From positions 9,644,229 through 9,708,228 of the forward strand of contig OW203988.1 in the NCBI GenBank assembly GCA_934047225.1: DNA of 64,000 bases, in the 5' to 3' direction. Positions 1 to 64,000 of the stretch are shown here, piece after piece. Source of the DNA: Ypsolopha sequella. Its lineage: Eukaryota; Arthropoda; Insecta; Lepidoptera; Ypsolophidae. The position numbers and the translations under genes are program-made. A model generated the notes under the pieces. The model saw only the letters and a list, made by a program, of their open reading frames with translations, made no database searches and was not told where the DNA came from. Every line of letters begins with the position of its first letter. The stretch's first letter is position 1.

Positions 1-562
1 ACAAAGTAATGTAAGAGACTGAGGGAACTGAGCCAAACGCCGACAAGACAACTTCAAGACTGTAGGCAAAACTTTTTTCATAAATGTGCAAAAGGCGAAT
101 AGGATACCAGCTGACGACTAGCTTGGGGCATGCAACTTCTTTACTTGGAGCCACCGGGAAATGTGTTAAAAGCAGGAAAACCGGGAATCTTACCCCTTTT
201 GTGTAATTCTCTAACTTGGCCTACGGCGAAAGGATGAAATGTTGGACATTAAAACGCTTTGTCATACCCACTGTTATGTGCGCTGAAGTCGGTATGTCGT
301 TTAAAATTTGTGTACTTTGTCTCTTTTGTACTCGAACTACGATGTTGCCTGAGTGTTCGCCCGCACTGAAATTCTCCAACCTGTTTCACTAAAATGGTCA
401 CTACCCAGCTTTCTAAGGTATAGATTTAGCGCGAAAAAACTATCTCTAAACTCTAAAACTATATCCGAAAACATTGTAAGTATCCCAGCATCAAACGAGT
501 GATACCCAAATTATAAGTAGATATAGAGACAGACAGACAGGCGTTGCATCTTATGTGCATAG
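1..562. other. AT-rich intergenic sequence
   Basis: I see no coding region, RNA gene or clear repeat here beyond a short GACA-type run near 530-540. The right edge abuts a large fold-back element. Confidence 0.5.
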
Positions 563-1440
563 AGATTAAGGGTCGGCTCCGGCAAACATGCTCTCGCGTT
601 TGGACAATTTAGCATATTAAATGAGTACATTTTCAACAAATAAAATTTGTGTAGTTAGGTTAACAAGTTAAACTACATTATTTACTTTTAAAATTTGACA
701 TACGTAAGTACCACAATTCTCAAGAAAAAAATTCTGAAAGATCACTAAAATCACGAAAAATTGAATTTGGTAATGCAACTAGAAAAATATCTGTTTTGTC
801 CAAATTGATTTTTTTTATGCGTTAAGCGGTCAAATATTTTGTTCATATAATATTTTTTCCCTTTCGTTATTTTAAAAGAAACATTAAAAATTTTTTTGCG
901 TGATTTTTCAGTGCGGTAAGATTGTTGAATGTTTGACTTTTTCTTTTTAAATAACGAAAGCAAATTATTAAACAAAATCTGAAAAGGCTACTTTAGTTAG
1001 TTTCTTAACTCTGTAAAAGATTTTTTGATTTTTTTGTTAGATCAGTAGACTGATCATACTAGTTTCAACTCCAAATGACGTTTTCCGTGATTTTAGTAAT
1101 ATTTCCAATTTTTTCTCTCGATGATTGTGATACTTGTGTCAAATCTGAAAAGAACATGGTGTAGCCGATTCTGAAGGCTTTAACTTTAGTTTTAGTACTG
1201 TCAAAACTAAATTTTCATTGTTGTAAAATAGTTCATAAGTGTGAAGAACAGAAGCTAAATTACTTCGGAAAATTTTAAGTATTAGCACTAAAACTAAAGT
1301 TAAAGCCTTCAGAATCGGCTTTAACATAGTTCAACTTCTTAACTTACTACGCAACATTTATTTGTTAAATACATTCTGATATAATATGCCAAATTGTCTA
1401 AACGCGAAAGCAAGTTTGGCGGAACCGGTCCTTAAGATTT
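563..1440. mobile_element. Large fold-back (palindromic) MITE
   Basis: The two halves are imperfect reverse complements of each other. Sequence from about 565 to 675 (including 'tcgcgtttggacaattt') pairs with about 1325 to 1437 (containing 'aaattgtctaaacgcga'), and the region around 745-790 pairs with 1080-1130. The centre lies near 905, where 'ctttcgttattt' (about 860) faces 'aaataacgaaag' (about 949). Arm divergence is noticeable, so the copy is old. No transposase is encoded; the minus-strand open frames inside are short and low-complexity. I could not define a target-site duplication, so the superfamily is unknown. Confidence 0.75.
1158..1322. mobile_element. Small inverted-repeat element nested in the fold-back MITE
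   Basis: A 34-bp near-perfect inverted repeat (1163-1196 against 1287-1320, starting 'agccgattctgaaggc') surrounds about 90 bp. The flanks repeat AACAT at 1153-1157 and 1323-1327, a probable 5-bp target duplication. The opposite arm of the host palindrome lacks this block and reads straight through, which gives an internal empty site and supports insertion after the host element formed. Confidence 0.7.
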
Positions 1441-2022
1441 AACTGAGGATAATGAAGATTCCTCATAAAACTAGGTAGGTATGACGTAAAGAAGAGTACG
1501 CGTTAGAAAGTTGGAAGCACACATCAAACAAAACTCGATGTAAGCCCGGAGGCGCTCCACCAATAGCAGGGAGGAACGTAGGTATAATTGGATTCATTAT
1601 AAACGACAGCAATCGGATTGTCGCTTCTAAACTAAATCAAACTTTGTTTCCGCCGGGAACAGGAGTAGTGGTGTCGTTACGGAGACATCGGGACAGGGAA
1701 TAACGGAGTATAACCCACTTTTGCTGCATTCACTGGACTGCTCAAACGAGGTCGCTTAGGGGTTTCACTTATCGACTATATTGTTGAAAAATGGGAAAAT
1801 GTTTATTAAGTGTGCGTCATGGTAAACTCTGGACGGATCCTACTAATACGTCGAGGGCATATCTACAGATTTTCTGAGATCCAAAAATTCCGACATTTTT
1901 GTGCGAATCTCCATATTTATTAGCTCTATGATATACTGAAAAAGTAAAGGTTGCTCCACTGGTTATTGGTATAATTATGCCTAAGTCTCCGACGTGAAAA
2001 GGCGTTTTTAAATTTAAAGATA
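1441..2022. other. Unannotated stretch left of the Tc1 element
   Basis: No gene recognised. A short minus-strand open frame (about 1817-2020) runs up to the transposon end; it has no motif I know and its apparent start lies inside the transposon repeat, so I do not call it a gene. Confidence 0.4.
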
Positions 2023-2056
2023 AATACACTTCTGGACACATCTATTGGCCCACCTT
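2023..2056 (+). repeat. Tc1 terminal inverted repeat, left
   Basis: Matches the reverse complement of 3634-3667 essentially throughout. It is the expected transposase binding and cleavage site of the element. Confidence 0.9.
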
Positions 2057-2287
2057 AGAGTTTAGGTTTCGATGGCCCCTACCTAAATATGATTGCTAGA
2101 TTGAACAAAAACTATTGATCCAGTTTTAAACCTGATACGTTTTACCATCTTTTTCGATCGTATTGTTTTAAATTTGAATTCAGAATACCACACGACATGG
2201 AGCTACGACTAACAAGTCGGGTATGCGCCTTGATGAAGGCAGTTGATTTTTTAATAAAAAACATGTTTAATCAAATAAAGGTTTAAT

Positions 2288-3316
2288 TTAAAAACGCATG
2301 TTGCCTCCATGGGCATCTACGACAGCTCTCATACGATTAGGCATAGAGTTTATCAACCGCTCTATGAAATTTTGAGGGATCATCTCCCATTCCTCTTCTA
2401 TGGCAGTTTTCAACTCCTGCAACGTCTGGGCAACTGGCTGACGAGCCCTAACACGTCTTTTTAGCTCGTCCCACATGTGCTCAATCGGGTTCATGTCTGG
2501 GCTTCTGGCTGGCCAGTCCATAACTGTGATGTTCACATCCCGAAGATATTCCCTGACGATGCCGGCCGTATGGGCTCTTGCATTATCATGCATAAAAAGG
2601 AAATTTGGGCCCACATGGTCCGCGTATGGCATCACGTGAGGTTCTAAGCACTCACGAATGTACCTTTCAGCATTTAATGTTGGCAGCCGTGGTCCCGTAA
2701 CAACCTCAAGTTGAGTTTTGCCGCTCGCGGATATACCGCCCCAGACAGTCCATGAGCCACCGCCATAAGCAACCCTCTCTAGAAAGCAGCATTTTGCAAA
2801 ACGCTCTCCCTTACGTCGGTAGACCTTCTTCCTTCCATCATTGCCATGTAACGCAATTTTAGACTCATCAGAAAAGAGTACACGGCTCCAATGCTGCTGA
2901 GTCCAATTTAAATGAGTGCGCGCGAAATGAAGGCGCGCTGTTCGGTGGGCTCGCGTTAGTTTGGGGCCATTAGCTGGCTTGTGTGGTACCATATCGCGTT
3001 CTTTTAACCTTCTCCGAACAGTTCGAGCGCTCACAGGTACTCCGTGGAAGTCGCGAAGTTGGTTTTGTATCTCAATGGAGGTAAGGTGACGATTTCTCAA
3101 GCAGGTCGTCACGATGAATCGATCCTGCCCTTCAGTTGTGGCCCGAAATCGTGGCCTTCCTTGGCGACGAACAAAGCCGCCAGTCTCTAGGTACCTTAGA
3201 TAAACATTTCGGACCGCAGATCGACCTAAATTAAGTTGAGCACTTACATTTCTTTGGCTGTGTCCGGCCTGGATAAGTGCCACAGCTTGGGCGGCGACTT
3301 CAGGCGAAGTATCCAT
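2288..3316 (-). CDS. Tc1-like transposase (DD34E), 342 aa
   Basis: Cut-and-paste DNA transposase that would act in the nucleus on the flanking inverted repeats. It starts at an ATG at 3316-3314. Residues 1-110 form the paired-type helix-turn-helix DNA-binding region, with a GRPR-type linker near 53-56. The DDE catalytic domain follows: D150 (in FSDES), D244 (in MHDNARAH) and E279 (in SPDMNPIEH). There are 34 residues between the second D and E, the DD34E spacing of the Tc1 lineage. A glycine-rich box lies near 185-195. The length of 342 aa is normal for the family and there is no stop or frameshift. It is the only gene of the element. Likely transcribed from within the transposon; I could not identify a promoter. 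Confidence 0.95.
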   Translation of the reverse strand: MDTSPEVAAQAVALIQAGHSQRNVSAQLNLGRSAVRNVYLRYLETGGFVRRQGRPRFRATTEGQDRFIVTTCLRNRHLTSIEIQNQLRDFHGVPVSARTVRRRLKERDMVPHKPANGPKLTRAHRTARLHFARTHLNWTQQHWSRVLFSDESKIALHGNDGRKKVYRRKGERFAKCCFLERVAYGGGSWTVWGGISASGKTQLEVVTGPRLPTLNAERYIRECLEPHVMPYADHVGPNFLFMHDNARAHTAGIVREYLRDVNITVMDWPARSPDMNPIEHMWDELKRRVRARQPVAQTLQELKTAIEEEWEMIPQNFIERLINSMPNRMRAVVDAHGGNMRF

Positions 3317-3633
3317 AGATTATTGATAGAACCTCACCTTAATCTTAAGAATAAGTAATGTTTGTTGCAAAACCAAAGAGAAAAATCACACTTTCAAGAA
3401 TTAAATCCAAGTAAACCAATAAAATCAAGTTAAAATCAAGTTTTCTTAGTATTCGATTGTTTGATATCAACGAACAGGCTCCAAATTGTCTTTTGTTTCT
3501 TTAAACCCTGTGTTCGAAATTCAAAAAAGACTATTGAATAAAATTATGAATGTGCCAGGTTTATAACTGCATAAAAACTTTTTGCTCGACCTAATATAAA
3601 TTTTTAGCTAGGACCAAACGAAACTGAAAATGC

Positions 3634-3667
3634 AAGGTGGGCCAATAGATGTGTCCAGAAGTGTATT
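3634..3667 (-). repeat. Tc1 terminal inverted repeat, right
   Basis: Reverse complement of the left repeat, ending with 'gtgtccagaagtgta' next to a TA dinucleotide. Confidence 0.9.
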
Positions 3668-3764
3668 TATACATAACTAGACGATACTTTTATATTTTTG
3701 TAGATACGCCCTTTCAGTGCGTTTAAGATACGCCCTCGATATAATAAATAAATATAAGGTTTTT

Positions 3765-3960
3765 AAGGGTTCCGTACCCGAAGGGTGCCAAACGGGACCC
3801 TATTATCACAGTTTAAATTACACTCTGCTATTACGTAAGCCTCCACTGTCTGTATGTCCGTCTGTCTGTCTGTCTGTCTGTCACAGGGGTGTACAACTTC
3901 AACCGTTATAGGGAGCTAGTTAAAGTAGTAGGTACTTGTTACTACAACCTATAAAACTAA
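3765..3960 (+). repeat. Dispersed 'gggttccgtacc' repeat, copy 1
   Basis: Begins 'agggttccgtacccga' and continues into 'acgggaccctatta' and a CTGT/CTGTCCGT-rich run, the pattern of a high-copy lepidopteran repeat that recurs several times in this window. Non-coding; partial copy. Confidence 0.75.
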
Positions 3961-4465
3961 AATATATTGAAACCCAAGGGGGATTCCTATACAAAAACAA
4001 GGTGGGGTTTTAACGTTCAAGGTGTTCAAATTATCTTTTACTTTGATCAAATTGCTTTTTGCCTACCTGTTCCTTTTATATTTATATTGATTTACTTTTG
4101 TTTATATATTATTTATGTATAGATATGTTTAATGTTATATAATATGTATAATTATATTATTTACGTTTATTGTATATTTATTGGAAAAAATGTATCTATT
4201 TATTCTGTACACCGCTTCTAAACATATTTTTTTCTTTCTTGAGTTCCTCCATCTAAAGGTTGTCTGGAAAAGATCGCTTTTTAGTAATAAGAACGCCAAT
4301 TGCACCCTTATTTTACTTTTTTTATTTTTTGGTGTGCTATAAAAAATATTGTATTTATTGTTGGTATCACGTCTCCGAAACTAGACGACCAAAAAATATG
4401 AAAAAATACATGGTAATATGTGATTACGTAAAGATTACAGTACAAATTTAGCGGTTAAGATATTA

Positions 4466-4735
4466 GGGTTCCGCACTCAGAGGATGCCGAATTGTTTGCC
4501 AGCCGCTACGGCTTGTTTTTGTCGCGTTAATGTCGCTGTGGCATCTATATTTTTGTTATACAGCATGATATTTTTAGGGTTACGTACCCCGTATTGTGTG
4601 GTGGAACGGGACCCTTTGTGCGCGAGTTTAACTCGGACTTACCCAATTTTTTTTATTATATGGCTGTGTGTGCCGCGCGCGAAAGCTAGTCGGATGCGCC
4701 CCTGCTGCGAGCCTTTCGCACCATGAATGAAATGC
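4466..4735 (+). repeat. Dispersed 'gggttccgtacc' repeat, fragments
   Basis: Contains 'gggttccgcactcaga' near 4466 and a second piece from about 4577 with 'acgggaccctttgtgcgcg' followed by the characteristic end resembling 'actcggacttaccc' plus a T run. These are rearranged pieces of the same family. No coding potential is inferred. Confidence 0.65.
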
Positions 4736-5129
4736 CGGAAAACATCGACGTGTTTCATTCACTACTCTTTGAATGAATTCACATAAGCATCATTATGTCT
4801 TTTGTGTTATTCGTGAAGTATGTACAAGGTTCTTGTTTATGGTTTTCATGTGTTTTTTGTGCTGTTTTTGTTGTTAATATGTGTAAGTCTATATAAATAC
4901 CTAGACTATGTTCGTCTTGTAAAGATGGATGAGAGTTAAATAAATACATAAAAACTAAAACTTTTGAGACTAAAATTATGCTGGCTACATAATTAATAAG
5001 CCGAACATAGAAATTGGAGCCAAAACTAAGTTTGTCTTGTACATTGTTTTATTTACGTAGAGCGTATTATGAGTATGAGATCAACAAATCCGCTATCTCG
5101 AGTACATTAATACATTACAAGTACCTACC
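4736..5129. other. AT-rich intergenic sequence
   Basis: No recognisable gene or repeat. Confidence 0.4.
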
Positions 5130-5246
5130 ATACATACATATACTCACGCCTGTCTCCTAGGCCAATTACCATCTGCTACGATCCTGACACACCTCTTTCG
5201 CCTCTTCTACATTCATCAATCTAGTCACACAAGCTCCGGGTACTAT
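5130..5246. repeat. Retroposon fragment ('actcacgcctgtctcc' family), copy 1
   Basis: A CATA-type microsatellite is followed by 'actcacgcctgtctcc' and 'catctgctacgatcctgac'. Fragments of the same family occur near 10585, 19290 and 37875. I interpret them as dead LINE-derived copies with a simple-repeat tail. The family assignment is from general knowledge of lepidopteran repeats and was not searched. Confidence 0.6.
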
Positions 5247-5511
5247 TACAAGAATCATTATACAAAAAAATACGTGTGCGCAACGACATAAAATTTGAGT
5301 TTTTCTCGCATAAATCATAGTGAGTCTTAGCTGTGTTATCTATTTCGTTATGATTAATATATCATTTAGTGATATAATAGTCATTTTTGTAACATGTAAT
5401 TAAATTGGAACTATGACAGAAATAAATGTCTATGTTTGAACACTTGGCGATTTATTCATCGCAAGGAGATATAAATTAACATTATATCATTGCAGTATAG
5501 AATGCAATGCA

Positions 5512-5552
5512 GCGAGAGGTCCCGGGTTCGAATCCCGGTTCAGAGCTCCCCA
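5512..5552 (+). pseudogene. tRNA-like 3' half (B-box region) inside the MITE
   Basis: A perfect T-arm, 'ccgggttcgaatcccgg', is preceded by 'gagaggt' and followed by 'ttcagagc'. No matching anticodon arm, D arm or 5' acceptor strand lies upstream, so it is not a functional tRNA. It looks like a captured tRNA or SINE fragment that kept a polymerase III B box. Confidence 0.6.
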
Positions 5553-5587
5553 CATCCAGATTTACTTTTCTTTCTGCGTTTCTATAC

Positions 5588-5682
5588 TGTTATATGAGTG
5601 AAACACACGAATGGTGGACGACAACAACTTTATTATTATATTCAGTTACCCTACATAGATAATCAATCTACCCTACACAACA
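5588..5682 (-). repeat. 3' LTR of the short retroelement
   Basis: 95 bp, a match to the partner at 7682-7776. Read on the minus strand it starts TGTTGTGTAGGG, contains AATAAA (a plausible polyadenylation signal) and ends CATATAACA. Confidence 0.9.
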
Positions 5683-5692
5683 TCTCCCTTTT
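5683..5692 (-). promoter_or_regulatory. Polypurine tract of the short retroelement
   Basis: On the minus strand AAAAGGGAGA lies directly before the 3' LTR, the position where plus-strand cDNA synthesis is primed. Confidence 0.75.
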
Positions 5693-5984
5693 AAAGCATG
5701 GTAGATATATTCCCCTTCACAAAAAGAAAACTAAACAAAAATAAAACAATGAAAAACCTATAAAGTATACACGCACCAAAACAGTCTTGACTAATTAATC
5801 CTATTCGTTTTTATGTACATAATCTGATTCATGTGCTACATGTTTAATGGTATACATACTTTAGACAATATGTATAAATTCTTAGCTCTAGAGCGGGTCA
5901 ATGGAGGCAAAAAGTGTGGAGTCATAGAGTGTTGGTCATCATCAGCTCGCTCGCCTTCACTGACCAGCTCCTCACTACCAATGT

Positions 5985-6236
5985 CTACCTTTTCCTGTAC
6001 ATCGCACCAGTTAGCGTCGTCGCTGCTTTGATCAGGCTGTGTAGTTGGTTCGCATTTAACGAGGTAGCGTCTATTTCGTCGATATCGAACTCCTTGTGGA
6101 CTACATAAGAACGCGGAGTATCCGCGTTTCCCACTACCGATACCGTTCCGCGACTTCTTGTTTTACATTGAACCAACGCAGCGTCATCACCAACTTTAAG
6201 TGCGGGCAATTCTTTACATGTTATGTCAAAATACAT
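5985..6236 (-). pseudogene. Remnant of the pol (integrase) C-terminal tail
   Basis: An 83-codon open frame from an ATG at 6236. It contains a LKVGD segment and a PRSYVV motif, which in gypsy-type Pol proteins occur in the basic region near the end of integrase. Nothing of the catalytic core precedes it, so it is a fragment left after internal deletion rather than a working protein. Homology is judged by eye from the short PRSYVV context; a chance match is possible but unlikely given its place before the 3' LTR. Confidence 0.6.
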
Positions 6237-6535
6237 TTTTTATTTTTATTTTTTATGATTGGTTTTAATAATGCCGGATGTATAGGTACTTTAACAAATA
6301 ACTTAACATATTCTAACAAATAATTGATCTCTATATGACCAGTAATTCTGTAAATTGTTACATAAATAATTTTTTTTACTTAGGCCATCCATTTTTTATA
6401 TATTTTAATAAAGACACCAAAATTTCATCCATTTTATTTTCCTAATTTACAATTTGTAATTTGTTTGTTGAGATACCTGAACTTTTAACTATCATATTTT
6501 GTACATGCAACAAAACATTTTTGTTAATCTTGCTA

Positions 6536-7540
6536 TCATACAATACTGAAAGAGACGCTCAAAATAATGTGTTCATTCATCAGACTCCTGTTTGCGCGTC
6601 GAGACCATAGAAATATAAAATGACTCACAACTGCTGCTATCATTGTCCGGGTCCTCCTCACGACATTCCAGTTCATGTATTTTTTTGTACGAACTGTAAT
6701 TCTTGCACATTCTAGCAAAATGACCGTAACTCTGACACTTAAAACACTTGAAGTGGCTGCGCAAGCCCCAGGCTCACACTGCGTAGAACCACATCCACTA
6801 CATACTGTAACCCAACATGCCGACTGTCCCGGGTTCCCTAACCAACGGGGGGCGCGCTCGCTCGGCGCCGCGCCGCTTCCACCGGCTCGTCCGCATCCTC
6901 CGCGCCAGCGGCGCCGCGCCGGCACCGCTCGCTCGCCACTGCCGCGAGCACCAATCACGTTCACCTGAGCTGACCCCTGGCCTGCCCCGCGCTCCAGCTG
7001 ACGGCTACCGTCCGATGACACTTCATCTGCCGCGCAGATTTTAATAGATTTCTCTAAAGTCAAATCGTCCGATCTGAGCAGCCGATCCCTCACTGCGGCG
7101 TTTTTCACCCCACATACGATTCGATCCCGGATCAAACCTTCTTCAAGCGTGGAAAACTCACAACTCTTCGCAAGTAACTTGAGTGACGTCACGTATTGAT
7201 TGATGGTTTCGCCAGCCTCCTGGTTGCGAGTAAAAAAATTATATCTCAGCAACGTAATATTCGGCTTCGTCCCGAAGTAGTCATCAAACTTTTTAATGAC
7301 CAGTTTCACATCGTCCGTTGATTCTTTATCAAGAAACGTAAATGTCTGATACACGTCGAAACCGTCCGGCCCAATCAGATTGACGAGTAAACTAGATTGA
7401 ACTCCTTCTTCTTCCTTGTGTACTCCTGACGCTTTCAAGAAAAGCATGAATTGTGTCTTCCATCTCTGCCACGCTTCAGCCCTGCTGAGCGGGTTGCTCT
7501 CATCCATTCGTAATTCCGGCGGCGGTCTGGCGTGCTCCAT
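6536..7540 (-). pseudogene. gag of the short retroelement, frameshifted in the zinc knuckles
   Basis: Starts at the ATG at 7540; the open frame extends further upstream but without an ATG. It encodes a retroelement capsid-like region (WQRWKTQF followed by FLKASG, later a segment with YNFFTRNQEAGETINQYV). Beyond about 6770 the CCHC zinc knuckle (CFKCQSYGHFARMC) is read in a different frame from the capsid part, so a short frameshift separates them. The first knuckle also lacks its expected histidine. An alanine/arginine-rich, very GC-rich stretch at 6840-6980 is atypical of the AT-rich surroundings. The product would coat and package the element RNA; here it is broken. Confidence 0.8.
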
Positions 7541-7669
7541 TATAAATCCTTCAACGATGAAATATTTCCAAACTAACAATAAACTTAGAAGCCTAGATAT
7601 ACTTATACTATACGGAAACACTTTATTCTCCAAAAACTCGCGAGGATTACTCAGATATTTAAAAATACA

Positions 7670-7681
7670 CCGCTGTCACCA
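7670..7681 (-). promoter_or_regulatory. Primer-binding site of the short retroelement
   Basis: On the minus strand TGGTGACAGCGG directly follows the 5' LTR. A TGG start fits pairing with the CCA end of a tRNA. The tRNA species was not determined. Confidence 0.75.
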
Positions 7682-7776
7682 TGTTATATGAGTGAAACAC
7701 ACGAATGGTGGACGACAACAACTTTATTATTATATTCAGTTACCCTACATAGATAATCAATCTACCCTACACAACA
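7682..7776 (-). repeat. 5' LTR of the short retroelement
   Basis: 95 bp, the same as the 3' LTR, which indicates recent insertion. Confidence 0.9.
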
Positions 7777-7842
7777 CTATACTGCAATGATATAATGTTA
7801 ATTAAATTGGGTTTTAAACTTTGAAAAATTTAATTTTTATAA

Positions 7843-8085
7843 TTGACCGCCTCTGTGGCCGAGTGGTCAAGCGCTCGCCTTCTAACACAGAGGTCGTGTG
7901 TTCAATTCCCGCGGTGCACATTAATTTGTGTACAGTCTGCGTGCTTCGGAAGGCACATTAAGCTTTTGGTCTATTGTGCCGTTTGTGCCCGAAGTACGGC
8001 GATAGGGCTCACCGCCTATCTCGTAATCGCCTGTGAAAACTGCAGTGACTTGAATTACACAGTTTACACTTGAGAATACCTCTCA
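7843..8085 (+). mobile_element. tRNA-derived SINE (tRNA-Arg-like head)
   Basis: The head (about 7848-7918) has a D-arm-like 'gtggccgagtggtcaa' box A, an anticodon-loop-like 'ccttctaac' with TCT, and a box B 'gtgttcaattcc'. The anticodon and acceptor stems are mismatched, so it is not a usable tRNA. The body continues with 'tgcttcggaaggcacatta', a motif I associate with lepidopteran SINEs. The head would supply an internal polymerase III promoter. The 3' end is placed approximately. Confidence 0.75.
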
Positions 8086-8721
8086 TTGAACTTTATATGT
8101 TTACATTAATTAATTAATAATGTACAATACGTAAAATTCATAACATACCAGTAACGTGCTGTAACATATTATTTATGAATATTAAATATAATTTACTCTA
8201 AAATCTATAATATTTAAAAGCTTATACCCTATTATACTTATTTACACCTAAAATATATACGCAGTATTTTACAAATTTTATCTTTTAATATTTTGTAATA
8301 ATTGTGCGATAAATACGGTATTCTACTGGAATAACTATTACTCTTTCACTTGAGCACACAAATTTATTTGTACACTCATTTTCATACACACCCACCACTT
8401 GTCATACACTTTCACTCACCCTTTCACTCTCCCTCACGTATACACACTTACCCATCATATAAATATAGGCAACATTTTACTTAATTTTTCTACATCTACT
8501 TTTTGTTTTGGTTTTATGATTTTGTATTAAATTTTTCTTATTATTAAGTTTAAAGTTACATATAATATATCTATCTGTTACTTATGTAAGAGCGGAGCCT
8601 CCTATTACAGGTATATCTTACTTAAAAGGAGACTCCAATCACTGTATACGAAATTGTATGTACAGGTTTTGAAATAAATAATTTTGTATTTTTTTGTAAT
8701 TGGTATATAAAAACCAGGTGG
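8086..8721. other. AT-rich intergenic sequence
   Basis: No gene seen. A CACT/ACAC-rich, pyrimidine-biased patch lies at about 8340-8455. Confidence 0.4.
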
Positions 8722-9135
8722 TAGGCTGATGCCAGGCTCGACTGTGGAGGTACCACCATCTTACTTGGAGACCCCCTCGAAGTTATTCGGGGGAGAGTAA
8801 GAGGACAGCTCACAGGCCAAAAACCAGGTGGTACACTATGCCTGGGACCGATTGATGGCGGTATATCCATCTCTAATAGCCGGATCTTATATGAAACAGA
8901 CTGGTGACGGGCAGCGGCGTCACTGGTGCGAGGGTTTCGGCACCGCGCTCACCAACCCGCCTGCCCAGCGTGTGCGAGTATGGGCAACCCCCGCTAAATG
9001 AGTTACACTCCGAATAAAAGCGCCCCAGTTCCCGGCAGCTCCAGATGAGGATGACTGAGGACCGCCAAGAGTGGCATAATATTGGGGAGGCCTATGTCCA
9101 GCAGTGGATGAATACGGGCTGATGGATGGATATAA
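8722..9135 (+). repeat. LINE-like retroposon 3' tail, copy 1
   Basis: Contains 'gaggtaccaccatcttact', 'gacgggcagcggcgtcact' and ends 'gtccagcagtggatgaa' followed by a GATGGATGGATA tail. Two closely similar copies lie at 30233-30592 and 61480-61850 in the same orientation. Non-coding retroposed copies; the parental LINE is not in the window. Confidence 0.75.
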
Positions 9136-9419
9136 AGACTTCATTTAAAGAAAAATTTGTCAATTAATAACATTTATTTACTTTTTACCACTAATGCGCT
9201 GCGCACGTAATACATAGCTATTTCAATTGGCGAAACGCTGCTCATTAAATTCCAGCTTCGTTAAAATTTCAAGTGCAACTAAACAGTAGGTAATCGTCAA
9301 TCAAAGCGATAATAAATCTGTGCACGCTATTAGTTTCACTTTCATTGCATTGCGTTACTCTCCTGCACGGTCGAATGCATCTGTGTGTGTCGTTCAACTT
9401 ATACGACGATGTTTCGTAG
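9136..9419. other. Intergenic sequence
   Basis: Nothing recognised. Confidence 0.4.
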
Positions 9420-9800
9420 TGATTGACAGATTGTGTGCCCGGCCTTACGCCAGGGCCACAGCTTCAGGCTACTGGCGGCGCTTCTTGCTGCGCTTCCAGG
9501 CGGTTTTTGCGACGTGCTTTGCCTTGCCACGTCACCCGTCGCGTCGGCGCCCACATGTATAGCGCGCTCGCTCGCTCAAAGCGCTCGACACTAGGTTCGT
9601 CCTGTGCGCTCGATCACTGTTTCAACCGCCCGCCTCCCCTCACACCGCCGTCGCGAGAGCGCAAGTCACTCGAAACCGGACACGACGCGCGAGCGGCGAC
9701 CCATGGCCGGCTCAATACAACTTCGTACACTTGTTCTCTCCGCCGGCGCCGTACAAGAAGAACCGCTTGGCACGCCTCTCGAAGCCTGAAGCTGTGGCCG
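9420..9800. repeat. CpG-rich patch bounded by a 17-bp inverted repeat
   Basis: GC- and CpG-rich sequence stands out sharply from the AT-rich flanks. 'ggccacagcttcaggct' at about 9453-9469 is exactly inverted near 9784-9800. Several frames stay open only because the sequence is GC-rich. I recognise no protein motif. It could be a GC-rich MITE, a piece of a transposon promoter or a captured host CpG island. Confidence 0.55.
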
Positions 9801-10116
9801 AAGGGTTATGATTATGTCACAAACAAGTTTGAATCTGCCTTATAAGAATTTACAAGATACTAAAAAACGTAGCAAATAGTTTATTGTGTGGTTCTCGGAA
9901 AATAGTGCATTATGTAATGTAATAATAAAAACGTAGGCAGTCATGAGGACTGCCGACAGATGTGAAAACTTTACTCTCAACATAGCTTGTCGATCACGGT
10001 GTCGCGAACCGTACCAAAAATCGCTCAACGCGAGTTTTCACTTCAACAATGTTATACAGTACATTGTTTTAAAATTGATTCTTGATTATTATTAAGAGCT
10101 TAAGTTTCCCTTCTAC
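9801..10116. other. Intergenic sequence
   Basis: Nothing recognised. Confidence 0.4.
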
Positions 10117-10506
10117 TTAAGGCTAAACGACAGTCACTTAGCACAAATTGCATAACTTAACATTGTATTTCTTATTTAGAAATTAAAAATTGAAAAACAT
10201 TTTGGTATCTGGCAGTTAACACCAATAATTTAGTATTAGTAAGGTTTATAAAGCATAAGTTTGAAATTTAATGATCAATTAGTCATGATCTGGTCCAAAC
10301 AAAGTTAAAACAGCATTTTAAGTTGGTTTGGACCAGGTCATGACTAATTGTGCAATAAATTTCAAACTCATTATAAACCTCATAGATACTGTATTATTGG
10401 TGTTAACTGCCACATACCAAAATGTTTTTCAATTTTTAACTTCTAAACAAGAAATACAAAGTTAAGTTACGCACTTTTTGCTAAGCGACTGACGTTTAAC
10501 CTAAGC
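10117..10506. mobile_element. Fold-back MITE, ~390 bp
   Basis: The two halves are reverse complements at high identity with a centre near 10312: 'agtcatgatctggtcc' faces 'ggaccaggtcatgact', and 'ggcagttaacaccaataat' faces 'attattggtgttaactgcc'. Outer ends read 'ggctaaacgacagtc' and 'gactgacgtttaacc'. No coding region and no clear target duplication. Confidence 0.8.
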
Positions 10507-10584
10507 AACTTTAACTATGAAACAAACCCACAAAAGATTTAAAAAAAAATATCTGTTCCATCAAGATCAAGCATCTCACTTTAC

Positions 10585-10775
10585 TATGATATACATACAT
10601 ACATATACTCACGCCTGTCTCCCAGAGGGGTAGGCAGAGACTACAGATTCCCATCTGCTACGATCCAGACACACCTCTTTCGCCGCTTCCACATCCATCA
10701 ATCTAGTCATACAAGCTCTTCTATTCCGGGTACTTTTGACATGGCCCTTCTTCAGTATGTCGCCAATTTGGTCAG
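10585..10775. repeat. Retroposon fragment ('actcacgcctgtctcc' family), copy 2
   Basis: The longest copy in the window: CATA microsatellite, 'actcacgcctgtctccc', 'gggtaggcagagactac', 'ctgctacgatccagaca' and 'cttcagtatgtcgccaat'. Non-coding. Confidence 0.65.
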
Positions 10776-10860
10776 CATACTATGAATGACAGCTTTTTTA
10801 TCACGATGTTTTGAATTCCTTATTAAACAAGTTATTCATATAAATGAGAATAAATATATA

Positions 10861-11426
10861 AGGTCTTTCAATTTAAATGGAAAGTAATTTAGGAGGTGAT
10901 TCAGTATCGTTAATACATCACATTCTACTGCAAAGCACTTGTTTTTCCGCGAACTTTTTCTTCATTTCTCAGTACAAAGTGGTCCGATCAGCTGACTCAG
11001 TTTGTACAAGTGAAGAAAAAGTTCGCGCAAAAAAAAGTACATATCAGTGGAATGTGATGTATTAACGATACTGAATCACCTCCTAAATTACTTTTCAATG
11101 CATGTGCTCGTAAAGGCCCACTTTTTATGCATCAAAACCGAACAAAAAGTCGATTATTTTGCCCTAGGGCTTTATTATTATTATTATTTTTATTTATTTA
11201 CAATGGTTGGCTAACCTGCAGCCTTTCCTGTGTACCATAGATGTTATACTTTTTTTTCCACTGTTTAACGGCTCTGGATACAGTCCTTTTGAGCCAATTA
11301 TAATTTAAAGTGCACAAAATTATATTTGTTTTCATTTCCTCACACTATGCATTGAAAATTGTAGTATGATACACGGGCGTAAAAGCTAGTAGCATAAACT
11401 ACTATTCCATTTAAATTGAAAGACCT
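10861..11426. mobile_element. mariner-type fold-back MITE, split by a dual-hairpin element
   Basis: Perfect terminal inverted repeats beginning 'aggtctttcaatttaaatgg' (10861-10880 and 11407-11426) are flanked by TA (10859-10860 and 11427-11428). The interior is also palindromic: 'aatttaggaggtgattcag' faces 'ctgaatcacctcctaaatt'. The TA duplication fits Tc1/mariner. A separate element sits in the right arm at 11094-11404. Confidence 0.85.
11094..11404 (+). mobile_element. Dual-hairpin MITE family, copy 1
   Basis: Starts 'ttcaatgcatgtgctcg', contains 'ttttgccctagggcttta' and 'cactgtttaacggctctgg', then 'atgcattgaaaa', and ends 'actactatt'. The first hairpin is closed by 'ttcaatgcat' and its inverse. 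The second hairpin is shortened here compared with the copies near 42,000 and 63,100. The intact opposite arm of the host MITE shows the empty site, implying at most 1-2 bp of target duplication. Confidence 0.75.
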
Positions 11427-11866
11427 TATATACTATCTGCAGTTTGCGACTTGATAACCACAAAAGTTTCACGCTGTATATGTATATTTTGCGCTAGAAC
11501 CCTGGCATGATAAGAATCCGTATTTAGTTAAAAACCACGCTGTAATGCAGGTTCACTGAATTTTGTACAACATTAACTTTCTTTCATTTGCAGCGCAGAC
11601 TATTTCAGCGAACGGTTCGTTTTTTTTTTTCAAACTGTCCAGTCAGGGTTTCGTTTAATCTACCAGAGACTTTTTTGTGCTATTTGGTGCTCGTATCGAG
11701 ATAAACGACGTCTGCGAAATAATTTGTTCATGAAAAAACTGCCAAGAAAAAAAAACCTGTCAATATCGTTCTCAATCTGTGGGTTCTGTCGATGTTGAAC
11801 GGCTATAGAGGGATGAGACGAATGCGTCCAATGTAATAATAGACTTCTATTGTTATATTTTTTATC
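11427..11866. other. Intergenic sequence
   Basis: No gene or clear repeat seen. Confidence 0.4.
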
Positions 11867-11900
11867 GTTGTTAAGCAGGTTAAAGGCGAAACCGGTCAGG
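11867..11900 (+). ncRNA. Degenerate hammerhead-ribozyme-like motif
   Basis: 'aaaggcgaaaccggtcagg' matches the 3' half of the small type I hammerhead seen in Penelope-like elements (GAAAC, two-base loop, GGUC). The upstream core (TTGTTAA) is a poor match to CUGAUGA. Probably a decayed PLE end. Confidence 0.4.
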
Positions 11901-12336
11901 TAATCTACTAATAAAGTTGTATCTACAAATGGAATATTTTTGCGAAATCTTCAATGAAATGGGTTATATTGTACTGAGGCCTAAACTACAATTTTTACAA
12001 TTTTTGCCTGTCTGTCTGTATGTTCCGTTTTAAGTCGAAGAGCACTTAACGAATTTAGATGCGGTTTTCTTTACTATCATCGTAGTGACCCTGGTCAACA
12101 TTTAGGCTAGAATATATGGGGTGTTGATAAAATAACGCCTAAGCCGAAAACGGGACAAATATAGAATAAACGCGGGCCGATAGTGACAAGTGATCTTATT
12201 CATTACATTCACCTTCATGTTTTTCAGCGCATGCATCGATTTCCAAACAAAAAAACGTTTTTTATTTTCGGCGCTTTCTGGATCTTGCGCACATGTAAAC
12301 AATATTTTATCATTTATATACTTTGCTTGATTAAAT
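11901..12336. other. Intergenic sequence
   Basis: No gene recognised. Confidence 0.4.
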
Positions 12337-12372
12337 ATCCCCGAGAATGCTTATAAGCGAAACCGGTTGGGT
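12337..12372 (+). ncRNA. Degenerate hammerhead-ribozyme-like motif
   Basis: Core-like CCGAGAA (consensus CUGAUGA) is followed by the helix 'gcttataagc', then GAAAC-CG-GTT. ATCC before the core can pair with GGGT after the cleavage position (one G-U pair). At least two core bases are wrong, so activity is unlikely; the architecture matches PLE hammerheads. Confidence 0.45.
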
Positions 12373-12513
12373 GTATTGAGATAAAAAAATTATTTATAGA
12401 CAAGTGTTTAATTTCAACGAAGATAAAGGGTTTGAAATTTGATGTGATAAAATTGATGATATTAGTTATTGCGAACATACCGCTGTATTAAAAATTCGTG
12501 TGAAAACGTTTTA

Positions 12514-13568
12514 GGTGCCGACCACACAGAGCCGCGTTCTGCCTTCCGCGGTCACTGTAATCTATGCGACCACAGCTATAGATCTGTATAGATGACGCGA
12601 GTGTATGTACTTCGCGTGCCAGAAAAAGCGCGCCGAAAGGGAGAGCTCTTACTTTACAGTCTTTGGGGAATAATAAAACGAGCGAATAAAAAAAAACTAA
12701 GCGACTGATGATGAGATACTGTTTTAATAACTTGAGTGGTATGAATTTGAGTAAGCGAAAAATCAACTAAACTGAAGACCAATATTGATAAATAATAAAA
12801 TCCAGACCAAGCTTACAAAAAGTGGGCTAACAAAATTTTAAGCGTGCGACTTAATTACTAAGTGAGCGAATAAAAATACTGAGTGAGCGAATTTAAATAA
12901 TGAAATCAAAAATCATTCACCAAAAGTCAAAAAATAGGTGCGACGACGAGCGAAGCGAGGACAAGCGTGTTAGGTTTACATTTTAAAATAAAATAAGAAG
13001 CCGAGCGAAACGGAGCGGAGCGAGGTAACGTCCCTAGTTTTATTACTTAAAATTAAATTGTCACTAAAACAGAAAATTGTTACCCCATCTGTTTTGAAAT
13101 ACTACTTCTTCATTTAACATTAAATGCCACTATAAATAAATCATTTGCATAATGTTGACACTCAAACAAATATCAGGTCGCTCAAATATTATGAAGCTTC
13201 TCATTTTGTAATTTAAGTAACTCAAATGAATGTTTTTAAGTTGCTGTTATTGGTTTCTCGTTACTTGCAGTCAGTCGCTCACTTCGTAAAACAATAACTC
13301 AAATTAATTATTTTTGTCACTTGAAATTTTTATTTACAGTCACTCGTTTTATTACTACCCAATTTCTTCTAACATTCAAACCGCTGTTAACAGTTTCATT
13401 GTAAAATGTGACACGCTTGGTTTTCATGGAGTTTGATGCACTTGCGTCATCTATTTACATCAATGTATGCGATGGCTTAGATCGTTACACACAGAGATCT
13501 CGAGAACGTGCGTTCTATTGTTTTGTTTGGAGCACAGAACGCAAAACGAGGTCTGTGTGGTCGGCGCC
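12514..13568. mobile_element. Inverted-repeat element with TTA target duplication (Harbinger-like)
   Basis: The ends are 'ggtgccgaccacacag' (12514) and its near-inverse 'ctgtgtggtcggcgcc' (to 13568), flanked by TTA at 12511-12513 and 13569-13571. Imperfect inverted similarity continues inward, with 'agatgacgcgagtg' facing 'cacttgcgtcatct'. The middle contains a 'gagcgaagcgagg' repeat that recurs near 59690. A TTA duplication suggests PIF/Harbinger. No transposase frame is present. Confidence 0.65.
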
Positions 13569-13845
13569 TTATATCTTTGCAACGGTCGTTCTCTGAAAAT
13601 TCCCAAGTTATAAATTATTATAATAAAGAGAGCAATACGCTGTATTTGGTGTAGGTCCTGGCGGTAAAACAGCTTACTGCTTGGTAATATATTGCACTTA
13701 TAAATTATTTTCTTTTGATCGCTAATGCTCTGAAAACAAGGTATTTAACTGCGGGCGGTAAATTTACAATCCTAGAGAGGTAAGTAAATTTGAAAATCTA
13801 ACGAGGCTCCTTTCTTTGTTTTGGGACAAAGACCGCATATTATAA

Positions 13846-14151
13846 GAAACGAGAATCAAGGAACACTGCAGATGCTGGAGACTTAAAAAGACAGATTGGA
13901 ACTTTGCAGAACATCTGATTTCCGACAATCACACCTTTGACGCTAAGAAAGATTTCAAAGCCCTTCACATTTATAATAAAGGCAAAAAACTGAATGCTTT
14001 AGAAGCCCTTGAAATCAATAAATTAGTACTTCTCAACCAAGACACGATTCTAAACCATCAACTTGACAATAATAGATCCCCCTTTTACAATATTTTAACT
14101 AAAGAGATTAACTTTTATAAATTGACATTGCATGCACACATTTTTACATAA
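13846..14151 (+). pseudogene. Penelope-like element relic, GIY-YIG C-terminal part
   Basis: About 100 codons stay open to a TAA at 14149-14151. The frame contains TRIKEHCRC, then NFAEHLISDNHTFD and NKGKKLNALEALEINK. This pattern (an R..EH segment, then H.....H-type spacing, then a LN.LE..EI segment) is the C-terminal half of the GIY-YIG endonuclease domain in PLE proteins. It differs strongly from the intact PLE at 42-53 kb, so it represents another lineage. No reverse transcriptase part is recognisable upstream. A hammerhead-like motif follows about 250 bp downstream, as expected for a PLE 3' end. Confidence 0.75.
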
Positions 14152-14403
14152 TTTGAAATTTAATGACTTTATTATAATTATTTTTATTGTTTTATTATTT
14201 TGTTTTAATCAATTCTAATTTATTTACAATAACAATTTTATTTTATACTTACATAACATGAATTTAAAATTCCCCAAAGTTTTTCGGTTAGATACTAGAA
14301 CGGATAAGTTAACTATTACCCTGTTTAACTATTATTATGTTAGTGTCATTGATCGCACTGGCTGATGTAAACTATTTATTGTGTAATTAAGATCTTATAT
14401 TAA

Positions 14404-14442
14404 TTCCTTTGATAATGCCATAAAGGCGAAACCGGTCAGGAA
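14404..14442 (+). ncRNA. Hammerhead-ribozyme-like motif at the end of the PLE relic
   Basis: Helix I: TTCCT (14404-14408) pairs with AGGAA (14438-14442). A core-like TTGATAA follows (consensus CUGAUGA), then helix II TGCC/GGC with an ATAAA loop, then GAAAC-CG-GTC. All helices are present but two core positions differ. This is the best preserved of the orphan copies. 'attaaataaattt' just downstream resembles a polyadenylation signal. Confidence 0.55.
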
Positions 14443-15571
14443 GTATTAAATAAATTTGTGGGATAGTACAAGTGATTTTCTGTTCATTATATACTTTTTG
14501 TAAGTTTTTTTTTATTTCCTCGCATTAGTGATGAAAAGTATTAGTATATGAGTATTGCACTCGAGTGATCAATTACACCCTTTAAATATCTCTGGTGTAA
14601 TTGATGACTTACCTCCCTTGTACAATAATCTACTATTAATTTGGTGTTGAACCCAGACATTTCTTACAAGTGATAGGCAGTTGAATTTTTTAAATTAATA
14701 CGGTCGTTTATGTTGAATAAATTTACAGGCGATTAATTGTATCAACTACCAGTCTACATTTTGTAATTGATTTTGTATCACTAATATCTACTATCGAATC
14801 ACTAGCACACTGTTGACAGCAGGTATGCCATTTACCATCTATGAAAAATTGGCCACTGATATGAAAATTCACACGAAGATAATTCACAAATTTCATTTAT
14901 AGCTTCTAAAGACCTCTCCAGACACAAGGCGTGGCGTTGTCGTCCCGCGATTATAGTGTGTTGTTGGCGACCGATTTACTATGAAAATGTACGAGAGACG
15001 CCATGCCAAGTAACGTTTTCGGTCTGGCAAGGCCTTTATCGTGGTGTCAACATTGATCCGGTCCCTGAACGCCCAAATAGCAAGCGCCCAATAAAGATTT
15101 TTCATACGGTTCACATATTATTTGTCTAAAGAACAAAATGCTTTTTAACCTAGGCTGGCTTACCGTAATTTTCAATTTTTAAATATTCCGTAACAATTTG
15201 AACGTATGTCAATTCTGAAATCCTTTGTCACAACTTTGAAAACATTGTCATTAATAATATTCGTGCGAGTGAAACCGCGGGCAAAAGGTTAGTATATGAT
15301 AAGTTTGCTGGCCAATGAGTTCGTGTCCTACATCAAGATTTTCATGAAAATCTCTTTGCGTTTACAAAGCTAAAGACAGAAGTGAAATTATTTTTTCGAT
15401 ATCTCAAAAGTTATTGGCATTCAAAGTAAACTTAACGGCATGTATCGTTACGTCATCTGACACGATTTCATACAAAAAGTGATAAATATCGCTATTGCTA
15501 ATTTCTCAAAAATGTTTTTTGCTTTGCATTAACTAATTAATAATATAATAATGAACAGAAAATCGCTTGTA
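14443..15571. other. Intergenic sequence with small repeat traces
   Basis: No gene seen. 15265-15297 ends 'gaaaccgcgggcaaaagg' plus TTAGTA, resembling a Helitron-type 3' end. The 28 bp at about 15548-15575 are the inverse of 14464-14491 (for example 'acagaaaatcgcttgtac'), probably another PLE terminus in opposite orientation. Confidence 0.45.
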
Positions 15572-15770
15572 CTTGGTAAGTGGTCAGTATCAAGGTTCTT
15601 TTAGTGATTTCGGAAAAAAATAGGTAAAAACGCAAGCCCAGACAGGATTATCTACTATGTAAGGTCAACATTTTATTCTGCGATTATACCAAAAAGTGTT
15701 ATCGGTCCATGATACTCATCACTTACCAAGCCTCCAGTATGAATTTGGCTATATCAACAAAAGTCACATT
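15572..15770. mobile_element. Decayed fold-back MITE related to the one at 60464
   Basis: The ends carry 'ttggtaagtggtcagtatc' and 'gatactcatcacttacca' in inverted orientation, then 'cctccagtatgaatttgg', as in the intact relative at 60464-60725. The central part differs. Confidence 0.55.
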
Positions 15771-17570
15771 GCATTGTTATTTATTATTAATTGTTATTTA
15801 TATTTATTAATTATGTTTGGTATGTATTGACCACCAGCAGATTTAATTGAAAATTTAATTTAAAAGGGATCTTGCCACGTCGATGGAATCTTGAAATTAT
15901 TCCATGTTTGAAACCTTGACGATTGCACTAATAAAATAAAATAAAATATATGAGATTTTATCATTTATTTCTGCAACATTGATACTCGTAGGTATGTACA
16001 TAATTATAACATGTAAGTAGGTAGGTATGCTAGATGTGTTACTTACTTTTCTAATATACCTGCTTAAAATATACTAGATTATGTGCTATACTAGATATTA
16101 TATAGTGGACATTTCTTTTGTTTTGTAACATTGGTAAAACAATGGTAAAAGAGTAAATGGTAAAAGAAGGTAAAAGAGTTATGCTTTGTTCTTGTCTTGC
16201 TTGTAAACCAACTGCAACTACAAATTATCATTAAAACTTTGAAAGTACTGTAAAATACGTACCTTGTTTTCTAGCATAAACAGTTGATACAATCACAAGC
16301 GTCTTTTCGTAAAGAAAAACCATTAAGTTCTTCGATTTTTCACATAAAATCCCAGCCACAACAAATATATCAACAAACTTCGCGTTTAAAATCAAGTGAC
16401 GTATTATCCGACTAACTTATCACTACTGGAAGCTGTACAAAATCTAGTAGCATCACCGACAATGATAAATTAGTCGCGTAATATTGTGATAGAATAAAAT
16501 GGTTGCCAGTCGGTGGGTAAGTTCATAACGTTCGCTTATTTGTAACTTGGTCGTAGTAACTTAATGGCGTCAGGTAAAAATGAAACTTCGTAAACCGGTT
16601 CACGAGCAATGTTGCCAGATTTCCATAGCACGGCTTGAGAAATAAAGGAGGCTATGGCCGAGAGGTAAACGCATCTGTGACTATATAGCCACGAGAACGC
16701 AATGTGTACGATAGATGAAAGAGTTCTAAATTCAAACAGCACACTGTTTCATACAACATTGCCGGTGCGCTCTTCGTTCCAAATTCAAAGAATGCGCCGG
16801 GAAGTGAGTTTGGTTTTTCAGTCTACGTAAATATGATACTTCGCGTGTTCTTTATTCAAAAGTAATGATAATATTTCCGCGTATGTTTAAGAAAATGTTA
16901 TTTTCACCTCATAAGATCGGATCGATATTTATCATGAAACCACTGATTATAATAATCAAAGTTCCAATAACGGCAAATAAGATTTGCAAAAGAAAAGCCA
17001 ACTCATTTTATGAATAGAAAGGATTTACGATGGTAATAAGAGCAATAAAACAGCTAAACTGAACGCATTATAGACACAAATCTTGAACAGTCTTCGCCAC
17101 TTAAAATAAGCTGGCACAAATTCAAGAGTCGGCAACCTGAATGTGGAGTATTCAGCTCATCAGAACCAGATGGTCTCCAGTCCTATGTAAACATGGGCAT
17201 TCATAGAAATATACCGTTTCTTTAATAGTCGTGTGAAATTTTCAGGAGTATGACGCAGTATGAAAATATTGGGAGGAAAATGTTTTCAATGATCAAAATA
17301 TCTTATTTTTTCGTAAAAAATCATTTTTACTTACTTTTAGATTTTCATATTTTATAGATCATTACGAATGTTAGAAATTGGAAAGATTCAACGATTAATA
17401 TTAGGTCATTAACTATGAAATTGTACTTTTATATGGAGAATTTGAAGAAAACTCAATTTCAATACAAGCACTTTCGCATTTTTTCGGAATGACGAATCCA
17501 ATCGTGTGTTAATGAGACAACATTAAGCTAACAGCGACATAAATTTTTTTTTTTTTTAAGTGTCAGCTGT
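15771..17570. other. AT-rich intergenic sequence
   Basis: About 1.8 kb without a recognisable gene, tRNA or repeat family. Confidence 0.4.
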
Positions 17571-18082
17571 AATAGTAGTTTATGCTACAAGGGCGAAAAG
17601 GAATAAATCACGAGGACGATTTAAACGTAACTAATTTATTACTCTTACGCCCATTACGTTTTTCAACGCATAGTGTGATGAAATAAAACAAAGTAGCTTA
17701 TACTACAAAGGCGTAAAGGAATAAATTAAGAGGTAGATTTAAAACACGAGCGTAGCGAGTGTTTTAAACGTAACCGAGTAATTTATTGCTCTTACACCAG
17801 TGTATCATACTACGTTTTTCAATGCATAGTTAGAGGAAATAAATCAAATATAATCTTGTGAACTTTAAATTATGATTGGCTCAAAAGGACTGTATCCAGA
17901 GCCGTCAAACAGTGGAAAAAAAGTATAACATTTATGGTACATTGGAAAGGTTGCAGGTTAGCCAACTTCTCGTTAATAAATAAAAAAATAATAATAATAA
18001 AGCCCTAGGGCAAAATAATCGACTTCCTGTTCGGTTTTGATGCATAAAAAGTGGGCCTTTACGAGCACTTGCATTGAAAAAA
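17571..18082 (-). mobile_element. Dual-hairpin MITE family, copy 2 (second hairpin duplicated)
   Basis: Minus-strand copy: 'tgcattgaaaa' at the right end, 'aaagccctagggcaaaat' near 18000, and 'aatagtagtttatgctac' at the left end. The hairpin containing 'gtaatttattgctctta' occurs twice in tandem (about 17571-17690 and 17696-17835). Non-coding. Confidence 0.75.
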
Positions 18083-18139
18083 ATGTTATAAATCTTATCA
18101 TGTAGGTAAATGGATGTCATTTAGGACGAATTGTCTTTG

Positions 18140-18325
18140 AACATTTAATTTTTGCTAATTTTTGTAATCAAAATGAAAATAAGATATTTTTGTACCAAAT
18201 TTTATGTCTATATCTTTAACGGTGCTAAAGTTATGAGGCTGTGACATACGGATAGAAAAATGGATAACGGAGTCTAACCATAAAGGTCCCTTTTGTACCT
18301 TTTAGATACTACGGAACCCTAATAA
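18140..18325 (+). repeat. Dispersed 'gggttccgtacc' repeat, right-end variant
   Basis: Contains 'ctttaacggtgctaaagtta', 'gaggctgtgacatacgga', 'aacggagtctaacca' and 'tactacggaacccta'. The same block recurs at 32870-33010. Confidence 0.65.
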
Positions 18326-19289
18326 TGAAGACGATAGGTCTATTTATGCCTAAATAAATAAACGATCACTTATGCATTAAAGTAATTGACTCAGAAGACA
18401 AGAGAATTGTTATATACGAGGATTTATTAGAAAAACTTACTGCTTAGCGTAACATTAACATGTCTCCACAATAACAAAGGGCGAGAAAATATAAGACTAT
18501 AAAATGTGATGGCCTTTGTAAAAGCTGATTTTATTTAAGAGGGTACCCGTTTTTCTCTTCAAAGTTTAGATAAATTCTTCAGCGCATAAATTCGATGAAA
18601 TTTCCAGATAAATTCTTTAGTTAATAGATTCCACGAAATTTCAGGATATAAACTTATATAACTCACATATCCATTGTACATACTCGTATCTAGTTCCGGA
18701 ACTATACCCTAACCGTAAAACCTTAAATTGCTGTAGAGCACTTTAGAATCGAATGAACAATGTATTATCGGAAATAATTTCGCATACTCACTTTTCGCTT
18801 TCATTTCAATGACGAAAGATGTGTGCCTCGGCCTGATGACAGCCTCATCAAAGAGGACGAAATATACCTAAATATTGAAAATATTTTATTGTACTTATTT
18901 TATCCATACTGATTATAAATAAAAGGCTAAAATATAGCAACCTCTATCTTATTCAAATCACAATAAATGCAACACGTGGTGCTTAAGTGCAGTGTGCCAT
19001 CCAATATTTTTTCGATACAATGTCTCCTGCTCCAACACAACGAGCGTCCAGCAGCCACCTAATCTCAGCCTACAATAAAGATTCACAACATTTGAGTTGG
19101 AAGGAGGTTAGACATTAAACGTTTTAATGTTATAAACAAACAGAGGGCGCTGGCATCGGTCCAACCAGGGCGGGCGCCCGGCGCTACCATACCCGTGGCA
19201 AGTTATTTAGCGCTTGCAGCACTGGATCTAGCGGATCTTATATCTAGCTATTTTCGAACCTTTTCTTGGGAAATCAACAACTCACACTC
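18326..19289. other. Intergenic sequence
   Basis: No gene seen. 18833-18862 has an exact CTGATGA, a CCTC/GAGG helix and GAAA, a weak hammerhead resemblance. Confidence 0.4.
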
Positions 19290-19520
19290 GCAACTCACAG
19301 GGGCAGGCAGAGACTATAGAACTAACTGTGCCATCTACCACGATCCTGACACAACTTTTTCGCCTCTTCTACATCCATTAAATTAGTCAAGCTCTTCTAT
19401 TCCGAATTATTTGGCCATTCTCTAGTATCTCACTGTTTTTTTTAGATTTACCTTCTATTTTCACACCTTATCTTTCTTTCATTAGTCTTCTTTCCTTCTT
19501 TGTTCGTTCTGTCTATATGT
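19290..19520. repeat. Retroposon fragment ('actcacgcctgtctcc' family), copy 3
   Basis: 'ggggcaggcagagacta', 'taccacgatcctgacac' and 'cgcctcttctacatccatt' match the other copies. Degraded and non-coding. Confidence 0.55.
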
Positions 19521-20529
19521 CTAAGAAAGCATTCCAAATAAATAAATTGAACTTTAAACACTAAACATCAACATTAAATACTAAAATTGTCGCTTTTTAT
19601 GATGTAGTAGCTAGTTAACATCTGTAAATATTGTGTAATTCATTCAGTTATCAGAGAGGTAGTTTTTGATGGCACTAGGTCCGTCACCAACATGAAATGT
19701 TTAAAATGAGTTTGCCCGCTATTTAGAGAACCGGTAAAGTGCAAGTGGAACCAACGCGCCGAAAGTTCCACCGTACTATACTTTCACCGTCTTTACAGTA
19801 AATGTAATCAAAAATAATACTCTTACCCAAATTAATTGGAACGACTATTGGGCTTTTCTTTGTATACAGATAAATTGGCGCTTCTAGTGCTTTTCTGTGG
19901 GACAGACAGCGCGTTCTCGCAAAAAAGAGTTGGCACATAGGTCCTCGGCCACTTTGAAATGCAGCTATTGCTTTATCTGAACGCCAGTGCCAGATTTAGA
20001 TTCAGGTGCTTTATTTAGGACTTGAGCTTTGTCTTTATAAAATCGTGTGTGTTTACCACATCCATTCTTGTTATGTTTTGAGATGAAAGAGAAAACTTTA
20101 TTGAACTACCTTGCAGAAAAGCAAAAATAAATTTAAAACACATTAATTTTTTGGTTAACTAGGTCTTCGATCAGATGTGAACTAATAAATCGATACAAAG
20201 ACTAAAAGCAGTACCATTTGTAGTGCTGAATAACCTATGAATATCCATTTCCGGTTTAAGCACAGACTGCGGACCATTTGCGGAATTTGAATTTAATTCT
20301 AACCGTGCAGATTTCCTGAAGGAATTAACATTTTAAAGATCCTTGAATAGTCTAAAATCTGTACTTGATAGATAAATAATTATTATTATGATATCATATT
20401 TCAAATTATAACCCATTACATTACAAAATTTTTGTGTTCATTTAACTGCACATAAGCGCATAACTAAAATTGAATTTATATGTATTCAATATTCTCAACA
20501 ATGAGAGCGCGCTGGTTATAGAATAAGAA
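19521..20529. other. Intergenic sequence up to the gypsy element
   Basis: Nothing recognised. TAAT at 20530-20533 is the presumed target duplication of the retrotransposon. Confidence 0.4.
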
Positions 20530-20533
20530 TAAT

Positions 20534-21082
20534 TATAAAAAAAAAACTCTTAACACTTGCACACAATTATTTTATTCTTGTGGTTTATACAATAAATAAC
20601 TTTACTCCTCTTTAAAACTTTATTCGATTAAGTCTCTGTAAAATACAACGGCCAGTTTCCACCACTGCCGACAACCGACTGCCTCTTTTTCGAAAAACTC
20701 ATTCCTGAGCTCGTCTATCCCCACTCGACCCGGCAGCCCGTGGCGGGCAAGCGCACGTGCTGCCACAAAGTCGAACGACCAATAGCAGCTCGAGACAAAC
20801 CAAATCAGATTCCTATTATGTTATTATTCGATTTGACTATGTAATTATTACCTTAAAACATTATACAATTATCTTAATTATTTTATAAAGCATAATTCGG
20901 AATTGATTCATATTTAAAACAGTTCTTTAACAAATAAGGATCGAAACAAACTGACCTCTACCTATGGTGAGGACGAGTACTGAATCATACAAGTACTAAT
21001 TACTTTTAAATCCACTTATGATAATTATTACTACATACAATTATTCTCTAAAATCAAACGCTATTTTTAACAAATCACAACA
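20534..21082 (-). repeat. 3' LTR of the gypsy element
   Basis: 549 bp. On the minus strand it starts TGTTGTGATTTG and ends in a T run followed by ATA. Contains 'gacccggcagcccgtggc'. Confidence 0.93.
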
Positions 21083-21387
21083 TTCGGCCGTCCGACGGCG
21101 GGCTAACTCCGAAGCACGCAATCACAACATTCGACATTAGATTATAGCCAAATTAATTCATATGAATTGTAGAGACGTAATTATAAAATTGATTTCTATT
21201 CGTATCATACAAACAATATTATACTTATATGTATTTTTAAGTACATTCAATTCAGCAGCATATCTGGATCGTTTAGACTAATTTTACGTTTGCTTATATG
21301 GTAAATCAGAAATATTTAGTTAAGAATCTATAGATATAATAACAAATAAAAACTTAGAACTAACTTAACTATTGTCCTAACTGAATT

Positions 21388-24120
21388 TTACATCTGTTCG
21401 TCATCTGAACTACTCGAACTACCAGAGTCCGAGGTAAGTGATTGAAGACGAGAGGATCGGTTAACGTCTAAAGCTTGAACGTTAATCCATGGTCGCATTC
21501 TATCTGCCGCTACGACAGTTTGATACTTTTTTGTGTTAAACCCGGGTATGTTCGAAATCTCGTAACGATCATTACCTAAACATTTTGTCACCTTGAATGG
21601 GCCGACGAACTTAGGCAATAACTTTTTGCTTTTTCCATCGTTTTTGAAGCTGGTTTTTGTTATTTTTACTAGATCACCTAAAGAATATACAACCGCCGGC
21701 AATCGTTTTAAATCATATGCCTCTTTCTGACGTTCCTGGCTACGCTTTATATTTTCAGATGCCTTTTTTCTGATTGTCTCTATCTCTGATTGGACATGAT
21801 GACTAACATTTGTCGCGATTAGTACCGGTTGTGTGTCTAAGGACTTGTTTGAGTTGACTTGCGTCATTCGCTCGGAAAATGCGCTATCTTCAATGACTGT
21901 CTCATTATCAACAGACAAAGCAATAGGACCTACCAGAGTTTGATCAGGCAAGGACAAAGCGGCGGAGTCGCTGTTTGAAAGATCGCTAGTGGGGACAGTG
22001 TTATCTGCAAGAACTTGGTCAGGTGAGGGCACATCAACGGAATCGTGTGAAAGATCTTCAGTGAATAGCATGTTATCTAAAGGGCCATTTAGTTTTACCC
22101 CAAAGAGAAGTTCCGCGGGGCTTTTCTTGGTCGAAGCGTTGATGGTGTTGTTTATACCCCACTGTACTTTACCCAGTTGCTCATCCCAGATGCGTTCGTC
22201 TTTGCCATGATTTTGAGCTGATAAAGCGGTAAGAATGGTCTGATTAAACCTCTCAGCCTGTCCGTTTGCTCTGGGACAGGCAACTGCGTTCAGCACATGT
22301 TTGATACCTTTGCTGGTACAAAAATCTTTGAATTGGGATGATGTAAAAGCTGTACCCCGATCGGTAATGATTCTGCGCGGCACCCCGAAATCATTGAATA
22401 AATGATCCAGTGCCTTTATGACGTTTTTGGTTTTGGTATCGCGAACCGGTCTAGCAAAGAGGTATTTTGTAAATCCATCGACTATTGTCAGAATGTAGTT
22501 ATTTTGCGATTTACTTTTTATAAAAGGCCCCAAGTGATCTAGGTGCAGAGTGTTGAAAGGTTCTTCTGTTTTCTCTATTGGGTGTAGCAAACCAGTGCGC
22601 GTCCGAGCTGCACTATCCTTGTTATAGGCGCAGTCAATGCACGCAGCAACGTACTTTTTGACAAATCGCCTTAACTTTGGGAACCAGTAACGGGTCTGGA
22701 TTCGCTCTAAGGTTTTAGCAAAGCCAAAGTGGCCCACTTCGTCATGGTTGGCCTTGCAAATCTGCCACCTTGCGTCTTTGGGGATCACCAACCGTAAATC
22801 ATCACCAACGCGCCTATGTAAAGTGTGGTTCTTTATGGCATAGTTTTTCTTTATGTCCAACACTTCTTCATCGAGGGTAGGTTTCAAGATTTTCGTGATG
22901 CGTTGAAGTTCGGGATCAGCCATTTGAAGTGTCAGTATCCAATTTTCGCTGCTAATGTTCAGTGTGCTTACAACTTGTGACTGGACAACTTCATATGGCG
23001 GATTCCGACTCAAGGCGTCTACATGACTCATGCGGCAACCTGGTCGATACTCGATGGTGAAATCGTATTCGCTGATAAGCAGCCACCACCGAGCTATACG
23101 AGGAATTAAATCCCTCTTGGTCAAGGTTGTTCGGAGTGCATTGCAGTCTGTAAACACTGAAAATTTGAGGCCCAAAAGATAGGGTCGAAATTTCTTCAGC
23201 GAGCAAACCACAGCCAACGTTTCCAACTCATATGAATGTAAATGGCGTTCTTCTGGTGTGGTTTGTCTACTGAAGTAGGCTACAGGTTTCAACACTCTGG
23301 GGCTTGGTTGCCACTGCATTAAAATTCCGCCCAACCCCAGTGAGCTGGCATCAGTATGCACTTCTGTCTCTAGCTCGGGGTTGTATAATGCCAAAAGCGG
23401 TCGCTGGATAAGGTGGTCTTTCAGAGATGTGAAAGACTTAACCTGCTCAGAACTCCACTGCCATTGGGTGTCCTTCTTTAGAAGCGCAGTTAAAGGTCTG
23501 GCAATTTCTCCAAAGCCTCTTACAAACCGGCGAAAATAGCTTGCCAGACCCAAAAACTGTCGCACCTCGTGAACGTTGCGTGGTTCTGGAAAATCCCTCA
23601 CAGCCAAGATCTTTCTTTCGCTGGGCCTGATACCTTTGGGGAAAATTTCATATCCCAAATATTCGATTTTGGTATCGAAAAAACTGCACTTCGTCAGTTT
23701 CAAAGTCAATCCAGCCTCTTGAATAACCTTTAAGACATCTTCTAGCCTTTCAAACCCTTCATCAATAGTAGCAGATGGTATAAGGAGGTCATCCATGTAC
23801 ACTAGGGCAGTGTTAAATCGCCGGGCTCCTAAAATGTGGTTCATGGTTTTTTGAAATACCGATGGCGCATTTGCTAACCCGAACGGCATACGTAAAAACT
23901 CGTAATGTCCGTCCGGGGTCACAAATGCGGTTAAGTGACGGCTTTTTTCTGCCATTGGTATTTGGTAATAGCCGGAGGCTAAATCAAGCGTTATAAAATA
24001 CTTGTTACCACTCAAGTTGGAAAGCTGGTCGTCAATAAGGGGTAAAGGGTATTTATCTTTGACAGTTTTGTTGTTCAAGGCGCGATAATCAATGCAGAGG
24101 CGTGATTCTCCATTTTTTTT
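21388..24120 (-). CDS. pol: gypsy Pol: reverse transcriptase, RNase H, integrase
   Basis: Copies element RNA to DNA and integrates it. The open frame reaches an ATG at 24267, but the segment before about 24120 is out of phase with the protein family, so that ATG is not meaningful. Numbering from it: RT with LCIDYR near 57-62, LDLASGY (D95) and catalytic YMDD at 157-160; RNase H with HTDASS near 304-309; integrase zinc finger H508, H513, C543, C546; integrase triad D577, D636, E672 with 35 residues between the last two; a GPF-type module (KFVGPFKV) near the C-terminus; then a serine-rich acidic tail. All catalytic residues are present and the frame has no stop. RT motif 1 lies in the gag-protease frame, so translation needs the A10 slip to be bypassed or corrected. 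Confidence 0.93.
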   Translation of the reverse strand, partial: KKNGESRLCIDYRALNNKTVKDKYPLPLIDDQLSNLSGNKYFITLDLASGYYQIPMAEKSRHLTAFVTPDGHYEFLRMPFGLANAPSVFQKTMNHILGARRFNTALVYMDDLLIPSATIDEGFERLEDVLKVIQEAGLTLKLTKCSFFDTKIEYLGYEIFPKGIRPSERKILAVRDFPEPRNVHEVRQFLGLASYFRRFVRGFGEIARPLTALLKKDTQWQWSSEQVKSFTSLKDHLIQRPLLALYNPELETEVHTDASSLGLGGILMQWQPSPRVLKPVAYFSRQTTPEERHLHSYELETLAVVCSLKKFRPYLLGLKFSVFTDCNALRTTLTKRDLIPRIARWWLLISEYDFTIEYRPGCRMSHVDALSRNPPYEVVQSQVVSTLNISSENWILTLQMADPELQRITKILKPTLDEEVLDIKKNYAIKNHTLHRRVGDDLRLVIPKDARWQICKANHDEVGHFGFAKTLERIQTRYWFPKLRRFVKKYVAACIDCAYNKDSAARTRTGLLHPIEKTEEPFNTLHLDHLGPFIKSKSQNNYILTIVDGFTKYLFARPVRDTKTKNVIKALDHLFNDFGVPRRIITDRGTAFTSSQFKDFCTSKGIKHVLNAVACPRANGQAERFNQTILTALSAQNHGKDERIWDEQLGKVQWGINNTINASTKKSPAELLFGVKLNGPLDNMLFTEDLSHDSVDVPSPDQVLADNTVPTSDLSNSDSAALSLPDQTLVGPIALSVDNETVIEDSAFSERMTQVNSNKSLDTQPVLIATNVSHHVQSEIETIRKKASENIKRSQERQKEAYDLKRLPAVVYSLGDLVKITKTSFKNDGKSKKLLPKFVGPFKVTKCLGNDRYEISNIPGFNTKKYQTVVAADRMRPWINVQALDVNRSSRLQSLTSDSGSSSSSDDEQM

Positions 24121-26185
24121 TTCGCACCAGTAGTATAGGGCTGGCATAATTTGAGTCTGATTCTTGTATAATTTCATTTTCGACAAGTTCATCAACCATT
24201 TCCCTAACTTTTTGGCGTTCGTGATGCGAGAGACGGTAAGGCCTGTAAACAACGGGAGTGTTGTCATGCAGGTCTATGCTCATTGCTGTTCCCTTTGCGC
24301 AACCTAGTTCGCCAAGATTTGTCGCAAAACAGTTACGATATTTCTGCAATAGCTCGTATAGTTTGTCTTGCACATTCTCCCCAACGTTGTCTGCTACTTT
24401 AACATCGGACTTATTTAAAGGCGGGAGATCGCTACATTTCCTATCTGTTTGGACGATAAATGTCTTAGTCTCCCCGATCGGACGAACTCGGGCTATCAAT
24501 CGGTCAGCTTTGAAAACGATTGGGGCATTTGTCAGCGCGGAAACAAACAATACTGCCTTTCCTTCATCAACTCTATAACAACCTTGATGCAATTGATATT
24601 CCTGAGTTGGGGTAAGTCTGGTGCTCCCGTCAGTGTAGATATCACCCGACAAAGGTTCTTTCGAATAAACTTCCACTAACCCACCTTTGTTAATTGTCGC
24701 ATCCCTGATGACATAGAGATCAATGGTTCCTTCTGCTCTGTCAGGAACACCAGACGGGGTGTGATAAAATGTAAGTCTTTCAGCGTCTTTCAAGACAGTC
24801 ACTGATTCAAGTTCAGTGAAGTTTTGCCCTATTAGCAATGGGGTACCTAAAAATGTATCATCAACGACCAAGACATCTAACTCCGCGTCGATTTCATCTA
24901 TCCTAACGCTTACAGTGGACTTAAATCTTGGAGTGACTGTGGAGTTTCCAAAACCTTTTATTGTTGGTACAACAGTTTCCTTTTTTGAAAGCCTGAGAGC
25001 CTTTGCGTCTGATAATCTTATGAGACTGCACTCACTTCCGAAGTCCACGTACGCATCCACCAAAGTACCATTCGCGCAGATAGTTTTATAAAATTTCTCA
25101 TTAGAGCTATTTGGGGTTGTGATGGTAACAGACTGAGAACGGGTTGCTTCTGTAAATCTCATGTCCATTGGTTCTTTAGCAAGATCAAGGGATATGTTAA
25201 TCATCTCCGGCGCCCTACAAGACTCTACTCGTAAAACTTTTTTTTCGGATGAATTATTTTGGCCACCGGCGCCACTAACTGTTGATTGTTGCAAGGGTTT
25301 TCTCACGCAATTCTCAGAGTTATGGCCTACTCTTCCACACTTAACGCATTTCGTAAGGGGCTTGCTACAGGTATGGAAAGTATGACCCCGTTCGTTGCAA
25401 TTGAAGCAGACTACCTCTCTCCCTCTGTTGTTAAAAGATCGAAACTGATTGTTGCCCACCGGACGGGCATCCCAGCGTTTAAAAGTATTAGGAACAAATG
25501 CACCTCGTGGATTTTCTTTTGGCTGCTGCGACGCAAGAAAACTTAAAAGATCCTCTGGTTCTTCACACTTAAGGGCTTGTGCCCCGCTCCTAACTGAACT
25601 ATCTGATAAGCCGTATATTATACAATCAACCGCCTTGCGACCGACAATCTCGCACCTGCTTAAAAGCGACAGTTTATCATAGAAATAATCTTTAAGAGTT
25701 TCGTCTGTGCGAGATTTTCGGTTCAGCATCTCTTCCAGCTTTTTGCCAAAATTCATATCATTCGGAAAAGCCTTTTTAAATTTAGACTGCCACTCGGTCC
25801 AAGAATGATCAATCGAGGAAAGAGACTCGTACCATTTCTTTGCTAAGCCACTCAATTTTTGAAGAGCGTAGTGTATTGTTTGCTTATCGTCCCATTTGTA
25901 AATAGCAGCACACTCGTTGACCTTTCTAAGCCAACGCTCGACATCCTGGGCTTTATTGCTGGGGTCGAATTCGGGGACTACGTTAGTAGTTGAATTTATT
26001 TTACTTGGTACGTTTTGAAGTGCAGTAATAATCTTCATTAAGTCCTCCGCCGACATCCCTGATCTAGACTTTTTGCTGCTGGGTTCTTCGTCATCGTCAC
26101 TTGAAGACTTGCGGCGACGCCGCCTCCGAGGACGAGGAGGCGTGGCGCTCTCATTGGTTTCATCATCACCTGAAAGTTTCGGCAC
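24089..26185 (-). CDS. gag: gypsy Gag-protease with start of RT
   Basis: Structural protein plus aspartic protease. The open frame begins right after a stop at 26186-26188 and its first codon is GTG; the first in-frame ATG is at 26056 (residue 44), so the start is uncertain. Residues 10-45 are basic and serine-rich. Residues 75-225 are capsid-like (with ERWLRKVNECA and KKWYESL). Two CCHC zinc knuckles follow at 260-273 and 280-293 (C260, C263, H268, C273). A retropepsin-type active site is DFGSE at 381-385, where D-T/S-G is usual, so F replaces T/S. The last 60 or so residues are the RT N-terminus, ending at the A10 frame break. Confidence 0.9.
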   Translation of the reverse strand: MPKLSGDDETNESATPPRPRRRRRRKSSSDDDEEPSSKKSRSGMSAEDLMKIITALQNVPSKINSTTNVVPEFDPSNKAQDVERWLRKVNECAAIYKWDDKQTIHYALQKLSGLAKKWYESLSSIDHSWTEWQSKFKKAFPNDMNFGKKLEEMLNRKSRTDETLKDYFYDKLSLLSRCEIVGRKAVDCIIYGLSDSSVRSGAQALKCEEPEDLLSFLASQQPKENPRGAFVPNTFKRWDARPVGNNQFRSFNNRGREVVCFNCNERGHTFHTCSKPLTKCVKCGRVGHNSENCVRKPLQQSTVSGAGGQNNSSEKKVLRVESCRAPEMINISLDLAKEPMDMRFTEATRSQSVTITTPNSSNEKFYKTICANGTLVDAYVDFGSECSLIRLSDAKALRLSKKETVVPTIKGFGNSTVTPRFKSTVSVRIDEIDAELDVLVVDDTFLGTPLLIGQNFTELESVTVLKDAERLTFYHTPSGVPDRAEGTIDLYVIRDATINKGGLVEVYSKEPLSGDIYTDGSTRLTPTQEYQLHQGCYRVDEGKAVLFVSALTNAPIVFKADRLIARVRPIGETKTFIVQTDRKCSDLPPLNKSDVKVADNVGENVQDKLYELLQKYRNCFATNLGELGCAKGTAMSIDLHDNTPVVYRPYRLSHHERQKVREMVDELVENEIIQESDSNYASPILLVRKKKWRITPLH
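24111..24124 (-). other. Homopolymer frame break between gag-protease and RT
   Basis: On the minus strand an A10 run interrupts the RT N-terminal segment. The upstream frame terminates shortly after it and the downstream frame continues the RT domain without loss. A one-base length change in the run would account for this. It may be a real mutation, a sequencing or assembly error, or a slippage site. Confidence 0.85.
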
Positions 26186-26619
26186 TTACTGTTCTTTCCT
26201 TATAATCAAGACAATTCATAGGTAAGCCTATCTAATTACTCCACAATGAAAGCACTAAATGAATTGAATAATATTTCATGTATTCGTAAATTGGAAATTT
26301 GGAAAGCGTACGTGCAAAACTAGGGGCAAGCATTATGCGTAATGTAAACTTATATTTGTACTCGAATCGTGGGTTCATGCACCCAAAGAAGAGCGTCCTA
26401 GTTTTGGACTAGTCTATTGGTGTGACAAATCACAGATATTTATTATCAAAATTATAAAGAGTCGAACGGAAAACTCTCTGCTGGAACGATGACGATCGTG
26501 TGAACGTCATTGCAGCAATTGTATGCATTTAATAATTACTTGTAACGTACATGTATGTTTTTTGAATAACGACTGTATTATATATACTTTATTATTATCA
26601 CCTTCACGGCCGCAGAATC

Positions 26620-27258
26620 TTATTACAGCACACCTACATGGCCGCATAATCATTATTATAACAGCACACATACATGGCTGTGTCTATCAAACGGCTCACC
26701 TACATGGCCGCACCATCATTACTATAACAGCACACATACATGGCTGTGTCTATCAAACGGCTCACCTACATGGCCGCACCATCATTACTATAACAGCACA
26801 CATACATGGCTGTGTCTATCAAATGGCTCACCTACATGGCCACATCATTACTATAACAGCACACATACATGGCTGTGTCTATCAAATGGCTCACCTACAT
26901 GGCCACATCATTACTATAACAGCACACATACATGGCTGTGTCTATCAAATGGCTCACCTACATGGCCATATCATTACTACAACAGCACACATACATGGCT
27001 GTGTCTATCAAATGGCTCACCTACATGGCCATATCATTACTACAACAGCACACATACATGGCTGTGTCTATCAAATGGCTCACCTACATGGCCACATCAT
27101 TACTATAACAGCACACATACATGGCTGTGTCTATCAAATGGCTCACCCACATGGCCATATCATTACTATAACAGCACACATACATGGCTGTGTCTATCAA
27201 ATGGCTCACCTACATGGCCATATCATTACTATAACAGCACACATACATGGCTGTACTT
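26620..27258. repeat. 63/66-bp minisatellite in the gypsy leader
   Basis: About ten tandem units. Each unit is itself two related half-units, 'cacacatacatggctgtg' and 'ctcacctacatggccac'. The first units are 66 bp and the later ones 63 bp. Because both lengths are multiples of three, one plus-strand frame (26523-27287, 254 codons) stays open through the array with a histidine-rich period (AHLHGHIIT..AHIHG). That strand is antisense to the element and I regard the frame as a by-product. Confidence 0.9.
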
Positions 27259-27527
27259 TAATGCTAGGTACTGGGGAACTCTCATAAATCGCAACTGGTA
27301 GTGCAGGTAAATAAAAAATAATTAATCTCAAAATCAATTATAGCTTCAGCCCACCTAGCACATAATGATAAATTTATGCTGTGACATCTTTAAAGTAAGT
27401 GGTCTGGATAATGTCATAAGTAAATTAAGGTTTATTCAATAAATTTACGTCCCATACGCTAAACATAAAGCCTCGTAGATAATGTTTCAATTACTGTTAC
27501 CTACATTACGATATACAGTAAAATAAA

Positions 27528-27770
27528 CGGAGAGTAGCCCCGATCATATTATACTGCATACATTAATTAAAGAATTAGTTTAATGAACGATAACTTTATC
27601 GGGGTGTAGCCCCGACCGAAAGTATCGCACGCATTTTACCAATCATTCTAAACTAAAGTATAGAAGTTTCATACAGTAAAATTGCCGGAGAGTAGCCCTG
27701 GCCTAATTGTACTGTATGATGCTGTTGAATTAGCCCAATGCGATGGTAACTTTATCGGGGTGTAGCCCCG
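27528..27770 (-). ncRNA. Four similar stem-loops in the gypsy leader
   Basis: On the minus strand: CGGGGCTACACCCCG at 27756-27770 and again at 27600-27614 (5-bp stem, CTACA loop); CGGGGCTACTCTCCG at 27528-27542 (one G-U); and a 7-bp stem with one mismatch and CTACT loop at 27684-27702. They form two tandem modules, each with one of each type. The role is unknown; packaging or dimerisation signals are possible. Confidence 0.6.
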
Positions 27771-28091
27771 ACCAAAAGTACCGTGTACATTTTGCTAATA
27801 CATATATATTTTTTTTTTTTTTTTGGCACTTAATTCGAAATATTACGTTAATCCCTTGCAGTAGCCGATTCATTAACAGTCTAGCTCTACTACTGACACG
27901 GGCCCAACTTTTCTAGCGCTTGGGAGAAAACTCACTAAACAAAAAATAAAGGAAAAATAATAATTCAAATAGATTAAATTGATACCAGACCACTTGCTAT
28001 TCCATACATAAGGGTTTACACATTGATAAATTGAGATTTACTTACGGTTTTTATCCGACATAGCTCGCAGGTTACTATCGCACTTCTGAAT

Positions 28092-28639
28092 TATAAAAAA
28101 AAACTCTTAACACTTGCACACAATTATTTTATTCTTGTGGTTTATACAATAAATAACTTTACTCCTCTTTAAAACTTTATTCGATTAAGTCTCTGTAAAA
28201 TACAACGGCCAGTTTCCACCACTGCCGACAACCGACTGCCTCTTTTTCGAAAAACTCATTCCTGAGCTCGTCTATCCCCACTCGACCCGGCAGCCCGTGG
28301 CGGGCAAGCGCACGTGCTGCCACAAAGTCGAACGACCAATAGCAGCTCGAGACAAACCAAATCAGATTCCTATTATGTTATTATTCGATTTGACTATGTA
28401 ATTATTACCTTAAAACATTATACAATTATCTTAATTATTTTATAAAGCATAATTCGGAATTGATTCATATTTAAAACAGTTCTTTAACAAATAAGGATCG
28501 AAACAAACTGACCTCTACCTATGGTGAGGACGAGTACTGAATCATACAAGTACTAATTACTTTTAAATCCACTTATGATAATTATTACTACATACAATTA
28601 TTCTCTAAAATCAAACGCTATTTTTAACAAATCACAACA
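28092..28639 (-). repeat. 5' LTR of the gypsy element
   Basis: 548 bp, the same as 20534-21082 apart from one fewer A in a run. It presumably carries the promoter; no TATA box was assigned. Confidence 0.93.
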
Positions 28640-29214
28640 TAATAAAGCAACGTATTCAAACAAAGCCTTTCCCTTTTACATAAAAATACCCAACCTAAGT
28701 CCGCCACAGCCACCGGTAGCGACAAACGCAAGTAATCGCGACCAACCTTTCCTGAGTACGTTCAAAAATTCACAAATTGTCACTATTATTGTAACTCTGA
28801 CACCAGGGCAACCTGTGGCGCTTCACCGAGTTTCTGAACGCTCAGCGTTCGCAACGATATCTCGCGGCACGTCAATAGTCACTCGTAGAAGACATTACGG
28901 GAGTTTCTGGCACAGTTAGTTCTTAGTTCCTGAACAGCCACAATGTAAAACTGTCCTAACAACAGTGCTGGATTTCGGGTAAGTGTTCTTTGGACTTCTA
29001 ATGGGAGAGTCGGAGATGTTGGGGGACCAAGTACCCGAGTCTATTTCGGATATGGATACAGAAGTTGGATGTTGTATGTTAAAATTCTTTTCAGCATTTA
29101 GAATATAATCAACACAAATCGACGACAAATATATTTACATTTTTTTACAAACAGATTGATTAGAAAAACAGAGCATTGAAACTCATTTGTGTCAATCTCC
29201 TAGATTTACATTAA
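28640..29214. other. Intergenic sequence
   Basis: A moderately GC-richer patch lies at 28690-28920. I see no gene. Confidence 0.4.
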
Positions 29215-29577
29215 AGGAGGTTTTTGCATAATTGGAAATGGATGACTGGATGTATGTATGGATGTTTGTTACTCCTTCACGCCGTAAATACTGAACCAAT
29301 TAGGCTGAAACTTTGCACAAATGTAGTTCCAGACCTGGAATAGGACATAGGCTACTTTATATCCCATAAATCAGTTCCCATGGGATGGCAATGGGGTGTA
29401 AAGTTCCTATAGAAAAGTGATGTACTGTTACTCTTTCACGCCGTTGAATATTAGTGGGATGGGATAGTGAGGGTGATGGGATGTGATAGTGGCATTGGTG
29501 GGATGGGATGGGATGGGATTCGATACGACTATACAAAATCTTAACCAACGCGGGCGAAGCCGCGGGCAAAAGCTAGT
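29215..29577 (+). mobile_element. Helitron-like non-autonomous element (Lep1 type)
   Basis: Contains 'gttactccttcacgccgtaa', 'ggctgaaactttgcac' and 'aggctactttatatccc', and ends with a GC hairpin 'cgcgggcgaagccgcgg' followed by 'gcaaaagctagt'. A hairpin about 10 bp before CTAGT is the Helitron 3' signature. A GGGAT-rich microsatellite lies at 29455-29520. The 5' end is indistinct. It encodes nothing. Confidence 0.75.
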
Positions 29578-30232
29578 AGATAATAAATATAACAATGAAA
29601 AGATAAATATGAACTTAAAGGTGTTTAGTTCGAAGAACTTTGGCTTTAAATGAAACTAAAGGACATACTGAAAAAACAATTAAATGAAGCAAACTGACAT
29701 AAATTATTGTATTTTTTATTATTATAAATTATTTTGTTTTTAAATAAACCTTGACTTTTTAAGGTTGCAAAAATTGTTTATTATATGCATATGAAATTAG
29801 TTGAAACATTTATTCTCTTTCTTTCAACTGTACTTATTACATTTTAACTGTTTACGTCAACTTCTATTTAGTGCAATGCTCTATTCAGATTTTTAATTAA
29901 AAACATTATCACAAAAATAAAAGCCGCTACAATAGCTACAATGTTCACAAACCAACAACCTGATCCGAGAGAAAACTATAAAACTTAGGGTACCTACTTG
30001 ACTAACGGCAGACATGAAAGCGCAAAGAAAACTAGCCCCTTTGCGTTTGATATAAGGTTGTTGTACTCTATTAAATGTTATCTATTTCTATTATAATCTA
30101 GTAACTTTTTTGTTTTTATTAATATTAATGTTTTTATTCACTAAGATTTGATACAATTTCGAGATAATATTGGACAAAGTAGTAATTGTAAGACATAAGA
30201 CATTTTTTTCATAATTATTGTAACACGTTACA
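29578..30232. other. AT-rich intergenic sequence
   Basis: Nothing recognised. Confidence 0.4.
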
Positions 30233-30592
30233 GGTGGTAGAGCTGATGCCGGGCTCGACTATGGAGGTACCACCATCTTACTTGAAGGGTCTTGAAGTAA
30301 TTCGGGGAAGAGTAAGAGGACAGCTCACAGGCAAAAAACCAGGAGGCCCACCATACCTGGGACCGATGGATGGCGGTATATCCATCCCTAATAGCCGGGC
30401 TTTATATGGAACAGACTGGTGACGGGCAGCGGCGTCACTGGGGCGAGGGTTCCGGCACCGCGCTCACCAACCCGCCTGCCCAGCGTGTGTGAGTATGGGC
30501 AATTCTTCCAGGACGACCGCCTGGAGTGGCAAAGACCTGGAAAGGCTTATGTCCAGCAGTGGATGAACTAGGCTGATGAATGGGTGGATGTA
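30233..30592 (+). repeat. LINE-like retroposon 3' tail, copy 2
   Basis: Same family as 8722-9135 and 61480-61850: 'ggaggtaccaccatcttac', 'gacgggcagcggcgtcact', 'gtccagcagtggatgaac' and a GATGAATGGGTGGATG tail. Confidence 0.75.
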
Positions 30593-32224
30593 ACACGTCA
30601 TTATAGAATTTAACATAATATCATAAATATAAATTAAATCAAAATTAAACTAAGTCAAACATTTTATGAAAATTAAACAAATCTAAACTAAATTAGTTTA
30701 AAATCTTCAAATTTATTTAAATCTAAGCAATATACAGTCCCAACATGGAGCCCAAGGATCTACTATCTACTATGGTATCTACCTCACTAACCCGACACAG
30801 TCAATTAATTTACAGTACAAATTAAAACACATCAGCCGTTTATATAACACAAACTTGTCTTGTTTATGCCCGTATTTAATTAAATTCTATAAGTGGCTTA
30901 GATGGTGACGTGGTATTGATGCTATATTTTGGTATAATTTGTCTCAGACCGCATTAAGAGGCTATGCGAATTTTATTTTTGTTACTGTCACTCCAAGCGA
31001 AAAATCGCGCAGTGCGAGGGGGGCGGATTCAGGGCAAAAAGGAAAAAAGTTGGTTTTATATTTTTATTAAAAAAACTAAAATAGCTAGCAAAATTTCAAA
31101 TATCAAATCGCTAGATATTGTTAAAACACACCTAATAAAATATGTTTGAGTTCTGTATATGGTTTCTATTTGTCAAACGAGGAGAAAAAGTGTGTTTGAA
31201 GACCTCATTTCAACAATTATTTCTATCGAGCGAAATTTATCCAAACATGTTTTCCAATTTCAAAACCCTAGATTATATAGTCAAAATGCATATACCAGAA
31301 ACTGATTATAATTTTCCGTGTATTTCATGAAATACACAGAAAAGAAACACCCGTATTTTTTTCGCATATCGCCTTAACGAGGTCTTCCCAGAGTTCCCAG
31401 TCAGTTTTGAGTTACATTCCGAACCCAACTTGCAAATTAATGAAAGACGCTATTTGCAAAATGATTCGTTTCAAGAACGGTTACTTTGTGTTAAAAAATT
31501 GTTATTTGTGCACAGTTGTAAAACCTAAAGTCTAAGCTTGATTTATAAGAATGGGAAAGGAAGTGGAAAGAAGAAGTGCATCGTGGCAGTACACAAAAAA
31601 AACGAAATAATCGTCCAAACCCGAGTTTAGGACAAACTAGTTTTGCCTAGACCAAACTAGTTTTTCGGAAATCTCAGAAATCTTTCAGCGCAGAAACGAG
31701 CTGGTATGTTAGATTAGAAGGTTAGGTGTGGCGATTGGCGAGTTGCTGGACGTGGAGTCATGTATTTCATATAAGTTTTAATGTGTTTTCTTACAAACCA
31801 TATTTCCCATTAGGTTGTTTAGAAAATGACGATTTATGACAAATAATAATTAAGGGCGCTTGCTATTTTCACTAATGTATACTAGAAAAAGTTCATATTT
31901 TTATAGCAGGTCGCGGACGACACGACTGAAAGTTTTGTCTAGATATATTATACATAGTTACACGAGTTACATATTTTCATGAGACATACTGAATCACAAA
32001 TTGCTTGACAATATTATTTATTTTCAAATATTTGGAATATTCAGACCATGGCGCATTTTTATCCAATTATTGTTTTTAGTGGGATATCCAAATAATAATA
32101 ATTGTTATTATCTAACCAGTTTTTTTTCATTCGCCGGATATACCCTACTTTATCAGTATCATACCGCAGATTCTCAAGCAGAAATTATTGTATAAATCAA
32201 CAACACTGATCGCACTAAATAAAA
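30593..32224. other. AT-rich intergenic sequence
   Basis: About 1.6 kb with no gene or known repeat. Several ~60-codon open frames are AT-rich and unconvincing. Confidence 0.4.
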
Positions 32225-33015
32225 AACCGGCCTAGTGCGAGTCTGACTCACGTACCTAGGGTTCCGTATCGTGGATGATGAATTTAATTTCGTATTTTTT
32301 TTTTGTGAATTCCGCTATTTTTCCTGTTATATTTACGTAAACACATATTACCATGATTTTTTTCATATTTTTCGGTTTTGGGGAGGGACATATATTTTTT
32401 TGTAGTTTTTCTGGGATTTCTCTAAATAGATGCAACTACATATAGCCAAACCGTATATTTTGGGATCAGCTCTTTAATATCTACAATTTGATACCCATAT
32501 TGTATTTTTATATAATATTTTATTTATTTATTTTATATCTTTGTTTATTTTTCTCATTTGTAGTTGTACTCAACTTTTTTTCAATCGCTATATTGTAATC
32601 GTCATTTTTTTCATATTTTGCAGTCAATCAGTTTCGGAGAAAAGGGGGAGGGACATACATATTTTTTTTCAAGGTTTTTCGAAACCAGTGCCAGTAAATA
32701 TAGTTAAAGTATATATTTTTACAATCACCTGTTCAATATCTACAATTTGATACCCATATTGTATTTTTAGGATAATATTTTTTATTTTTCTCACTTTTGT
32801 TTTGGAAATATTTTGAACAATTTCAAATTTTTAATATGTTTTTTTACACCGTGATTATGTAAGCAAATTAATGCAATTTTTGTGCCAAATTTCAAGTCTT
32901 TATCTTTAACGGTGCTAAAGTTATGAGGCTTTGACATACGGACGGACGGTCGGACAACGGAGTCTCACCATTAAGGTTCCTTTTGTACCTTTTAGGTGCG
33001 AAACCCTAAAAATTA
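32225..33015. repeat. Dispersed 'gggttccgtacc' repeat, expanded copy with a 250-bp tandem duplication
   Basis: Begins 'ccggcctagtgcgagtct' and 'agggttccgtatcgtgg', and ends with the 'aacggagtctcaccatta' / 'gcgaaaccctaaa' right end. Inside, a block running from 'tttttttcatattttt' through 'atctacaatttgatacccat' to 'attgtattttta' occurs twice, about 250 bp apart (from 32358 and 32608). Non-coding. Confidence 0.65.
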
Positions 33016-34129
33016 AAGCATTCGATATCGGATCGAAACAGTGGACAAAGGCTTAGGTTCTAGCAGAACAGGCTGTTTTTATTTGTTTTCTCGCACGTCA
33101 TATTTTATTTACACTAACTTTCGATCTACCTAAAAACGTTTTACACAGCGTATCAGACGCTTGAATCTCATCAAATGTAGCAAATCATACTTTAATTAAT
33201 TCCTATGGAATAATTGGGAAGACTTTCGTGTCCCACCTTGCCAACCGCCCCGTATTTTTGCTGAAAATTTAAATGTCCCGCCGGGACAAGCCTCGTCCCG
33301 TATTTTGTCCTGCCTTACACCAAACAGATACTTAAATTACATAAATCTTCGTAAGATAGATAAGTTAATGAAAACAATAAGGTAATTTGCCAATAAAGAT
33401 TCAAATATTTTCATCTTTAGTATGCTAAGCTGCTATGCGAGCACGTACGCATCGATTAGATAAATTTGACAGATAGAATCGATAAATTCTAAACGATAAC
33501 CCTTATTGCAATGAAATAAGAGTTACATTTTTATTTATCGAATCGATGTCGAGTCGATACCAAGTTCATGCCAATTTCCTGGAAAGAGTCTAAAATACAC
33601 TTAATGGACAGATGTTCAATAAAGAATAAAGCGGAACTTTTGACAATGTTATTAACTAACCATGAACTATGACAATTTCTGACTCTTAAGATTACAATTA
33701 TGTTTTAAAAAATTCGTACAGACTCAAAAAATGGGTAAACTTGGATCTGCAAGGTCTGTAGCAAAATACAGTTTAAAGAATAAATTTATAAACATTAAAA
33801 ACAATTTATTTCAATTTATTTGTTTCGGACGAAAATGGATAATTCCATTTTTTCTAGTTTCTTTGATCACAAGTCCCTTGCATTCCAGAAAAAAAGTTGG
33901 TACCTTTAGTCCCACCCCTACAGTCCCCAGTCGGCCCAGCTGAAAGCTTCAATTACGTCGAGTGACTTGTTCACGCAGGTGACTCCTTAATTACATGGCA
34001 GACTCCGGACTGAAATGGCTCAACGGGTTAACAGATAAGCGAGGCCTCCCCACAAGCACCTGAGTATTTTGATTCTATTACAGTTTTAGAACCTGTTTAA
34101 AGTTTAACCGTCACGCTGTGAAACTTTGA
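33016..34129. other. Intergenic sequence
   Basis: Nothing recognised. Confidence 0.4.
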
Positions 34130-34345
34130 AACTTAGTTCAGTAACATTTTCATAATTTCGTATGGTGCTGATAATGTTTGAATAGCCAAAAAAATTTGGG
34201 CAAGTGCAACTCGAACTCGCGCACAAAGGGTTTCGGTAAATAACAACAATGGTAAATAACAACAATGTGTATACCATAAATGACATCGCATCTTTGAGGA
34301 GACAAAAACAAGCCCCCAAAATAGTAGAGTACGGAACCCTAATAT
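34130..34345 (-). repeat. Dispersed 'gggttccgtacc' repeat, minus-strand copy
   Basis: 'gtgcaactcgaactcgcgca' and 'gtacggaaccctaatat' are its two ends in reverse. A 16-bp unit 'gtaaataacaacaatg' is tandemly doubled at about 34234-34266. Confidence 0.6.
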
Positions 34346-34510
34346 CTTAACCGCTATACCTTTCCTGTATTGTTTACTTAATCACCTATTACCATGATTT
34401 TTTTCATATTTTCCGGTCCTCCGTTTCGGAAATAAGGGAGGTTAACACATGATAACGTTAAAAATGCAACTTTTACAAGGTTTTTTGTATGAGGGATCCT
34501 CTTGGGCTTC

Positions 34511-34815
34511 ATTTTTAGGGTTCCGTACCCAAAGAGTAACCAACGGGACCCTATTACTAAGACTTCGCTGTCCGTCTGTCTGTCCGTCTGTCACCAGGCT
34601 GTATCTCATGAACCGTGATAGTTAAACAGTTGAAATTTTCACGGATGATGTATTTCTGTTGCCGCTATAACAACAAATACTAAAAATCAGAATACAATAA
34701 ATATTTAAGGGGGCTCCCATACAACAGACATGTTTTATTTGCCGTTTGTATAGATATATGGTACGGAACCCTTCGTGCGCAAGTCCGACTCGCACTTGGC
34801 CGTTTTTTTTTTACT
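34511..34815 (+). repeat. Dispersed 'gggttccgtacc' repeat, most complete copy
   Basis: Begins 'tttttagggttccgtaccc', has 'cgtctgtctgtccgtctgt', 'atctcatgaaccgtgatag' and 'ttgccgctataacaaca', and ends 'ggtacggaacccttcgtgcg' then 'ccgactcgcacttggccg' and a T run. Short inverted ends ('gggttccgtacc' against 'ggtacggaaccc') suggest a MITE-like structure. It is followed to about 34997 by a second, reversed fragment. Confidence 0.75.
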
Positions 34816-34997
34816 TTTATTATTTGTCATGAAAGATGCCACAGTAACACGTAATCTGTGAAAATTTCAACTGGCTACCTATAACGGCTTAAGCTGTAGA
34901 CCACTGTGACAGAGGGACGGACGGATGGACAAACAGCGGAGGCTTAGTAATAGTAGGGTCCCATTTAGCACCCTTCGGATACGGAACTCTAAAAACA

Positions 34998-36381
34998 AAT
35001 TTTCTGCGAAAACTGTAAGTTCAGTTTGGCCAATTACAGCGCAGAATTGCAGTGTTATAATGAAATATTATAACAGCGGTGAAACAATGTAGGTACTTAT
35101 AAAACCGCTTTTGATGTTGTAATTACTACAGTTGCCACAAAATAAGAGGCCCGTTTTGACAGATAAGAACGACCATAGAATATAACTTTACATGTAATAA
35201 ATGAAACGGTTAACAAATAATTATTAACTTATTGGGTTTAAAGAAAATAAATAAACGTTTTTTAATTATCACGGAACATATTTCAAGTACTATTTTCACG
35301 CATATTCCAAAATAAAATGCAATTTTGAATTACTACACAATGTCTCAAAAACAGTTACATTCTCAGTCAATTTTTTCTTAATAATAGTGTTGTAACCAGA
35401 TAATCGCCTAATTTCACGGACTCAATTCGATTCCACGTGGAAATAATTAACTCGTTTTAATATTGATAAAATAATTGTAATGATCTGTAATTAGCTTTTG
35501 TGAGACCAGTACACAAAAAGCCAAGTTTAAATTTCCTTTTTTTTTGCAAATATAAACTTTTTAGATTTGACCATTTGCATGTATTAAATACAAATTTTGT
35601 AACGGTGTCGCGTATACCGAAAAATATAATATAATAATTGTGCTAAATAATGTTACATACCACTTAGCTTTTAAACTTATAGTTTACAAAAACAAAAAAT
35701 CTATATATAAAAAACATGCATTTATTGCTTAAAGTCCCATTTTTTTTATTAATGAATTGGTTTACAGGCAGTTTTCCATAAATCATCCTATCAATAGACA
35801 GATTGGCTGGTAAGAAATATGGCAGTATTTTTTTTTATAAGGCATGGAGCAATTTTTTCATCTTGAAGCCTACATATTTTTCTTACTGGCCAGTATTTTA
35901 TATCTATCAACGCTCAGACCTCTATCTAATTTGAGGTCAGTGAAGTACAATACAAAATATTACTGGCACGTAAGGATTTCCATTTCAGATTCTTTTCGTA
36001 GAGAAAAAAAATAAAAGCTGGTTTTAGCACCCGAAATATCTTTATATCACCATATTGGAAGTCGTTGTGCTCCAGTTTGTTTTTAGTGTTTTTTTCTTGT
36101 GACTTTAGGCTTTACTTTTGAACTGTTTATATTTTCTTTCACGTTGACTTTGGCAATTATGTTTATTCTGGAAATTATAACCAATAAACTTGAAAATATT
36201 TCAAACGATAACAAACTCATAATATTTTGAATCGATTTCTCGTGAGAATCGGTTGACATAGTTACCGATTTGCATGGTTCACATCCATAGATACGTTGCG
36301 ATGACATATGTCCAAACGGACCTATTACATTGTGACTACTTTAGTAGATAAATGTATATATTTTGTGGTAAACTAGATCTA
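34998..36381. other. AT-rich intergenic sequence
   Basis: Nothing recognised apart from homopolymer runs. Confidence 0.4.
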
Positions 36382-36661
36382 CTTGGGATATCTCTGATGG
36401 ATAAAATCCGAAGCGAAGATATCCGTCAGAGACCGAAGGTGACCGACATAGCCTGCCGAATCAGTAAGTTGAAGTGGCAGTGGACTGGCCATATTTGTCG
36501 CCGACGTGATGACCGTTGGGGCCGTAAGGCATTGGAATGGAGACCACGTACAGCAAAGCGTCGTAGGCCGCCCTCGTGCCCGCTGGACTGACGATCTGAA
36601 GGACGTTGCAGGTGGCGGCTGGATATGGGGGTGGACGAATACGGGTTGATGGATGGGTGGA
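36382..36661 (+). pseudogene. RTE-type LINE, 3' end of ORF2 (fragment)
   Basis: About 65 codons match the C-terminal tail of RTE-clade endonuclease/reverse transcriptases: a KVTDIACRISKLKWQWTGHI segment, then WGRKALEWRPRT. A frameshift near 36565-36575 moves the following RARWTDDLKDVAG-type segment into another frame. After the stop comes a short 3' UTR and a GGATGGGTGG tail. Severely 5'-truncated and inactive. Confidence 0.8.
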
Positions 36662-37044
36662 AACTAGATCTACTATGCGGACCTTTTTTTTTCAAGAAAT
36701 AATCTTTACCAATTTTATCGAATCCCGTTTGGTGTAACGAACAGTGTTAGCAGCTTTTGGAACTTCCCGAGTCGATAAGTGCATCCGCTTCATGGCCATA
36801 ATTTATTGTGATATGGCGATTCTAAAATTTTCAGAAATAGCACAAAAATATGTAAATATGTACCAAGAGGAATAACAAAGTAAAGTTTTGAAAGTAAACG
36901 CAATCTTCTTTGTTATATATTTGGGTACCTATAATAACAACTTTAGTGCGTAGAAGGCAAGTCAAGTGCAAAACGCAGCTCTATTTAGTAGTGAATTTGA
37001 TATTTTTTTATTATCACATAGTTAAGACTAGGAGCATCGGTGAC
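36662..37044. other. Intergenic sequence
   Basis: Nothing recognised. Confidence 0.4.
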
Positions 37045-37185
37045 CCTATGTATCGAGTAACAAAATGGGACCAATATGTAGTTGTGTAGAAAAAAGACAC
37101 TACATCAAAATAACTAGAGTTGGCTAAGCGCCACCTGGAGCATTTTGTGTACTACGAATTGGTCACATCTTGTAACTCGATAGAG
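37045..37185. mobile_element. Small fold-back MITE
   Basis: 'ctatgtatcgagtaacaaa' and 'accaatatgtagt' face 'actacgaattggt' and 'ttgtaactcgatagag' in inverted orientation around a ~70-bp middle. No target duplication identified. Confidence 0.6.
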
Positions 37186-37874
37186 AGGGTTTTACCCATA
37201 CACGCCCGTAGTCCAAGTGTAAAGACTAGCTAGACTAAACGATATTGTTTGTGTTATCTCTTACTTACATGTGTGTGTGTGGGCGATAGGATATGCTCGG
37301 TTTGATCCAATCACTTCGTATGTTCACGTCAATAAATTAAATATTAACAAGGTCACGTCAATTTATATTGAATCTGAGAAAACGACGCCGAAATTCAAAT
37401 ATTTTATTCACAGGAAATAAAATTTGAAATTATATTTTTTCTCACGATTTCTTGGAAATATTTTTACCATAAATTTCAAGGCATTTTTTATCATGAATAA
37501 GTTAGGTATAAAAACCGGCCAAGTACGTGTCGGGCCACGCGCAGTGTAGGGTACCGTAGTTGCCCTACACAACATGCGGACTTCTTCTCCAAGAACATTT
37601 TATAAGTTTATAGACTAATACAGATCGCGCCAAACTTCTAGTCTTCTAAGTACTTCTAGTAAAATTACTCAGAGAAACATACTAGCAAAAATATATTATT
37701 TACTCAATAATGATTGTAATGTGGTCATTATTTTGACAACCTTCTTTGAGCTAAGTCGACCCTTCCGCGCTACTTGAATAGCAAAGTTGTATGGACTTTA
37801 ATTGCTAGTGAATTTTAGACGCCAGCAATTTCCTTTGAAAATCCATTATTGTCGAGTTTTGATTCAAAAATAGT
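37186..37874. other. Intergenic sequence
   Basis: No gene. A short trace of the 'ccggccaagtacgtgtcggg' end of the dispersed repeat lies at about 37515-37560. Confidence 0.4.
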
Positions 37875-38060
37875 CAGGTGTTCCGGGTACTTTTGGTTTT
37901 CCTCTTCTTCAGTTTGTCGCCAGTTTGGTCGGACGGACGGCCCATAGTCGAGCTTTACCTTCTACTTGCGCACCATACATTTCTTTCATGACTCTACTTT
38001 CATTCATCTTCTCTTTATACCCAAACCACCGAAGCATTCCTTTTTTCAGTCTGGTCACTA
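37875..38060. repeat. Retroposon fragment ('actcacgcctgtctcc' family), copy 4
   Basis: 'ttccgggtacttttgg', 'tcttcagtttgtcgcca' and 'agctttaccttctacttgcg' extend the right-hand part of the family seen at 10740-10775. Confidence 0.5.
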
Positions 38061-38098
38061 CATCAGCTACATCTTCTTTCTACTACTATTATATGATT

Positions 38099-38448
38099 TT
38101 TCAATGCATGTGCTCGTGAAGGCCCACTTTTTATGCATCAAAACCGAACAGAAAGTCGATTATTTTGCCCTAGGGCTTTATTATTATTATTATTTTTAAT
38201 TTGTTTACAATGGTTGGCTAACCTGCAGTCTTTCCTGTGTACCATAAATGTCAGACTTTTTTTTCCACTGTTTAACGGCTCCGGATACAGTCCTTTTGAG
38301 CCAATTAAAATTTAAAGTTCACAAAATTATATTTGTTTTATTTTTATTTCCTCACACTATGCATTGAAAAACGTAGTATGATACAGCTCGTGTTTTAAAT
38401 CGTCCTCGTAATTTATTCCTTTGCGCCCTTGTAGCATAAACTACTATT
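38099..38448 (+). mobile_element. Dual-hairpin MITE family, copy 3
   Basis: 'ttcaatgcatgtgctcg' at the left, 'ccctagggcttta', 'actatgcattgaaaaacg', and the right end 'ttgtagcataaactactatt'. The second hairpin is partly deleted. Confidence 0.75.
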
Positions 38449-39385
38449 AACTTTTAATATACGTATTCAAATGTTTAATTTTTCTATCTAAATTACTACA
38501 CAAGTTTATTATAGTACCAGAATGTACTTACATGTTAATTAGACAGAAAAATGCATTTGAACACATTTGCCTTTTTGTTTACCTTTAGGACGTAACTACG
38601 TAAACAGAGTGATATATTTTATATTCTGCAGTACAAAATATACGAATGTACGAAATGTAAGAATATTAACGTAAGCGAGTAAAACATTTTCAAAGTATTT
38701 TTCTCATCATGTGCCATTATTTTTATTTCCAAAGTAAATGCGGCAGACAATTTCATATCCCATTTAGAATAATATGCGTGGAAATGATCGAGAATCAAAA
38801 TTCCCTCCAGCTCTTCCCTTTTCGCAATGTTATTCTAATTTCGATACAGTTACCCGCATACGAGTGCCCGATATAATTCCTCTGAATAGGTCGTCGTGTA
38901 CGGTAGGGTTACCATGGCGTAGCCACTAGTCAGTCGGTACAGGGAAGAGATTCAAATACATAATTGATACTCACAATACAACAAATCTTTTAGATCTGCA
39001 CAAACCTGTTTATTGATTGCTTTTATTTTGTGAAAACCAGATACGATTGTTAGCTCAGAACGGCGCAATTACTTGAAAAAATAATGTCTTGCTTGCCTTG
39101 ATAATTTGAAAGATATTTAATATAATAAGATAAAATTAAGCCAATTAAAACAGCGAAAAGATATTTGCAGTATGCGTAGCTGTACCGTGTTCGTAATGTT
39201 TTCTTGACGATAACTCCGGAACCATTTTCCGGTGTTTTGATAATTTATTGTTTGTGTAGACTACGAGTATAATTCAAAATAAGGCAAAAGTAAATGAAAT
39301 CTAATAAATAGCTTACATTGAAAATATAACAAACTTGAATTAAGAAATAAACATACGCAACAAATTAAAAATCTCTTGTTTACTA
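38449..39385. other. Intergenic sequence
   Basis: Nothing recognised. Confidence 0.4.
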
Positions 39386-39888
39386 GGCGATTCTCCGGGT
39401 TTTTTAACAAAATATTAAGAAATAATTATAACGGCTAAAATAAAAATTTCAGCTGAGAGCAATAATAATAATAATAATAATAATGTTTATTTCATAACTT
39501 TCTAAACTAATATAGAACAAGGTTGAGACCACCTATTAAGTATAAGAATACCTGTACCAGGTGGTCTCGCTCTTTATAGCAAACAATTCATTTACTTATC
39601 AGTCAGAATAAACTTTTAAAACTATAAACTAATAAAGTTAAGGACAGACATGTATACCAATAGTTCACTAAATGCATAAACATATTTTTAATATAATTGG
39701 ATTTTCCATAAGATTATTTTAGGAATTTACGGCTGGGATCACGACTATGGAAAAGTCAATTATAGCTATTGTAACATATATTTATGCATATAACAAACTA
39801 TTGGTATACATTACTGTCAGCTAAAAGTTGTATTTTGCCCGTTATAATTACTTCTTAATATTTTGTTACCAATCCGGAGAATCGACTC
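39386..39888. mobile_element. Fold-back MITE family F, copy 1, split by a LINE tail
   Basis: Outer ends 'gcgattctccggg' and 'ccggagaatcgac' are inverted, and 'caaaatattaagaaataatt' faces its inverse near 39850. The central palindrome surrounds 'tttacggctgggatcacgac'. A second copy is at 41551-42305. The left arm is interrupted from about 39463. Confidence 0.75.
39463..39640 (-). repeat. LINE 3' tail with (ATT)n, inserted in family F copy
   Basis: An (AAT)n run followed by 'gtttatttcataactttct' and two 'ggtggtctc'-type segments; read on the minus strand this is a LINE 3' UTR ending in (ATT)n. A similar tail lies at 57790-57850. Confidence 0.55.
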
Positions 39889-41041
39889 TAAAAGTCGCTT
39901 TGTACATTTCTCATGACACGCAGTATTTGCAGCGGAACGCTAGTTTCCGTAATGTGTTCACATTACTTAAGGCGATTACCATCGCCAATTAGCAGCTCGA
40001 TATTTGGAACTACGAATATCAACGGAAATGACATTGAAATAACGTTCATATCAGCGCGCAATGCATAGTGGCTGTTACGACGCTCGCTGCGTCCTTGATA
40101 GGGCGAAATAGGAGAAAATTATACTTTTCACTTGGACGCGATTACTCGATTGAATAATCTTATGTTATGTTTATAGCTATCAAGTTTATCTATTTATCAA
40201 AGCATAGATGAATTCAATCGGCCAAGCCACTCAGGAGCAATAGGGAATTTGAGGTCAAAAAACACCATTCAGTAAAAAAAAAATATCATGTAGAAGTTTT
40301 GGTGTTATGAAAAAGAAAAATGTTGCATATGTTGTCTAAGAGTTGATTATTCATAATACATTTTTTCATTATTTTTGGTTTGGCCATAAACGAGGAGTAG
40401 GCTTTAGAAAGTACTCATTTGGCAATAGTAAGGCCCTTAACATTACGTATCTTTACGTAATGTTCTACAGAGACAGCGTGTATCATGGTCACCCTCGACG
40501 TGCACATTTGCTATTCCGCCTACGTAGCCGTGTTTGAACAGACAATTGACTCCGCGATAACGTTCCGCTTTACACGACTTACTTCTATTTTTGTGACATG
40601 AAACGAGCCTGGATTACGACAATTCACGATACGGGATATGTATTGTTACAGCGGGTACCTTCTTTAAATTAACGTATTTACTTCAGAGACATGAAAGAAC
40701 TTGTACCTTGATGTAGGAATCGTTTTGATCGTACAACCTTTAGAAGATAAAAAGCTTAAAATAAATTAATGTACATTTGTAAATACGCTTCATTTGTCAA
40801 AATCTTACGTCATCAAAGATTGTGCCCTTTTTTCTTTGAGTTAACGAACATACATGCAAAATTTTAGGTAACTTAACCCTTTATTTGTTACGAATTTCTG
40901 ACAGAACGCAAGAATAGACTGACGGACAAACGCAGAGGCTTCTATTTAAGGATTTCTGTTTTTGACGAAAGAACTTTTTACCACGATTTCAAGTACGACC
41001 TCTTAAAGATTATACGTTTTTATTGCGAAATCCATCGCTTT
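39889..41041. other. Intergenic sequence
   Basis: Nothing recognised. Confidence 0.4.
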
Positions 41042-41157
41042 AATACTCTAATTATTATTAGAGTGCATTACCAACTAGAAATCAACCAGGAACAAATTTA
41101 AAAGCACAAATGTTTTTGAAAAAATTCCTCGGGCCAGGATTTGAAACTACGGCCTAG
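41042..41157 (-). mobile_element. SINE family T, truncated copy
   Basis: Body sequence 'attattagagtgcattac', 'aaaaaattcctcgggccagg' and the last part of the tRNA-like head ('atttgaaactacg'). It abuts a 'gggtttcgtgccc' segment exactly where the head should continue. Confidence 0.65.
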
Positions 41158-41231
41158 GGTTTCGTGCCCAAAAGGCAAATCGAAGCCCTATTAATGTCAC
41201 TCCGCTATCCGTCTATCTGTCCGTATGTCAC
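41158..41231 (+). repeat. 'gggttccgtacc'-type segment between SINE units
   Basis: 'agggtttcgtgcccaaaag' through 'gtatgtcacgggtccgtag'. The same junction with SINE sequence occurs in inverse orientation near 55135, so the two parts travel together. Confidence 0.6.
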
Positions 41232-41516
41232 GGGTCCGTAGGTTCGTATTATAGGATGGGTAGGTATTTATTTAGACTGACAGACTTTAAAAGAACACGT
41301 AACTGAACTGTTTTATTAAGATTCAATCAATATTTATTACAATAATAAATAGTCTAATTATTATTAGAGTGCATTACAAATTTGAAATCAATCAGAAACA
41401 AATTTATAAGCACAAATATTTTGAAAAAATTCCTCGTGCCAGGATTTGAACCTGCGACCTCCTGCTTACATGACAGGCGCGCTACCGACTGCGCTACCGA
41501 GGTTCGTATCTGGAAC
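41232..41516 (-). mobile_element. tRNA-derived SINE family T (tRNA-Thr-like head)
   Basis: On the minus strand the head (41516 to about 41445) reads 'gtagcgcagtcggtagcg' (box A region), an anticodon loop 'catgtaa' with TGT on a 5-bp stem, and 'aggttcaaatcctgg' (box B). The outer acceptor pairs and one T-stem pair fail, so this is a SINE head rather than a tRNA gene. The body continues to a T/A-rich tail containing 'gtaatgcactctaataata'. Confidence 0.75.
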
Positions 41517-41550
41517 GACGAATTTTTTAACTAAATCTATACACAGAAAG

Positions 41551-42305
41551 GTCGTTTCTCCGAATTGGTAACAAAATATTAAGAAATAATTATAACGGCT
41601 AAAATCCAACTTTTAGGTAAGAAAACTTATTTTTCAATGCATTTGCTCGTAAAGGCCCACTTTTTATGCATCAAAACCGAACAGAAAGTCGATTATTTTG
41701 CCCTAGGGCTTTATTATTATTTTTTTAATTTATTTACAATGGTTGGCTAACCTGTAGCCTTTCCTGTGTACCATAAATGTCATACATTTTTTTTCACTGT
41801 TTAACGGCTCTGGATACAGTCCTTTTGAGCCAATTACAATTTAAAGTTCACAAAATTATATTTGTTTTCATTTCCTCACACTATGCATTGAAAAACGTAG
41901 TATGATACACGGGCGTAAGAGCAATAAATTACTCGGTTACGTTTAAAACACTCACTACGCTCATGTTTTAAATCGTCCTCGTAATTTATTCCTTTGCGCC
42001 CTTGTAGCATAAACTACTATTAAAAGCTTGCTATAATGTATAAACATATTTTTGATGATATTACAATACTCGTAGCTATAAAACAATTGGCTTTTCCATC
42101 GTCGTCGTGATACCAGCCGTAAATTCCTAAAATTATCTAATATCACGCTTATGGAAAATCCAATTAATTTTAAGCTACCATAATATAATTAAAAGTATGT
42201 TTATGCTAATGACAAACTTTTAACAAAGGGTTGTCTCAGCTAAAAGTTGCATTTTGGCCGTTTTAATTATTTCTTAATATTTTGTTTCAAAACCGGTGAA
42301 TCGAC
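41551..42305. mobile_element. Fold-back MITE family F, copy 2, split by a dual-hairpin element
   Basis: The ends 'gtcgtttctccgaattgg' and 'accggtgaatcgac' plus the inner 'caaaatattaagaaataatt' pair match copy 1. The middle contains 'gtgataccagccgtaaattcc' relatives of 'tttacggctgggatcac'. The left arm is interrupted at 41633-42022. Confidence 0.75.
41633..42022 (+). mobile_element. Dual-hairpin MITE family, copy 4 (most complete)
   Basis: First hairpin from 'ttcaatgcatttgctcg' to 'actatgcattgaaaaacg' (about 41890). Second hairpin from 'gggcgtaagagcaataaatt' to 'atttattcctttgcgccctt', with an internal 'gtttaaaacactc' / 'catgttttaaatc' stem. Ends 'aaactactatta'. Confidence 0.8.
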
Positions 42306-42372
42306 CCTTAACATTTTATTGCTATCCTATCAATAAAATGAAAAATTATTACAATAATATTATCCTATCTTA

Positions 42373-42576
42373 CATGGGCGTAGCCGAGGAGGGGTTTAAA
42401 CCCCCAAACCCCTCCCACTACCGAAAAATTTAAAGTGGTTAAGTGCCACTTCTGCTAGCAAGTGCTAGAAGCGTTTTGCGTTTACAAACAATTTTTTAAT
42501 AATAATGTTAATTTTATTTCATGCAATTTTTTGTCGTTTTATTTTCTCCCTAAACTAAAACCTGGCTACGCCTGTG
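42373..42576. mobile_element. hAT-like MITE, 204 bp
   Basis: Terminal repeats 'catgggcgtagcc' and the inverse of 'cacaggcgtagcc' are flanked by an exact 8-bp duplication CTATCTTA (42365-42372 and 42577-42584), the length typical of hAT elements. A C-rich segment 'aacccccaaacccctccc' lies inside. No coding region. Confidence 0.85.
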
Positions 42577-42722
42577 CTATCTTATATATCAAATACTGCA
42601 TTTTTCAAACTTTCCTTTACACTCATATCGTAAAATAAGAATTATAGAATTAAATGAGACTTGAGGATAATTCATGATTTATATAAAAACGGCTCACCTC
42701 AATACGTGTTATGATCGGGAAA

Positions 42723-42763
42723 GCCGACCAGTTTCAGCAGATTTAGACTGCCTTCATCTGGGC
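42723..42763 (-). ncRNA. Hammerhead-ribozyme-like motif after PLE copy A
   Basis: Same sequence as at 50064-50104, described there. Confidence 0.6.
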
Positions 42764-42775
42764 GAGTAAAGACGT

Positions 42776-45358
42776 TTACGCGACGACGTTACGCCTCACA
42801 CTGCGGGCTGCGGCTCGCAGGGCTCGGGATGACATCGATGCAGATGGTATTGGTGGTCGGACCGGTAGGGCGTCCGCACAATTAGTTACTTCCGGGCTTG
42901 CGTTATTATTTACCGGAGTGACACCAAACAACGATAAACACGCGGAACTTATAGTATCTACGTCACTTTCAGTAAAGTCTGTGAGTGATCCGGTAACTGT
43001 TTTTAGCACAGGTTTCCACACCGCGGGCAAAGCCCAACCACTGTCTCTATTGAAATTCGGACGTCGGCTTATTTCTATGGATTCGCGAATTTTACGTGGC
43101 ACAAATAACTTTTCACGAACTAACACTTTCGCTTTATCGAATCTCATAAAATGTGTAGTATCCGAATTTACGACATGGTCTGCAACGGCGGATCCGTTGC
43201 AATCGAGTTTTCTCATGCATCTAATGTGTTCCGTCAGTCTGGTTGACACGTTCCGTCTCGTCTCACCGATGTAACTCTTGCCACAGTCACATGGGATGGA
43301 ATAAACACCGGGGGTATTTAGTGGCTCTTTGTCCTTCGGCGAACGCAGTAACTGCCTTAATCTACTGGGTGGACGGAAAAATGTTTTAATGCTGTATTTC
43401 CGGCGAAGCAGATGTCCTATTTTATCCGTCACACCCTTCACAAATGGAAGATACACCGGAGCTCTTTCAACCACATGTGGGCGCTGATAGGTGGACTGGT
43501 TCGCTATCCGGTTACACTGCCTCCAGTTGTAGCCATTACTCTCAAGTACGTTTCTGACATGACTGAGTTCAGCGTCCACATATTGCAGATCGCACAGACT
43601 CAGTGCTCTGTTAATAAGCGTACGAGGGACGGACGAGAGATGTTTCGGGTGATGGTGTGAGTCTGCTCGCAGGTATCGGTCTGTGTGTGTTTGTTTCCTG
43701 TACACCGTGTGTTCCAACCTGCCTCCGGGACTTCGTACCACCAACACGTCGAGAAACGGTAAAACACCATTGACTTCACTCTCACTAGTAAACGCTACTT
43801 TAGGATGGATGGAATTTAAGTGTGCTGTGATGTGTTCCACTTCATTACGATTGACAATGGCAAAAACATCGTCAACATAACGCCACCAGTATCTTGGAGT
43901 ATACGGTGTATTCTGAAGAGCTTTTTGCTCAAACCACTCCATGAATATATTTGCTACTACCGGAGCTATGGGGGAACCCATAGCCACTCCGTCAGTTTGA
44001 AGGTAAAAATCTCCACGCCAGATCAGATAGCCGCTTCGAAGACAAAATTCTATAATGTTTATGTACTCTATAGGCATATCATTTTCCTTCAATAGGTCAG
44101 CGATGATATTTACTGTCTCTCCCACAGGTACATTCGTGAATAGGGAAGTCACGTCGAAGCTAACCATAAGTTCGTTGTCCTTTAAACGAACATCATCCAA
44201 CATTTGAACGAAGTGTCTTGAGTCCTTCACATAGCTACTCGTTTTCCCCGTCAATGGTTGTAAAATGTTTGCCATATGACGTGACAAATTGTATGTCGGC
44301 GAATCAATCTGGCTAACTATTGGTCTAAGAGGCCAGTTGGGCTTGTGAATTTTTGGTAGCCCATATATTTTTGGAGCAGTAGGGTTACGGGGTCTGAGAC
44401 GATTTACGAGCTCCCGATCGTGTTCCGGCAATGTCTCCAAGAGCTTTTGTACTTTTGTTGTCACTCTGGATGTTGGATTGTAGTTGACTTTTTTGTAAGT
44501 GCTGGTATCACTTACTAACTCCGTGACTTTGCATTCGTAATCGATTGTGTTTACGATAACCGTCGCATTGCCTTTATCGGCCGGTAACACCAATAATTCG
44601 TCATTTTTCCGCAAACGATGTAATGCAGAAAGTTCTTGCTTAGATATGTTCGGCTTAGGTAGTTTAGATTTGCGCAACAGAGTAGAAATATCTTGCCTGA
44701 TACATTCTGCATCGTTAACAGGTATTTTATTACGAAAGATTGTATCTTCAACGCTTGCAATAATACTCTCCACAGGTAATTTGTCAGGGGAAGGTGCAAA
44801 ATTTATCCCTCGCGATAAAGCATTAAAGGTATCATCACAAATCGTGTGTGACGAGAGGTTAACAACGTTCGCGCCTGAAAATGCGTTACTACTATTACGC
44901 GAATGTGATTGTTGCCTATCAAATTTGAGCAGGCGCTTCAACTTCTTCGCTTGTGTTGTGATAACTTCTTGTAAAATTACCTGTGATCTGCTGTAAGTCA
45001 TGGCATCTAAAACTTCCCATAAGTCACTCCTTAAAGCATTTGATAACTCCAAATGTAATTGCATTAACTCACTGTTTACAAAAGCCACATCCCGACGGTA
45101 GTTTTGAATAACATTCGCCAATAATTTCTTGTTTGCCACTTCGAAGAATTTCTCACAATGTCGAATGCACTTTACCGGTTTGATTATCGCGAACTTTGGT
45201 ATAACGCCACAATCACGACACTCAACACAGTATTTTAATCCGCACTCAAGTTTGTGTCGACGAATTCTTAGGCGCGTGAAACGATTCACTTTTTGTTGAC
45301 ATACCTTGCCGTAAAGGTTAACAATTATAGAATTAAATGAGACTTGAGGATAATTCAT
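42776..45358 (-). CDS. PLE reverse transcriptase/GIY-YIG endonuclease, copy A (860 aa)
   Basis: Single protein that nicks target DNA and copies PLE RNA. ATG at 45358. A cysteine-rich N-terminal patch (C39, C44, C47, C50) has unknown role. RT domain, roughly 240-545: LPADKGN at 258-264, YGLPKIHKP at 332-340, SFDVTSLF (D402), MGSPIAP at 460-466 and catalytic YVDD at 494-497. GIY-YIG nuclease domain, roughly 680-785: GVY 684-686, YIG 696-698, R707, E710-H711, a C690-x-C692 pair typical of the PLE CCHH finger, and a downstream IRESIEI segment with a candidate catalytic glutamate (E759 or E762). Frame fully open. Shadow frames on the other strand are artefacts. Confidence 0.95.
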   Translation of the reverse strand: MNYPQVSFNSIIVNLYGKVCQQKVNRFTRLRIRRHKLECGLKYCVECRDCGVIPKFAIIKPVKCIRHCEKFFEVANKKLLANVIQNYRRDVAFVNSELMQLHLELSNALRSDLWEVLDAMTYSRSQVILQEVITTQAKKLKRLLKFDRQQSHSRNSSNAFSGANVVNLSSHTICDDTFNALSRGINFAPSPDKLPVESIIASVEDTIFRNKIPVNDAECIRQDISTLLRKSKLPKPNISKQELSALHRLRKNDELLVLPADKGNATVIVNTIDYECKVTELVSDTSTYKKVNYNPTSRVTTKVQKLLETLPEHDRELVNRLRPRNPTAPKIYGLPKIHKPNWPLRPIVSQIDSPTYNLSRHMANILQPLTGKTSSYVKDSRHFVQMLDDVRLKDNELMVSFDVTSLFTNVPVGETVNIIADLLKENDMPIEYINIIEFCLRSGYLIWRGDFYLQTDGVAMGSPIAPVVANIFMEWFEQKALQNTPYTPRYWWRYVDDVFAIVNRNEVEHITAHLNSIHPKVAFTSESEVNGVLPFLDVLVVRSPGGRLEHTVYRKQTHTDRYLRADSHHHPKHLSSVPRTLINRALSLCDLQYVDAELSHVRNVLESNGYNWRQCNRIANQSTYQRPHVVERAPVYLPFVKGVTDKIGHLLRRKYSIKTFFRPPSRLRQLLRSPKDKEPLNTPGVYSIPCDCGKSYIGETRRNVSTRLTEHIRCMRKLDCNGSAVADHVVNSDTTHFMRFDKAKVLVREKLFVPRKIRESIEISRRPNFNRDSGWALPAVWKPVLKTVTGSLTDFTESDVDTISSACLSLFGVTPVNNNASPEVTNCADALPVRPPIPSASMSSRALRAAARSVRRNVVA

Positions 45359-45405
45359 GATTTATATAAAAACGGCTCACCTCAATACGTGTTATGATCG
45401 GGAAA

Positions 45406-45446
45406 GCCGACCAGTTTCAGCAGATTTAGACTGCCTTCATCTGGGC
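45406..45446 (-). ncRNA. Hammerhead-ribozyme-like motif between PLE copies A and B
   Basis: Same 41-bp fold as at 50064-50104, in the 100-bp spacer. Confidence 0.6.
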
Positions 45447-45458
45447 GAGTAAAGACGT

Positions 45459-48041
45459 TTACGCGACGACGTTACGCCTCACACTGCGGGCTGCGGCTCG
45501 CAGGGCTCGGGATGACATCGATGCAGATGGTATTGGTGGTCGGACCGGTAGGGCGTCCGCACAATTAGTTACTTCCGGGCTTGCGTTATTATTTACCGGA
45601 GTGACACCAAACAACGATAAACACGCGGAACTTATAGTATCTACGTCACTTTCAGTAAAGTCTGTGAGTGATCCGGTAACTGTTTTTAGCACAGGTTTCC
45701 ACACCGCGGGCAAAGCCCAACCACTGTCTCTATTGAAATTCGGACGTCGGCTTATTTCTATGGATTCGCGAATTTTACGTGGCACAAATAACTTTTCACG
45801 AACTAACACTTTCGCTTTATCGAATCTCATAAAATGTGTAGTATCCGAATTTACGACATGGTCTGCAACGGCGGATCCGTTGCAATCGAGTTTTCTCATG
45901 CATCTAATGTGTTCCGTCAGTCTGGTTGACACGTTCCGTCTCGTCTCACCGATGTAACTCTTGCCACAGTCACATGGGATGGAATAAACACCGGGGGTAT
46001 TTAGTGGCTCTTTGTCCTTCGGCGAACGCAGTAACTGCCTTAATCTACTGGGTGGACGGAAAAATGTTTTAATGCTGTATTTCCGGCGAAGCAGATGTCC
46101 TATTTTATCCGTCACACCCTTCACAAATGGAAGATACACCGGAGCTCTTTCAACCACATGTGGGCGCTGATAGGTGGACTGGTTCGCTATCCGGTTACAC
46201 TGCCTCCAGTTGTAGCCATTACTCTCAAGTACGTTTCTGACATGACTGAGTTCAGCGTCCACATATTGCAGATCGCACAGACTCAGTGCTCTGTTAATAA
46301 GCGTACGAGGGACGGACGAGAGATGTTTCGGGTGATGGTGTGAGTCTGCTCGCAGGTATCGGTCTGTGTGTGTTTGTTTCCTGTACACAGTGTGTTCCAA
46401 CCTGCCTCCGGGACTTCGTACCACCAACACGTCGAGAAACGGTAAAACACCATTGACTTCACTCTCACTAGTAAACGCTACTTTAGGATGGATGGAATTT
46501 AAGTGTGCTGTGATGTGTTCCACTTCATTACGATTGACAATGGCAAAAACATCGTCAACATAACGCCACCAGTATCTTGGAGTATACGGTGTATTCTGAA
46601 GAGCTTTTTGCTCAAACCACTCCATGAATATATTTGCTACTACCGGAGCTATGGGGGAACCCATAGCCACTCCGTCAGTTTGAAGGTAAAAATCTCCACG
46701 CCAGATCAGATAGCCGCTTCGAAGACAAAATTCTATAATGTTTATGTACTCTATAGGCATATCATTTTCCTTCAATAGGTCAGCGATGATATTTACTGTC
46801 TCTCCCACAGGTACATTCGTGAATAGGGAAGTCACGTCGAAGCTAACCATAAGTTCGTTGTCCTTTAAACGAACATCATCCAACATTTGAACGAAGTGTC
46901 TTGAGTCCTTCACATAGCTACTCGTTTTCCCCGTCAATGGTTGTAAAATGTTTGCCATATGACGTGACAAATTGTATGTCGGCGAATCAATCTGGCTAAC
47001 TATTGGTCTAAGAAGCCAGTTGGGCTTGTGAATTTTTGGTAGCCCATATATTTTTGGAGCAGTAGGGTTACGGGGTCTGAGACGATTTACGAGCTCCCGA
47101 TCGTGTTCCGGCAATGTCTCCAAGAGCTTTTGTACTTTTGTTGTCACTCTGGATGTTGGATTGTAGTTGACTTTTTTGTAAGTGCTGGTATCACTTACTA
47201 ACTCCGTGACTTTGCATTCGTAATCGATTGTGTTTACGATAACCGTCGCATTGCCTTTATCGGCCGGTAACACCAATAATTCGTCATTTTTCCGCAAACG
47301 ATGTAATGCAGAAAGTTCTTGCTTAGATATGTTCGGCTTAGGTAGTTTAGATTTGCGCAACAGAGTAGAAATATCTTGCCTGATACATTCTGCATCGTTA
47401 ACAGGTATTTTATTACGAAAGATTGTATCTTCAACGCTTGCAATAATACTCTCCACAGGTAATTTGTCAGGGGAAGGTGCAAAATTTATCCCTCGCGATA
47501 AAGCATTAAAGGTATCATCACAAATCGTGTGTGACGAGAGGTTAACAACGTTCGCGCCTGAAAATGCGTTACTACTATTACGCGAATGTGATTGTTGCCT
47601 ATCAAATTTGAGCAGGCGCTTCAACTTCTTCGCTTGTGTTGTGATAACTTCTTGTAAAATTACCTGTGATCTGCTGTAAGTCATGGCATCTAAAACTTCC
47701 CATAAGTCACTCCTTAAAGCATTTGATAACTCCAAATGTAATTGCATTAACTCACTGTTTACAAAAGCCACATCCCGACGGTAGTTTTGAATAACATTCG
47801 CCAATAATTTCTTGTTTGCCACTTCGAAGAATTTCTCACAATGTCGAATGCACTTTACCGGTTTGATTATCGCGAACTTTGGTATAACGCCACAATCACG
47901 ACACTCAACACAGTATTTTAATCCGCACTCAAGTTTGTGTCGACGAATTCTTAGGCGCGTGAAACGATTCACTTTTTGTTGACATACCTTGCCGTAAAGG
48001 TTAACAATTATAGAATTAAATGAGACTTGAGGATAATTCAT
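45459..48041 (-). CDS. PLE reverse transcriptase/GIY-YIG endonuclease, copy B (860 aa)
   Basis: Identical in layout and length to copy A, with every RT and GIY-YIG motif present. It differs from A and E at residue 343, where L replaces P (context KPNWLLRP), next to the conserved KIHKP motif; the effect is unknown. One further silent change is visible near codon 551. The stop codon of B is separated from the start of A by a 100-bp spacer, so a read-through transcript from B would pass a hammerhead-like motif and then A. Confidence 0.95.
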   Translation of the reverse strand: MNYPQVSFNSIIVNLYGKVCQQKVNRFTRLRIRRHKLECGLKYCVECRDCGVIPKFAIIKPVKCIRHCEKFFEVANKKLLANVIQNYRRDVAFVNSELMQLHLELSNALRSDLWEVLDAMTYSRSQVILQEVITTQAKKLKRLLKFDRQQSHSRNSSNAFSGANVVNLSSHTICDDTFNALSRGINFAPSPDKLPVESIIASVEDTIFRNKIPVNDAECIRQDISTLLRKSKLPKPNISKQELSALHRLRKNDELLVLPADKGNATVIVNTIDYECKVTELVSDTSTYKKVNYNPTSRVTTKVQKLLETLPEHDRELVNRLRPRNPTAPKIYGLPKIHKPNWLLRPIVSQIDSPTYNLSRHMANILQPLTGKTSSYVKDSRHFVQMLDDVRLKDNELMVSFDVTSLFTNVPVGETVNIIADLLKENDMPIEYINIIEFCLRSGYLIWRGDFYLQTDGVAMGSPIAPVVANIFMEWFEQKALQNTPYTPRYWWRYVDDVFAIVNRNEVEHITAHLNSIHPKVAFTSESEVNGVLPFLDVLVVRSPGGRLEHTVYRKQTHTDRYLRADSHHHPKHLSSVPRTLINRALSLCDLQYVDAELSHVRNVLESNGYNWRQCNRIANQSTYQRPHVVERAPVYLPFVKGVTDKIGHLLRRKYSIKTFFRPPSRLRQLLRSPKDKEPLNTPGVYSIPCDCGKSYIGETRRNVSTRLTEHIRCMRKLDCNGSAVADHVVNSDTTHFMRFDKAKVLVREKLFVPRKIRESIEISRRPNFNRDSGWALPAVWKPVLKTVTGSLTDFTESDVDTISSACLSLFGVTPVNNNASPEVTNCADALPVRPPIPSASMSSRALRAAARSVRRNVVA

Positions 48042-48088
48042 GATTTATATAAAAACGGCTCACCTCAATACGTGTTATGATCGGGAAA

Positions 48089-48129
48089 GCCGACCAGTTT
48101 CAGCAGATTTAGACTGCCTTCATCTGGGC
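48089..48129 (-). ncRNA. Hammerhead-ribozyme-like motif between PLE copies B and C
   Basis: Same 41-bp fold as at 50064-50104. Confidence 0.6.
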
Positions 48130-48141
48130 GAGTAAAGACGT

Positions 48142-49057
48142 TTACGCGACGACGTTACGCCTCACACTGCGGGCTGCGGCTCGCAGGGCTCGGGATGACA
48201 TCGATGCAGATGGTATTGGTGGTCGGACCGGTAGGGCGTCCGCACAATTAGTTACTTCCGGGCTTGCGTTATTATTTACCGGAGTGACACCAAACAACGA
48301 TAAACACGCGGAACTTATAGTATCTACGTCACTTTCAGTAAAGTCTGTGAGTGATCCGGTAACTGTTTTTTGCACAGGTTTCCACACCGCGGGCAAAGCC
48401 CAACCACTGTCTCTATTGAAATTCGGACGTCGGCTTATTTCTATGGATTCGCGAATTTTACGTGGCACAAATAACTTTTCACGAACTAACACTTTCGCTT
48501 TATCGAATCTCATAAAATGTGTAGTATCCGAATTTACGACATGGTCTGCAACGGCGGATCCGTTGCAATCGAGTTTTCTCATGCATCTAATGTGTTCCGT
48601 CAGTCTGGTTGACACGTTCCGTCTCGTCTCACCGATGTAACTCTTGCCACAGTCACATGGGATGGAATAAACACCGGGGGTATTTAGTGGCTCTTTGTCC
48701 TTCGGCGAACGCAGTAACTGCCTAAATCTACTGGGTGGACGGAAAAATGTTTTAATGCTGTATTTCCGGCGAAGCAGATGTCCTATTTTATCCGTCACAC
48801 CCTTCACAAATGGAAGATACACCGGAGCTCTTTCAACCACATGTGGGCGCTGATAGGTGGACTGGTTCGCTATCCGGTTACACTGCCTCCAGTTGTAGCC
48901 ATTACTCTCAAGTACGTTTCTGACATGACTGAGTTCAGCGTCCACATATTGCAGATCGCACAGACTCAGTGCTCTGTTAATAAGCGTACGAGGGACGGAC
49001 GAGAGATGTTTCGGGTGATGGTGTGAGTCTGCTCGCAGGTATCGGTCTGTGTGTGTT
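48142..49057 (-). pseudogene. 5'-truncated PLE copy C
   Basis: Only the part from the THTDRYLR segment (residue 557 of the full protein) onward is PLE sequence: the spacer before GIY-YIG plus the endonuclease domain. RT is missing. The open frame runs on to an ATG at 49170, but those extra codons are antisense to copy D across the inversion point. It carries F at full-length position 667 (PPSRFRQ) like copy D, and a private Q at position 785 (KPVQKTV). Not expected to be functional. Confidence 0.9.
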
Positions 49058-49061
49058 ACTT
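49058..49061. other. Inversion point of the PLE array
   Basis: Copy C ends and copy D begins in opposite orientation, separated by about four bases ('actt') that fit neither copy. The two truncation points differ by about 80 bp of PLE sequence. Confidence 0.85.
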
Positions 49062-50051
49062 GTTTTACCGTTTCTCGACGTGTTGGTGGTACGAAGTCCC
49101 GGAGGCAGGTTGGAACACACGGTGTACAGGAAACAAACACACACAGACCGATACCTGCGAGCAGACTCACACCATCACCCGAAACATCTCTCGTCCGTCC
49201 CTCGTACGCTTATTAACAGAGCACTGAGTCTGTGCGATCTGCAATATGTGGACGCTGAACTCAGTCATGTCAGAAACGTACTTGAGAGTAATGGCTACAA
49301 CTGGAGGCAGTGTAACCGGATAGCGAACCAGTCCACCTATCAGCGCCCACATGTGGTTGAAAGAGCTCCGGTGTATCTTCCATTTGTGAAGGGTGTGACG
49401 GATAAAATAGGACATCTGCTTCGCCGGAAATACAGCATTAAAACATTTTTCCGTCCACCCAGTAGATTTAGGCAGTTACTGCGTTCGCCGAAGGACAAAG
49501 AGCCACTAAATACCCCCGGTGTTTATTCCATCCCATGTGACTGTGGCAAGAGTTACATCGGTGAGACGAGACGGAACGTGTCAACCAGACTGACGGAACA
49601 CATTAGATGCATGAGAAAACTCGATTGCAACGGATCCGCCGTTGCAGACCATGTCGTAAATTCGGATACTACACATTTTATGAGATTCGATAAAGCGAAA
49701 GTGTTAGTTCGTGAAAAGTTATTTGTGCCACGTAAAATTCGCGAATCCATAGAAATAAGCCGACGTCCGAATTTCAATAGAGACAGTGGTTGGGCTTTGC
49801 CCGCGGTGTGGAAACCTGTGCTAAAAACAGTTACCGGATCACTCACAGACTTTACTGAAAGTGACGTAGATACTATAAGTTCCGCGTGTTTATCGTTGTT
49901 TGGTGTCACTCCGGTAAATAATAACGCAAGCCCGGAAGTAACTAATTGTGCGGACGCCCTACCGGTCCGACCACCAATACCATCTGCATCGATGTCATCC
50001 CGAGCCCTGCGAGCCGCAGCCCGCAGTGTGAGGCGTAACGTCGTCGCGTAA
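49062..50051 (+). pseudogene. 5'-truncated PLE copy D
   Basis: PLE coding sequence begins at the VLPFLDVLVV segment (residue 532 of the full protein), just after the RT core, and runs through an intact GIY-YIG domain to the stop. The open frame starts upstream at 49023 on sequence antisense to copy C. It shares the F667 variant with copy C. The RT is absent. Confidence 0.9.
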
Positions 50052-50063
50052 ACGTCTTTACTC

Positions 50064-50104
50064 GCCCAGATGAAGGCAGTCTAAATCTGCTGAAACTGGT
50101 CGGC
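50064..50104 (+). ncRNA. Hammerhead-ribozyme-like motif in the PLE spacer (copies D/E)
   Basis: Reading 5' to 3': helix I strand GCC (50064-50066), core CAGATGA (50067-50073; consensus CUGAUGA, so U4 is A), helix II GCAG (50076-50079) with CTGC (50087-50090) plus an outer A-T pair and a bulged G, then GAAAC (50092-50096), a two-base TG loop, GGTC (50098-50101), and helix I return strand GGC. A tiny helix III closed by C-G next to A-U is the known PLE hammerhead style. Predicted cleavage would follow the C of GTC. The U4 change may weaken it. The same motif occurs five times at a 2683-bp period within each orientation. Confidence 0.6.
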
Positions 50105-50151
50105 TTTCCCGATCATAACACGTATTGAGGTGAGCAGTTTTTATATAAATC

Positions 50152-52734
50152 ATGAATTATCCTCAAGTCTCATTTAATTCTATAATTGTTAACCTTTACG
50201 GCAAGGTATGTCAACAAAAAGTGAATCGTTTCACGCGCCTAAGAATTCGTCGACACAAACTTGAGTGCGGATTAAAATACTGTGTTGAGTGTCGTGATTG
50301 TGGCGTTATACCAAAGTTCGCGATAATCAAACCGGTAAAGTGCATTCGACATTGTGAGAAATTCTTCGAAGTGGCAAACAAGAAATTATTGGCGAATGTT
50401 ATTCAAAACTACCGTCGGGATGTGGCTTTTGTAAACAGTGAGTTAATGCAATTACATTTGGAGTTATCAAATGCTTTAAGGAGTGACTTATGGGAAGTTT
50501 TAGATGCCATGACTTACAGCAGATCACAGGTAATTTTACAAGAAGTTATCACAACACAAGCGAAGAAGTTGAAGCGCCTGCTCAAATTTGATAGGCAACA
50601 ATCACATTCGCGTAATAGTAGTAACGCATTTTCAGGCGCGAACGTTGTTAACCTCTCGTCACACACGATTTGTGATGATACCTTTAATGCTTTATCGCGA
50701 GGGATAAATTTTGCACCTTCCCCTGACAAATTACCTGTGGAGAGTATTATTGCAAGCGTTGAAGATACAATCTTTCGTAATAAAATACCTGTTAACGATG
50801 CAGAATGTATCAGGCAAGATATTTCTACTCTGTTGCGCAAATCTAAACTACCTAAGCCGAACATATCTAAGCAAGAACTTTCTGCATTACATCGTTTGCG
50901 GAAAAATGACGAATTATTGGTGTTACCGGCCGATAAAGGCAATGCGACGGTTATCGTAAACACAATCGATTACGAATGCAAAGTCACGGAGTTAGTAAGT
51001 GATACCAGCACTTACAAAAAAGTCAACTACAATCCAACATCCAGAGTGACAACAAAAGTACAAAAGCTCTTGGAGACATTGCCGGAACACGATCGGGAGC
51101 TCGTAAATCGTCTCAGACCCCGTAACCCTACTGCTCCAAAAATATATGGGCTACCAAAAATTCACAAGCCCAACTGGCCTCTTAGACCAATAGTTAGCCA
51201 GATTGATTCGCCGACATACAATTTGTCACGTCATATGGCAAACATTTTACAACCATTGACGGGGAAAACGAGTAGCTATGTGAAGGACTCAAGACACTTC
51301 GTTCAAATGTTGGATGATGTTCGTTTAAAGGACAACGAACTTATGGTTAGCTTCGACGTGACTTCCCTATTCACGAATGTACCTGTGGGAGAGACAGTAA
51401 ATATCATCGCTGACCTATTGAAGGAAAATGATATGCCTATAGAGTACATAAACATTATAGAATTTTGTCTTCGAAGCGGCTATCTGATCTGGCGTGGAGA
51501 TTTTTACCTTCAAACTGACGGAGTGGCTATGGGTTCCCCCATAGCTCCGGTAGTAGCAAATATATTCATGGAGTGGTTTGAGCAAAAAGCTCTTCAGAAT
51601 ACACCGTATACTCCAAGATACTGGTGGCGTTATGTTGACGATGTTTTTGCCATTGTCAATCGTAATGAAGTGGAACACATCACAGCACACTTAAATTCCA
51701 TCCATCCTAAAGTAGCGTTTACTAGTGAGAGTGAAGTCAATGGTGTTTTACCGTTTCTCGACGTGTTGGTGGTACGAAGTCCCGGAGGCAGGTTGGAACA
51801 CACGGTGTACAGGAAACAAACACACACAGACCGATACCTGCGAGCAGACTCACACCATCACCCGAAACATCTCTCGTCCGTCCCTCGTACGCTTATTAAC
51901 AGAGCACTGAGTCTGTGCGATCTGCAATATGTGGACGCTGAACTCAGTCATGTCAGAAACGTACTTGAGAGTAATGGCTACAACTGGAGGCAGTGTAACC
52001 GGATAGCGAACCAGTCCACCTATCAGCGCCCACATGTGGTTGAAAGAGCTCCGGTGTATCTTCCATTTGTGAAGGGTGTGACGGATAAAATAGGACATCT
52101 GCTTCGCCGGAAATACAGCATTATAACATTTTTCCGTCCACCCAGTAGATTAAGGCAGTTACTGCGTTCGCCGAAGGACAAAGAGCCACTAAATACCCCC
52201 GGTGTTTATTCCATCCCATGTGACTGTGGCAAGAGTTACATCGGTGAGACGAGACGGAACGTGTCAACCAGACTGACGGAACACATTAGATGCATGAGAA
52301 AACTCGATTGCAACGGATCCGCCGTTGCAGACCATGTCGTAAATTCGGATACTACACATTTTATGAGATTCGATAAAGCGAAAGTGTTAGTTCGTGAAAA
52401 GTTATTTGTGCCACGTAAAATTCGCGAATCCATAGAAATAAGCCGACGTCCGAATTTCAATAGAGACAGTGGTTGGGCTTTGCCCGCGGTGTGGAAACCT
52501 GTGCTAAAAACAGTTACCGGATCACTCACAGACTTTACTGAAAGTGACGTAGATACTATAAGTTCCGCGTGTTTATCGTTGTTTGGTGTCACTCCGGTAA
52601 ATAATAACGCAAGCCCGGAAGTAACTAATTGTGCGGACGCCCTACCGGTCCGACCACCAATACCATCTGCATCGATGTCATCCCGAGCCCTGCGAGCCGC
52701 AGCCCGCAGTGTGAGGCGTAACGTCGTCGCGTAA
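50152..52734 (+). CDS. PLE reverse transcriptase/GIY-YIG endonuclease, copy E (860 aa)
   Basis: Plus-strand counterpart of copies A and B, starting at the ATG at 50152 in the same context after a 100-bp spacer. All catalytic motifs are intact: D402, YVDD 494-497, GVY/YIG 684-698 and R707. It differs from A and B at residue 658, where I replaces K (YSIITFF), ahead of the endonuclease domain. Full-length and uninterrupted. With A and B it gives three potentially active genes in one array. No promoter was identified; PLE spacers serve as terminal repeats and may contain one. Confidence 0.95.
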   Translation: MNYPQVSFNSIIVNLYGKVCQQKVNRFTRLRIRRHKLECGLKYCVECRDCGVIPKFAIIKPVKCIRHCEKFFEVANKKLLANVIQNYRRDVAFVNSELMQLHLELSNALRSDLWEVLDAMTYSRSQVILQEVITTQAKKLKRLLKFDRQQSHSRNSSNAFSGANVVNLSSHTICDDTFNALSRGINFAPSPDKLPVESIIASVEDTIFRNKIPVNDAECIRQDISTLLRKSKLPKPNISKQELSALHRLRKNDELLVLPADKGNATVIVNTIDYECKVTELVSDTSTYKKVNYNPTSRVTTKVQKLLETLPEHDRELVNRLRPRNPTAPKIYGLPKIHKPNWPLRPIVSQIDSPTYNLSRHMANILQPLTGKTSSYVKDSRHFVQMLDDVRLKDNELMVSFDVTSLFTNVPVGETVNIIADLLKENDMPIEYINIIEFCLRSGYLIWRGDFYLQTDGVAMGSPIAPVVANIFMEWFEQKALQNTPYTPRYWWRYVDDVFAIVNRNEVEHITAHLNSIHPKVAFTSESEVNGVLPFLDVLVVRSPGGRLEHTVYRKQTHTDRYLRADSHHHPKHLSSVPRTLINRALSLCDLQYVDAELSHVRNVLESNGYNWRQCNRIANQSTYQRPHVVERAPVYLPFVKGVTDKIGHLLRRKYSIITFFRPPSRLRQLLRSPKDKEPLNTPGVYSIPCDCGKSYIGETRRNVSTRLTEHIRCMRKLDCNGSAVADHVVNSDTTHFMRFDKAKVLVREKLFVPRKIRESIEISRRPNFNRDSGWALPAVWKPVLKTVTGSLTDFTESDVDTISSACLSLFGVTPVNNNASPEVTNCADALPVRPPIPSASMSSRALRAAARSVRRNVVA

Positions 52735-52746
52735 ACGTCTTTACTC

Positions 52747-52787
52747 GCCCAGATGAAGGCAGTCTAAATCTGCTGAAACTGGTCGGC
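52747..52787 (+). ncRNA. Hammerhead-ribozyme-like motif after PLE copy E
   Basis: Same fold as at 50064-50104; 44 bp before the outer edge of the array. Confidence 0.6.
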
Positions 52788-52831
52788 TTTCCCGATCATA
52801 ACACGTATTGAGGTGAGCCGTTTTTATATAA

Positions 52832-52846
52832 ATCGTAAAATAAGAA
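52832..52846. repeat. Right 15-bp target duplication of the PLE array
   Basis: 'atcgtaaaataagaa', matching 42627-42641 exactly. Its first three bases 'atc' also match the next bases of a PLE unit, so the edge has a 3-bp ambiguity. Confidence 0.85.
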
Positions 52847-54815
52847 CTCAAAAATTAAAATTTTTTTTACGAACGTCTCTTAAACAGAAAAATATTAAAT
52901 AAAAGTACAGTTTTCTTAGGCGAGGGTATTCGGAGAAATCGGTCTTCCTCCAATGCTTTCATTTCACACTTGTCTATCCGGAAAATGTGGAAGCGGGCCG
53001 CTCAGAAATCTCGCCATTTCAAGGTGTTTTTATTTATTATATTGGAATTAGAAGGATAGGTTTTTCTTCAAAAACTTTTTATTTTTTAATTTTTTTACAA
53101 TTTTTATGTCTCATTTTGTACGACGTTTATTTTGGTATAAGTTTTATTGTATATTTTATATTTTTTCGTATAAGTTCATTTTTTTTTCAAAATTTTATTA
53201 TCTCAATTTCACAGTGTTAAATGAGTTTGAAAAGAGGCAAAATTGAGAGAAACCCTCTTAACAAAATAATGCTATTAAATAACTGTTTCTACTATAATAG
53301 TACAGTTACACTAAGTACGAAGGAAAATGGAACTTATTATATACTATTACGACTGAGGCAATAAATTGAGGAATAGTTCTTCAATTGGCGTATTTAAAAA
53401 AAATATTAATGAGCATTATCTTTAGTCCTCCTAATCTGTCCTAGTGTATGTACAAATATATTTTTTAGATATGTGTATTTATCTTAAAGTAGGAATATAA
53501 AAAGTTGTATATACTATGCAAAAGTCATATATATATATATATATTAATGTAAGTATGTAATTATTACTTAGTTTGGTAAGATTTATTAGTATTTAATGGC
53601 CCTATTATAAATTTTATTAAGTAGTTTATTTTGTGCAGTCAGGTTTGGATTGAAGAAATCTCGCCACTGTACATCGTATTTAAGACGCCCATAATATAAT
53701 AAATGTATCTGTTTACAAATTAGGAATTAAGGTTTTAATATCAAACCAAAGAGGTTTCATATAAAACCGCGCCTACACGCACACAACAATACCCGCCCGA
53801 CTAATGAGGTAGATGTAAGAACGGAGTTAGGACTTTATACTTTTTAAACATTTTGATTATCTTAAGTTTTAAGACGGATAGATAAGTTGGGCGATATATC
53901 CAGTTATTTAAATTTTCATTTGATTTTAGCGTACAAATGCGACGGCAAATCTTTTTGTATGGCATCAAATAAATGAACACTAATTATAGAAGAAATTATT
54001 TTATACAACGAGCACCCATCTTTATTAAAAATTCCTCTCTTAATATTGATATTATTCTGCACTAGTACCACTTCTATAAAAAGGAACCTAGCAAACAACT
54101 TTTTCAACTCAATCATTAGTTTTCTCAAGTTAATTATGTATAAGCTCGACTTAACCTTTAATTAGTCTATTTTTGTAATATCTTATTTCATATTGTATAA
54201 ACTTCTTTTGTTCTTTTTCTTTGTCCATCCATATGCGGAGACTTTTCAATAGCATAGGCTTACCAATTTTTGTAATATTTTTGAGTTCTTAAACTGTAAG
54301 ACTCCCAAATATTAAATAAATAAAATCTGACCGTCTTCCGTTAAAAGCCATTCAAAAGTTTACTTACATAAAGAGTAGCAACGTGTTTTAATTTGGATAG
54401 TGAAAGTACCTGAAACAAAATACCTGTTAAATAAATAATATCAAAAGTACACGTCGGCAATGTAAAAACACGCAGGTAACATAATTTAAAGTGCAACACA
54501 AATTGCAAGCAATTTTAATTTCAGTAAGTTTAATTCCCGGGCGCGTACTTTATTATTTGCGAAGAGCGCGTGAAGCTGAATAATGGGGGGGTGTGGAGCT
54601 GAAAAATTAAAGGAGTTTAGATACATTTTTACAAGCTACGGAATAAAAAATAACTCAATACAGTCAGGTACACTGAAATTGCAAATCTAATTATATTATT
54701 TAGTTTTCATGTTTTTATAAAATTTATACTAGCGATTGTCGGCACTTGGTGAAACTTGAAACACATCTTGAATTAAAACACTTGTACTTGTAGTTTCACT
54801 TTATTTGTGTTAACT
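52847..54815. other. AT-rich intergenic sequence
   Basis: About 2 kb with no gene. An (AT)n microsatellite lies at about 53527-53545. Confidence 0.4.
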
Positions 54816-54850
54816 CCCAACCGGTTTCGGATTTTACTCCATTTTCAAGA
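54816..54850 (-). ncRNA. Degenerate hammerhead-ribozyme-like motif
   Basis: On the minus strand: a TTGAAAA core-like segment, helix GGA/TCC, then 'gaaaccggttggg'. The core is degraded. AATAAA follows 17 bp later, as at the other PLE-type ends. Confidence 0.45.
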
Positions 54851-54851
54851 A

Positions 54852-55192
54852 ATCCATCGCTAGCCCAGTCGGTAGCGTGCCAGTCACGTAAGCAAGAGGT
54901 CGCAGATTTAAATCCTGACCCAAGGAATTTTTTCAAAATATTTGTGCTTATAAATTTGTTTCTGATTGATTTCAAATTTGTAATGCACTCTAATAATAAT
55001 TAAACTATTTATTATTGTAATAAATATTGATTGAATCTTAATAAAACAGTTCAGTTACGTGTTCTTTTAAAGTCTGTCAGTCTAAATAAATACCTACCCA
55101 TCCTATAATACGGACCTACGGACCCGTGACATACTGAGTGACATTAATAGGGCTCCGATTTGCCCTTTAGGTACGAAACCCTAAAAAGGCCG
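54852..55192 (+). mobile_element. SINE family T composite, plus-strand copy
   Basis: The tRNA-like head 'gctagcccagtcggtagcg' ... 'gtcacgtaagcaagaggtc' is followed by the same body as 41232-41516 and, past the same junction, a 'gggttccgtacc'-type segment in reverse ('ctacggacccgtgacata' to 'ggtacgaaaccctaaa'). The head is more decayed than the 41-kb copy. Confidence 0.7.
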
Positions 55193-57789
55193 AAGTTGGT
55201 CCGTTTCAGTAGAACTTGGACTCGGTACGATGGACTTTTAAGTTAAATTCTAAAGTCAAGCGGACCGAGCGGACTAGCCCAATCTCGTTAAAAAGCCGAT
55301 CTGGTCCGAGTTGGTCAGAAAAAATCCGTTAAATCACTTCAAGAGAGTTATGCAATGAATACAGTGTTACATTTTAACATTATTTTTTCATGATACTTGC
55401 ATAAAACCATTCATAATCGTTTCGTTAAACACAACGGTGTAACGGACGAAGCACAAAATCCGTAAAAGTCCGAGAGGTACGCGATCCGCGGGCTCGCTCA
55501 TGGTTCAAACAGTCCTATTTGATGATTTAGGGTTTTTATATATTTTCGGTTTTATTTCGGACTTTTGTTTAGTCCATGTGACAGCTCTTGTACTAGTATG
55601 TAGAAGTTTACATGGGGTTTTAAGAGTTTTTAACCAATGATTTTGGTTTTAACACACTTCTACATAGGAAAACAGGTCAAAATTGGTATCATTTAGGAAG
55701 ACTATTTCTTGACTTAACTAACGTTAATTAGTTAATTTATAGATGAAATGACAGTAAAAGCAGATGGACTATAGGGACAGGTAGACAAAGGTACTCGTAT
55801 TATATTTTTTTTCCTTCATGACATAATTTTCTCCTGTCTTGTATTTTTCATCTCTTTATTCAAATTAAGTTTTAAATCTATTTGTTTGTAACTAATATTA
55901 TGAAGAAAAAAAAAAGCTTCTTAGCAAGACTAATCGAATGGGTGGAGTTAGGCATACATTTATTATAATATAATATGTAATGCATATATTCATAAAATTA
56001 TTTATTCCTTATTCTTTTATTTTTTATTTTATTCAAGTGTATTTTTTATTAAATTTAAGTAAACCTGACCTTATCTCCTTGTGCATTTCCCCATAATATT
56101 ATTTATTATATAAAACTATTACCTATAGATTTAGATTATTTAATTATATTACATTAAAACGGACCTGTAATAAGTGTATTTGATATACCTACATTACATA
56201 CATAAATATATTCCATTTCATGACTATTTTATGACACCAAGTTCAATCTGAAAAACGTAAGCGTTCTAGTCAGAAGTTGTGCAGAAATCGGGTGAGGATT
56301 ATGGCGTAATCACCAAGGTACCTTTATAACTCTGGAATACTTGAAGGATTATTTGAATTCGAAGATTCGGCATAGCGTCATGACTATTTCATGAATATTT
56401 TTTGGAATTGAAACCAAGTCGGTACTACGCGCCGTTTGCTCGCATGAGTGGTGAGGATTATAGCGTGAACTCCACACCTCAGTGACTATTTATGACTATT
56501 TCATGACTATTCTATGGCATTATCAAAATTATTTTTCATGATTTTTTCAAAAGTGAGGATTGTGTTTTGAACGACACAAAGCTACACCGTTTTTGACAAA
56601 AGCCTGGCCGTGTCCCATGACCATGAGTACTGCGATTAAGGTCCGGTATAATAAGTTACAGAATACTTGGAATGTGATGACCGAATTATTATTTTTATTA
56701 AAAACTTTAACAAAATAAATAACAAACTGAGCACGCGATATGACGGCAGTGCTTTGTATCACCATAGGTTTTAAAAATAGCGGGAAGTGAAGAGAAATAA
56801 TTACGAAGATGAAAGATCTGACCTTGGGAAGGAGCTGCATGCACCACAAACCACGCTTCGCCTGAGCCACCAAGTCTCTGGTGTTCTCCAAGATGGTTTT
56901 CTTCTTCCTCTTCGTGCCTGGTTGCGCTCTTCTCGGCTAATTTTCTTCGTAATAGTAATAGATGAAAATGAGGCGCACAGCGGGTGCGATCTCAAAATGG
57001 CGGGCGGTAGGGTCGAGGTAGGACCTAGTCGAATGACAATCAGCGTATACCTCCGGCGTGAAAGGCTTCTGATTGACGACTGATTGATTTGCGTCCAAAA
57101 CTAAGCGGGTGGAGATGCAGCGAAAATGACAGTTGAAAATATTAATTCACAACTACCCCGCAGTATGAGAGCCACAAGAAGTGGCGCGAACACAAACCAA
57201 GGTCCAAATTAAGGTCTCTTGTGTCAATTTTTTTTTTAATTTTCTTACATGGAAATGAATCCAAAGCAAAACTGAAGTTTAGGATTTTAAGTCGGTTTTA
57301 ATAAAACTAAAATTTAAAATTAAAATGAATGACGGCAGAATTAAAAAAATCATGCCTCTCTGGCTTTAGGTTAATGAAAAAAATGGAGACGTTGGGAAAC
57401 CAGCGCGTGCGGGTCGCTAGAGAGCTCAAATACACTACACCAAAGTAAAACTAAACCAAAAAAAGCTTTTTGCTGTAGCTACCTCACGTTCAGGCATTTT
57501 CCACCCGCATACGTATGCGCTACGCTTTTGTCCTGTAAGGGTACAAAGGATTTGACAAAAGTATTGTGTCACTTTATATTTGTTGCACTTCAATACACGC
57601 GTCACGATTTTTCGTATGATAAAAAAACATTCTCGTATCTCGGTGCGTTAGGGTATTATTTCAATATTTAAGCTTTTTATTTATTCATAATTCGTAGGTA
57701 AATAGAAACAATCAATATAGGAAGTGTCTAGCCTGCCACCAGAGGCCGTCTAGTAAAAATGAGAATGCTGCCACTAGTGGTAATTTAAA
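55193..57789. other. Intergenic sequence
   Basis: About 2.6 kb with no recognisable gene or repeat family. Sequence at 56790-57180 is less AT-rich and has open frames on both strands, but none shows a motif. Confidence 0.4.
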
Positions 57790-57842
57790 AAACAAAAATA
57801 ATAATAATGTTTATTTGCATAAAGAGAACTTAAGATTAGTTC
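57790..57842 (-). repeat. LINE (ATT)n tail
   Basis: 'aataataataatgtttattt' matches the tail at 39463; on the minus strand it is the 3' end of a truncated LINE. Confidence 0.5.
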
Positions 57843-58979
57843 ATTCAAAACGATTTTACGGCTAGTGAAAATGATTTTTTGCCTAAACTAAACTACAAAA
57901 GTAGCTTGTTTCGCAGTTATCTGACGGATCGCAGTCAATGTCTCAGGATTGACGGCCAGGTTAGTGGTCTCGAAGCACTGTCCTACGGAGTACCTCAGGG
58001 TAGTATATTAGGGCCAACGTTATTTATAGTTTACATAAACAGTCTCACGCAACTATTTCAGAGCAACTGTAAAGTTGAAGTTGCATGTTACGCTGACGAC
58101 ACTGCTATAATATTTAGAGATAGCTCCTGGACAGATGTGTTTTCGCAGGTGGAGGTAGGACTAGCGGCTGTAGCAGGGTGGCTACAAAAGAATCTCTTGA
58201 CCCTTAATGTCGATAAAACGAAATATATATGCTTCTACAAAACGGCTGCTTCTTGCCCTCCAACTTCGAGTAATATTAAGGTACACACATGTACACACTG
58301 GAATGATCATGCTGACGTAAGCCCACACCCAATCTGCGCGTGCACTAGCATAAGTCGAGTCGAATCAATTAAATACCTCGGTGTGGTACTTGACGAGAAA
58401 TTGAATTTCAAACATCACGTTCAGAATGTAGCTGCCCGTATTAGAAGACTAATAGGAATCATGAAACTGTTGCGAAGTGGTGCTGACAAATTTATTCTAA
58501 GACTTGTATATCTGGCCCTTTGTCAGTCGATTCTTTGTTACTGCATCACTGCGTGGGGTAGCTGCGCAAAGTCCACCATGCTTATTTTGGAAAGAGCGCA
58601 AAGATCAGTCCTGAAGGTAATGTTAAGAAAACCTTTTAGGCATCCAACTAACGAAGTTTTCAAAGAAGCACAGGTCCTTACTGTCAGGCAATTATATGTG
58701 TTAAGAGTGGGGCTCGCCCATCACAGAACAGAGCTAAAATCTAGTGCGCCCCAAGTTCGTTCAGGGCGACGACTTCGCCTTAATGTCAATACTCCATTGC
58801 TTAAAACAGTTTTCGCTCAGAGGTTTAGCTCGTTCTCGTTTCCTTTCATCTATAAACAGGCATGCAAGTCGTGTAATCTCAAAAAATGTACAGTGCAGGA
58901 GGCAAAAATTGAATTGACCAAATGGTTGTTGACTTTAAATTATGATTCCACCGAAGCCATTTTAGTGATCCCGAAATAA
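57843..58979 (+). pseudogene. Non-LTR retrotransposon (LINE), 5'-truncated RT
   Basis: Remaining C-terminal half of an RT. It shows YGVPQGSILGPTLF (domain 4), ACYADDTAIIF with catalytic ADD, a WLQKNLLTLNVDKTKY segment, KYLGVVLDEKLNF, and then a long C-terminal region with SILCYCITAWGS and LERAQRSVLKVML. This pattern resembles Daphne/CR1/Jockey-group LINEs of insects. Homology begins near the YKSSLF segment, shortly before the RT core, so endonuclease and N-terminal RT are gone. The frame is otherwise uninterrupted to the stop at 58979, so truncation is probably recent. The clade assignment is tentative. Confidence 0.88.
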
Positions 58980-59526
58980 ATACATTAGTGGGTTGCCAAC
59001 ATCCATCTCCTTATTTATAATATATTTATGTTACTAAGTTTATATAGTGTATATAAATAAAGTATTATAATATAATTTATTTATAATAATTATATATTTT
59101 GCCACTTTATATATAATATAAATTTTATATACAAAATTATAATATTTATCAGGTATCCATAGTATTTTAAATATACATTTGTTTATAATCTGGAGCCTTG
59201 TAGATATTTTCTAGTTGTTTTATGTTTTTCAGAATTATTGATTTGTACAACATGTATCTAAGCCCAGTTGCAAACCTCTCTAGTAACTGGTGTCTAGACT
59301 CCGCGTAGACAAGTTAGACTTAGTGCGGGGTCTGCTGTTATATCAATTATTATGTACCTCTCGCTCAAATGTTACAATATTTTAAGTAATAATTCAATAG
59401 TCTGTCGCAATACTGTACACTAAACTAACTCTTTTTATGTTTCTAAAGTGGGTATTTTTGTAAATCTGTGTGAATATTGTGCTTTGAGAAATAAATATTT
59501 TTGTTTGTCTTTGTCTTTTGTCTTGT
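58980..59526 (+). repeat. 3' UTR and tail of the LINE
   Basis: AT-rich sequence ends with 'gagaaataaatatttttg' and a TTTGTC-type simple repeat at about 59500-59526, a plausible polyadenylation signal and tail. Confidence 0.6.
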
Positions 59527-59689
59527 ATTTTTGGCAGAGTGCCAGCACAATGATATTGAACCGCAAGTTACGTCATTACTTTGTATGATATGTTCTTATG
59601 ATTCGCTACTCCAGGTATTGAATCGTGGGTTTAATGGATAAGAGCACTATATTTCAACAAAAATGCACTAATCAGGTGCGAAGAAGAGC

Positions 59690-59790
59690 GAAACAAGGCG
59701 GAGAGTATTAAGTTTACATGTAAATAAATTTGGGGAGCCAAGCAAAGCGGAGTGGAGCAAGGCGGCCCCTTAGTTTTAACAGAATTCAAG
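59690..59790. repeat. 'gagcgaagcgagg'-type repeat
   Basis: 'aagaagagcgaaacaaggcgg' then 'gccaagcaaagcggagtgg' parallels 12945-13035 inside the Harbinger-like element. Confidence 0.5.
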
Positions 59791-59820
59791 ATACACGTAA
59801 AAATCCTTTTTATTTCTCAA

Positions 59821-60140
59821 TTGACGGCAGAATAAAACAAAATATTAAACCACCACTTCTGGCTGACTAGTCAAATCCTAATAGGGATAGTTGTTCGGCC
59901 ACCATTGACGGCAGAATAAAACTAGAAATTAGACTACTGCTGGTGGCAGAGTAGTCAGTCCTAATACGAATGGTTGTTCGGCCACCATTGTCGGCAGAAT
60001 AAAACTAATAATAAAACTATCACTGTTGGCAGACTAGTCACTCCTAATAGGAATGGTTGTTTGGCCATCATTGATGGCAGAATAAAACTAAAAATTAAAC
60101 TACCATTGGAGGCACACTAGACACTTCCTAAAATATATAG
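59821..60140. repeat. Tandem repeat, four ~83-bp units
   Basis: Units start at 59821, 59905, 59988 and 60071, each with 'ggcagaataaaac', a 'ggca(g/c)a(g/c)tag'-type centre and 'ggttgtt(c/t)ggcca'. Periods are 84, 83 and 83 bp, and units differ by roughly 10-20 per cent by eye. Confidence 0.85.
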
Positions 60141-60225
60141 GACTAGCGGACGCCCGAGTTGCTATCGTGGATCCCGTTTCTCCAGATCCCGTGGAGTATC
60201 CTAAAAACCCATCTTAGCGGACATT

Positions 60226-60396
60226 GGTGTCGATTCGGTGAATTTCGGTGTAACACAACTTAACTTATTTGACAGGACTAACTTCATTTTGAGTGTCCTG
60301 GCTTTCTTTTTGATAAAGAAAAAAAAAGACAGAACGCTTAAATTAAGTTTAGTCTGTCAAATAAGTTAAATCATGTTACACCGAATCGACACTTAA
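60226..60396. mobile_element. Fold-back MITE, ~170 bp
   Basis: 'ttcggtgtaacacaactt' and 'aacttatttgacag' face 'ctgtcaaataagttaaatc' and 'atgttacaccgaatcgacac'. The left end contains a short internal duplication ('cgattcggtg' / 'atttcggtg'). Confidence 0.75.
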
Positions 60397-60463
60397 TGTC
60401 TACGTCTAACAAGGAAGCAACTTTCATGTTCCTTCGTCCAGTCGTTTGGCCTAGGCGTATATA

Positions 60464-60725
60464 CAAGGTGACTTTTTGATCATCGTCCAAATTCATACTG
60501 GAGGCTTGATAAGTGATCAGTATCTTGGATCAATAACAATTTTTGTGAAATTTGTAAAATGAAATTTCGGCTTCCCATAGAAATTCACTTCCAGTTCCGA
60601 GTGAATCACTATGGGGAGTCGAAATTTCATTTTACGAATTTTACAAAAATGATTATTGATCCATGATACTGATCACTTACCAAGCCACCAGTATGAATTT
60701 GGACGATGATCAAAAAGTCACCTTG
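60464..60725. mobile_element. TA-flanked fold-back MITE, 262 bp
   Basis: Nearly perfect palindrome with ends 'caaggtgactttttgatcat' and its inverse, flanked by TA (60462-60463 and 60726-60727). Inner arms contain 'tcatactggaggcttg' and 'aaatttcattttac'. High arm identity suggests youth. The TA duplication fits Tc1/mariner mobilisation. A decayed relative is at 15572-15770. Confidence 0.85.
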
Positions 60726-61479
60726 TATAGGTAGATCAGTCAGATAGTCAGGGTATTCTTTTATATATTTTTACCATACATACATATATCACAGAATAAA
60801 GTAATTCAAAACCTACCTACTTAATACATATTTATATATATGTTTTTCTCTTTTGTCTGTCAATCATCCACTTCATTCTGCCATTTTAGTATATTATATA
60901 AATTAATTTTATTAAGTTCCACTGATGCCGACAAGAAGTCGACATATATCTGGAAATAATTGTAATAAAGTGTTTTTATATAAATATATAATGTAAATAA
61001 ACAGAATAAAGTATAATACTACGTAAAGAAGAATCACTTTTCAAAGACACTTAAATAAATTGCTACGCGTAAATACGTGGTTGCCAACGTAGCCCATTGG
61101 AAAAAATATAAATCACAATATTCCCCAGCAACAAAAAAACAAAACCAATTTCCTTGTCGTGGGCTAATTGCAAATCAACTGATCATTTTTTACAGGATCA
61201 TAACTACAGACGAGTTAACAAGGGCAAACAAGGGTCGATCCAGCCCTCGGGGGGCGGGCGTATTAAAGGTTTATTCTAAAATTTCACACAAATTAAAAAG
61301 GTTGTATATGTAGCGTCCTCTTCCGGATTCCCATATACAGTTGAGGTCCACGGTGGCGGTATCGGTTTTAGTTCTCTTTCGTGCACAAAAATTATACGCA
61401 ACGTTTTTGGTCAACATGAATGCAAATATACCCAATAATCATTGAATAGCTGGAATTATTAGTACCTAGGTCTATCCTA
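60726..61479. other. Intergenic sequence
   Basis: Nothing recognised. Confidence 0.4.
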
Positions 61480-61850
61480 AGGTGGTAGAGCTGATGCCGG
61501 GCTCGACTGTGGAGGTACCACCATCTTACTTGAAGACCCCCTCGAAGTAATTCGAGGGAGAGTAAGAGGACAGCTCACAGGCAAAAATCCAGGAGGCGCA
61601 CCATGCCTGGGACCGGCGGATGGCGGTATATCCATCCCTAATAGCCGGGCCTTATATGAAACAGACTGGTGACGGGCAGCGGCGTCACTGGTGCGAGGAT
61701 TCCGGCACCGCACTCACCAACCCACCGGAAATGCCCCAGCGTGTGTGAGTATGGGCAATTCTTCCAGGATTACAGCCGGGAGTGGCGAAGTCCTGGAAAG
61801 GTTAATGTCCAACAGTGGACGAACTAGGCTGATGAATGGATGGATAGAGG
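61480..61850 (+). repeat. LINE-like retroposon 3' tail, copy 3
   Basis: Same family as 8722-9135 and 30233-30592: 'gaggtaccaccatcttact', 'gacgggcagcggcgtcact', 'tccaacagtggacgaac' and a GATGGATGGATAG tail. Confidence 0.75.
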
Positions 61851-62808
61851 TCTATCCTAAAGAAGGAATATCGTTAAATCGAAGTGACGCATCGTGTCTA
61901 TCTGTTCGTCTGCAGCGTAAGTGAAGAACGGCTGCTGATTGAGCGTAATGTCACGTAGGTACAGAATTACAGCAGGAAGTTAAAAAAAATAATAAGCCAG
62001 GGTTCAAAAGTATCAAGATAATTACACTGCTTGATAATCATCCGATGTTTATCCTATAAACGTCGGATAAATACCACCAGTGTAAGAAATTAATTTGTTA
62101 TATTATTTCATAACAAATGCATTATAATTTGTCAATTCTAAAAAAAACAAATAAATTAAATTACTTTTATATAAAATTAACCTTGAGTAAAGTAAAAATC
62201 AGTGTCCATCAGATTCGACATTATAAATATATTAAATTGGATGCCAAGATGCCAAAGGAATATCTTCGTCCGCACGTTGACAATTCATGCGTTCGGTTAT
62301 ACGCAAGTGCGGAAATACACGTTCGAATAGAGTTCACTTTCTTGAACGCAAATTTCGTTATTATCAATTGATAATCGAGCTATTTTCATCAAGACAATTA
62401 TCATCATAATTATCGAGATAAGTATCACGGATATTTATGCTTTCAAACCCTGGAATAACCCACAATTAAAAAATATTTCAGTCCACCTACGCCGTACGGT
62501 CTATTCATCAGTTAACTTTTGTGAAGAAGAGTCATTTCCATTTCCTTTGAACTTGATCGCACAACAGATCGTCACCGCCATCACACCTTATTTAGTCCCG
62601 TCCGCACTCGTGGATCCAATTTTCGACCCTCGGCCCTCGACGTCTCTTCGTAATGGGATTTCGGCTTTGATTTAAAAAGGCTATAAACGCGCTGCAACCA
62701 CCTCGACTAACAATCCAATATTAACTATCAATCTATGTGAAAATAATAACTATGCAGTTATTATTGGAAATAAACTAGGTTACTAAATACTTAGCTAATA
62801 AAATATAT
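61851..62808. other. Intergenic sequence
   Basis: Nothing recognised. Confidence 0.4.
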
Positions 62809-63203
62809 TTCAATGCAAGTGCTCGTAAAGGCCCTCTTTTTATGCATCAAAACCGAACAGAAAGTCGATTATTTTGCCCTAGGGCTTTATATTTTACTAT
62901 TTTTTTTAATTATTTTTAAACAATGGTTGGCTAACCTACAGCCTTTCCTGTGTACCATAAATGTTATCCTTTTTTTTCCACTGTTTAACGGCTCTGGATA
63001 CAATCCTTTTGAGCCAATCATAATTTAAAGTTCACAATATTATATTTGTTTTATTTCCTCACACTATTCATTGAAAAACGTAGTATGATACACGGTCGTA
63101 AGAGCAATAAATTACTCCGTTACGTTTAAAACACTCGCTACGCTCGTGTTTTAAATCGTCTTCGAAATTTATTTCTTTTCGCCCTTGTAGCATTAACTAC
63201 TAT
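62809..63203 (+). mobile_element. Dual-hairpin MITE family, copy 5
   Basis: 'ttcaatgcaagtgctcg', 'ttttgccctagggcttta', 'attcattgaaaaacg', then the second hairpin with 'gtttaaaacactcgctacgc' / 'cgtgttttaaatc' and end 'aactactatta'. Nearly full length. Confidence 0.8.
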
Positions 63204-64000
63204 TATGAGTATAAGAAATAAGCTCTTAATCTTTATTGGTACCTACTTCATAACCTTTCATCTTGAGTGTTATTTAGTAAGCATAAACTTGTGCCGATTT
63301 ATTAATAGATAAAAATATTTGAATTGATTCGTTGAGATTGTTCCCATAATAAACGCGCACCATACGCGCGCGTTTCATTTTTGTTTTTCCAACTTATTAA
63401 TTAACTGCATTTCCAATATTTTCACGTGAAACAAATAATGAAATGAAAATTTCCGGCATTTAAAACGCGTTGCTCTATCAGGCTCGTATAAAAAAAAAAC
63501 TTGTATCAGATCCGATTTAATTAAGTTCTGAAATGAAAAGCGAGACCTGCGTACGGTAAAATATGCCGCCCTCGCATGCTATACTGTTTATTGTAAGAAT
63601 TAGACGTAGGCTCCGCGAAGCAGCTAAATGAGAAGATTATTAAATATTTCAAGCGGATAAATGTGTAAGGTAAGGTAATTTCGGGTGACAAACGAGCGGT
63701 TGGGCGCCTGCTGTGTCTCAGATTCCAGGGTACGTCACGTGCGCTCAGTAAATAAAATGGCAAACATTCGTGGGCAGGCCACATCCACCGGCTGCCATCT
63801 AAACAACAAATGACAAATCTCATTCTCTATGCAAATTAGACAGATACCCGCCACGAACAAGCTTCCTTACGGCTTTATTTTCGGGCGAACTTAAACCGTT
63901 GCTGTAAATTAAGTAAAAAATAAAATAAATGAAATACTCGGGAGAGACGAAGCGGTGGAGTGAATAGCCATTTTCGGTGCTGCATTTCGGAATGAAAAAT
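63204..64000. other. Intergenic sequence
   Basis: No gene, RNA or repeat family recognised. Confidence 0.4.

Follow-up and report, generated by a model that had tools for sequence, protein, structure and literature searches.

A five-unit Penelope-like array in Ypsolopha sequella and what its sister loci suggest about two-ended integration

The array and its element

The window analysed here, a 64,000-nt stretch of the Ypsolopha sequella genome (G000:C5:9644229-9708228), holds a block of Penelope-like element (PLE) sequence at 42642-52834 that is built from units of exactly 2,683 bp (Table 1). A minus arm of two complete units and one 5′-truncated unit faces a plus arm of one truncated and one complete unit, and both arms point their 3′ ends outward. 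The unit coordinates confirm the order given in the initial annotation (complete, complete, truncated on the minus strand, then truncated, complete on the plus strand), and its statement that three copies retain intact 860-codon genes also holds, three ORFs of 860 aa being open. Internal unit junctions keep the exact period with no added bases. At the head-to-head junction, the 5 nt past the filler ACT (TGTTT) are the natural continuation of c3; a templated origin of the filler was considered, the matches were of 6-7 nt only, and no claim is made for it.

Table 1. Features of the PLE block and other elements in the window (unit positions are prefixed p; variants, from the unit comparison, are relative to c1)
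Feature	Position	Strand	Remarks
Tc1-like transposase ORF	2288-3316		342 aa; DDE_3 + HTH_Tnp_Tc3_2; 122-nt inverted repeats 2020-2141 and 3549-3670 (78%)
Gag-only non-autonomous-like element	5588-7776		ORF 6536-7633 (-), weak PNMA/gag-like match below curated cut-off; flanked by two identical 95-nt direct repeats
LTR-type element	20538-28640		RT + RNase H + integrase ORF; 546-nt identical terminal direct repeats; 63-bp tandem repeat at 26631-27254
tRNA-Thr-like sequence, left	41220-41502		in 95% inverted repeat around the array; probably SINE-like
Left target-site duplication copy ATCGTAAAATAAGAA	42627-42641	.	12-bp core 42630-42641
34-nt tail	42642-42675	-	matches the opening 34 nt of one more unit; comparable ends occur at sister loci
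Complete unit c1	42676-45358	-	2,683 bp; ORF 42776-45358, 860 aa; no private variant
Complete unit c2	45359-48041	-	ORF 45459-48041; p1028T = P343L, p1653T synonymous
5′-truncated unit c3	48042-49057	-	p1668-2683; p2001T (L667F), p2354A (L785Q)
Filler ACT, 3 nt	49058-49060	.	head-to-head junction
5′-truncated unit c4	49061-50151	+	p1593-2683; p2001T, p2668A
Complete unit c5	50152-52834	+	ORF 50152-52734; p1973T = K658I
Right target-site duplication copy	52832-52846	.	ATC overlap with element end
Inverted copy of the tRNA-Thr-like repeat	54857-55137		other copy of the 95% inverted repeat
Retroelement fragment	57879-58979		ORF with partial RVT_1

As the initial annotation had it, identical 15-bp direct repeats enclose the whole block: the window has exactly two copies of the 15-mer ATCGTAAAATAAGAA, one at either end of the block, and none on the opposite strand. 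When sequence to the left of the block is compared with sequence to its right, a 15-mer is common to 445 of 4.7e8 position pairs (a fraction of 9e-7). If the element is taken to end where its copies usually do, the duplicated sequence shortens to the 12-mer GTAAAATAAGAA (42630-42641), ATC being element sequence as well. Two such end points recur, termed here site A, which lies just before the next ATG, and site B, which usually lies 34 nt further on and gives a tail. The right end of the block (the 3′ end of c5) is a site-A end without a tail; the left end is tailed, which marks reverse transcription begun at site B.

The element is a canonical PLE. All three full ORFs match RVT_1 above the curated cut-off (E about 6e-11), and the YVDD motif is invariant across a 13-sequence alignment. 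The predicted structure (mean pLDDT 81) finds telomerase, TERT 3du5, as its best PDB match (E 3.4e-10), which marks the reverse transcriptase as related to telomerase. At the C terminus, the GIY-YIG segment GVYSIPCDCGKSYIGETRR...TRLTEH aligns with P0091, a protein in which Pfam GIY-YIG scores above cut-off; a direct Pfam search of the window protein did not reach GIY-YIG. The insert further displays the tandem units/pLTR with an inverted arm, the tail at one end and the duplication around the whole insert that are typical of PLEs. A pLTR hammerhead ribozyme is frequent in Penelope/Poseidon-type PLEs without defining them. No Rfam hammerhead match was obtained here at E up to 10; window positions 50030-50140 (p2562-2672) give a predicted three-way RNA fold (z -1.8), which by eye resembles a hammerhead whose core differs at one base.

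Named relatives among the best protein matches are mostly from Lepidoptera, and searches of viral and GTDB contigs yielded no related loci. Two PLE proteins filed under Escherichia coli (P0028 and P0060) come from contigs of less than 3 kb and are most likely animal contamination. That so many loci carry almost the same sequence points to recent activity, and because copies of the family are mostly near-identical, the family is probably young.

Two-armed inserts across the genome

A search of the 867-Mb genome with the ORF returned at least 72 matches, representing the best-scoring copies, which form 33 loci, all of which were fetched. Together with the window and an array on C12, which came to light in a second genome search with at least 41 matches, again the best-scoring ones, this gives 35 loci from one assembly of one genome. 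Thirty of these are two-armed with both ends readable, and the remaining five are one-armed. The 30 two-armed loci comprise 27 loci (the window included), L036 and the arrays on C6 and C12; every one has its 3′ ends directed outward and exactly one site-A and one site-B end. Were each end tailed independently with a probability of 0.5, the chance of finding 30/30 one-tailed loci would be 9e-10. Exact repeats of 12-18 bp surround the whole insert at all 30 (26 of the 27 in the main scan; L013, L036, C6 and C12 in a follow-up). As a control with element-free flanks, at least 8 nt were common to 25/27 own pairs vs 6/702 mismatched pairs. The tail is shorter at L013 and C12 (~22-25 nt, read by eye), and the site-A arm is the longer one in 20/27 loci (two-sided P 0.019). 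Among the one-armed loci, L020, L029, L030 and L031 have site-A ends and L032 a site-B end; repeats of 11-15 bp are present at two of the five.

The window array is not exceptional in kind: the same genome holds larger arrays, each read in pieces. One spans ~18.7 kb (G000:C6 about 12676560-12695232) and the other ~15.9 kb (G000:C12 about 18602807-18618717), and both have 13-bp exact repeats and one tailed end. The four stretches read from the C6 array are separated by gaps and take in its centre; the C12 array was read near both ends, its centre and continuity being deduced from orientation and regular search matches. A further locus, C7:22821052-22821567, fits by coordinates alone and is left out of the count. 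At several sister loci the arms are longer than one unit. Inner junctions vary: the arms overlap by as many as 7 nt or have as many as 35 nt between them. The duplication letters of 26 loci are AT-rich (76.5% of 340 vs 62.3% for the window), and these duplications display no clear target motif. At L036, ~1.3 kb of other sequence (679-1982) breaks the left arm, with a short element repeat at the break, much like a later insertion.

The 5′ ends of the arms bear on the RNA that was copied. Among the 27 loci, 15 arms exceed 2,690 nt, and six of them end at p2630-2670; the binomial chance of 6e-8 for this assumes uniform ends and makes the excess look stronger than it is, since arm lengths are not uniform. 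This distribution suggests that transcripts begin at p2630-2670, about 14-54 nt before the ATG. Within p2590-2671 lie the 5′ ends of eleven short arms (32-104 nt) and of six arms slightly longer than a unit, a cluster that may mark the transcript 5′ end. A 5′ end shared by the RNAs of both arms was also considered, prompted by the nearly equal truncation points of c3 and c4 (75 nt apart), and dropped, as close pairs barely exceed re-pairing: arm 5′ ends fall within 110 nt of each other at 7/29 loci vs 5.1 expected (P 0.21), so that a shared broken RNA end is not supported. An apparent cluster of truncations at p780-1010 is probably an effect of the best-scoring matches being those listed and was not used. 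Near the truncation points in the window, an 80-nt RNA fold from p1591 lies in the lowest 8% of energies, and one from p1661 in the highest 3%.

Relatedness of the arms and mode of integration

Variants carried by individual units serve as barcodes for the templates. Four of the five coding changes among the window units alter the protein, and P343L in c2 hits a nearly invariant residue. Within the window, p2001T is confined to c3 and c4, the central truncated units, one per arm, and it is absent from every other locus compared. The chance of any such shared-variant coincidence among the window copies is about 0.002, which implies that c3 and c4 came from one variant template or that one was converted to the other. 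Across 26 loci, the 3′-most units of the two arms of the same locus show 14 differences in 20,006 bases (0.70/kb), whereas arms of different loci differ by 3.26/kb; in 5,000 re-pairings of the arms, a value as low as the within-locus one never came up. Of 24 locus-private variants at co-covered positions, five are in both arms (at L018, L025, L034, L040 and the window) and 19 in one arm only, so that the two arms are not identical. Variants confined to one arm are compatible with miscopying, with multi-unit templates of mixed sequence or with mutations that arose afterwards. At L010, one truncated unit carries three variants that its counterpart lacks. Variants shared by both arms could also have arisen through gene conversion.

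The initial annotation had proposed that the tandem and inverted copies arose during, or before, one integration event rather than by successive insertions. This proposal is supported by the 30 of 30 loci with outward 3′ ends and one duplication, by arms that are far more alike within a locus than between loci, and by the private variant common to c3 and c4. The reading we favor, with a probability of roughly 0.8, is a single integration: reverse transcription of related multi-unit RNAs would have been primed at either end of a staggered break, from two internal start sites, and the resulting cDNAs then end-joined. The sister loci fit such two-ended target priming because the duplication ends are joined to element 3′ ends, the start sites at the two ends differ, and the inner end join is variable.

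Fold-back copying and successive insertion fit the block poorly. Under antisense self-priming, one arm would loop back and serve as the template for the inverted arm, which predicts the head-to-head order and accommodates p2001T in both c3 and c4. However, c4 begins 75 nt further 5′, beyond c3, so c3 cannot have templated the start of c4, and c5 lacks both c2 variants while carrying one of its own; the right arm is thus not simply a copy of the left. Nor do the sister loci agree with self-priming, since their short arms correspond to the 3′ end of the element rather than to the inverse of the 5′ part of the neighboring long arm (at L023, p2615-2717 stands beside p34-2684). Self-priming also accounts neither for the outer duplication nor for the use of another 3′ start at the far end, and we regard it as very improbable. 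More improbable still is a series of independent insertions into the element's own junctions. Such targeting has a precedent in the lizard enzyme, which can cut its own ORF-pLTR junction in vitro (PMC11167929), but the exact unit period, the internal junctions without extra bases, the single outer duplication, the pairing of one A with one B end at 30/30 loci and the relatedness of the arms all count against it. We give equally little credence to an assembly artefact, that is, a palindromic chimera or collapsed repeats. Near-identical inverted arms are indeed hard to assemble, and a 281-nt repeat lies further out in inverted copies (95%; 41220-41500 and 54857-55137). A chimeric palindrome, however, would also invert the adjoining flanks, and the ~300 bp beside each end are not inverted copies of each other; the outer repeat stands at unequal distances from the block, the arms carry private variants, and 29 further loci, spread over many contigs, have the same two-ended layout.

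Two further scenarios concern the origin of the tandem units and are unlikely. A smaller insertion, with c1 and c3 facing c4 and c5, could have gained c2 later by unequal exchange in the left arm. Both arms would then have consisted of one full unit and one truncated p2001T unit, and the four minus units compared in the C6 array share variants found at no other locus compared, as duplicates would. Against this, c1 and c2 have no locus-private variant in common, a multi-unit RNA yields the same product in one step, and arms over one unit are also found at several sister loci. A similarly low probability attaches to tandem units made by copying a circular or re-used RNA several times over, instead of a linear multi-unit RNA. 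It would account for the exact unit period and for the C6 array, where 1902C is in all four minus units compared and 1568G in the three that cover it, both at no other locus compared; circular RNAs are known from ribozyme-bearing retrozymes. Yet the p2001T unit is 5′-most in both window arms, which a uniform circle does not give, and the Rfam search gave no hammerhead match at E up to 10.

From the observed architecture, ends and duplication, the one-A/one-B pattern at sister loci and the relatedness of the arms, we infer what the enzyme did in two-ended priming, which RNA it copied and how the cDNAs were joined, as follows. In an AT-rich target, the GIY-YIG endonuclease would cut the two strands ~12 nt apart and leave 3′ overhangs, a geometry deduced from the target duplication. 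Each 3′ overhang would then prime internally on PLE RNA at a unit junction, with an identity between primer and template of at most 2-3 nt possible at the starts. Synthesis from the left end would begin +34 nt inside the next unit (site B), which accounts for the tail, and synthesis from the right end immediately before the ATG (site A). The two cDNAs would run inward along the same or related multi-unit RNAs, for which X(2001T)-Y-(Z) is the simplest order: the site-A arm on the right would start at the end of Y and copy Y, then part of X, while the site-B arm on the left would start beyond Z and copy Z, Y, then part of X. End joining with the 3-nt filler would finally unite the cDNA ends.

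A stronger version, to which we give even odds, holds that two-ended priming is obligatory for PLEs of this type, with two start sites 34 nt apart that are each used once per insertion. The tail would then be a fixed mark of the second site rather than an optional feature, since each start is used once. If this is true, one complex would hand two 3′ ends to two start sites, and the cDNAs would be end-joined head to head.

Comparison with known retroelements

PLEs are described as a third class of eukaryotic retroelements, and two modes of integration have been put forward for them. Antisense self-priming was proposed for rotifer PLEs in 2013 (PMC3846280) and target priming with internal initiation was proposed from in vitro work in 2024 (PMC11167929). 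The rotifer account describes inverted pLTRs, an optional tail at one inverted end and duplications of 8-10 bp (PMC3846280). Pen2a_Av from Adineta vaga resembles the present element in having a single ORF of comparable length that combines RT and GIY-YIG, in its direct and inverted pLTRs, in the one short duplication around the insert and in the occurrence of partial tandems; its tail at one inverted end measures 31 bp, compared with 34 nt here (PMC3846280). Unlike in Pen2a_Av, the inverted arm here can hold whole intact units, the flanking repeats reach 12-18 bp, and the tail, described there as optional, marks exactly one end at 30/30 two-armed loci (PMC3846280).

PAc/Poseidon from Anolis carolinensis likewise has tandem units, two adjacent internal starts that bound a tail and, in vitro, cutting and extension of both strands (PMC11167929). 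The commonest initiation there lies 111-118 nt into the ORF, whereas the ends here fall at ~0 and +34 from the ATG; a further difference is that the present element has no Rfam hammerhead, and the evidence here is genomic while that for the lizard element is biochemical (PMC11167929). In that work, the top and bottom strands did not differ in start site, so it does not explain the A/B pairing in vivo (PMC11167929).

Earlier publications already report PLE inserts with two arms, as well as tails, pLTRs, partial tandems and outer duplications. The rule of one tailed and one untailed end and the barcodes linking the arms were not found in the PLE literature examined, chiefly PMC11167929 and PMC3846280 together with passages of PMC8969392 and PMC12910113, and priority for them cannot be claimed. 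The 35 long loci examined help to tell the integration models apart by end points formed in vivo, by target duplications and by variant barcodes; they favor priming from both ends of one cut with two strictly paired start sites, a pairing rule that is checkable in other genomes and with purified enzyme.

In the target-primed reverse transcription of LINE and R2 elements, the cut target DNA primes synthesis at the 3′ end of the RNA, and 5′ truncation and target duplication are characteristic outcomes. The block described here has 3′-end target priming, 5′ truncation and target duplication in common with these elements. LINE insertions are normally primed from one end; in contrast, both ends of the PLE insert carry element 3′ ends.
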